A stretch of DNA of 36,075 nucleotides, taken from contig JAKUTK010000027.1 of NCBI GenBank assembly GCA_022448005.1, positions 25,628 through 61,702 on the forward strand, read 5' to 3'. A program made the position numbers and the translations under genes. The notes under the pieces were generated by a model. That model searched no databases. It saw only the letters and a program-made list of their open reading frames with translations, and was not told where the DNA came from. This DNA comes from Pseudomonas sp. GTDB taxonomy: Bacteria > Pseudomonadota > Gammaproteobacteria > Pseudomonadales > Pseudomonadaceae. Position 1 is the stretch's first letter; each line of letters opens with the position of its first letter. Positions 1 through 36,075 of this stretch are shown here, piece by piece.

Positions 1-447
1 TTCGATGGCAGCGGCTACCCGTTCCGGCTGGCCGGCGAGAACATCAGCCTGTTCGCGCGGATGGGTGCGGTGTGTGATGTGTATGACGCCATCACATCCA
101 ACCGCCCCTATAAGAAAGCCTGGAACCCGGCCGAATCGCTGGCCCGCATGGCGCAGTGGACCGGCCACTTCGATACCCAGATATTTCATGCCTTCGTGCG
201 CTCGGTGGGTATCTATCCGCTCGGTTCCCTGGTGCGCCTGGAGTCTGGCCGGCTCGGCGTGGTGATCGATCAGCACCCGGAAAAGCTCACCGAACCGCTG
301 GTGCGGGTATTCTTTTCGGCCAAAGCCAAGATGCCAATTCAGCAGCTGGACCTGGACCTATCGCGTCGCAACGCCAACGACCGCATCGTCGGGCGCGAGG
401 ATCCGGCGCAGTGGGGCTTCAACAATCTCGACGACTTCTGGCGGTAG
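1..447 (+). CDS. HD-GYP domain protein, C-terminal part
   Basis: The reading frame is open from the first base and ends at a stop at 445-447, so only the last 148 residues are seen. The first residues contain DGSGYP, the GYP signature of HD-GYP domains, followed by a DVYDAITSNRPYK-type segment that is also characteristic. HD-GYP proteins usually hydrolyse cyclic di-GMP; the metal-binding HD residues lie upstream of the window, so activity cannot be judged. The C-terminal 80 or so residues form a tail without a motif I recognise. The family call is firm from the motif; the function as a c-di-GMP phosphodiesterase is inference. Confidence 0.85.
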   Translation, partial: FDGSGYPFRLAGENISLFARMGAVCDVYDAITSNRPYKKAWNPAESLARMAQWTGHFDTQIFHAFVRSVGIYPLGSLVRLESGRLGVVIDQHPEKLTEPLVRVFFSAKAKMPIQQLDLDLSRRNANDRIVGREDPAQWGFNNLDDFWR

Positions 448-801
448 GCCTGACGCCTGTCTGGGCGAGCACAAACCGGCGTCTCGGCCGCGCCGGCGGC
501 GCCTGGGCTGCCCCTTTGGGTCGCGCCATGGGGCTTGCTGCGCTATCATGCGCGGCCTGTTTCAAGCGGCTTCGAGCGATCTGAGCCCTAAATCGAGTCT
601 GTCTCTTCGCATGATCCGGCTGCCCACTCCGCCTTAGCGCCTTTCGTCACCCAGCGCGACCACCTCGTCATGCAGGCGGTCGGTAGCCTGCGCGTCGCAT
701 TTCATGCACGCAATTGCACCCTGTTCAAATCCAGAAACTAGCCTTGTATCAACCGCGTGCCGCTCCGGCCTGCCGGTGATGCCTTTGCTCCGGAATTCAC
801 C
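448..801. other. Intergenic region, no gene seen
   Basis: This stretch of about 350 bases lies between the HD-GYP gene and the SulP gene. Short open frames exist on both strands but none has a recognisable protein or a good ribosome binding site. A GC-rich partly self-complementary patch lies near 485-515, without a T-tract. I see no convincing promoter. Confidence 0.4.
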
Positions 802-2289
802 ATGCTTCATTCGCTCAAACAAAACTGGTTCTGCAACATCCGCGGCGACGTGCTCGCCGGCCTCGTCGTTGCCCTGGCGCTGATTCCAGAGGCGATTGCC
901 TTCTCCATCATCGCCGGAGTCGACCCGCGCGTCGGCCTCTACGCCTCCTTCTGTATTGCCGTGGTGATCGCCTTCGTCGGAGGCCGACCGGGGATGATTT
1001 CCGCCGCCACCGGCGCCATGGCGCTGCTGATGGTGACGCTGGTGCGCGAGCACGGCCTGCAATACCTGCTGGCGGCGACGCTGCTTTGCGGCCTGTTGCA
1101 GATTGGCGCCGGCTATCTGCGCCTTGGTTCGCTGATGCGCTTCGTCTCTCGCTCGGTGGTCACCGGCTTCGTCAACGCGCTGGCGATCCTGATCTTTATG
1201 GCCCAGCTTCCGGAACTGACAGGTGTCACCTGGCACGTCTATGCCATGACCGCGGCGGGGCTGGGCATCATCTACCTCTTCCCCTATGTGCCGAAGATCG
1301 GCCGGGTCATCCCGTCGCCGCTGGTCTGCATCCTGTCTCTGACCGCCGTCGCCATGTACCTGGGGCTGGATATCCGCACTGTCGCCGATATGGGCGAGCT
1401 GCCTGACACCTTGCCGATCTTCCTCTGGCCGCAAGTGCCGCTGAATTTCGAGACCCTGGCGATCATCTTTCCTTACTCCGCAGCCCTGGCTGTGGTCGGT
1501 CTGCTGGAGTCGCTGATGACGGCGACCATCGTCGATGACCTGACCGATACCGGCAGCGACAAGAACCGCGAGTGCAAAGGCCAGGGTGTCGCCAACATTG
1601 TGTCCGGCATGTTCGGCGGCATGGCCGGTTGCGCGATGATCGGCCAATCGGTGATCAACGTGAAGTCCGGGGGCCGCACGCGGTTGTCGACGCTGATTGC
1701 CGGTGTCGTGCTCTTGCTGATGGTGGTGTTTCTCAGTGACTGGGTCGGCCAGATCCCCATGGCCGCGCTGGTTGCGGTGATGATCATGGTTTCCATCGGC
1801 ACCTTCAGCTGGGATTCGCTGCGTAATCTCAAGCGCTATCCGCTGTCGACCAACATCGTCATGGTGGTCACCGTAGTGGTGGTGGTCTTCACCCACAACC
1901 TGGCGTTCGGCGTGCTGGCCGGTGTGCTGCTGGCGGCGCTGTTCTTTGCTAACAAGGTCGGCCATTACCTGCATATTGGCTCGGAGCTGGACGCCGAGGG
2001 CAACCGCCGCACCTACCGTGTGGTGGGGCAGGTGTTCTTCAGCTCCTCGGACAAGTTCACCGGCGCCTTCGATTTCAAGGAAGCGCTGTCGAAGGTGACA
2101 ATCGACCTCACCCATGCGCACTTCTGGGACATTACCGCGGTCGCCGCGCTTGATAAGGTTGTGGTCAAGCTCCGCCGTGAGGGCACCGAGGTCGAGGTGC
2201 TGGGGTTGAACGAAGCCAGCGCAACCATCGTCGACCGCTTCGGTGTGCACGACAAACCCGAAGCCATCGACGATCTGATGAGCCACTGA
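802..2289 (+). CDS. SulP/SLC26 family anion transporter with STAS domain
   Basis: The product is an inner-membrane anion permease of the SulP (SLC26) family, about 495 residues. The N-terminus shows the family hallmark region with [14 protein letters not shown] followed by [10 protein letters not shown], then a series of long hydrophobic segments through about residue 390. The last 100 or so residues are a soluble STAS-like domain. I place the start at the ATG at 802 (MLHSLKQNW), because the longer GTG start at 757 adds a stretch unlike the family's N-terminus. The stop is 14 bp before the universal stress protein gene, suggesting one operon. Substrate (sulfate, bicarbonate or another anion) cannot be told from sequence. 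Confidence 0.92.
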
Positions 2290-2303
2290 CCAGGAGCACA
2301 ACA

Positions 2304-3155
2304 ATGAACAACGTATTGGCCTGCATCGACGGTTCCCTCCAGGCTGCGGCCGTCTGCGATTGCGCCGCCTGGGCCAGTCTGCAGCTGGATGCACCGCTGA
2401 CTCTGTTGCATGTCCTCGACCAGCAGCAGTACCCGGCCGCCGGCAACCTCAGCGGCATCATCGGCCTCGGTAGCCGCGAATACCTGCTCGAAGAACTCGC
2501 CGCACTGGATGAGAAGCGCAGCAAGCTGGCGCTCGAAGAAGGCCGGATGATGCTCGACTCTGCAAAGCAGCGCGTCCTGACTGCCGGGGTGGTGCAGCCG
2601 GAGGTGCGGCAACGGCACGGCGATTTGGTGGAAAGCCTGCGCGAGCTGGAATCCGACACCCGGCTGCTGGTGATCGGCAAGCAGGGCGAGGACAGCGGCA
2701 CCGACCTGCAGCTGATTGGCAGCCAGTTGGAAAGCGTGATTCGCACCCTGCACCGGCCGATCCTGGTCACCCCGGCCAGCTTTGCCGTGCCGACAAGCGT
2801 CATGCTCGCGTTTGACGGCAGCGCCACTTCCCGCAAAGGTGTGGAAATGCTGGCCTCCAGTCCGCTGTTCAAAGGCATACCGATCCATCTGGTGATGGTC
2901 GGCGAGGACACCGGTGACAACCGCGCGCTGCTCGATGCGGCCCGCGATGCCCTGTCGGCGGCAGGCTTCGAGGTACAGATCGCAATTCGTGGCGGCGAAG
3001 TCGAACCCACCCTGCATGCCTACCAGGCCGAGCACGGTATCGGCCTGCTGGTGATGGGCGCTTACGGGCACTCGCGGATTCGTCAGTTCCTCGTCGGCAG
3101 CACCACCACCAGCATGATTCGCTCGACCACCACGCCGCTCCTGCTGTTGCGCTGA
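2304..3155 (+). CDS. Tandem universal stress protein (UspA family)
   Basis: The 283-residue cytoplasmic protein is about twice the length of a single Usp domain, so it is a tandem Usp protein. The C-terminal repeat carries the ATP-binding type signature G-x2-G-x9-G-S/T (GAYGHSRIRQFLVGSTT). The N-terminal repeat begins MNNVLACIDGS, the usual first strand, but its glycine loop is degenerate. It follows the SulP gene by 14 bp with an AGGAG site just upstream, so the two are probably co-transcribed. SulP-Usp pairs recur in proteobacteria; the functional link is unknown. Confidence 0.92.
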   Translation: MNNVLACIDGSLQAAAVCDCAAWASLQLDAPLTLLHVLDQQQYPAAGNLSGIIGLGSREYLLEELAALDEKRSKLALEEGRMMLDSAKQRVLTAGVVQPEVRQRHGDLVESLRELESDTRLLVIGKQGEDSGTDLQLIGSQLESVIRTLHRPILVTPASFAVPTSVMLAFDGSATSRKGVEMLASSPLFKGIPIHLVMVGEDTGDNRALLDAARDALSAAGFEVQIAIRGGEVEPTLHAYQAEHGIGLLVMGAYGHSRIRQFLVGSTTTSMIRSTTTPLLLLR

Positions 3156-3163
3156 GCCCGTGC

Positions 3164-3189
3164 CAGCCTGGCGCATCGGCGCCAGGCTG
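3164..3189. terminator. Hairpin between convergent genes
   Basis: An 11-bp perfect stem (CAGCCTGGCGC with its complement) and 4-base loop lies in the 39 bp between the convergent USP and methyltransferase genes. There is no T-tract, so it is either a weak bidirectional terminator or an mRNA 3'-end stabiliser. Confidence 0.55.
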
Positions 3190-3194
3190 CGGTG

Positions 3195-4382
3195 CTACTG
3201 ATAGAGATCCGCGCGCGTCCAGGGCAGCTCGTGGGAACCGTCGGGCAGCGGCTTGCTGGCGAGAATCTGGTGCAGGTTGATCCAGTTGCGGCGGAAGCCA
3301 TAGGCGCATCCTGCCAGGTACACCCGCCAGATGCGCAGAGCCCGCTCGGGTACCAACTGCCGCGCCTCTTCCAGCCTGGCCTCCAGCCGTTCGCTCCACA
3401 GCTGCAGGGTGCGCGCATAATGCAGCCGCAGGCTCTCCACATCGACGATTTCTAGACCCGATTCGCTGATGCAGGCACCTATCTCTACCAGATGCGGCAA
3501 CTCGCCGTGAGGAAAGACGTAGCGGTCGATGAATTCGCCCGCGCCATGGGCGACCGGCCGGCCATCGGTATGCCGCGAAGTGATGCCATGGTTGAGGACC
3601 AGACCGCCCGGGCGCACCACCGCGGCCAGCTGGCGGCAATACAACGGCAGGTTCGCGTGGCCGACATGTTCGAACATCCCGACGCTGACCACCTTGTCGA
3701 ACTGGCCGTCCGTGGGCAGATCGCGGTAATCCAACAGCTCAAGCTGGACGCGGCCCTCGAGCCCCTCGGCCGCCACGCGCTCGCGCCCGAGCCTGAGCTG
3801 TTCAGCGCTGAGCGTAATGCCAAACACCTGCGCTCCGTATTCCCGCGCCGCAAACCGCGCCAGACCACCCCAGCCACAGCCTACATCCAGCAGCCGATCG
3901 CCGGGCTGCAGGCGCAACTTGCGACACAGGTGCCGGAGCTTGGCCTGCTGCGCCTGATCGAGGTCTTCGCTGCCCGTCTCGAAATAGCCGCAGGAGTAGA
4001 CCATGTCGCGGTCGAGCCAGAGCTGATAGAAGGCGTTGGACAGGTCGTAGTGATAGGAAATCGCTTCGGCGTCAGTGGCCTTGTCATGGGCTTCACGCAC
4101 CGGCGGCTGCGAATGTGCGTCGCCCAATGCCTGACTGATCTCGTCACCGATGCGGATCACCTCTTCAAGCGGCCCGTGCAGATCCAGCTTTCCCTCGACA
4201 TAAGCGCCGCCTAACAGCGCCAGACTGGGATGAGCCAGGCGAGGTATCAGCCCTGGGTCGCGAATCTCCAGCGTCACACTGGGCGCGGGCCCCATGTCGA
4301 TTTCCTTGCCGTCCCATAGCCTGAGGCGCAAAGGCAATTCCAAGTCTCGAAGGGCTGGCAGCAATGTGGTCAACATGCGCAT
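3195..4382 (-). CDS. Cyclopropane-fatty-acyl-phospholipid synthase-like SAM methyltransferase
   Basis: The 395-residue protein belongs to the CFA synthase/mycolic acid cyclopropane synthase family, which uses S-adenosylmethionine to methylenate unsaturated acyl chains of membrane phospholipids. Visible signatures are the SAM site DVGCGWGGLARFAAREYGA at about residues 167-185, MVYSCGYFE upstream of it, VSVGMFEHVG after it, and the C-terminal YLAGCAYGFRRNWI segment. Length fits the family. It is the end of a convergent pair with the USP gene and has its own upstream region. It may be CfaB-like or a related lipid methyltransferase; I do not assign a symbol. Confidence 0.88.
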   Translation of the reverse strand: MRMLTTLLPALRDLELPLRLRLWDGKEIDMGPAPSVTLEIRDPGLIPRLAHPSLALLGGAYVEGKLDLHGPLEEVIRIGDEISQALGDAHSQPPVREAHDKATDAEAISYHYDLSNAFYQLWLDRDMVYSCGYFETGSEDLDQAQQAKLRHLCRKLRLQPGDRLLDVGCGWGGLARFAAREYGAQVFGITLSAEQLRLGRERVAAEGLEGRVQLELLDYRDLPTDGQFDKVVSVGMFEHVGHANLPLYCRQLAAVVRPGGLVLNHGITSRHTDGRPVAHGAGEFIDRYVFPHGELPHLVEIGACISESGLEIVDVESLRLHYARTLQLWSERLEARLEEARQLVPERALRIWRVYLAGCAYGFRRNWINLHQILASKPLPDGSHELPWTRADLYQ

Positions 4383-4608
4383 CCTCCTCTTCCAAGCATT
4401 CCGAATAAGGTAGACGAAGGAGCGAGACCTGCAGCCGTCCGTTCGATTGTTTTTTGCTATGTAACCATGGGAGAAAGGCTATTCATCAGAATCGCGACGC
4501 GGGATCTTTGCAGGCATAGCCCTGGGGCCGTTGTGCCTGGAGCGAAAGCTCTGCGTCGCTCTTGCCGCTTACCTCCTCGCACCCGTCTGGCATACGAAGG
4601 TGACCGCG

Positions 4609-4818
4609 ATGAAATTTGATTGGCATAAGGACCGGATAACCGATGAAACACCGGTAACCGACACCTATCGAAACACGCAGAACGTACGAAGATTCCTGGT
4701 CGGGGCGTGCGGGCCCGGCTTCAGGTTTGACCGTGACTTCATGGCCTGGGTGAAAGATGGGAAAGCCAAAACCATGGGACAGGTTGCTGGCGAATGGCTA
4801 AGACGGCATCAGCCTTGA
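4609..4818 (+). CDS. Small DUF6434-like protein
   Basis: This 69-residue protein has the pattern FDWHK...TDTYRNTQNVRRFL...CGPGFRFDRDFMAWVK, which I recognise as resembling the DUF6434 family. That family occurs alone or attached to SAP domains; its function is unknown. The ATG at 4609 is preferred over an upstream GTG at 4531, because an AAGGTGA ribosome site lies just before it and the homology pattern begins there. It stands alone, with more than 170 bp of non-coding sequence on either side. Confidence 0.7.
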   Translation: MKFDWHKDRITDETPVTDTYRNTQNVRRFLVGACGPGFRFDRDFMAWVKDGKAKTMGQVAGEWLRRHQP

Positions 4819-4996
4819 CTCGACGCGCTACCGATCCATAGCGCCGCTTCGGACGGCAAGGCCTGGTCATGACCGTCGATATTTTCCAGGTACGACCGCC
4901 TCATGCTTGATTCTGCCAGCCGCCTTGCGTCGCGCTTTCGTCGGCTTGGCGAGACTGACTACTATCGTGATTTCAGCCCCTTCAGGAGATTTTTCG

Positions 4997-5404
4997 ATGC
5001 ACCAGGCCACCGCTCAGCTGTTGCAACGCTACTACGACGCCTTCAATGCGGGTGACATGGTCACCTTCCTGTCGCTTCTCACCGGTGACGTTATCCATGA
5101 CATCAATCAGAGCGGGCGAGAAGTGGGTAAGCCGGCCTTTGAACAGTTCATGCAGCGCATGAACCGCAACTACCGGGAGAAGATTGTGGATCTTTCGATC
5201 ACCACGAACGAAGCGGGTGACCGGGCGGCCGTCGAGTTCACCGTACTGGGCGAATACGTGGCGACCGATGAAGGGCTGCCGGAAGCGAACGGCCAGACTT
5301 ACCGGCTCCCGGCGGGGGCATTCTTCGCCATTCGGGATGGGCAGGTGGCGCGAGTGACCAACTACTACAACCTTGAAGACTGGGTTGCTCAAGTGTCCGC
5401 GTGA
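4997..5404 (+). CDS. NTF2-like / SnoaL-type protein
   Basis: The 135-residue protein has the fold signature of the NTF2/SnoaL/ketosteroid-isomerase-like superfamily: an N-terminal helix LLQRYYDAFNAGDMVTFLSLLTGDVIHDIN, then alternating strands ending in FAIRDGQVARVTNYYNLEDW. Such proteins are small-molecule isomerases, hydrolases or binding proteins; this one's ligand is unknown. The ATG at 4997 has an AGGAGA site 8 bp upstream. Its stop overlaps the start of the GNAT gene (TGATG), which in turn overlaps the nitrilase gene, so the three form a tightly coupled operon and probably act together. Confidence 0.85.
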   Translation: MHQATAQLLQRYYDAFNAGDMVTFLSLLTGDVIHDINQSGREVGKPAFEQFMQRMNRNYREKIVDLSITTNEAGDRAAVEFTVLGEYVATDEGLPEANGQTYRLPAGAFFAIRDGQVARVTNYYNLEDWVAQVSA

Positions 5405-6000
5405 TGGCCCGGCTGATCTTCCAGCGCTTATCCGGCGCCACGCTTCATCGGTATATTCCTGAACTGGCCCGGTTGCGCATGCGTGTATTCCGAGACTTTC
5501 CGTACCTGTACGACGGCGATCCGGAATACGAGGCGCGCTATCTGCAAACCTATGTCGAGGCGCCGCACAGCGTGATCGTGCTGGCGTTCGATGGCGACCG
5601 GGTGGTTGGCGCTTCGACGGGGCTGCCGCTGGTTCATGAAACGGAGGAGGTCCAGCAGCCTTTCCGCGAAGCGGGTTATGCCGTTGAGACGATCTTCTAT
5701 TGTGGCGAATCCGTATTGCTGCCTGACTACCGAGGGCAGGGTGCCGGTGTGGCGTTCTTCGAACACCGTGAAGACCATGCGCGCGAGACTGGCGGCATGA
5801 AGCATTCATGCTTCTGTGCGGTGGAGCGGCCTGTTACGCACCCAGCTCGGCCTGCCGGTTACCAGCCACTGGATGAGTTCTGGCAGCACCGTGGGTACGA
5901 AAGGCACCCGGAGCTGGCCACGCAGTTCAGCTGGAAAGACCTCGGCGATTCACACGAGTCGCTCAAACCCATGACCTTCTGGATGAAGCCCTTGCCATGA
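5404..6000 (+). CDS. GNAT family N-acetyltransferase
   Basis: The 198-residue protein looks like a GNAT acetyltransferase: after the strand carrying GDRVVGASTGLP comes SVLLPDYRGQGAGVAFFEHREDHAR, the acetyl-CoA-binding motif A (R/Q-x2-G-x-G/A) and following helix. It starts at the ATG sharing one base with the stop of the NTF2-like gene and ends in an ATGA overlap with the nitrilase gene. The substrate is unknown. Its position beside a C-N hydrolase suggests the pair acylates and deacylates, or modifies and degrades, related amines or amides; that is inference. Confidence 0.87.
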   Translation: MARLIFQRLSGATLHRYIPELARLRMRVFRDFPYLYDGDPEYEARYLQTYVEAPHSVIVLAFDGDRVVGASTGLPLVHETEEVQQPFREAGYAVETIFYCGESVLLPDYRGQGAGVAFFEHREDHARETGGMKHSCFCAVERPVTHPARPAGYQPLDEFWQHRGYERHPELATQFSWKDLGDSHESLKPMTFWMKPLP

Positions 6001-6887
6001 GTGCGTTTACCCTGGCGACAGCCCAATATGACATCGGCTTTTTTCCTCATTGGGATGACTTCGCGGCCAAGCTGGAACGCTGGGTCGCCAGTGCCGTACA
6101 GCAAGATGCCAAGCTGCTGGTATTTCCCGAATACGGCAGTATGGAACTGGCTTCGCTCTTCGGCCAAGCGGTGTACAGCGATTTGCAGCAGCAGCTCCAG
6201 GCGATGCAGACCTTGCTGCCGAAGTGGCGCGACCTGCACCAGGCGCTGGCCCGTCGCAACGATGTCCTGATCCTGGCCAGCTCATTCCCGACGGAATTGC
6301 AGGCCGGCCATGTCGTGAACCGGGCGACCCTGTTCGGGCCAGAAGGAATCCTGGGTCATCAGGACAAGCTCATCATGACGCGTTTCGAGAACGAGCAATG
6401 GGGCATTCGTGCTGGTGAACGCATTGGCGTCATTGATACCGAACTCGGCCGTATCGGCATCCTGATCTGCTATGACTCGGAATTCCCGTTGATTGCCCGT
6501 CAGCAGGTTACGGCCGGTGCCGAGCTACTGCTGGTTCCGAGTTGCACCGATACCCAGGCCGGTTTTCATCGGGTGCGTATCGGTTGCCAGGCGCGGGCGC
6601 TGGAAAACCAGTGTTATGTGGTCCAGTCGCCTACCACCGGCCTTGCGCCTTGGTCCGAAGCGGTTGATATCAATACGGGCCGCGCCAGCGTTTATACGCC
6701 GGTGGATTATGGTTTTCCGGATAACGGCATCCTGGTCGAAGGCGCGGATGATGAGGCGAACTGGGTGTTTGCGACCCTCGACCTGCGTGAGCTTGCTCGG
6801 ATACGCGCAGAGGGTCAGGTGTTCAACCACCGAGACTGGCCAAAGCAGTTGGCGTTGAAGGGGCCGGAGCAGGCCGCTACCTCCTGA
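5997..6887 (+). CDS. Carbon-nitrogen hydrolase (nitrilase superfamily)
   Basis: The 296-residue protein carries the nitrilase superfamily catalytic triad in order: Glu in VFPEYGSMEL (near residue 45), Lys in GHQDKLIMTRFE (near 123) and Cys in GILICYDSEFP (near 160). The members hydrolyse amides, nitriles or carbamoyl groups; a bulky acyl-amide substrate is possible but not shown. It is the last gene of the overlapping NTF2-GNAT-nitrilase trio, translationally coupled to the GNAT gene by an ATGA overlap. No symbol is assigned. Confidence 0.92.
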   Translation: MSAFTLATAQYDIGFFPHWDDFAAKLERWVASAVQQDAKLLVFPEYGSMELASLFGQAVYSDLQQQLQAMQTLLPKWRDLHQALARRNDVLILASSFPTELQAGHVVNRATLFGPEGILGHQDKLIMTRFENEQWGIRAGERIGVIDTELGRIGILICYDSEFPLIARQQVTAGAELLLVPSCTDTQAGFHRVRIGCQARALENQCYVVQSPTTGLAPWSEAVDINTGRASVYTPVDYGFPDNGILVEGADDEANWVFATLDLRELARIRAEGQVFNHRDWPKQLALKGPEQAATS

Positions 6888-7070
6888 CAGCCATTGCAAT
6901 GCTGACGCGCAGAAGCGGGGCGGCTGCCCACAGGTACCGGGTTGCAGCCCAGGTATAGGCTGCAGGTGGTGGGTGTCGGATCTGTCGTGCCGGCACGAAC
7001 AGACGCTCAGGCGCCTTGCTCCGCGTTCTCTCTCTTACTCTTCCCCATGCTTGACGCTGGACGTCGAGAT

Positions 7071-7103
7071 AAAAAAAGGCCACCTGTAGGTGGCCAAAAA
7101 AAA
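7071..7103 (-). terminator. Rho-independent terminator of the fds operon
   Basis: A 7-bp stem (GGCCACC/GGTGGCC) with a TGTA loop at 7078-7095 is flanked by A-runs. Read on the minus strand it is followed by seven Ts, giving a canonical intrinsic terminator just after the fdsD stop at 7119. On the plus strand it is followed by As, so it should not terminate the nitrilase transcript well. Confidence 0.88.
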
Positions 7104-7118
7104 CTGATCTACAACCTG

Positions 7119-7379
7119 CTATCCCGCATCGGACGTCTCTGCCCAGTCTCGGACCTCGTCCGACATCCGTTTGAGTCGCAGCACGGCCAGGCGAGCAATC
7201 GGCTTCAGGGCGCTGCCGTCGTTCTCGGCGTAGTCGATGATCTGTTCCTTCATCCGACGCGCCCAGAATTTCTTCAGGTGCAGCGCGATCTGTTCGGCCG
7301 CCGCCGCATCGTCCTGATGATGCCGGTTATTCACGGTGATCTGATTCAACATCTTGATCAGCGTATCCATTTCATTCAT
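7119..7379 (-). CDS. fdsD: Formate dehydrogenase delta subunit
   Basis: The 86-residue protein matches the small FdsD subunit: MDTLIKMLNQI near the start, a helix with AEQIALHLKKFWARRMKEQI and a C-terminal helix ending in ALKPIARLAVLRL. FdsD is a small accessory subunit of soluble NAD-dependent formate dehydrogenase needed for active enzyme. I choose the ATG at 7379 because AGGAGG at 7389-7394 lies 9 bp upstream; the earlier ATG at 7388 abuts that site and is too close. The gene follows fdsA by 45 bp and ends just before an intrinsic terminator. Confidence 0.88.
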   Translation of the reverse strand: MNEMDTLIKMLNQITVNNRHHQDDAAAAEQIALHLKKFWARRMKEQIIDYAENDGSALKPIARLAVLRLKRMSDEVRDWAETSDAG

Positions 7380-7424
7380 TCGAGGCATCCTCCTGTCCGG
7401 TGCCATCGCCCATGAAGCGGGCAC

Positions 7425-10337
7425 TCATTTGAGTGCCACTTCTGCAGTCTCGGCATTTTCCAGGTAACGCAGCTGCTTCTGATCGAAGTCCTGGAAGCGC
7501 TGCTGCCAGTCTGAGGGCTGCGTTACCTTCTCGACCTGAACGGCCGTCACCTTGTACTCGGGGCAGTTGGTCGCCCAGTCCGAGTTATCGGTGGTGATGA
7601 CGTTCGCACCGCTGCCTGGGTGGTGGAAGGTGGTGTACACCACGCCGGGAGCCATGCGATCGCTGACCAGGCAACGCAGCACCGTATGCCCGACCCGGCT
7701 GCGAATACCCAGCCAGTCGCCATCTTTCAGGCCGCGGTCCTCGGCGTCGTTCGGGTGGATTTCCAGCACGTCTTCATCGTGCCAGGCGCTGTTGGCGGTG
7801 CGACGGGTCTGAGCGCCCACGTTGTACTGACTCAGGATGCGCCCGGTGGTGAGCAACAGCGGGTAGCGGCGGTTGACGCGCTCTTCGGTGGCCACGTACT
7901 CGGTAATGGCGAAGTTGCCCTTGCCGATCGGGAAGTCCACACCATGCATGGTCGGCGTGCCCATCGGGTAGTCGTCGTTGCAGGGCCACTGGATGCTGCC
8001 CAGCACTTCGAGTTTGCTGTAGTTGACGCCGGTAAAGGTCGGTGCCAGCTGAGCGATCTCGTCCATGATCTCGGACGGATGGCTGTAGTTCATGGGGTAT
8101 CCCAGCGCATTGGAAAGCGCCTGGGTGACTTCCCAGTCCTCCAGTCCCGCAACCGGCGGCATGACGCGACGTACCCGGTTGATGCGTCGTTCCGCGTTGG
8201 TGAAGGTCCCGTTCTTCTCGAGGAAGGTCGCACCGGGCAGCAGCACGTGGGCGTACTTGGCGGTCTCGTTGAGGAAAATGTCCTGAACGATCAGGCAATC
8301 CAACGCCGACAGCGCCGCCTCGACGTGCTGGGTGTTCGGGTCGGACTGAGCGATGTCCTCGCCCTGCACATAGAGCGCCTTGAAGGTGCCTGCCACGGCG
8401 GCATCGAACATGTTGGGAATACGCAGGCCCGGCTCGTCATCGAGCGTGGTGTTCCAGGCGCTCTCGAAGCGTTGACGCACTTCCGGATCGGCAACGTGCT
8501 GGTAGCCCGGCAGCTCATGGGGGAAAGAGCCCATGTCGCAGGAACCCTGCACGTTGTTCTGACCGCGCAAGGGGTTCACACCCACGCCTTCACGGCCGAT
8601 GTTGCCGGTCGCCATCGCCAGGTTGGCGATGCTCATGACGGTGGTGGAGCCCTGGCTGTGCTCGGTCACGCCCAAGCCGTAGTAGATGGCGCCATTGCCG
8701 GCCATCGCGTAGGTGCGGGCTGCCTGGCGAACCAGTCCAGCCGGCACGCCGGTTTCCGCTTCGGAGACTTCCGGCGCATGGCGGGCCTCACTGATGAAGT
8801 CGCGCCATTTCTGGTAGGCGTTGGTTTCACAACGGCTTTCGATGAATGCCTTGTCTTCCAACCCTTCGGTGACGACTACATGTGCCAGTGCGTTGACCAG
8901 CGCGACGTTGGTGCCCGGCTTGAGCGACAGGTGCAGACCCTTTTCCGCGTGCGGCGTTTTGAGCAGGTCGATACGCCGTGGGTCCGCGACGATCAGGGTG
9001 GCGCCCTGGCGTAGGCGGCGCTTCATTTGTGAGGCAAAGACCGGGTGCGCGTCCGTTGGGTTCGCGCCGATCACCAGAATGACGTCGGACTTCATGACCG
9101 AGTCGAAGGTCTGGGTGCCGGCGGACTCGCCCAGGGTGGCCTTGAGGCCATAGCCTGTCGGCGAGTGGCAGACACGGGCGCAAGTGTCGGTGTTGTTGTT
9201 GCCGAAGGCGGCGCGAATCAGTTTCTGAACGAGATAGGTTTCTTCGTTGGTGCAGCGCGAGGAGGTGATGCCGCCGACGCTGTCCCGGCCGTAGGTCGCC
9301 TGGGTTTCACGCAGACGACGCGCGGCAAAGGTCAGCGCCTCGTCCCAGGAAACGGCACGCCACGGCTGATCGATCGAATCACGGATCATCGGCTCGCGGA
9401 TGCGATCCTTGTGGGTCGCGTAACCAAAGGCGAAGCGTCCTTTGACGCAGGAATGGCCGTGGTTCGCGTCGCCACCCTTGTAAGGCACCATGCGGATCAG
9501 CTTGTCGCCTTTCATCTGTGCTTCGAACGAGCAGCCCACGCCACAGTAGGCACAGGTGGTGACTACGCTGTGCTCGGGCACGCCTTCTTCGATGACGCTC
9601 TTTTCCATCAGGGTTGCGGTCGGGCACGCCTGGACGCACGCCCCGCAGGATACGCATTCCGACTCCATGAACGGCTGATTCTGACTGGCCGATACGGTCG
9701 AGTCGAAGCCCCTGCCGTCGATGGTCAGGGCAAACGTGCCCTGAACTTCAGCGCAGGCACGCACACAACGCGAGCAGACGATGCACTTGCTCGGATCGAA
9801 GCTGAAATAGGGGTTGGAGTTGTCGATCTCGGCATGCAGATGGTTGGCTCCCTCGAACCCGTAGCGCACTTCGCGCAGGCCGACGGCGCCTGCCATGTCC
9901 TGCAGCTCGCAATCGCCGTTGGCTGGGCAGGTCAGGCAGTCCAGCGGGTGGTCGGAGATGTACAGCTCCATGATGTTGCGACGCAGCTTGGCCAGCTTGC
10001 CGTTCTGCGTGGTGACCGACATGCCTTCGCTGACCGGCGTGGTGCATGAAGCGGGATAGCCGCGGCGCCCTTCGATTTCTACCGCGCAGATCCGGCAGGA
10101 GCCGAAAGCTTCCAGGTTGTCGGTCGCGCACAGCTTGGGCACCGTGATGCCTGCCAGGGCGGCAGCGCGCATGACCGAGGTGCCTTCCGGCACGCTGATC
10201 TGAATGCCGTCGATCATCAGGCTGACGGTAACCTCGGACGTCCGCGCCGGAGTGCCCAGGTCACGGTCGAACAGGGCCGGGTCGAAGCTGTTGACCTGGC
10301 CTTTCAGATATTGCTTGGGATCGAAATGGTTCAGCAT
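7425..10337 (-). CDS. fdsA: NAD-dependent formate dehydrogenase alpha subunit (Mo-bisMGD, Cys type)
   Basis: The 970-residue catalytic subunit oxidises formate to CO2 in a cytoplasmic FdsABG(D) complex. In order it shows an N-terminal [2Fe-2S] domain (cysteines about 70, 81, 84, 98), a NuoG-like His/Cys cluster (HPLDCLTCPANGDC, about 130-143), two ferredoxin-like [4Fe-4S] motifs (CIVCSRCVRAC about 185-195; CVSCGACVQACP about 228-239), the CAYCGVGC cluster (about 262-269) and the molybdopterin domain. The molybdenum ligand is Cys390 in ARVCHSPT, the position held by selenocysteine in Sec-type formate dehydrogenases, so this enzyme does not itself need the nearby selC/selAB. Its start overlaps the fdsB stop (ATGCTGA). 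Confidence 0.96.
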   Translation of the reverse strand: MLNHFDPKQYLKGQVNSFDPALFDRDLGTPARTSEVTVSLMIDGIQISVPEGTSVMRAAALAGITVPKLCATDNLEAFGSCRICAVEIEGRRGYPASCTTPVSEGMSVTTQNGKLAKLRRNIMELYISDHPLDCLTCPANGDCELQDMAGAVGLREVRYGFEGANHLHAEIDNSNPYFSFDPSKCIVCSRCVRACAEVQGTFALTIDGRGFDSTVSASQNQPFMESECVSCGACVQACPTATLMEKSVIEEGVPEHSVVTTCAYCGVGCSFEAQMKGDKLIRMVPYKGGDANHGHSCVKGRFAFGYATHKDRIREPMIRDSIDQPWRAVSWDEALTFAARRLRETQATYGRDSVGGITSSRCTNEETYLVQKLIRAAFGNNNTDTCARVCHSPTGYGLKATLGESAGTQTFDSVMKSDVILVIGANPTDAHPVFASQMKRRLRQGATLIVADPRRIDLLKTPHAEKGLHLSLKPGTNVALVNALAHVVVTEGLEDKAFIESRCETNAYQKWRDFISEARHAPEVSEAETGVPAGLVRQAARTYAMAGNGAIYYGLGVTEHSQGSTTVMSIANLAMATGNIGREGVGVNPLRGQNNVQGSCDMGSFPHELPGYQHVADPEVRQRFESAWNTTLDDEPGLRIPNMFDAAVAGTFKALYVQGEDIAQSDPNTQHVEAALSALDCLIVQDIFLNETAKYAHVLLPGATFLEKNGTFTNAERRINRVRRVMPPVAGLEDWEVTQALSNALGYPMNYSHPSEIMDEIAQLAPTFTGVNYSKLEVLGSIQWPCNDDYPMGTPTMHGVDFPIGKGNFAITEYVATEERVNRRYPLLLTTGRILSQYNVGAQTRRTANSAWHDEDVLEIHPNDAEDRGLKDGDWLGIRSRVGHTVLRCLVSDRMAPGVVYTTFHHPGSGANVITTDNSDWATNCPEYKVTAVQVEKVTQPSDWQQRFQDFDQKQLRYLENAETAEVALK

Positions 10338-11902
10338 GCTATGCCTCCCGCCACCAGGGCGTGTCGAGGTGTCAGGTCATCAGGGAAATGCTTCATCACG
10401 CTCTGCACCGGGAACGGCGTCATGCCGCCCATGGCGCAGAGCGAACCATCGACCATGGTCTCGCACAGATCCGACAGCAGTTCGAGGTTCATCTCGGCAT
10501 TTTCACCAGCACGGATCCGGTCGATGACTTCAACGCCGCGAACGGCGCCGATCCGGCACGGCGTGCATTTACCACAGGATTCGACAGTGCAGAACTCCAT
10601 GGCGAAACGGGCCTGCTCGCCCATGTCGACGGTGTCATCGAACATCACGACGCCGCCATGCCCGACCACTCCACCGAAAGCGGCGAAGGCTTCGTAGTCA
10701 AGCGGGTTGTCCCATTGGCTTTCCGGCAGGTAGGCACCGAGTGGGCCGCCCACCTGAACGGCTTTGAGCGGACGGCCACTGCGCGTACCGCCACCGAAGT
10801 CTTCCATGAGCGTTTTCAGGCTGGTACCGAACGCCAGTTCGATCAAGCCGCCACGCTTCACGTTACCCGCCAGCTGCACGGCCAGCGTGCCGCGCGAACG
10901 GCCCATGCCGTAATCGGCGTAGGCTTGGCCACCCTGATCCATGATGTAGGGCACAGCGGCGAAGGACAGTACGTTGTTGACCACGGTCGGGCGACTGAAC
11001 AGCCCCACGATGGCCGGCAGCGGTGGCTTGGCGCGCACCAGGCCGCGGCGACCTTCAAGGCTTTCGAGCAGCGAGGTTTCTTCGCCGCAGATGTAGGCAC
11101 CGGCGCCGAGGCGGACTTCCAGGTTGAACCCCTTGCCGGAGCCCAGCAGGTCATCGCCCAGGTAGCCGGCCTCGACTGCACGGCGTATGGCCTCGTCAAG
11201 AATCGCCTTGGCCTGCGGATATTCCGACCGCAGGTAAATGAATCCGCGGTCAGCGCCTACGGCCAGACCGGCAATGGTCATGCCTTCGATCAGCAGGTAA
11301 GGGTCGCATTCCATCACCAGGCGGTCGGCGAAGGTCCCCGAGTCCCCTTCGTCTGCGTTGCAGACGATGTACTTCTGACCCTCGGGCTCGTTGAGCACGG
11401 TCTGCCACTTGATGCCGGTCGGGAAGGCGGCGCCGCCGCGGCCACGCAGGCCGGACGCCTTGACTTCGTCGACGATGGACTGGCCGTCACGGGAGAGCGC
11501 TGCCTTGAGACCGTTGAATCCACGCAATGCCGTGTAATCGTCGATCGACAGCGGGTCCGTGATACCGATACGTGAAAAGGTCAGCCGCTGCTGACGCTTG
11601 AGATAGTCGATCTCTTCGGTAAGACCGAGCGCCAGGGCATGGTCCTGCCGGCCTTCGAACAAACCGGCCTCGACGAGGCTTTCTACCGCTTCAGGCGTTA
11701 CCGGCCCGTAGGCGACCCGACCATGTGGCGTATCGATCTCGACCATCGGCTCCAGCCAGAACAGGCCGCGCGAGCCGTTACGTACAACGCGCACGTCTTG
11801 CGAGCGGGCTGCGGCGGCGCGCTCGATACGCTGGGCAACCTTGTCGGCACCCAGCGAACGGGCCGTGGTATCACAGGGTACATAAACGGTAATAGTCACC
11901 AC
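10331..11902 (-). CDS. fdsB: NAD-dependent formate dehydrogenase beta subunit (NuoF-like)
   Basis: The 523-residue diaphorase subunit transfers electrons to NAD+ through FMN. It has a short N-terminal thioredoxin-like extension, then the NuoF-type core with GLRGRGGAAFPTGIKW (FMN/NADH region), CNADEGDSGTFADR, GAGAYICGEETSLLESLEG and, near the C-terminus, the [4Fe-4S] motif ESCGKCTPCRIG. The start is GTG: either 11902 or the adjacent GTG at 11899. A GGAGG lies upstream, inside the end of fdsG, and the coding regions overlap, as expected for coupled subunits. Its stop overlaps the fdsA start. Confidence 0.96.
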   Translation of the reverse strand: MVTITVYVPCDTTARSLGADKVAQRIERAAAARSQDVRVVRNGSRGLFWLEPMVEIDTPHGRVAYGPVTPEAVESLVEAGLFEGRQDHALALGLTEEIDYLKRQQRLTFSRIGITDPLSIDDYTALRGFNGLKAALSRDGQSIVDEVKASGLRGRGGAAFPTGIKWQTVLNEPEGQKYIVCNADEGDSGTFADRLVMECDPYLLIEGMTIAGLAVGADRGFIYLRSEYPQAKAILDEAIRRAVEAGYLGDDLLGSGKGFNLEVRLGAGAYICGEETSLLESLEGRRGLVRAKPPLPAIVGLFSRPTVVNNVLSFAAVPYIMDQGGQAYADYGMGRSRGTLAVQLAGNVKRGGLIELAFGTSLKTLMEDFGGGTRSGRPLKAVQVGGPLGAYLPESQWDNPLDYEAFAAFGGVVGHGGVVMFDDTVDMGEQARFAMEFCTVESCGKCTPCRIGAVRGVEVIDRIRAGENAEMNLELLSDLCETMVDGSLCAMGGMTPFPVQSVMKHFPDDLTPRHALVAGGIAC

Positions 11903-12405
11903 TTCACCTCCACCGCAACAGTCTTCAGCTCATCGGCCAGTTCATCGAAACGCTCTGGCGTCACGCGGCCATGGACGTCGTTGTTGATCTGCACGGCGGG
12001 ACCGCAGGCGCAATTGCCCAAGCAGTAAACGGGCTCCAGCGTAATTTCGCGATCCTGGGTGGTCTGGTGATAATCCACCTTCAACGAGGCTTTGACGTGC
12101 GCTTCCAACTGACGGCTGCCCACGGCCTGGCAGGCCTCGGCGCGGCAAATCTGGATCACGTTGCGCCCTGCAGGCTGGGTGCGAAAGTGATGATAGAAGC
12201 TGATGATGCCGTGTACGTCGGCCCGAGTGCAGCTCAGGGAGTCGGCAATAAGCGGAACCGCGCTGTCCGGAATGTGGCCGAAGCGGTCCTGAATGGCGTG
12301 AAGGGTCGGCAGCATGGCGCCGGGCATCGACTTATGGTCGTCGATCACTTGCTGGATCAGGGCCGGCGTCCAGGCACCGGTAGCTGACGAGATGGTAGTG
12401 GACAT
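11896..12405 (-). CDS. fdsG: NAD-dependent formate dehydrogenase gamma subunit (NuoE-like)
   Basis: The 169-residue NuoE-type subunit binds one [2Fe-2S] cluster through cysteines in CRAEACQAVGS (about 86-91) and CLGNCACGPAVQIN (about 128-134). It is the first gene of the minus-strand operon fdsG-fdsB-fdsA-fdsD. No fdhD/fdsC chaperone gene lies in the operon, although fdsC commonly sits between fdsA and fdsD in related bacteria, so that factor must be encoded elsewhere. Confidence 0.95.
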   Translation of the reverse strand: MSTTISSATGAWTPALIQQVIDDHKSMPGAMLPTLHAIQDRFGHIPDSAVPLIADSLSCTRADVHGIISFYHHFRTQPAGRNVIQICRAEACQAVGSRQLEAHVKASLKVDYHQTTQDREITLEPVYCLGNCACGPAVQINNDVHGRVTPERFDELADELKTVAVEVKW

Positions 12406-12566
12406 GACCTGGTTGCCTCATCAGGTAGTCGAACGTGCCGGTCAGGGTCAGGCAACCGACAGCTTGTGTTCGAGCAGATATGAATAATTATTCTTAATTG
12501 GGTTAAGCTTTAATCAGGTGAACAGCAAACTAACATACCCATTTGACCCAAAAAATATGAACGAAA
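12406..12566. promoter_or_regulatory. Divergent control region of fds operon and its regulator
   Basis: The 161 bp between fdsG and the divergent regulator gene contain an 8-bp inverted repeat (GGTTGCCT at 12411-12418 and AGGCAACC at 12450-12457). They also contain a perfect 12-bp AT-rich palindrome, GAATAATTATTC (12482-12493), within a distinctly AT-rich 60-bp stretch. The layout suggests promoters for both directions with an operator for the regulator. No clear -35/-10 pair is claimed. Confidence 0.5.
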
Positions 12567-13640
12567 ATGCTTAACTCGAGGTTGCATATCACGCCCACCT
12601 GGTTGTTCAGGAATGGCAACGGCGAATTGCTGGATCCGATCATCTTTGCCTTGCTCGAAGGTATCCATGACACCGGCAAGCTGACCCAGGCGGCTCACAA
12701 GGCGGATATCTCGTACCGTCATGCGTGGAATCTGCTTACCCGTGGCGAGCAATTTTTCGGCATGCCCATGGTGTTGATGCGCAAGGGGCACGGCACGCGG
12801 TTATCGCAGCTGGGAGAACAGTTGCTGTGGTCGGAACAACGCCTGCGCGCGCGGCTGGAGCCTCAGCTCGACAGCATGGCCTCCGAGTTGAGCCACCAGC
12901 TTCAGCAGTTGCTTGAGGGCGCGCATCCGGTGCTGCGGCTGCATGCGAGTCACGGATACGCGGTCGCCCTCCTGGCTGATCTGCCTGGAGAGCTGAACCT
13001 TCGCTATTGCAATCCGCAGGAAGCGCTCAGTGCCCTGAACCGGGGAGACTGCGACCTTGCCAGCTTTCATCTCCCCACGTTCCCTCCGCTGGCCAAGCGA
13101 GTCTTAGCCGTTTATCAAGCACTACTCGCCGGCCAGGACCTTCGCGTCATTCGCTTCGTGACGCGGCGGCAGGGCTTGATCTTGCGCGCCGCTACGCGCA
13201 AGCACGTGCATGGACTGGCTGATCTGACCCGTCCTGAGATTCGCTTCATCAATCGCGACGAGCATTCCGGCACCCGTGTCCTGTTCAACCTGCTGCTCGA
13301 AGAGCACCAGATCGATAAAGCCCAGATCGCCAATGGTGCCCAGGAAGAATTCACCCACACCGCCGTGGCCGCTTACGTGGCAGCGGGCATGGCCGATGTC
13401 GGCTTCGGTGTCGAGGCGGCAGCCGCGCAGTTCGGGCTGGAGTTCATCAGCCTGGCGACCGAACACTACCTGCTGGTCTGCCACGAAACGCAGCTACGCC
13501 AGCACAACGTGCGCCAGTTGCTACAGGCCATGACATCGGACGAGTTTCTGGCAGACATCGACAAGCTGGCCGGCTATGCGCCTGATAAGTGCGGCGAGAT
13601 CTGCACCTTTGACGAACTTTTGAAAGACAGCAGCGGTTAG
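12567..13640 (+). CDS. ModE/LysR-like regulator with periplasmic-binding-type sensor domain (FdsR-like)
   Basis: The 357-residue protein has an N-terminal winged-helix region of ModE/LysR type (LLEGIHDTGKLTQAAHKADISYRHAWNLL, about residues 27-56, with LMRKGHGTRLSQLGEQLL after it). The C-terminal half resembles a molybdate/substrate-binding PBP-like domain (for example HASHGYAVALLADLP and RFINRDEHSGTRVLFNLLL). It is divergent from the fds operon, so it most probably controls formate dehydrogenase in response to molybdate, formate or a related ligand; this is inference from context. There is no clear Shine-Dalgarno before the ATG at 12567, and a six-codon mini reading frame (12557-12574, including its stop) overlaps the start. 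Confidence 0.82.
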   Translation: MLNSRLHITPTWLFRNGNGELLDPIIFALLEGIHDTGKLTQAAHKADISYRHAWNLLTRGEQFFGMPMVLMRKGHGTRLSQLGEQLLWSEQRLRARLEPQLDSMASELSHQLQQLLEGAHPVLRLHASHGYAVALLADLPGELNLRYCNPQEALSALNRGDCDLASFHLPTFPPLAKRVLAVYQALLAGQDLRVIRFVTRRQGLILRAATRKHVHGLADLTRPEIRFINRDEHSGTRVLFNLLLEEHQIDKAQIANGAQEEFTHTAVAAYVAAGMADVGFGVEAAAAQFGLEFISLATEHYLLVCHETQLRQHNVRQLLQAMTSDEFLADIDKLAGYAPDKCGEICTFDELLKDSSG

Positions 13641-13805
13641 CCGGAGAAGCCAACCGCTGCGCGCAGTGCGATCTCACCTTCCGTCGGCCGCCGGTCAGAT
13701 TTTTGAAGTTCGACAAATGATGTGGCGTTGCTGGTTCAGCGTCAGCGCTAGCGTCGGAGCCGGCCGAGTCGATGCGCCACTGATACGAACACGGAAAGGC
13801 AGGGA

Positions 13806-13901
13806 TGGCGGAAGGCAGTGGGAGTCGAACCCACCCAGGGACGGCTGCCGCCCCCAACCGGGTTTGAAGCCCGGCCGCACCACCGGGTGCGATTGCCTTC
13901 C
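13806..13901 (-). tRNA. selC: tRNA-Sec (anticodon TCA), intact copy at the phage left end
   Basis: Read on the minus strand, the 96-base gene begins GGAAGGCA and ends TGCCTTCC-G-CCA, giving the 8-bp acceptor stem typical of tRNA-Sec with an encoded CCA at 13808-13806. The anticodon TCA (complement of 13865-13867) sits in the loop CTTCAAA, flanked by a GGCCGGG/CCCGG-type stem. A long variable arm and a GGTTCGACTCC T-loop region follow. The 5' half (13863-13901) is identical to 24656-24694, so this copy is a host 3' half joined to a phage-borne 5' half. It lies 23 bp downstream of the integrase gene on the same strand; its pre-integration upstream sequence is now beyond 24694. Confidence 0.96.
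13863..13901. repeat. attL core (39-bp direct repeat, 5' half of tRNA-Sec)
   Basis: The 39 bases are identical to 24656-24694 and run from the anticodon loop to the 5' end of tRNA-Sec. The flanking bases differ on both sides (13862 G against 24655 A; 13902 T against 24695 A), which fixes the limits of identity. Crossover must lie inside this core, probably in the anticodon stem-loop. Confidence 0.93.
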
Positions 13902-13924
13902 TCCTTGATCTACAAAGAGTTTTT

Positions 13925-14950
13925 CTAGCTTAGCGGATGCTCCGACACGCGAGTGTCGAAGAAGTGTCGAAATTCCTTAGCGGGACCGAAAGCCAGCACG
14001 TCTTGCAGATGATCAGGCGCCAGGTGAGCGTAGCGCATAGTCATGGCCAATGACGAATGCCCCAGGATCTTCTGCAGGGTGAGGATGTTGCCTCCATTCG
14101 CGATGAAGTGTGACGCGAAGGTATGCCGTAGAACATGCGACTTCTGGCCTGCTGGCAGATTGAGGCCAGCACGAGCAACGGCCTCGTCAAATCGATCACG
14201 GCAATTGCTAAAGGCGCCATGTTCTCGAAGATGAGCACGAATGCGGTCCGCCAACTTCGGATCGATGGGCACGACACGCCGCCGCTTTGACTTGGTGTTC
14301 ACGAACTGGAGCGCTCCGTCTGCTACCCGGCTCACTGTCAGTCCCTGAGCCTCGCCCCATCGGCAACCTGTAACAAGGCAGATCATCGCAATCAGCTCGA
14401 CGTGTGGATGCCTCATGTTCCGCATCACACCGAATAGCTGATCGATCTGGCTGGTGTCGAGGTAGGACAATTCGCGCTCTTGCACTCGGATCGCACGGAG
14501 TAGGGCAAGCGGGTTCTCGTAGTCGATTTCACCGAGACGGCGTAGCTCATTGAACATAGCCCGCAGGTAGGACAGTTCGTTGTTCAAGGTCTTAGGGCTG
14601 ATGCCGGAATTGATGCGTTTGGCGCGGTACTCAGCGAAGTCGGTTGCTGTGAGGGTTATGGCGATAGGATTTTTGAGCCGTTCAACCATCCGATCCATGA
14701 TGACGCGACGTCCCGCATAGTCTGAGAGCGACCCACCGTGCAAGCGACCCCAGCAATCCACCAGTTCGGCCAGCCGACGACGATCTGTCGGTTTCGGTGA
14801 CCATTTCGGGCTTTCGATTAGCTTTGATCGGCATGTCGCCTCGAACCGTTGGGCTTCGCCCTTGGTCTTGAACGTTTTGCGGAACCGCTTGCCCTTGATC
14901 GGCTCTACATCGACCCGCCAGCGTCCGTCAGGCAGTGCAATGATTGCCAT
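13925..14950 (-). CDS. Tyrosine recombinase (phage integrase)
   Basis: The 341-residue integrase has an N-terminal arm-binding domain, a SAM-like core-binding domain and a catalytic domain. The catalytic residues are visible: Arg197 (TGCRWGEAQ), His272-x2-Arg275 (KSHVLRHTFA), His298 (LGHSSL) and Tyr307 (MRYAHL). I start it at the ATG at 14950, which shares one base with the Rep stop (TGATG), rather than six codons upstream; MAIIALPDGRWRVDVE is a typical integrase N-terminus. The stop is 23 bp before the 5' end of tRNA-Sec, so int transcripts should run into selC. Having int as the last gene after rep differs from a separately promoted integrase. Confidence 0.95.
   Translation of the reverse strand: MAIIALPDGRWRVDVEPIKGKRFRKTFKTKGEAQRFEATCRSKLIESPKWSPKPTDRRRLAELVDCWGRLHGGSLSDYAGRRVIMDRMVERLKNPIAITLTATDFAEYRAKRINSGISPKTLNNELSYLRAMFNELRRLGEIDYENPLALLRAIRVQERELSYLDTSQIDQLFGVMRNMRHPHVELIAMICLVTGCRWGEAQGLTVSRVADGALQFVNTKSKRRRVVPIDPKLADRIRAHLREHGAFSNCRDRFDEAVARAGLNLPAGQKSHVLRHTFASHFIANGGNILTLQKILGHSSLAMTMRYAHLAPDHLQDVLAFGPAKEFRHFFDTRVSEHPLS
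13952..13974. repeat. Putative integrase arm-site pair, left
   Basis: Two copies of AGTGTCGAA (13952-13960, 13963-13971) are spaced 11 bp apart, one helical turn. The 23-bp block matches 24541-24563 at 22 of 23 positions, near the other phage end and in the same orientation. It lies 50 bp inside the attL core and within the 3' end of the integrase coding region (residues FRHFFDT). Function as arm-type Int or Xis sites is inference. Confidence 0.6.
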
Positions 14951-16230
14951 CAGACAGCACGCCCCCATCGCACGTGGCGCTCCTGCAATAGGTTCTTGAT
15001 GTGGATGTACAGATCACGCTCCGTCATGTCTTTGGATGCGTAGTGATCGCGGATAACTGGCCAGCATTCCCACTCGCGCAACCGCTCAAACGCCTTTTTT
15101 GCGCCCACCCGCTCCCTTGCTAGCAGGCTTACGAAGTTTCCCAAGAACAGTTCCACGTTCTTGCCGGAGAAGCCTCGAGAGGTTTTGTAGTAGCGCTTGT
15201 ATTCCGTCTCATCGACCAGGGAGTCCACAGGTAGATCGACGCGGGCGTCTTCTCGCAGCAGCGTCCAGATCGGCTCGAAATAGCCAGGGCGGGCAAGCAA
15301 CTTGAATTGGCTCAGACCGTAGCGCCATAGCCCTTCCAGATGGGCCGAGAAGGTGTCGAAGGAGTCCGTGTCTATGGCTTGGCCGGTCTTCACGTCCACC
15401 GAGCCGCTGGCGAACTGCTGGATGACCGAATGGTGGTAACGCAGCTCGACGCGCCATACGTCCTGGGCTGGGTTGTAGTTCTCCGGGTCTGTCGCATCGA
15501 AGGAATCGCGGCGGCGCCAGACGCTTTCCCAGTAGTCGAGCTTGTCATGAGCGCGTGCCTGAAGGGTTTTGTTGTAGATCCCGAGCTGTACGCCACCGGC
15601 AGAGCCAAACAGAAAGGATTGGCCTTTGCCATAGGTCGCCGCTTCCATGGTCCACTGGATCTCTTTGATGCCCGAGATATCGCGGTTGGCACGTGCGCGA
15701 CAGTGCATGCGGGCCGTCAGGTCAGCCGGAGGCGTCCAGCCTTGCAGATCCAGGGCAAGGTGAACGGCACACTGGTTGCGTTCGCGATTGGTCATCACAG
15801 CTGCTGCGTAGTAATCCATCCGCTCTTGCAGGCGCTCAGGCGACAGCGCGTCGATCGCGTGCGGTGATACCTCGATTTTCAGGTGCGGGCCGATCTGCTC
15901 CAGCTTCGCGTTGAAGTTCTTGATGAGCAGAATGAATCCCAGGTCAGCGTTCTGCAGCTTGTACTGGTAGCCCGAATCACGGCCAACACGACCGGAATGC
16001 CAGATCTCACCGGCAAACTGGACCATTGCACCCGGTTTCTCAAACAGCGCCATGATCTCGGGGCGGATCAGGCCACGGTAGAGCTGGCGGACTGTATCGA
16101 CGCCGCAACGCAGCAACCGAATTTTCGACAGATCGGTGATCGCAGCAGTACCAGGATCAACGAACAACCGTCCGCGTTTGGTCGGGTTGCCCGTTATATG
16201 GTCCAGTCTTGCTTGGTCTTTAACGCTCAT
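14950..16230 (-). CDS. Inovirus replication initiation protein
   Basis: The 426-residue protein corresponds in position and content to the Rep protein of Pf-like inoviruses, which nicks the double-stranded form to start rolling-circle replication. Segments such as VQFAGEIWHSGRV, GVQLGIYNKT and DVWRVELRYHHSVIQQF resemble the phage replication-initiator (Phage_rep/Rep_trans-type) family. I use the ATG at 16230, eight codons inside the longest frame, because a GGGGA site lies 8 bp upstream. It is preceded by the palindrome-rich intergenic region and followed by int with a one-base overlap. Confidence 0.82.
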   Translation of the reverse strand: MSVKDQARLDHITGNPTKRGRLFVDPGTAAITDLSKIRLLRCGVDTVRQLYRGLIRPEIMALFEKPGAMVQFAGEIWHSGRVGRDSGYQYKLQNADLGFILLIKNFNAKLEQIGPHLKIEVSPHAIDALSPERLQERMDYYAAAVMTNRERNQCAVHLALDLQGWTPPADLTARMHCRARANRDISGIKEIQWTMEAATYGKGQSFLFGSAGGVQLGIYNKTLQARAHDKLDYWESVWRRRDSFDATDPENYNPAQDVWRVELRYHHSVIQQFASGSVDVKTGQAIDTDSFDTFSAHLEGLWRYGLSQFKLLARPGYFEPIWTLLREDARVDLPVDSLVDETEYKRYYKTSRGFSGKNVELFLGNFVSLLARERVGAKKAFERLREWECWPVIRDHYASKDMTERDLYIHIKNLLQERHVRWGRAV

Positions 16231-16361
16231 TCTTGAATCCCCAACAATGTCCACTAACGGACGGTTTCAACTGGTTTTATCTGACGTGCTACAGGGACGT
16301 CAGCGCGCGCAGCACGCCGGCTCGTACCTCGCCGTGCGTGCCAAGGACGCGCTGACGGTCT
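16231..16361. promoter_or_regulatory. Candidate phage replication origin
   Basis: This 131-bp gap between zot and rep is the only sizeable gap around the replication genes and is rich in nested inverted repeats. They are CTGACGT/ACGTCAG (16281-16287/16297-16303), CGTGCT/AGCACG (16285-16290/16311-16316) and CGTCAGCGCG/CGCGCTGACG (16298-16307/16348-16357). In Ff phages the origins and packaging hairpin also lie in the intergenic region beside the replication gene. Origin function is inferred. Confidence 0.55.
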
Positions 16362-17558
16362 TCACCACAGGAATTGCCCCTTCTCGTACGGCACGCGAGT
16401 GAAACGGGCCCTCTGGGTTTCGTTCTGGTCCTGGCGCGGTTGTGCTGCCAGCTGCGGAGCCGGTAGCTGGTTGTTTCGGTTCTGGTCCTGCATCGAGCCT
16501 CGGTCGGGCTTGGTCGGGTCGAAGTAGCCGTTCTGCACGACCGTCATGCAGAACTCGAACGACACCTCCAGCAACGTGCCTTGCTGGGTGTTGCAGCGGC
16601 AGCCGGTCAGCCCATCATCCGTATCGCCGATGCTCATTCGCCGTCGGTTGCGACTTATGAGGTCCCGGTCGGTCGTGGCGATGCAGACGGGCTTGGGGAA
16701 GGATTGCGGGGTGTTCAGCTGGTCATAGATCGGTGCTGAGCCGGGCACATCCTGAATCCGAGGCACACGCGACCCGAGGTACTGTTCGAGCGTTTGCGGC
16801 TGCTCTGCACCTTGCCCGCCGATGGGGTTGATGAAGGAGCCGACGACGCTTTTCGCCTGATCAACCATGCTTGCGGATTCAATCGGCGCGCCGATCTGGT
16901 CTGCTGCATCGGGCGCGGTCTTCTCTTGCTCATAGCGGGCATAAGCGCGATACACGAGAAACCCCGCCCCGATGATCACCGCCGCGGCCAACAGGAACTT
17001 GGTCGGCACCTTGGTCTGGAAGTGATGTTTGGCGTTCGTGCTGGTGTAGGCGCCGAAGTACTTCTTATCCAGGCGCAACGACTTCTTGTCCGCATCCTTG
17101 AAGCTGGATTTCACCTCAACTTTTTCCACCACCACTTCCGATTCGAAGCGCAGCAGTTGAGACGATTTAAAGACGCGCCAGTAGTGGATATGCGAGTTGC
17201 ACAGGCGGCGCAGGTGTACGTCGAGGTAGCGCGGGTCTTGGGTGACCAGATGCACTTCGTGGCCCTGGTGGCGCATGGTCTCGAAGCGGGTGATGTGTTC
17301 CGGTGGCCGCGCTCTTGGATCGCGTGAGCCAAACCAGCCTTGGGCCTCGTCGACCACGATGATCGCGTCGGCCGGCAGCTCGTACCACTTCTCAGGGTCA
17401 TCAAACACGAACCAGCTCGCCTTGAGCTGTTCGGGTTTGAGGCCGTTGATGTTGTGGTAATAGACGACGCGCCCTTGGGCATGGGCGCTCTGGTCGACTT
17501 CGCGGATGGTGTTGAGGGTCTTGCCGTGCCCCGGCTTACCCGTGCGGATAATGAGCAT
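16362..17558 (-). CDS. Zot/pI-like assembly ATPase
   Basis: The 398-residue protein is the inovirus morphogenesis protein pI (Zot family), an inner-membrane ATPase that extrudes the virion. It has a Walker A motif GKPGHGKT (residues 7-14), a Walker B IIVVDEA (66-72) followed by QGWFGSRDPR, and one membrane segment FLLAAAVIIGAGFLVYRAY (about 188-206), leaving about 190 residues in the periplasm. The ATG at 17558 is chosen because MLIIRTGKPGHGKT is the canonical N-terminus; it lies 4 bp after the stop of the pVI-like gene. Confidence 0.95.
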   Translation of the reverse strand: MLIIRTGKPGHGKTLNTIREVDQSAHAQGRVVYYHNINGLKPEQLKASWFVFDDPEKWYELPADAIIVVDEAQGWFGSRDPRARPPEHITRFETMRHQGHEVHLVTQDPRYLDVHLRRLCNSHIHYWRVFKSSQLLRFESEVVVEKVEVKSSFKDADKKSLRLDKKYFGAYTSTNAKHHFQTKVPTKFLLAAAVIIGAGFLVYRAYARYEQEKTAPDAADQIGAPIESASMVDQAKSVVGSFINPIGGQGAEQPQTLEQYLGSRVPRIQDVPGSAPIYDQLNTPQSFPKPVCIATTDRDLISRNRRRMSIGDTDDGLTGCRCNTQQGTLLEVSFEFCMTVVQNGYFDPTKPDRGSMQDQNRNNQLPAPQLAAQPRQDQNETQRARFTRVPYEKGQFLW

Positions 17559-17562
17559 GGCA

Positions 17563-17877
17563 TCAGGCCGTGAAGGTGGTGACGTTGCCGAGCTTGGTGC
17601 GGCGATCGGCAAGCTTGTCGATGCCGGTCAGCACCATCCGAGTAGTGATGGCGGCGAAGTACATGTTCAGCGCGACATCGATCTTTGCCAGCCCCAAGAC
17701 CATTTGAATCGACTGGGCGACGTTGCCCATGTTGGCGAGCATGTAGTCCTTCGCCTGGCCAATCACGAAGTTGATACCTAAGTAGCTGACCATGCCGATG
17801 CCAAGCACCCGGAGGACCATCATTACCAGCGGTTTGACGATCATTACGGCGAGTACAGCGAGGTAGTAGAAATGCAT
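17563..17877 (-). CDS. pVI-like minor coat protein (DUF2523-type)
   Basis: The 104-residue protein is strongly hydrophobic: MHFYYLAVLAVMIVKPLVMMVLRVLG, then a second segment and an amphipathic end. Size, hydropathy and position between the pIII-like gene and zot match the inovirus DUF2523/pVI protein that ends the virion with pIII. The ATG at 17877 overlaps the stop of the upstream gene by one base (TGATG). The longer frame upstream is only the shadow of the pIII C-terminus. Confidence 0.85.
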   Translation of the reverse strand: MHFYYLAVLAVMIVKPLVMMVLRVLGIGMVSYLGINFVIGQAKDYMLANMGNVAQSIQMVLGLAKIDVALNMYFAAITTRMVLTGIDKLADRRTKLGNVTTFTA

Positions 17878-19280
17878 CAGGCACCTCCAAAGGCGCGGCC
17901 CACGTAGACGGCGCAGAACATTGCGGTGAAGGCCACGATCAGCCAGGACATGTCCGTGGCCGCCTGGCACAGGGGTTCGTACTTGATTTGCAGGGTGCGG
18001 CCACCGTTGGAACGGAGGCTCATGCTCTCGGGCGAGGGGCAACCGGCAGGCAGGAAGCGACCGGCGCTGTTGATGAAGCTGGGCGCGTTGACCTCGGCTT
18101 CTTTCAGCTCGAACTGTTCGCCCTGGAATAGCCCTTCGATATCGCTCTTCTTCTTATCGAAATCGGCCTGTTCTTCGGCGTGGCAACGCAGCTCTTTTTG
18201 CTGCTTGAGGATGGCGCACTGGACGGCATCGCCTTCGCAGGTAAGCGCAGCGGTGCAGACTTCACCGCCCACCGATGAAGTGGGTTCTTCTTCCTCGGGA
18301 TCGCCTTCATCCCCCGAGCCGTTGCCATCCCCATCGCCGCTTCCATCGCCATCACCCGAGCCATCACCATCGCCGTCTCCACTGCCGTCACCGGAACCAT
18401 CCCCCGAGCCATCACCGGAACCGCCACCACCGCCCGAGCCGCCACCACCAGAACCATCGCCGGGATCAGTGGGATCAGTGGGATCGGTTGGATCTGTTGG
18501 GTCGGTCGGGTCCGTGGGATCTGTAGGATCGGTGGGATCAGGCGGCAATGAGCAGAAGGTGCCATTCCAGACATAGCCGGTCGGGCAGTTGTTGTCGGGA
18601 TCTGGTGGCGGTGTGTCGTCAGGATCCTGCGTATCGCCTTGAGTTGGATTGCCGGGGGCCTGATAAGGCGACTCACCGCCCGTGCATTGCAGCCCCGCGC
18701 TTTTGTAGGTGTAAACACCAAACACACCGGCAGGCGAACCGCTTTTATAGGCGTAGACGTTCGAAGGGGCGGTAAAGGAAAAAGCGTAAGCGCAGGAGTT
18801 AGCGCAGATGGATCCAGGCGGGTCGATGGTCGGCTGACCGACTGCCGACTTCATCAGATGTTCATGCGTGGTTTCCGCGCCGTTCAGGTGCTCGCACGGG
18901 TTCGGCTCAGGATCAGGAGGGCCGGGCACACACCCACCCGTCGATGGGTCATATACGTTGCCCGCCCCGCATGAATCACCACCGCGATAAATTATATAGG
19001 TGCTGACGTTCGTGTCTGATGGCTGCGATGCATTTCGGCAACGCGCTTCGGATTCACTAACAAACGTAACGACGTTCGTCATATGGGTGTCCATAGGACG
19101 CCAGGAGGGAATGGCAAAACCTCTTTTATAGTGCTGGCAGACAGCTTCGGGGCTTGGGAACTGCTCGTTGTAACCGTTTCGAAACCAGTAATAGTCAGCT
19201 GAAAAAGCCGTGCTGGATGCAGCTGAAAAGAGAAGCCCAACCAGCAAGCTGCGCAAGAACAAAACAAGCTTCCGGTTCAT
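17877..19280 (-). CDS. pIII-like adsorption protein
   Basis: The 467-residue protein has a signal peptide (MNRKLVLFLRSLLVGLLF, probable cleavage after AFSA) and a Cys-rich N-terminal receptor-binding part up to about residue 240. It continues with eight DPT tripeptides (about 247-272), a long Gly/Ser/Asp linker (about 273-330), a second Cys-containing domain and a C-terminal membrane anchor (MSWLIVAFTAMFCAVYVG). This is the architecture of filamentous-phage pIII, which binds pili and then the Tol system. The ATG at 19280 is set by the signal peptide. Sequence of the N-domain is likely phage- and host-specific. Confidence 0.9.
   Translation of the reverse strand: MNRKLVLFLRSLLVGLLFSAASSTAFSADYYWFRNGYNEQFPSPEAVCQHYKRGFAIPSWRPMDTHMTNVVTFVSESEARCRNASQPSDTNVSTYIIYRGGDSCGAGNVYDPSTGGCVPGPPDPEPNPCEHLNGAETTHEHLMKSAVGQPTIDPPGSICANSCAYAFSFTAPSNVYAYKSGSPAGVFGVYTYKSAGLQCTGGESPYQAPGNPTQGDTQDPDDTPPPDPDNNCPTGYVWNGTFCSLPPDPTDPTDPTDPTDPTDPTDPTDPTDPGDGSGGGGSGGGGGSGDGSGDGSGDGSGDGDGDGSGDGDGSGDGDGNGSGDEGDPEEEEPTSSVGGEVCTAALTCEGDAVQCAILKQQKELRCHAEEQADFDKKKSDIEGLFQGEQFELKEAEVNAPSFINSAGRFLPAGCPSPESMSLRSNGGRTLQIKYEPLCQAATDMSWLIVAFTAMFCAVYVGRAFGGA
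18464..18540. repeat. 9-bp tandem repeat coding DPT units in pIII
   Basis: About eight tandem 9-bp units of the type GGATCAGTG (plus strand), with third-base variation, encode Asp-Pro-Thr repeats in the pIII linker. Next to it (18289-18463) lies a Gly/Ser/Asp low-complexity tract. Unit number could vary by slippage. Confidence 0.85.
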
Positions 19281-19282
19281 CT

Positions 19283-19354
19283 CTACACCCGCCCAAAAAA
19301 CACGAGATAGAACGCCAGGGTGGTCAGGATCAGGACGTACAGTTGGTAGCTCAT
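19283..19354 (-). CDS. 23-residue membrane peptide, candidate minor tip coat protein
   Basis: A complete small frame runs ATG at 19354 to TAG at 19283: 23 residues, MSYQLYVLILTTLAFYLVFF ending GRV. It is almost entirely one membrane segment with a basic end, the style of the Ff tip proteins pVII (33 aa) and pIX (32 aa). A GAGGGA ribosome site lies 6 bp before the ATG. It is between the terminator after the major coat gene and the pIII-like gene, and its stop is 2 bp before the pIII start, so the two are probably coupled. Function is inferred from size, hydropathy and place. Confidence 0.72.
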   Translation of the reverse strand: MSYQLYVLILTTLAFYLVFFGRV

Positions 19355-19373
19355 TGGCGTTCCCTCGGAAGTG

Positions 19374-19397
19374 AAAAACCCCGCCGGAGCGGGGTTT
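19374..19397 (-). terminator. Intrinsic terminator after the major coat gene
   Basis: A 9-bp stem (AAACCCCGC/GCGGGGTTT, 19376-19397) with a 4-base loop is followed on the minus strand by a run of five Ts. It sits 34 bp after the coat gene, where filamentous phages place the strong central terminator that keeps coat transcripts abundant and downstream structural genes low. Confidence 0.9.
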
Positions 19398-19431
19398 GTT
19401 TGCTTCGGCACGTGCGGTGCGCAACCCCGGC

Positions 19432-19641
19432 TTACAGGGCGCGGCGCATGTACTTGAACGCCATCGCGGCGATGATCACGGCGAAGACGGCCCAGCCGAT
19501 GGTGCCGACATCGGTGCCAGCCTCATCGAGTGCGCCGGTCGCTTCCGGGGGAACGGCTGCGTAGACGGTGCCAGCCAGGGTGGAGAGCGCGGCAGCAGCG
19601 CCAACGCCGATTTTCTTGATGAAGTGCTTGTTCAGTTGCAT
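19432..19641 (-). CDS. Major coat protein (pVIII-like)
   Basis: The 69-residue precursor has a basic start (MQLNKHFIKK), a hydrophobic signal ending TVYA, and a mature part of about 40 residues. That part has an acidic head (EATGALDEAGTD), a membrane helix (GWAVFAVIIAAMAF) and a basic tail (KYMRRAL) that would contact DNA. This is the classical inovirus major coat layout. It is followed by an intrinsic terminator and preceded by a small membrane protein gene. Confidence 0.93.
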   Translation of the reverse strand: MQLNKHFIKKIGVGAAAALSTLAGTVYAAVPPEATGALDEAGTDVGTIGWAVFAVIIAAMAFKYMRRAL

Positions 19642-19651
19642 GGGTGATACC

Positions 19652-19867
19652 TCACTGTTTCAGGACTTTTTTGAGGACCAGAAAACCGAACACGGTGGCA
19701 AAGAGCACGATGGCTTCTGCCTGGAGTTCGGAGACCTGTTCCCAGGACAGTGCAGCGCCGTAGAGGCTCTGCATTTCCTCGACCGTGAGGGCAACCAGCG
19801 ACCCGGAGCAGACGGGCGTACCGTCAGCGCCTTGCAGCCAGTCACCGTCACAGGCGAGGAAATTCAT
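19652..19867 (-). CDS. Small inovirus membrane protein
   Basis: The 71-residue protein has an N-terminal part with two cysteines (CDGDWLQG and PVCSGSL), an amphipathic helix (TVEEMQSLYGAALSWEQVSELQ) and a C-terminal membrane helix with a basic end (AIVLFATVFGFLVLKKVLKQ). It overlaps the upstream zinc-ribbon gene by ATGA and ends 10 bp before the coat gene. Proteins of this kind precede the coat gene in Pf-like phages; a minor virion role is likely but not shown. Confidence 0.75.
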   Translation of the reverse strand: MNFLACDGDWLQGADGTPVCSGSLVALTVEEMQSLYGAALSWEQVSELQAEAIVLFATVFGFLVLKKVLKQ

Positions 19868-20043
19868 GCACCGGCCTCGATGAGATCGGCGGCTTGTTCG
19901 AGGGGTTCGCAGTCGGGGCAGACGGCGAAATGAGGCGGCAACCGCAGATCGGGCAGCAGATCGCTTTGCGGTGCAGGTAGGCTCATGAGCTTGCCCATGT
20001 CGTTGCCGCAGCAGTCGCAGATAACGCGGTCACCCATCAGCAT
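19864..20043 (-). CDS. 59-residue zinc-ribbon-like protein
   Basis: A complete small frame starts at the ATG at 20043 and ends TGA at 19864. Two Cys pairs, VICDCCGND near residues 8-16 and VCPDC near residues 42-46, suggest a small zinc ribbon. A GGGGAGGGG ribosome site precedes it, and the stop overlaps the next ATG (ATGA). It lies between the ssDNA-binding and membrane protein genes, so it is part of the phage operon. Its function is unknown; a regulatory or DNA/RNA-binding role is possible. Confidence 0.75.
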   Translation of the reverse strand: MLMGDRVICDCCGNDMGKLMSLPAPQSDLLPDLRLPPHFAVCPDCEPLEQAADLIEAGA

Positions 20044-20058
20044 GGTCCGCCCCTCCCC

Positions 20059-20421
20059 TTAGTTGGCTTTGGCCGGGTCGGCTGGCTTGGCCGGGTTCGG
20101 CTGGGCAGCGGCACGGGATGGTTCGGTGGTGTTGCGTGGCTTCACGGCTTCGAGTTGCAGGGCTAGGTTCTTGCCCTTGTTCTGGCCACCACGGGCAATC
20201 TCGAAGTGGATGCGCACCAGTTGCAGCGGCTCGAAGTGGGCACCGGCTGCGAAGATTTCATCGGCTACTTCGTCCGCTGCTGCCATGCCGATGATGGAAA
20301 GGCCGTGTTCGGTCTTGCCGTCTGGTTCGTCGCCGTAGAAGACCTTGATGTACTTCTGGCCCGCTTCACCGTCGAAGCGTTGAGTGCCGAGAAATGCAAC
20401 TTCCATAGTCGAACGTGCCAT
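20059..20421 (-). CDS. Single-stranded DNA-binding protein (pV-like)
   Basis: The 120-residue protein occupies the gene V position. A beta-rich core with FLGTQRFDGEAGQKYIKVFYGDE is followed by an acidic region and a Pro/Ala/Lys-rich tail (EPSRAAAQPNPAKPADPAK), like Pf-type ssDNA-binding proteins that coat the single-stranded genome before assembly. An AGAGAGGAAA ribosome site precedes the ATG. The call relies on position, size and the low-complexity tail; direct homology is not proven. Confidence 0.7.
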   Translation of the reverse strand: MARSTMEVAFLGTQRFDGEAGQKYIKVFYGDEPDGKTEHGLSIIGMAAADEVADEIFAAGAHFEPLQLVRIHFEIARGGQNKGKNLALQLEAVKPRNTTEPSRAAAQPNPAKPADPAKAN

Positions 20422-20540
20422 CTGTTTTTCCTCTCTCTAGTTGCGCTTAATTGCGCTGCTTTGCTTTCTGCAGGCCGAGCGATCCCAAGCAGGCGAACTT
20501 TCAAAAATCGCCACTGCTGGTTTGTTACTTGGCCTACTGG

Positions 20541-20942
20541 TTAAAACTTCGCGTTGCGGTTGCCTGTTAGTTGGTTAACACCAAGGGCTTTGCCCTTGTC
20601 ATCCCACTCTTGCCGCCGAGGGCTCGGGAGCGCGGGGCGGAGAAGCTGCCCCACACTCACGAGCGAAGGCTTTTCTGTTTGTGCAGGGTCAAGGGTGCGC
20701 TCCGCCCGTGCTTCCGTTCGCCGGATCGGTGAAGCGTGATCCGACGAGCCGGGAGCGCGGCCCTGGACCTGTTCAGCCTCGGTGTCGGTTGTTGCCGCGG
20801 GAACGCTGTCGGGCTTGGTTCCGTCGCGGTGCTCGCTGATCTTCATCGCCAACCAGGGGAAGCCGAAGATCACCACCGCGAGCAATGCGATGGGCAGATA
20901 GACACGCCAGAAGAAGTCAGCGTGTGGGTCTTGATTAGCCAC
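20541..20942 (-). CDS. Phage membrane protein with disordered tail
   Basis: The 133-residue protein begins at a GTG (20942) with GGAGG 8 bp upstream. Residues about 11-33 ([23 protein letters not shown]) are one membrane segment; the remaining 100 residues are polar, rich in Pro, Ala and charged residues, and probably disordered. It follows the Cys-rich gene by 3 bp. Similar small membrane proteins occur in this operon position in Pf-like phages. I do not recognise a function. Confidence 0.65.
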
Positions 20943-20945
20943 GGC

Positions 20946-21281
20946 TTAGGCCTCCAGCTCGAACGGTTCGTGGATCGGCACGTAGGGCGTGGGTTTGCCG
21001 GTATCGAACACAACGCTCCAATACTTCGGCGGTCGGGCGGGTGGCGTGTGTTTCTCGCAGGTAGAGGCCGGTATCACCGCCCATTCCGAGGCGAGGACTG
21101 TCCAGACACCAGCGATCTTGCCCATCCTTATTGTGCGAATCGGCTGCACAGACGCGGGGCGGCATTGGGCGCAGGGTGTGGACCGGGAGCGAACGGGTTT
21201 CGCCACTTCGCGACCGGACCAGCAGACAGAGCAGCCGCAGTCCTCGGGGTGCGGCAGGCGCATATAGGTCGACAAGCTCAT
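20946..21281 (-). CDS. Cys-rich phage protein of unknown function
   Basis: The 111-residue protein has several Cys pairs (CGCSVC near residue 15, CAQC near 37, and one CEKH near 74), suggesting metal binding. GAGGGG lies 7 bp before the ATG at 21281, and the stop is 3 bp before the next gene. A second frame open from 21324 overlaps it. Its first 16 codons begin with an ATGA overlap with the upstream gene, but the rest has the look of a shadow. I therefore prefer the Cys-rich frame. Confidence 0.6.
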   Translation of the reverse strand: MSLSTYMRLPHPEDCGCSVCWSGREVAKPVRSRSTPCAQCRPASVQPIRTIRMGKIAGVWTVLASEWAVIPASTCEKHTPPARPPKYWSVVFDTGKPTPYVPIHEPFELEA

Positions 21282-21320
21282 ACGTCATCCCCTCGGCTGG
21301 CTTTCCGTAGGCGGCGCGGA

Positions 21321-21536
21321 TCATGTGTCCCACTCCTTTTCCATGAGCTGCTTGGTCAAGAGCACCACGTTGACCATCACGTATTTGCCGACCTTGTGAG
21401 ACGGGATGTAGCCGTTGCGAATCCAGCCCCACACCACGTCGTGTTCGTCTGCCATGCGTATCCAGTCCGCGAACTGACGCCACGGCATCACTGGCGGCGC
21501 GTTGTGTAGGTCTATCGGCGGTAGGTTTCCTTCCAT
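21321..21536 (-). CDS. Excisionase-like DNA-binding protein
   Basis: The 71-residue protein has a MerR/excisionase-like winged-helix pattern: MPWRQFADWIRMADEHDVVWGWIRNGYIPSHKVGKYVMVNVVLLTKQL. It is the first gene of the minus-strand phage operon, directly below the operator region and divergent from the repressor. That is where Pf phages place their small Xis/activator protein. It probably promotes excision and/or activates the operon; this is inferred from context. Confidence 0.75.
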   Translation of the reverse strand: MEGNLPPIDLHNAPPVMPWRQFADWIRMADEHDVVWGWIRNGYIPSHKVGKYVMVNVVLLTKQLMEKEWDT

Positions 21537-21651
21537 GTCCTTGGCCTTTGTTGCACTATGTTGGTCTTTATTAGCAGAGCTAATGCTTGCGTAACATTTA
21601 CTCTTGCGTAAAAGTTACACCTCTTTTGGCCATGCGTAAATGTTACGCATC
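21537..21651. promoter_or_regulatory. Phage switch region with three 17-bp operators
   Basis: Three copies of TGCGTAA-N3-TTAcgca lie here: 21588-21604 (TGCGTAACATTTACTCT), 21605-21621 (TGCGTAAAAGTTACACC) and 21633-21649. The third is a perfect palindrome within ATGCGTAAATGTTACGCAT (21632-21650). The first two abut and the third is 11 bp further. A plausible plus-strand promoter uses TTGCGT (21587) and TAAAAG (21609). On the minus strand TTACGC and TAATAA lie close together. The repressor would thus cover both divergent promoters. Confidence 0.72.
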
Positions 21652-21936
21652 ATGAATTGTTTCTATATGGATTCAGTCCGAGATAGAGCGCTTCGATTGA
21701 TACGGGTTATCGGTCCGAAGCGGCTGAGCGAGAAGGGCGGCAAGAACTACGACCGCTGGCGAAACATCAGCAGCGAAAAAATACGTATTGGGACGGAAGA
21801 GATCGGCATCCTTGCAGACTCCTTTCCGGAGTACGCGCTTTGGCTCGTCAGTGGTCGGGTCGAGCCGGAACATGGGCACCGAAGCCCCGAATACGACGAG
21901 GCCAACCGAAACTTGCCCAGTCAAAGCGCGGGATAG
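21652..21936 (+). CDS. Phage repressor-like HTH protein
   Basis: The protein of about 94 residues has a helix-turn-helix-like pattern RDRALRLIRVIGPKRLSEKGGKNYDRWRNISSEKIRIGTEEIGILADSFPEYALWLVSG, seen in small phage and plasmid regulators. It is transcribed away from the excisionase-like gene and lies just past three palindromic sites, so it is the likely lysogeny repressor (C/Pf-r-like). The start could be 21652 or 21667. An ATG at 21640 is less likely because it lies in the third operator. Confidence 0.72.
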   Translation: MNCFYMDSVRDRALRLIRVIGPKRLSEKGGKNYDRWRNISSEKIRIGTEEIGILADSFPEYALWLVSGRVEPEHGHRSPEYDEANRNLPSQSAG

Positions 21937-21994
21937 CGATCACAACGGAAGTGACTAGGCGCTGGTACGCCCGAAGGACAGGGAAGGGAAGGGA

Positions 21995-22666
21995 ATGAAA
22001 GCTAATAGGGACGACATGCCAGAGTATCTACGCCCCAGAAAAAAAGCCGGTCCGTGGCGCTTTTTAGCGTTGCTCGGAATAGGCTCCGCAATTTTCTGGG
22101 TGCTGTCGGTGATGTTCGGCAAGCAAATTGTCATTGACATCGATCAGATTAAGAACGCAATCAGGTTCACGGACAAGCCCGTATTCATATCCGAGCCTGA
22201 ACCCTTGCAGGCGCCACTCTATACAGAGCGGCAAGGCAACGCCCATCGCAAAGCGGCTGCGCTTGCTGAGATGCTTGAAAGATCTTCTGAGGAACAACCG
22301 GCTGTCCGGCAAACGTCCTTCAACGCTCAGAACTATCAGCCAACCGGCGCGATTAACACTATGCCGGCCCCAAAGCCGACGCTATACGCGTCGACTGCAA
22401 AAGCGCAGCGGGTGCAGCACAAGCCAGTATTACAGACCGGCTATTGGACCTGGACGGGCGCAGATAGGAAGAAGACTCGACACAAGATCCAATGGCAAAC
22501 AATAAACGGCTGGATTGAATACCACACCGTCTGCCAGAACGAGCGACGTGGATCACTCGAATATCGAGATTGCCGGAAAGCTGCCAAACAATACTTCGTA
22601 CATCGCTGCCGAACCGAGAAGCGTAAGGCCTTCTGTGCCGCTGAGAATAATTACAATCCGCTATGA
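21995..22666 (+). CDS. Single-pass membrane protein, phage cargo
   Basis: The 223-residue protein has a basic cytoplasmic N-terminus (RPRKKAGPWR), a membrane segment at about residues 24-43 (LALLGIGSAIFWVLSVMFG), a long polar linker, and a C-terminal domain of about 75 residues. That domain is rich in basic and aromatic residues, with four cysteines (CQNERRGSLEYRDC, then HRC and FCAAEN) that could form disulfides in the periplasm. A purine-rich GGGAAGGGA lies before the ATG. It is the first of three plus-strand genes beyond the repressor. I do not recognise the family. Confidence 0.68.
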   Translation: MKANRDDMPEYLRPRKKAGPWRFLALLGIGSAIFWVLSVMFGKQIVIDIDQIKNAIRFTDKPVFISEPEPLQAPLYTERQGNAHRKAAALAEMLERSSEEQPAVRQTSFNAQNYQPTGAINTMPAPKPTLYASTAKAQRVQHKPVLQTGYWTWTGADRKKTRHKIQWQTINGWIEYHTVCQNERRGSLEYRDCRKAAKQYFVHRCRTEKRKAFCAAENNYNPL

Positions 22667-22704
22667 GTTTGCGGTGTCAGGGTATCCCGTAAGCTTAGGA
22701 AGAG

Positions 22705-23424
22705 ATGATGATTGTTAATCCCCAAGGAAAAAGCTTCTTTCTAGGTTACTTAATTTCGAAAGTTAATGAGAACCGTTTTTTCTTAGAGATGGTAGTCGAT
22801 GGGTGCGATGACGGCGAAAGAAACTATCGAAAAGGATTAACCTCAAATGAGGCGCCATACAATCAAGTCGTATATGGATTCTCGGCGCTGGGTAACACAA
22901 TTCAGTCGATAAAAGATTGCTCTAATGAAATGCTGCTTAGCAAGATTACGTGGGGAGACATAAAAAATCTTAAGTGCGGTAGGTTTATGTATGGCGCGCG
23001 AAATGCCATGACCCACGATGGAAACCCAGTAGTCAATTGCTGCATTAATGGTAAGTGTTATGCGGGTCTGGACATTGAGCGTATTTACGATGGCAAAATA
23101 ATCAAAATAGAAAGGCCGAGCGAAGATATAAAGCATGTTTGCTTATCTTTCGTAAAGGAGTTTAGTAATCTGCTCCTAAAGCGTTTTTCAGATGCTTTTA
23201 AAGAGGTAAAAATTCGGGGAGAATTGAATATCGATATGATCGAGCAAGCCCTACACCACCCTATGTCGCGGGGGCTCGACAGTATAGTTTTAGACCAATT
23301 AAAAGCCGAGCTATTAGCACAGAAAGACGTGATCGAAGAAAAGGTTGGTCAGACAAAAATGGATGAGTTGATTAAAATCCTTCATTCTCTAAAGGGCTAC
23401 TGCGAAGACCGGTTGACAGCATAG
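22705..23424 (+). CDS. HEPN-motif protein, candidate defence or toxin gene
   Basis: The 239-residue protein contains R99-N-A-M-T-H104 within FMYGARNAMTHDGN, matching the R-x4-6-H catalytic motif of HEPN ribonucleases. Helices precede it (YGFSALGNTIQSIKD) and follow it (VCLSFVKEFSNLLLKRFSDAF), as in HEPN four-helix bundles. The C-terminal 70 residues are helical and charged. Codon and base use is visibly AT-rich compared with the phage core and host, indicating recent acquisition. The start may be 22705 or the next codon, 22708, after an AGGA. Anti-phage or toxin function is inferred; no partner antitoxin is obvious. Confidence 0.7.
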   Translation: MMIVNPQGKSFFLGYLISKVNENRFFLEMVVDGCDDGERNYRKGLTSNEAPYNQVVYGFSALGNTIQSIKDCSNEMLLSKITWGDIKNLKCGRFMYGARNAMTHDGNPVVNCCINGKCYAGLDIERIYDGKIIKIERPSEDIKHVCLSFVKEFSNLLLKRFSDAFKEVKIRGELNIDMIEQALHHPMSRGLDSIVLDQLKAELLAQKDVIEEKVGQTKMDELIKILHSLKGYCEDRLTA

Positions 23425-23659
23425 CTAGTATTGTGGGGTTTTATGCGCTAGCTGCTACCAGCTTCCATGCCCTTATTTCTGGTATTAAATAGTTGGCTTG
23501 TACTTTAATCGGAGTGCTGGATGGATCTTTCGGCTTTATCATGGTTTGGAATCCGCGCTGTCTCACTCAATTGTCCACGTTTTTTTCAACTGAGTTCCCA
23601 TAGCTATCAATACCTACACTTGAAGTGCGCTATATAATGAGCTTTAGAGGTGACTCAAT
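23425..23659 (+). promoter_or_regulatory. AT-rich gap with TATAAT before the putAbiC-like gene
   Basis: This 235-bp gap holds no gene I can support. TATAAT at 23633-23638 lies 22 bp before the TTG start of the following gene, without a good -35 box at 17 bp. A separate promoter for the downstream gene is therefore possible but weakly supported. Confidence 0.4.
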
Positions 23660-24514
23660 TTGAAGAAGTATATTGAGCTGATTGCATCCTTATTCGCAGT
23701 ATTGCTATTTTTTGCTGCAGTTATCCCATATCTCGTTAATTTTGGGGAAGGTTTAAGCAAAAGTAATGAGGTTTGGGGGCAGTTCGGTGACTATCTGGGT
23801 GGAAGTTTAAACCCAGTATTCGGTTTTTTGACGTTGCTAGTTGTTTTATATAACACCCGGATACAGAGGGATGAGATAGAAAATAACAAGCATATGATGC
23901 TGGAACATACCGCAATGCTTAGTAAACAGTTGGAGCTTACTGAGCAAAAGGCGATAGAGGAATTCACCTTTCAACTTCTAGAAGAGGCGCGTACTGATGA
24001 GGCCGTGCAAAAAGCAAGGGCTAAGGAAGCTGAAACTCTAATAGGTATTTTCATACTTCATATGGCAAGAGATGGTCAATATGAACAGCTGATCGATAAG
24101 TATGATGAAAGAGCCGAATTAGCTAATATACATTTTAAAAAGTTTGTCGGTATCGAGTTTGGTGAGTTTAGCCACATTGTGTATCCAAAGATTTTAGCTT
24201 TAGTTGCCTGTGTGAATAAACTGCCAAGCCAAAATAGAATTTTTATGACGAACCTAATTAAGTCTAGATTCGGGATGGCCGTAGTGGCAGCTGCAGTTCA
24301 ATTGTCTGTGGCTAATGAACGAGAAAAAGAATACAGCGAATTCAAGAAGCTCAGCCCGATCCTTCATGGTGCTGGTGATTACTTGATATTTTCTGAGAGA
24401 GTTTGCAAAGATCTATGTGATTGGCTTACACCAGAAGAAATACGATATAACACAACGAAATCACGCGCTATATTGGCTAACCAGTTTATGAGCCGACAAC
24501 CGACGCCGGACTAA
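23660..24514 (+). CDS. putAbiC-like membrane protein (putative phage abortive infection)
   Basis: The 284-residue protein begins at TTG with AGAGG 9 bp upstream. It has two N-terminal membrane segments (about residues 8-27 and 50-66) joined by a loop with WGQFGDYLGGSLNPVFGFLTLL. That pattern, G-x-FGD-x-LGG-x2-NP before the second helix, resembles the 'putative phage abortive infection protein' (putAbiC) family. A helical, coiled-coil-prone segment (about 72-120) and a soluble helical C-terminal domain follow. It is AT-rich like the HEPN-type gene before it and is the last gene before attR. Defence function is inferred from family resemblance. Confidence 0.72.
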   Translation: MKKYIELIASLFAVLLFFAAVIPYLVNFGEGLSKSNEVWGQFGDYLGGSLNPVFGFLTLLVVLYNTRIQRDEIENNKHMMLEHTAMLSKQLELTEQKAIEEFTFQLLEEARTDEAVQKARAKEAETLIGIFILHMARDGQYEQLIDKYDERAELANIHFKKFVGIEFGEFSHIVYPKILALVACVNKLPSQNRIFMTNLIKSRFGMAVVAAAVQLSVANEREKEYSEFKKLSPILHGAGDYLIFSERVCKDLCDWLTPEEIRYNTTKSRAILANQFMSRQPTPD

Positions 24515-24540
24515 GACTAGCGACATAGGATCTTAGATTT

Positions 24541-24563
24541 AGTGTCGAAAAAGTGTCGAAATT
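24541..24563. repeat. Putative integrase arm-site pair, right
   Basis: Two AGTGTCGAA copies (24541-24549, 24552-24560) with 11-bp spacing match the left block at 13952-13974 in 22 of 23 bases. They lie 92 bp inside the attR core. In one frame the complement reads FRHFFDT, the same peptide as the integrase C-terminus. The block could therefore be either an arm site or a remnant of another integrase 3' end. Confidence 0.55.
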
Positions 24564-24655
24564 AAAGACCAGCATAGGCCTACGTTGTCCGAGATATAAA
24601 AGTCACGCCCAGTACTAGCCAACATAGACCATCAATTGTCAAAGCGACGACAGGA

Positions 24656-24694
24656 TTTGAAGCCCGGCCGCACCACCGGGTGCGATTGCCTTCC
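24656..24694 (-). repeat. attR core: orphan 5' half of tRNA-Sec behind selB
   Basis: These 39 bases equal 13863-13901 and form only the 5' half of tRNA-Sec, ending in the anticodon loop. The 5' end (24694) is 40 bp from the selB stop, so before integration selC was immediately downstream of selB on the same strand. Beyond the anticodon loop the sequence is phage DNA, so this copy cannot fold as a tRNA. Confidence 0.93.
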
Positions 24695-24734
24695 AAGATG
24701 ACGTTGACCTGTTGGTCACAAAACGTGCGACAGC

Positions 24735-26651
24735 CTAACTGACCTCATCCTCTGAGGCCAAGGCGCTGTCTCGTCGCACCTTGCGTTCGTTGCCGAAGCG
24801 GCGGGTGAAGCCGATTCGGTCAAAATGTTCGAGCAGCTGGATGCTGCGTTTGCGGCCGAGCTGGATCTGGTCGCGGAAGGCTGCGGCGCGGATGACGCCG
24901 CTCTGACGTTCCATCTCCAGAACCTGGCTGGCCAGCAGGCGGATGGTCTGCTCGGGATAGAAGAGGTCTTTCACTACCTGTTGCAGCGCGCCAAGGCGAG
25001 CCAGCTTGCGCAACAGCTGGCGGACCTGCTCTTCCTCGACGTCCAGCTCACGGGCGATGTGGCGCACCCAGGGTGGGTTGAAGGGGCTGGCGGCAAGCAG
25101 GGGCCAGAGCCGGGCTTTCAGCGCCTCTTCCTCGTCGGTCAGGCGTACCCGGTGACCAGGCAGGTGCAGCCAGGGGCCACTGGCTTCGATCTTGCCATCG
25201 GCCAGTGCCTGCTCCAGCAAGGCGATGAAGATAGGGCGCTCCAGTAACGGCAGAGCGTATCGGCGCAGGCGGTCGCGATCCGGGCCGAGCTCGTCCGGCT
25301 GGCTGTCATGAAAGCGCTGCAGGGCGGCCACCAGGCTCTTGCCGAGGTAGTCCCAGGTGCCGCGTTCGAACAGTCTCGGGCCGAGCCGCGTGGTGATCTC
25401 CAGCGCTTCGTCTGGAAGCAGCCAGGTTTTCCGGGGCCGGTTGAACTGCCGTTCCAGCAAGGCCGGATCGAGGCCGTTGAGGGCACTGGGCAGCAGCCCT
25501 GGCAACACATTTTCCAATGTATCTCCGGCGAGCGCTCGCAGCACCGCTAGGCGTGCCTGACGATGACGGTTGCGGGGCGGCGCAAAAGGGTCGAGTACGC
25601 GGCCGCCGCCGAGGGTGCGCTGCGCGGACTGGTCGCGCAGGACCACACGGTCGCCATGCACCGCATGGGCGGGCGCATTGAGCAGCAGCTGCGCGTGCAC
25701 GTGGCCACCGGGCGCCAGGCATTCGCCTTCGAGCAGGGCGATGCGGCCGGTGACATCCTGGGCGCCGAGGTGGATGTGCACCGGCGTCCAGTGGCGCAAT
25801 TCGCGGGCTTCGCTGGCTAACAGCGTGAATTCGATATCGATGCGCTGGGTGCCATCCTGCAGCTCGGGCGTTACCAGCCAATCGCCGCGGCTGATATCAC
25901 CGACTGAAAGCCGCTCGCCGCTGAGATTGAGGGCGACGCGCTGGCCCGCCTGAGCCGCCTGGGCTGTCTGGTTCTGCGCATGCAGCCCGCGGACGCGAAC
26001 CTTGCGGCCGGACGGCCCCAGGCTCAGTTCGTCCCCCACCTGGGTTCGGCCAGCGATGGCGGTACCGGTTACGACCACGCCTGCGCCGGTCACGCTAAAT
26101 GCCCGGTCAATGGACAGGCGAAAATGTCCGTCTTCACGGCGCGCCTGCACTTCGGTCGCCTGTTCGAGCAAGCGGGCGCGAAGCGCGTCGATGCCTTCGC
26201 CGGACACGCTGGACACGGGAAAAATCGGCGCACCGGACAGCGGCCCAGCTTCCAGCAGGGCTTCTACCTGCCGCTGGACTTCGGCGATGCGCGATGGCTC
26301 GACCCGGTCGATTTTCGTCAGCGCCACCAGCGCCCGGCGAATCCCAAGCAGCTCGACGATGGCCAGGTGCTCGCGGGTCTGCGGCATTACGCCGTCGTCT
26401 GCGGCGACGACCAGCAGCACGCAGTCGATACCGCCGGCGCCGGCGAGCATGTTGTGCACGAAGCGTTCATGACCGGGGACGTCGATGAAGCCGGTCAGGT
26501 CGGGCTCACCCAGCGAGGCGTAGAGGTAGCCGAGGTCGATGGTGATGCCGCGCAAGCGTTCTTCCTGACGGCGGTCGCCGGCCTGCCCGGTCAATGCCTG
26601 GAGCAGGGCGGTTTTGCCGTGGTCGATGTGCCCCGCGGTGCCGATGATCAT
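24735..26651 (-). CDS. selB: Selenocysteine-specific translation elongation factor SelB
   Basis: The 638-residue GTPase delivers Sec-tRNA to UGA codons bearing a SECIS element. It has the EF-Tu-like G1 motif GHIDHGKT (residues 7-14), G3 DVPGHERF, G4 TKID, beta-barrel domains and C-terminal winged-helix repeats (for example [33 protein letters not shown]) that bind the SECIS RNA. Its ATG overlaps the selA stop (ATGA). It is intact and full length. Its natural downstream neighbour selC is now about 10.8 kb away. Confidence 0.97.
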
Positions 26652-28057
26652 GACGCCAGCGCCTGCTTCAGGTGCGGAAGCTGGGCGAGAAACGCCGGCT
26701 CATCGTCCAGCTGACGCAGGTCGAGCCAGAGCGCGTCGTCAGCGACCCGGCCCAGGATCGGGATAGGCAATTCGCGCAGCGCCTCTTCCAACAAGCGCAG
26801 GCTGCGACCGCGCAGGCGCCGGGGCTGCTGTGGGCGAATGCACAAGGCCGCGCTGGGCAGGCGCGCCACCGGTTGTGCACCGCTGCCGATCATGCCGAGG
26901 GCGTCTTCGACTACGACCTGCCACGGCTCGCCCAGGGCGCCGGCCAGCGCGGGTGCCAGGCGTTCGGCCTGGATGCGGATATCCGCTTGCGGACGGCTGA
27001 GCAGGCGCAGGCTGGTGAGGCGTTCGCCGAGGCGGTCCGGATCGCGATAGAGGTTGAGCACCGCTTCCAGCGCGGCGAGGGTCAGCTTGTCCACCCGCAG
27101 GGCGCGCTTGAGTGGATTCTTCTTGATCTTATCGATCAGCTCGCGGCGACCGACGATCAACCCTGCCTGTGGGCCGCCGAGCAGCTTGTCGCCGCTGAAA
27201 GTGACGATGTCGGCGCCGTCGCGCAGAGCCTCCTGCACGGTGGGTTCGTTGGGCAGGCCCCAGCGCGAGAGGTCGACCAGACTGCCGCTGCCGAGGTCTT
27301 CGAGCAACGGCAAGCCGTGCGCATGGGCAATCTGCGCCAGCTCGGCGGTGGCTACGCTGGCGGTGAAGCCTTGCACGCTGTAGTTGCTGGTGTGCACGCG
27401 CATCAAAAGGCCGCTGCGCGGGTTGATCGCGGCTTCGTAATCCTTGGCGTGGGTGCGGTTGGTGGTGCCCACTTCGTGCAGCTTCACGCCGGCGCGGGCC
27501 ATGATGTCGGGGATGCGGAAAGCGCCGCCAATCTCGATCAGTTCGCCACGGGAGATGATGCCTTCCTTACGGGCGCCAAGGCTGTTAAGCGCCAGCAGTA
27601 CGGCAGCGGCATTGTTATTCACCACGGTGACGGCCTCGGCGCCGGTCAGCTCGCGAATCAGCCCTTCGATGAGGTCATCGCGATCGCCGCGCTTGCCGGT
27701 GGCCAGGTCGAACTCCAGATTCAGTGGATAGCGCGCCGCCAGGGTGATCGCCTCAATGGCCTCATCCGGCAACAGGGCGCGCCCCAGATTAGTGTGCAGC
27801 ACCGTGCCAGTCAGATTGAACACGCGGCGCACGCGGCTGCGGTGTTGGTTGGCGAGACGTTCACCGGCGCGGCCAGCAAGCACTGCTTCGGACAGCTCCA
27901 GCGCGGCCAGCTGACCGTGGCGAGCCGGCTCCCGCAGCTCGTCAAGCAGGTCGCGCAGGGTGCCGAGCAGGGCGTTGCGGCCGTAACGCTGGTACAGCGG
28001 TGCACAGGCGGGAGCGCGCAGCAATGTGTCGACAGAGGGCAGGCGAATACTGCTCAT
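26648..28057 (-). CDS. selA: L-seryl-tRNA(Sec) selenium transferase SelA
   Basis: The 469-residue PLP enzyme converts Ser-tRNA(Sec) to Sec-tRNA(Sec) using selenophosphate. Signatures include [16 protein letters not shown] (about 81-96), [12 protein letters not shown], and the PLP-lysine Lys291 in [14 protein letters not shown]. Length fits the bacterial enzyme. It is translationally coupled to selB. No clear Shine-Dalgarno is seen before the ATG at 28057. No selD, fdhE or Sec-type fdn genes are in this window. Confidence 0.97.
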
Positions 28058-28350
28058 GACTGCAGCAGCCGACCCATAGGTGATGAATCCAGTCCGCCGC
28101 GGGACACCGCAGGGACTTTCCCGGACCTTGTTGCGCTGATGCCTGGCACGCAGGACCTCTCGGCTGTTGTTAATAGGCGAACAGGATAGACGTCCACATT
28201 TCGGCAGGGTTCAGCGGGATGACGGCGCGAACGTAGGTGCAACCGAACCCCTCGGCCCGATGGGCTGCCTATGGACGATTGGGGGCGGAGCGGTCCGACG
28301 CCAAGCGGCTGTCTCTCGGTAGCCACGAGCGCGCGCTTTATGGCTGCCGG
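28058..28350. other. Intergenic region upstream of selAB
   Basis: About 290 bp precede selA. I see no supported gene and no firm promoter. In E. coli a SECIS-like element in the selAB leader mediates SelB feedback; I cannot identify one here by eye. Confidence 0.35.
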
Positions 28351-28382
28351 AAAAACAAAAAACCCGCCGGGCGGCGGGGTTC
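28351..28382 (-). terminator. Intrinsic terminator after the Tim44-like gene
   Basis: A GC-rich stem (AACCCGCC with GGCGGGGTT, 28361-28381) is followed on the minus strand by a T-rich run (complement of 28351-28362). It ends transcripts of the Tim44-like gene upstream of selA. Confidence 0.85.
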
Positions 28383-28427
28383 GGTCATCAGGCGACCCCG
28401 TACAGGACGGGGCCGCTTTCAGAGGGC

Positions 28428-29276
28428 TCAGGCGTTCTGGCGAATACCGGCCACCAGCCAAGGCTGGTTCTCGCCCTGGGCACGCTCCATGCGCCAGCTT
28501 TCGCTGAACGGTTCGCCCTGGTCGAAGCGTGAGTTCTTCGACACGCCGACGAAGGTGAGCGTGGCAACGGTCTTGTCGGCCTGGTCGTCTACGCCGTCCA
28601 GCTGAATCTGCAGGTCGTCGACATAGGTGGACTGGTAAGCATCGCCGATCTCGGCACGCTCACGCTTGAGGAACTCGAACAGTTGCGGCGTGACGAACTC
28701 GCTGATCTTGTCCATCTCGTTGGCATCCCAATGCTGCTGCAGCGAGAGGAAGTGTTCGCGAGCGGCCGCCACGAAGTTCTGCTCGTTGAACCAGGCCGGG
28801 GCGTTGATCACCGGTGCGGCGGCCGCTGGAGCGGCGCTGCCACCAAAGATTGATTGCTGGGCGGGCATTTCACGCTGCATCGGCGCGTTTCCATGTCCGT
28901 GCCCGGCCATGGCCGGTTGCTGCTGGCGACGGCGCGCGGCAAGGAAGCGGAACAGCAGGAAGGCGATGCCGCCGAAGATCAGGATGTCCATGAACTGGAT
29001 GCCTTCGAAGCCATCACCCATGAACATGGATGCCAGCAGGCCACCGGCGGCGAGGCCGGCCAGCGGGCCCAACCAGCGCGAGGCGCCACTGGCGGCGGCG
29101 GGCGTTTGGCGACCTGCCTGGTTCGGTGCGGCCTGGGTCTGTTGCGGCGCCTGGCGCGTTTGATGGCTGGGCGCCGAGCCGAAGCTCTTACCACCGCCGA
29201 AGCGCTTGGCATGAACGTCGAGGCTGAGGGTCAGGCCGATACACAGCGCCATGAAAATGCTGAGCACACGTTGCAT
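28428..29276 (-). CDS. Tim44-like domain protein
   Basis: The 282-residue protein has a signal peptide (MQRVLSIFMALCIGLTLSLDVHA), a Gly/Gln/Ala-rich stretch, and a short hydrophobic region (LAGLAAGGLLASMF and ILIFGGIAFLLFRFLAARRR, about 70-115). The C-terminal Tim44-like/TimA fold (about 155-280) includes FVAAAREHFLSLQQHWDANEMDKISEFVTPQL and FVGVSKNSRFD. In alphaproteobacteria and mitochondria related domains help membrane protein import; in pseudomonads the role is unknown. It stands alone between a TRAP binding protein and selA. Confidence 0.9.
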   Translation of the reverse strand: MQRVLSIFMALCIGLTLSLDVHAKRFGGGKSFGSAPSHQTRQAPQQTQAAPNQAGRQTPAAASGASRWLGPLAGLAAGGLLASMFMGDGFEGIQFMDILIFGGIAFLLFRFLAARRRQQQPAMAGHGHGNAPMQREMPAQQSIFGGSAAPAAAAPVINAPAWFNEQNFVAAAREHFLSLQQHWDANEMDKISEFVTPQLFEFLKRERAEIGDAYQSTYVDDLQIQLDGVDDQADKTVATLTFVGVSKNSRFDQGEPFSESWRMERAQGENQPWLVAGIRQNA

Positions 29277-29410
29277 TTGGTATTCCTGGATTGGACGAAG
29301 ATACGAAGCGGATGGTGCACGCCTCAGTGCGGGCGCGCCAGTTGCAGAGTGTTTCGGGCTTTTGCTCCGCTGCGCTTACCGGGTCAGGCAAGCACAGCGG
29401 CTGATCTGAC

Positions 29411-30520
29411 TCAGCGCCAGTTGTACAGTTCTTTCTCGGAGATCTCTTGCATCGGCTTGACCTGCGCCTGGAACGCCTTCATCGACGCCCAGATACGGCC
29501 GTTCAGCTCGCTTTGTGCGGCCAGTTCGCCTAGAACGACATCAGACTGCTCACGCATGGCGCTCAATACTTCGTCAGGGAAGCGCTTGAGTTGCGCGCCT
29601 TGTTGCTTGAGCTGATCGAGTGCCATTGCGTTGTTATAGACATAGTCGTCGATCATGTCGCGGCTGGCGGCGCCGGCGGCCTCGGTGAGGATAGCGCGCA
29701 GGTCGTCCGGCAGGCTGTCGAGGGCCTTCTGGTTGACCAGCAGCTCGAGCACGGCCTGAGGCTCCTGCCAGCCGGGGTAGTAGTAGTACTTGGCAGCCTT
29801 GTGCAGACCAAAGGCCAGGTCGTTGTACGGGCTGACCCAGTCGGTGGCGTCAATGGCGCCGGTCTGCAGCGCGGTAAACACTTCGCCGCCGGGCATGTTG
29901 ACGGTGGTCGCGCCGAGACGGGTCAGCACTTCGCCGCCCAGGCCGGGGGTCCGGATCTTCAGGCCCTGCAGGTCCTGCAGTGAATTGATTTCCTTGTTGA
30001 ACCAGCCGCCCATCTGCATGCCGGTGTTGCCCACTACCATCGGCTTCACACCGTAGGGCGCATAGGCTTCGTCCCAGAATTCCTGGCCGCCGCCGCGGGT
30101 CAGCCAGGCGTTCATCTCGCTGGTCGACAGACCGAACGGCACCGAGGTGAAGAACTGCGCGGTCGGCACCTTGCCCTTCCAGTAGTAGGCCGCGCCATGG
30201 CCGAGTTCGGCGGTGCCGCGGGAAACGGCGTCGAACACTTCCAGGGCGGGGACCAGCTCACCGGCGGCGTAGACTTTGATGGTCAGGCGGCCATCACTCA
30301 TGGCCTCGACCCGATCGGCCAGACGCTGGGCGGCAGTACCCAGACCCGGGTAGTTCTTCGGCCAGGCGGTGACCATCTTCCAGTTATAAGTCTCGGGCGC
30401 TTCGCTGGCGGCAGCCTTGGGCTCGGCGGTCGGTTCGACTTTCTTTTCGTCGTTGCAGCCTGCAAGGCTGAGGGAGGCAAGCAGGGCAGCGGCGGCACCA
30501 AACAAGTGACGGCGTTTCAT
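29411..30520 (-). CDS. TRAP transporter solute-binding lipoprotein (DctP family)
   Basis: The 369-residue protein has a lipoprotein signal (MKRRHLFGAAAALLASLSLAGC; lipobox LAGC, Cys22) and the DctP fold. Typical segments are YNWKMVTAWPKNYPGLGTAAQRLAD, LKIRTPGLGGEVLTRLGATTVNMPGGEVFTALQTGAIDATDWVSPYND and YYYPGWQEPQAVLELLVN. This subgroup binds organic acids such as 2-oxo acids. The membrane genes dctQ/dctM are absent beside it, so it may be an orphan binding protein using another permease. It follows uvrD by 56 bp on the same strand. Confidence 0.93.
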   Translation of the reverse strand: MKRRHLFGAAAALLASLSLAGCNDEKKVEPTAEPKAAASEAPETYNWKMVTAWPKNYPGLGTAAQRLADRVEAMSDGRLTIKVYAAGELVPALEVFDAVSRGTAELGHGAAYYWKGKVPTAQFFTSVPFGLSTSEMNAWLTRGGGQEFWDEAYAPYGVKPMVVGNTGMQMGGWFNKEINSLQDLQGLKIRTPGLGGEVLTRLGATTVNMPGGEVFTALQTGAIDATDWVSPYNDLAFGLHKAAKYYYYPGWQEPQAVLELLVNQKALDSLPDDLRAILTEAAGAASRDMIDDYVYNNAMALDQLKQQGAQLKRFPDEVLSAMREQSDVVLGELAAQSELNGRIWASMKAFQAQVKPMQEISEKELYNWR

Positions 30521-30576
30521 GAATGGCTATTTCCTTTGGCGAATTTTATTAGTATCGGTACAGGTTGACGTAAACG

Positions 30577-32766
30577 TCATAGCGCTTCCAGTTTGGCATA
30601 ACTGAGCATCAACCACTTGCTTCCTTCGTCTTCGAAATTCACCTGCACCCGGGCCTGCGCCCCGGAGCCTTCGAAGTTGAGGATGGTGCCCTCGCCGAAC
30701 AGCGAATGACGCACGCGCTGACCAAGGTTGAACGGGGTATCCGGCACATTGGCGCCATCGAACAGCGAGCCGCCACTCATGCCGCGGGTGTTGAAGCTGC
30801 GGCTGACGGTATTGCTCAAGCGCACTTCGCTGATCAGCGCCGGCGGCAGTTCCCGGATGAAGCGCGAGATCTTGTTGTAGGTCTCGCTGCCGTACAACCG
30901 ACGGGTTTCGGCGTAGGTGACGATCAGCTGCTGCATGGCGCGGGTGATGCCGACATAGGCCAGGCGGCGTTCTTCCTCGAGGCGGCCGGGTTCTTCCAGG
31001 CTCATCTTGTGCGGGAACAGGCCTTCTTCCATGCCGACCAGGAACACCAGCGGAAACTCCAGGCCCTTGGCGCTGTGCAAGGTCATCAGCTGCACGCTGT
31101 CTTCGTGGTCGCCTGCCTGCTGCTCGCCGGCCTCCAGCGAGGCGTGATCGAGGAAGGCGGCGAGCGGGGTCTGCTCGTCTTCCTGATCTTCGCTGTAATT
31201 GTCGAAAGCACGCGCAGCGGAGACCAGTTCTTCGAGGTTCTCCACCCGTGCCTGAGCCTTCTCGCCTTTTTCGTCACGATGGTAGGCCAGCAGTCCGGAC
31301 TGCTCGATGACCAGCTGCGCCATGTTGTGCAGCTGCATGCCCTCTACTTTCAGGGCGAGGCCGTCGATCAACTCGACAAAGCCGTTCAGCGCGCTGGCGG
31401 CTCGGCCCGACACCACCTTGGTGCCGACCGCCTGGTGCAGCGCGGCCCACATCGAAGTTTCCTGCTGGCGCGCCAGCTGGCGCAGGGCTTCGACGGTTTT
31501 CTCGCCGATTCCGCGTGCCGGGACGTTTATTACCCGTTCCAGTGCCGCGTCGTTGTCCCGCGCCTGGATCAGGCGCAGGTAGGCCATGGCGTTCTTGATC
31601 TCGGCACGTTCGAAGAAGCGCTGGCCACCGTAGATCCGGTAGGGAATGCGTTCGCGCAGCAGGGCTTCTTCGAGGACCCGCGACTGGGCGTTGGAGCGAT
31701 AGAGGATGGCGATCTCGCTGCGGCTCATGCCGTCGCGGATGGCTTTCTCGATGCTTTCGACCACGTAGCGCGCTTCGTCGTGTTCATTGAAGGCGGCATA
31801 GAGGCTGATCGGCTCGCCCTCGCAGCCTTCGGTCCACAGTTCCTTACCGAGGCGGCCCTGGTTGTTGGCGATCAGGGCGTTGGCGGCCTTGAGGATGCAA
31901 GCGGTGGAGCGGTAGTTCTGCTCGAGGCGGATGGTTACGGCGTCCTGGAAGTCTTCGCTGAACTGGTGCAGGTTCTCCACCCGTGCGCCGCGCCAGCCGT
32001 AGATCGACTGGTCGTCGTCGCCCACCACCATCAGGCTGTCGCCGCCCTTGGCCAGCAGGCGCAGCCAGGCGTACTGCACGGCGTTGGTGTCCTGGAACTC
32101 GTCCACCAGGATGTGCCGGAAGCGGCGCTGGTAGTGATCCAGCAGGCCTGGGTTATCGCGCCAGAGGTCCAGCGCGCGCAGCAATAACTCGGAAAAGTCG
32201 ATGACCCCGGCGCGGGCACAGGCTTCTTCATAGGCCTGGTAGATGCTCAGCATGGTCGCCAGGAACAGGTCGCCGCTGGGCTGGATGTTTTTGGGCCGCA
32301 GGCCTTCGTCCTTCTGTCCGTTGATCCACCACTGGGCCTGGCGAGCCGGCCAGCGCTGCTCGTCGAGGCCGAGCTCGCGGATCACACGCTTGACCAGGCG
32401 CTGCTGGTCGTCCGAATCGAGGATCTGGAAGTTCTGCGCCAGCTTCGCTTCCTGCCAGTGCGCGCGCAGCAGGCGGTGGGCCAGGCCGTGGAAGGTCCCG
32501 ACCCACATGCCTTGCGGGTTGACCTTCATCAGCTGCTCGATGCGCTGGCGCATCTCGGCGGCGGCTTTGTTGGTAAAGGTTACTGAAAGAATCGAGTGCA
32601 AAGATGCGCGCTCGACCTGGTGCAGCCAGGCGATACGGTGCACCAGCACGCGGGTCTTGCCCGAGCCGGCACCGGCGAGGACCAATTGACGACCCAGCGG
32701 CGCGGCTACGGCCTGGCGCTGGGCATCGTTGAGGGAGTTCAGGAGAAGAGAGAGATCGTCATGCAT
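30577..32766 (-). CDS. uvrD: DNA helicase II UvrD
   Basis: The 729-residue superfamily 1A helicase unwinds DNA in mismatch and nucleotide excision repair. It shows LLNSLNDAQRQAVAAPLG at the start, Walker A GAGSGKTRVLVHRI (about 32-45), motif II DEFQDTNAVQYAWL, GDDDQSIYGWRGA, QNYRS, LMTLHSAKGLEFPLVFLVGMEEG, VGITRA and a UvrD-type C-terminal Tudor-like tail. I use the ATG three codons inside the longest frame (MHDDLSLLL). Length is usual. Confidence 0.96.
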   Translation of the reverse strand: MHDDLSLLLNSLNDAQRQAVAAPLGRQLVLAGAGSGKTRVLVHRIAWLHQVERASLHSILSVTFTNKAAAEMRQRIEQLMKVNPQGMWVGTFHGLAHRLLRAHWQEAKLAQNFQILDSDDQQRLVKRVIRELGLDEQRWPARQAQWWINGQKDEGLRPKNIQPSGDLFLATMLSIYQAYEEACARAGVIDFSELLLRALDLWRDNPGLLDHYQRRFRHILVDEFQDTNAVQYAWLRLLAKGGDSLMVVGDDDQSIYGWRGARVENLHQFSEDFQDAVTIRLEQNYRSTACILKAANALIANNQGRLGKELWTEGCEGEPISLYAAFNEHDEARYVVESIEKAIRDGMSRSEIAILYRSNAQSRVLEEALLRERIPYRIYGGQRFFERAEIKNAMAYLRLIQARDNDAALERVINVPARGIGEKTVEALRQLARQQETSMWAALHQAVGTKVVSGRAASALNGFVELIDGLALKVEGMQLHNMAQLVIEQSGLLAYHRDEKGEKAQARVENLEELVSAARAFDNYSEDQEDEQTPLAAFLDHASLEAGEQQAGDHEDSVQLMTLHSAKGLEFPLVFLVGMEEGLFPHKMSLEEPGRLEEERRLAYVGITRAMQQLIVTYAETRRLYGSETYNKISRFIRELPPALISEVRLSNTVSRSFNTRGMSGGSLFDGANVPDTPFNLGQRVRHSLFGEGTILNFEGSGAQARVQVNFEDEGSKWLMLSYAKLEAL

Positions 32767-33051
32767 GGGCGCCATTCTAGCCGGAAAGTCGACTGACCCG
32801 CTCGTGCAACGGATGGGGTGCTAGAGGGCCAACGGCAGAGTGCGGGCTTGTCTGTTGCAGCCGAGACAGCGCCATGCGCCGGGCCGGCCCTGGATCACAG
32901 AGCCTGTAAATATCCAGCTGATCCATACCTGCGTATCGTCAATATGGTCTTTGGTCGGACAGACGATGACCGGGCGCTAGCATCGTGCCATTATCGGGGC
33001 GTACCTCAAGGCACGCTTAATGCTCCAGACATCCATTACAAGAACAGCCCG

Positions 33052-35892
33052 ATGATCGATTCCGCACAAGCTAATCCGTCGGCGTCAATGGCCATGGAGG
33101 ACCACGCCGCTTTCAATCTTGCAGAGAGCGACCAGCGGGCCGAGCGCACGCGGCTGCTCTATGAGGGCTCACGACTCGCGCTGCTGCTGATGATCATCAC
33201 CAGCCTGGTGTTTCCCGTCGTGCTCTGGGCGGAAGGGCCGAAGCTGCAAACGGCGATCTGGTCGGGTGTGACTTTTGCGCTCGCCCTGCTGCGGCTGCAG
33301 CAGACGCGCCGCTTTGCCAAAGCCAGCGCAGAGGAGCAGCAGCATCCTCGCTGGTATCGAACCTTTCTACTAGCCAGTGTCGCCAGTGCGGTGACGCTGG
33401 ACTACGCCATCATCGAGCTGGCGCTGGACGGGCCGTTTTTACAGCAGACGATACTGCTCGGCTCGCTTGCCTCGGTGTTCTTTGCCGGGTGCGTGGCCTG
33501 CGGTGTGTCGCTTCGGGCGTTCGGTGCGTTTGCGGTCCCTGGCCTTCTTCCTGCATCAGTCGTACTGCTTGGCAGCGGTGAGCCCCAACTGCAGGGGTGG
33601 GGGGTAATGGCGGCGATCGTGTTGCTGACGCTGAGCATGATTGCCTGGCAAATGAACCGAGTGGTTACGGCCAGCCTGGCCCAGCGTCTGCACAATCAGT
33701 TGCTGATCCGGCGGCTGGAAAACATGCGCGGGCAAGCCATCGAACTGAACGGCGAACTGGGCCGGGAAATCGAGCAACGCCGTCATGCCGAGGGCCGGCT
33801 ACGGGAGGCTTTCGATGGGCTGGAGCGGCGCGTGATCGAGCGCACTGCCGCACTGCGCGAAAGCGAGGCACGCCTGAGCCTGGCGCTGGAAGCCAGCGAG
33901 CTGGGCATGTGGGATTGGGACATGGCCAATGGCGAGGTCCTCCATTCGAGAATGGACGTGGTTTTTGGTGTAGGCCTGAGTGACCGACTGCTGCTGGTCG
34001 ACCAGCAGCGTCCTGAGGTGCATCCGGAAGATGGCCCGCGTGTCCGGCAGGACATGATCGATCACTTGAAGGGCAAGACCGACAGCTATGCCGTGCAATA
34101 CCGGGCGATGCTGAGCGACGGTAGCTTCGTATGGATCGAAGACCGTGGTCGCGTCACCGAGCGCGATGCCAGTGGCCGTGCCTTGCGCATGATCGGAACC
34201 CGGCGAGACATCAGCGAGAGCCATCGTCAGGCCGAGCAATTGCGGTTGGCCGCGACGGTGTTCGAGGCGGCGGGTGAGGGCATGGCGATCATGGACCCCG
34301 AGTTCAATCTGCTGGCGGTTAATCAGGCTTGCTGCGACCTGTCCGGTTTCAGCCGAGCCGAACTGATCGGCAGAAGCGTCGCCCTGCTGGCCAGCTCCGA
34401 GGACAGTCGCCAGCAATATGCGGCGATTCGCGAAAGCCTGGCGCAGCACGGCAGCTGGCAAGGCGAGCTGATCGAAACCCGCAAAAACGGCGAGGTATAC
34501 CCGCAATGGGCGCAGATGCGCGTGGTGCACGATCGGCAAGGCAACGTTTGCAACGTCGTCGCATTTGTTTCCGACCTCAGCGTCAGGCGTCAGGTCGAGG
34601 AGCGTCTGCGTTACCTGACCCACTTCGACGAACTCACCGGGCTGGCCAATCGCAGCCTGCTCAAGGAGCGTCTGCACAGTGCCTGCGAGCGTAGCCGTTG
34701 CAGCAATCGCGGGCTGGCGGTTTTGTATATCGATTTGGACCGTTTCAAAACGCTTAATGAAAGCCTTGGGCACGAGGCGGCTGATCAGCTGTTGCGTGAG
34801 GTCTCCCGCCGTCTGTCCCACACACTGTCAGACGCCGACACCATTGCCCGTTTGTCCGGTGACGAGTTCGTGGTGGTACTCGAAGGGTACGGCAGCCTTG
34901 CCAGCCTGGCGCACAGCGGCAGCCGTCTGCTGTCGCGCATCAGCAAACCCATTCAGATCGACGATCAGGAGCTGGTCATCAGCGCGTCCATCGGCGTCAG
35001 TCTGATGCCAGATAACTCGCGCGAGGCGACCTCGCTGCTGTTGCAGGCGAACATGGCCATGCAACATGCCAAACATCTCGGCGGCAACACCCTGCAGTTC
35101 TTCACCGAGCGCTTGCAGGTGTCGAGCCTTGAAAACCTCAAGCTGGAGAACCAACTGCGTCGCGCACTCGAAGAAGGCCAGCTGGAGGTCTTCTATCAAC
35201 CGCGACTGAACGTGGCTGAAGACAGCCTGGATGCGGCCGAAGCACTGGTGCGCTGGCGGCATCCGCAGAAAGGCCTGATTGCGCCGGGGTTTTTCATTCC
35301 GCTGGCCGAGGAAACCGGGTTGATCATTCCGCTCGGCGAGTTCGTGCTGCGCGAGGCCTGCCGGCAGGCGCGCCAGTGGCAACTCGACGGGCTGGCCGCG
35401 ATTCGGGTTTCGGTGAACTTGTCGGTCAAGCAATTGCGCCAGGGCAATTTCGTCAGCCTGGTACGCCAGGTGCTGGAGGAGACCGGGCTGCCTGCCGACC
35501 GGCTCGAGCTGGAACTGACCGAAAGCCAGCTGCTCGATGACATCGACAATGCCATCAACATTAGCCGCCAATTGCGCGCGCTGGGCGTGAAACTGGCCAT
35601 CGACGACTTCGGTACCGGCTATTCCTCGCTCAGCTACCTCAAGCGCTTCCCGGTGGACTACGTGAAGATCGACCGTTCATTTATTTCCGAACTGGATCAG
35701 GTCGGCGAGGATTCGGCCATCGTTCGAGCCATCATCGCCATGGTCCACAGCCTGGAGCTTAAGGTTGTCGCCGAGGGTGTCGAAACCCAGGCGCAGGCGG
35801 ATTTCCTCAAGACTCACGGCTGTGACGAGATGCAGGGTTACCTGATCAGCCGGCCAGTGCCGGCCCAAGAGTTCGTCAAGTTGCTTGGCTAA
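33052..35892 (+). CDS. Membrane PAS-PAS-GGDEF-EAL protein
   Basis: The protein of about 946 residues has an N-terminal membrane domain with five or more helices (about 40-205) and a coiled stretch. Two PAS domains follow (about 275-390 and 400-515), then a GGDEF domain (about 522-690) with SGDEF as signature ([12 protein letters not shown], near 602). Last is an EAL domain with EALVRWRHP (near 729), [10 protein letters not shown] and KIDRSF. It should act in cyclic di-GMP turnover at the inner membrane. The EAL residues look intact; SGDEF is a tolerated variant, so synthase activity is possible. The start at 33052 is preferred to the longest frame because upstream residues look non-coding; 33088 is an alternative. 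Confidence 0.93.
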
Positions 35893-35915
35893 AGCCTGAA
35901 GACGTCCGCCGATTC

Positions 35916-35939
35916 GTAGGAGCGAGCTTGCTCGCGAAC
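35916..35939. repeat. REP-type element
   Basis: GTAGGAGCGAGCTTGCTCGC followed by GAAC is the imperfect palindrome typical of Pseudomonas REP sequences (stem GAGCGAG/CTTGCTCGC). It lies 24 bp after the GGDEF-EAL stop. Such elements are mobilised by RAYT transposases and often mark intergenic ends. One copy is seen in the window. Confidence 0.8.
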
Positions 35940-35982
35940 ATGGGTTATGAGAGGCGCAATCTTGTAGATACTCTGTTGGGGT

Positions 35983-36075
35983 TCAAGCATTCTTCAGGTG
36001 TTTTTGGCTGAAAAGCTTGGAGGAGTCGAAGGGCACCCCGAGTTTGAGGCAGGCCCAGAGTCCCGTCAGGTACTT
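35983..36075 (-). CDS. C-terminal end of a possible transposase, cut by the window edge
   Basis: The last 93 bases encode, on the minus strand, a 30-residue C-terminus (KYLTGLWACLKLGVPFDSSK onward) ending at TGA 35985-35983. The phrase LTGLWACLKLGVPFD resembles the C-terminus of some insertion-sequence transposases. Only this tail is visible, so the call is tentative. Confidence 0.4.
   Translation of the reverse strand, partial: KYLTGLWACLKLGVPFDSSKLFSQKHLKNA

What the first reader, a model, noticed from the sequence alone, without database searches (positions are those of the whole stretch)
13863..24694. Inovirus integrated through the 5' half of selC, taking over the upstream region of tRNA-Sec
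The 39-bp att repeat runs from the tRNA 5' end to the anticodon loop. Most tRNA-targeting phages instead carry the 3' half and leave the host promoter side intact. Here the complete tRNA-Sec (13806-13901) has phage DNA upstream, with the integrase stop only 23 bp before its 5' end on the same strand, and no good promoter is visible in that gap. Expression of the host's tRNA-Sec, and hence selenoprotein synthesis, may now depend on phage rep-int transcription or on a phage-borne promoter. A prophage that owns selC expression would be a form of dependence not usually described for inoviruses.
Basis: partly seen in the sequence, partly recalled or inferred. Interest (0 to 1): 0.87.

Follow-up and report, generated by a model that had tools for sequence, protein, structure and literature searches.

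The report
Filamentous phage replacing a tRNA's promoter
A bacterial filamentous virus has inserted itself into the front half of the host's only selenocysteine tRNA gene, rebuilding the gene but cutting it off from the DNA that normally lies in front of it, and relatives of this virus, alive or decayed, have done the same in about half of the surveyed species of this bacterial genus.

Summary
A 10.8-kb Pf-like inovirus sits in the single selC of a Stutzerimonas genome through a 39-bp repeat running from the tRNA 5' end to the anticodon loop. A close empty site (L144) shows selA-selB-40 bp-selC. Insertion puts int 23 bp upstream of selC and selB 10.8 kb away, so selC is almost certainly transcribed from phage DNA (inference).

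It is a family trait. Sister integrase clades attack opposite ends of tRNA-Sec: one converges on the 3' end (including P. aeruginosa Pf8), one uses the 5' end. Of 53 selC-bearing Stutzerimonas genomes, 24 keep the native upstream region, 9 have intact 5'-type prophages, 18 decayed ones, 2 are unclear. Decayed cases keep selC, so permanent dependence on an active phage is not supported.

An element TGnTAGCnT in the int 3' end, marked by a rare Leu codon (44 of 52 int genes) and kept in several old remnants, is a candidate phage-borne selC promoter. The window's own int lacks its key A, and promoter scores do not beat shuffles, so the promoter is unproven. Precedents exist: 4% of islands in one database leave a 5' tRNA fragment, and archaeal pTN3 separates a tRNA from its promoter.

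The parts
13806..13901 (-). rebuilt tRNA-Sec (selC), anticodon TCA; the 39 nt at its 5' end lie in the att core, the 3' 57 nt are host-only
13863..13901 (-). att core copy 1 (in the complete tRNA), 39 bp, tRNA 5' end to anticodon loop
24656..24694 (-). att core copy 2: displaced 5' half of tRNA-Sec, 40 bp after the selB stop
13902..13924 (-). 23-bp phage-derived gap between int stop and tRNA 5' end; no promoter-like or terminator-like match
13925..14968 (-). tyrosine integrase (Phage_integrase, Int_N), up to 347 aa; co-directional with selC
13952..13974 (.). paired repeats GTGTCGAA inside the int 3' end, probably integrase arm sites
   Evidence: role inferred
24541..24563 (.). the matching pair of GTGTCGAA repeats at the other prophage end
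   Evidence: role inferred
13985..14002 (-). codons D-V-L-A-F-G of int (GACGTGCTGGCTTTCGGT): place of the candidate extended -10 (TGnTAGCnT in most relatives, TGCTGGCTT here)
   Evidence: coordinates read
14950..16254 (-). replication-initiation-type protein (PHROG 1159); overlaps int by 19 bp
   Evidence: function by synteny with Pf8
16362..17576 (-). Zot-like assembly ATPase
17572..17878 (-). small protein in the place of the Pf head virion protein; no family match
   Evidence: place by synteny
17877..19280 (-). coat protein A / adsorption-type protein with Gly-Asp-Ser-rich linker
   Evidence: place by synteny
19432..19641 (-). major coat protein
   Evidence: phrog_7106
20059..20421 (-). probable ssDNA-binding protein by position; PHROG 15465 (unknown function)
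   Evidence: synteny with Pf8
21321..21536 (-). small protein in the place of the excisionase (PHROG 1864, unknown function)
   Evidence: synteny
21640..21936 (+). transcriptional regulator, probable phage repressor, divergent from the leftward operon
   Evidence: phrog_147
21995..24514 (+). three cargo ORFs (21995-22666, 22705-23424, 23660-24514) of unknown function
24735..26651 (-). selB; TTGGCC-N18-TAGGCT across its stop codon is the candidate native selC promoter, now 10.8 kb from selC
   Evidence: the same site in L144; gene name from recall
26648..28057 (-). selA
   Evidence: named from recall of the gene order and sequence; used as query

Best explanation
A Pf-like inovirus with a tRNA-Sec-specific tyrosine integrase recombines attP with the anticodon-loop region of selC. 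Its attP carries the 5' 39 nt of the tRNA and not the usual 3' part, so integration rebuilds an intact tRNA but replaces everything upstream of it. The native arrangement selA-selB-selC, with a conserved promoter-like element across the selB stop codon, becomes rep-int-selC. SHOWN: structure, empty site, single copy, recurrence in a defined integrase clade, and presence of selC after the prophage decays. INFERRED: crossover in the anticodon loop; selC is transcribed from phage DNA, by read-through from rep-int or from a weak promoter in the int 3' end. In many relatives that promoter is marked by TGnTAGCnT about 95 nt upstream of the tRNA. After the prophage decays, hosts keep or re-evolve a promoter from the leftover DNA.
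For: Structure and empty site. Native arrangement: selB stop 32-51 bp from selC and TAG in 24 of 24 native sites; TAGnnT in 23 of 24; best matrix hit in 160 bp at this site in 22 of 24. Family trait: 44 of 79 distinct relatives of int end next to the tRNA-Sec 5' half; Sec5 and Sec3 integrases form two supported groups (100/97 and 98/94) within one tRNA-Sec clade (99/96; midpoint root). Takeover frequency: 27 of 53, plus G026, broken at the repeat. Sec use kept: 53 of 56 genomes have formate dehydrogenase over the cut-off, with in-frame TGA in every such row listed. Candidate phage promoter: the Leu codon of the element is TTA/CTA in 44 of 52 int genes, while the next of 33 conserved Leu columns reaches 25%; a 12-mer of the element is found, with at most one mismatch, in 6 of 20 decayed groups, 0-0.05 expected in base shuffles. 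Where selB and selC are separated and no 5' half lies next to selB, the host hexamer reads TAGCCC, TAGCCG, TAGCCC, TAGGCC and TGACGT in five of six loci.
Against: Promoter scores of the last 140 bp are no better than dinucleotide shuffles: intact prophages median p 0.93 (n 9), decayed or unclear loci Fisher p 0.39 (n 28), native sites Fisher p 0.07 (14 of the 24); the matrix was recalled from memory. The window's own int has CTG, so its element is TGCTGGCTT. The tRNA-proximal block AGGAAAATCCTTTGTAAATCAAT is kept in more groups (up to 9 of 20) than the TGnTAGC element. The sixth locus (L149) keeps TAGGGT, and the native site L146 has TAGGCC. The host hexamer is still TAGnnT in the intact lysogens and remnants that keep a 5' half next to selB (L142, with an altered selB end, excepted), so its erosion rests on a few old loci. 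Decayed groups are not all independent. No transcript data exist here.
Confidence: 0.78

Rival explanations
1. selC in the lysogen is expressed only by read-through of the rep-int transcript, so tRNA-Sec level follows phage operon activity and is low under repression.
For: rep and int overlap by 19 bp and selC follows 23 bp later with no minus-strand terminator-like site between int and selC. The window lacks the TGnTAGCnT element. selC also follows selB closely, roughly 10 to 80 bp, in other genera of the family.
Against: The 18 decayed loci show no full-length rep or int but keep selC, and the genus keeps the Sec dehydrogenase. A rare-codon constraint in the int 3' end needs another reason.
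Confidence: 0.35
2. The conserved TTA/CTA codon and the blocks kept in remnants are recombination sites (Int arm, Xis or IHF binding), not a promoter; remnants keep them only because they are young.
For: The nearby repeats TTTTCGACACTTCTTCGACAC are shared with the 3'-type integrase L124 and so are probably arm sites. The proximal block is kept mostly in remnants still alignable to int.
Against: Groups A and B, L148, L150 and L215 keep TGnTAG while the arm repeats are lost or decayed. None of the 8 3'-type integrases has a TA codon at this place, although their protein differs there too.
Confidence: 0.3
3. Ordinary tRNA-targeted prophage with no consequence: selC is expressed adequately from whatever DNA lies upstream.
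For: Upstream regions of selC turn over widely in the family with selC retained. Promoter scores of native sites are also weak.
Against: TAGnnT at the selB stop is conserved in 23 of 24 native sites although the bases downstream vary.
Confidence: 0.3

Closest known systems
Pf-tRNA-Sec prophages of P. aeruginosa (PMC7549136, passages seen) and Pf8 (MN710383)
   Same: Pf-like inoviruses, same target gene; the Pf8 integrase is 66% identical and lies in the same tRNA-Sec clade
   Different: Published att is the 3' 27 bp of tRNA-Sec, and in Pf8 int converges on the tRNA. Here the 5' 39 bp is used and int reads into the tRNA, so the promoter side is replaced.
Genomic islands with 5' tDNA fragments (Islander, PMC4383910, passages seen)
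   Same: Island upstream of the rebuilt tDNA with a displaced 5' fragment; 159 of 3919 islands
   Different: The word promoter does not occur in that paper's main text; whether its list holds an inovirus at selC was not checked
pTN3-like archaeal elements (PMC8371274 and PMC5495485, passages seen)
   Same: About 41 bp of the 5' half of a tRNA up to the anticodon; rebuilt tRNA separated from its original promoter, said to be expressed from the integrase promoter
   Different: Archaeal element whose integrase gene is disrupted on integration; here int stays whole
tRNA-dependent lysogeny (PMC10865867, abstract and passages seen)
   Same: Host tRNA supply becomes tied to a prophage
   Different: There the att core does not rebuild the tRNA and the phage carries a whole tRNA gene; here the host gene is rebuilt
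SXT/R391 ICE in prfC (PMC2786100, passages seen)
   Same: Integration at the 5' end of a host gene
   Different: Protein gene, ICE. That SXT supplies a new promoter for prfC is recalled, not seen in a call.

Membership tests
Pf-like inovirus (Primolicivirus-like) | Zot-type assembly ATPase | tested here: met
   PF05707, 4.1e-19; phrog_197
Pf-like inovirus (Primolicivirus-like) | coat - adsorption - small protein - Zot - rep - int gene order | tested here: met
   phrog_7106, phrog_4352, phrog_197, phrog_1159 and int in the order of Pf8
Pf-like inovirus (Primolicivirus-like) | filamentous ssDNA virion | not testable with these tools
   sequence only
Pf-tRNA-Sec group of P. aeruginosa | attachment through the 3' 27 bp of tRNA-Sec | tested here: not met
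   att is the 5' 39 bp; 27-bp 3' site in PMC7549136
Pf-tRNA-Sec group of P. aeruginosa | integrase of the same group as Pf8 (Sec3) | tested here: not met
   window int lies in the Sec5 group
Islands with 5' tDNA fragment | displaced 5' fragment upstream of and co-oriented with the intact tDNA, integrase inside | tested here: met
pTN3-like integration | 5' half of a tRNA as att, tRNA rebuilt apart from its native upstream DNA | tested here: met
pTN3-like integration | integrase gene disrupted on integration | tested here: not met
   int is one open frame
tRNA-dependent lysogeny | att core too short to rebuild the tRNA; separate phage tRNA gene | tested here: not met
   tRNA rebuilt over a 39-bp core; only one tRNA in the window

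The most novel reading that the evidence does not exclude
One lineage of inovirus integrases flipped from the 3' to the 5' end of tRNA-Sec and has since repeatedly swapped the promoter of selC across Stutzerimonas and some other genera of its family. The 3' end of the phage int gene doubles as the selC promoter (rare-codon-marked TGnTAGCnT), and after the phage decays the host keeps that fragment as its own selC promoter while the old promoter at the selB stop erodes.
Probability: 0.4. Interest if true: 0.78.

Novelty: new variant of a known kind. Interest (0 to 1): 0.62.

Why it matters
It gives a natural, replicated experiment on promoter replacement of a single-copy tRNA: native, lysogen and decayed-prophage states of the same gene in 53 related genomes, one per species. 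If the int 3' end is a promoter, a phage gene end serves three roles at once (coding, probable Int arm sites, host tRNA promoter). Selenoprotein synthesis would then depend on viral or formerly viral DNA in about half of the surveyed species of this genus. It also shows one integrase clade using both ends of the same tRNA gene.

Tried and rejected
Second selC in the genome: rejected; one match over the cut-off, nine weaker ones below it.

Lasting dependence on an active phage: rejected by 18 decayed cases with selC kept.

Strong consensus promoter in the gap or the int 3' end: the simple scan found none; matrix hits were not better than shuffles. That matrix was recalled from memory.

Genome without selC but with a Sec dehydrogenase (G026) as a failure case: rejected. 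Its selC is cut by a contig end inside the att repeat, with the 5' half beside selB. G009 and G025 gave no selB match.

Sec dehydrogenase in the window: none found. The long ORF at 7425-10337 runs 970 aa by the standard code, and the one formate dehydrogenase over the cut-off is on another contig.

Acceptor-stem symmetry as the cause of the polarity flip (both tRNA ends read GGAAGGCA facing int): noted, not tested.
Full report
WHAT IS THERE. The window lies in a 4.99-Mb genome that I take for Stutzerimonas: contigs of its genus-mates have the lengths of named Stutzerimonas contigs (for example G027:C21 and NZ_JAOEIY010000008.1, 207,253 bases). tRNA-Sec is at 13806-13901 on the minus strand and is the only match over the cut-off in the genome. 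A 39-bp exact repeat, 13863-13901 and 24656-24694, spans the tRNA from its 5' end to the end of the anticodon loop. Between the copies lies a Pf-like inovirus: integrase and Zot-like ATPase, a PHROG 1159 protein, coat proteins, a divergent regulator and three cargo ORFs. The order matches Pf8.

EMPTY SITE. L144, from a genus-mate whose selB is 98% identical, aligns to both flanks, and both window repeats fall on its single copy. The insert is therefore 10,793 bp and exact. In L144 the selB stop is 40 bases before the tRNA. In the window int is the upstream co-directional gene, with 23 bp between its stop and the tRNA, and selB is 10.8 kb away. Transcription of selC therefore very probably starts in phage DNA; otherwise a host transcript would have to cross the whole prophage, including genes on the opposite strand. 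This is inference; no RNA data were available.

NATIVE ARRANGEMENT. I searched 56 genus genomes; 53 have selC, and I fetched up to 20 kb around it in the 52 other than the window. By script, 25 were classed as empty, 9 as intact 5'-type, 14 as remnants with a tRNA 5' half, and 5 as other. On inspection of the tails I moved L148 from empty to decayed and counted L150, L153 and L179 as decayed; L149 and L156 remain unclear. Totals: 24 native, 9 intact, 18 decayed, 2 unclear, of 53. Two of the 24 native-upstream genomes (L143, L182) carry a 3'-type integrase on the other side. G026, scored as lacking selC, has it cut by a contig end inside the repeat, with the 5' half next to selB, and would be a further case. 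In all 24 native sites the selB stop is TAG, 32-51 bp from the tRNA; with the next three bases it reads TAGnnT in 23 of 24 (L146 is TAGGCC). The best hit of my sigma-70 matrix (recalled from memory) in 160 bp is this site in 22 of 24, usually TTGGCn-N18-TAGGCT. The -35-like part overlaps conserved selB codons, so only the part at the stop is independent evidence. In six loci selB and selC are separated and no 5' half lies next to selB: L148, L153, L174, L179 and L156 read TAGCCC, TAGCCG, TAGCCC, TAGGCC and TGACGT, and L149 reads TAGGGT. In L142 the selB end is altered. Intact lysogens and the other remnants with selB in view still read TAGnnT there (in L161 after an earlier TAA).

A CLADE WITH TWO POLARITIES. 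Of 79 distinct int genes in the loci held, 44 end beside the tRNA-Sec 5' half, 8 face the 3' end of tRNA-Sec, and 27 are other or cut off by contig ends. A tree of 40 integrases puts the tRNA-Sec integrases in one clade (99/96) with two groups: Sec3 (9 rows, 98/94) and Sec5 (16 rows, 100/97: 14 labelled Sec5, one whose stop lies farther from the tRNA, and L110 with another site) (root at midpoint). P. aeruginosa Pf8 is Sec3: its tRNA-Sec is annotated convergent with int. The published Pf-tRNA-Sec att site is the 3' 27 bp (PMC7549136, passages seen). L123 and L125, outside the tRNA-Sec clade, face a tRNA-Ser convergently at short distance, so the 5' polarity is probably derived. Some contigs have selC between a 5'-type and a 3'-type integrase: L134 (same genome as L009, L075 and L104) and viral contigs L043, L046, L049, L050, L061 and L066.

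IS THERE A PHAGE PROMOTER? Three lines speak for an element in the int 3' end about 95 nt upstream of the tRNA, and several results against. For: (1) in 52 distinct 5'-type int genes (including some on contigs cut before the tRNA, taken in by identity over 78%) the Leu of D-V-L-A-F is TTA (38) or CTA (6), 85%; the next highest of 33 conserved Leu columns is 25%. TTA and CTA are 2.6% and 4.7% of all Leu codons in the 44 genes, this site included. With the preceding GTG the codon makes TGnTAGCnT, an extended -10. (2) A 12-mer of this element is found with at most one mismatch in 6 of 20 groups (A = L147/171/172, B = L173/175/181, L157, L148, L150, L215), 0-0.05 expected in base shuffles. L141 and L174, young remnants, were left out of the 20; L149 and L156 and eight groups from other genera were included. 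L137/L139 carry TGTTACCCT and L237 TGCTAGGTT. (3) In A, B, L148 and L150 a TTGCCA, CTGCCA, CTGTCA or CTGTCG lies 19 nt upstream, where intact L154 has TCGCCA. Against: scores are not better than dinucleotide shuffles for decayed or unclear loci (Fisher p 0.39, n 28, related loci included), intact prophages (median p 0.93, n 9) or native sites (Fisher p 0.07, 14 of 24). The window itself, L020, L145, L022 and L197 have CTG, and L117 TTG, at that codon. A block next to the tRNA (AGGAAAATCCTTTGTAAATCAAT) is kept in up to 9 of 20 groups, more than the TGnTAGC element, often in remnants still alignable to int. I conclude that a promoter in the int end is likely for the TTA/CTA phages and undecided for this window.

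DOES THE HOST DEPEND ON THE PHAGE? In the integrated state selC very probably uses phage DNA. But the 18 decayed loci show no full-length rep or int match and keep selC. The Sec-type formate dehydrogenase is over its cut-off in 53 of 56 genomes, with in-frame TGA in every such row listed. Of the other three, G009 and G025 gave no selB match and G019 is 73% complete with only a partial hit. The window genome has one such gene with one TGA. Hosts therefore tolerate loss of the phage genes, and precise excision would restore selB-selC. Capture of the upstream region, not addiction, is the better description.

BEYOND THE GENUS. In 398 family genomes, 224 have selC. I looked at 40 further loci and 22 others (L183 has no bases upstream of the tRNA, and L111 and L197 are the same place). 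In several genera selB ends roughly 10-80 bp before selC (for example L184-L193, L223, L226-L231). In others (many of g9, some of g12) selC is farther, up to several kb, from selB, or selB is not in the stretch, often with int-like tails such as L208, L213, L219-L222 and L224. These were read by eye and not counted.

KNOWN OR NEW. 5' tDNA fragments are 159 of 3919 islands in Islander (PMC4383910, passages). A review states that bacterial tRNA genes keep their original promoter with very few exceptions, and that pTN3-like elements use the 5' half with the tRNA expressed from the integrase promoter (PMC8371274, passages). The pTN3 paper says the rebuilt tRNA is separated from its original promoter (PMC5495485, passages). 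tRNA-dependent lysogeny is different (PMC10865867, abstract and passages). My searches for inovirus/Stutzerimonas/selC cases listed no paper that I recognised as reporting a 5'-half selC inovirus; I judged by titles and abstract starts, and most subscription papers are not in that library. I file it as a new variant of a known kind.

On review I corrected the distance in L144 (40 bp), the coordinates of the D-V-L-A-F-G codons, a list of int-like tails, and wording on what remnants lack.

Noticed in passing
L134 (= L009), L043, L046, L049, L050, L061, L066: selC lies between a 5'-type and a 3'-type inovirus integrase, so both flanks of the tRNA appear phage-derived.
   Followed up: partly
L110 (G127), downstream of the integrase: A member of the Sec5 integrase group whose gene ends next to a different sequence, not tRNA-Sec: apparent change of target site.
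   Followed up: no
L137, L139, L141, L142, L147, L157, L158, L171-L175: Remnants share about 0.3-0.6 kb with intact prophages near the phage regulator region and show no rep or Zot match, with int absent or partial; they may still give immunity.
   Followed up: partly
L199, L203-L207, L209-L212, L216 (genus g9): selC upstream regions share a piece resembling the int codons for MANGGNIL (GGCAACATCC), possibly an older takeover.
   Followed up: no
window 18301-18444: Repeats of mostly 12-base spacing in the adsorption-type protein gene, encoding a Gly/Asp/Ser-rich linker.
   Followed up: no
L161, selB 3' end: selB ends a few codons early (TAA) in this lysogen while TAGGCT is still present downstream.
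   Followed up: no
window 22705-24514: Two cargo ORFs without Pfam or PADLOC match; the second has weak PHROG matches of unknown function (the first was not in that search).
   Followed up: partly
L166: selA matches in two overlapping pieces, perhaps a frameshift or assembly error.
   Followed up: no
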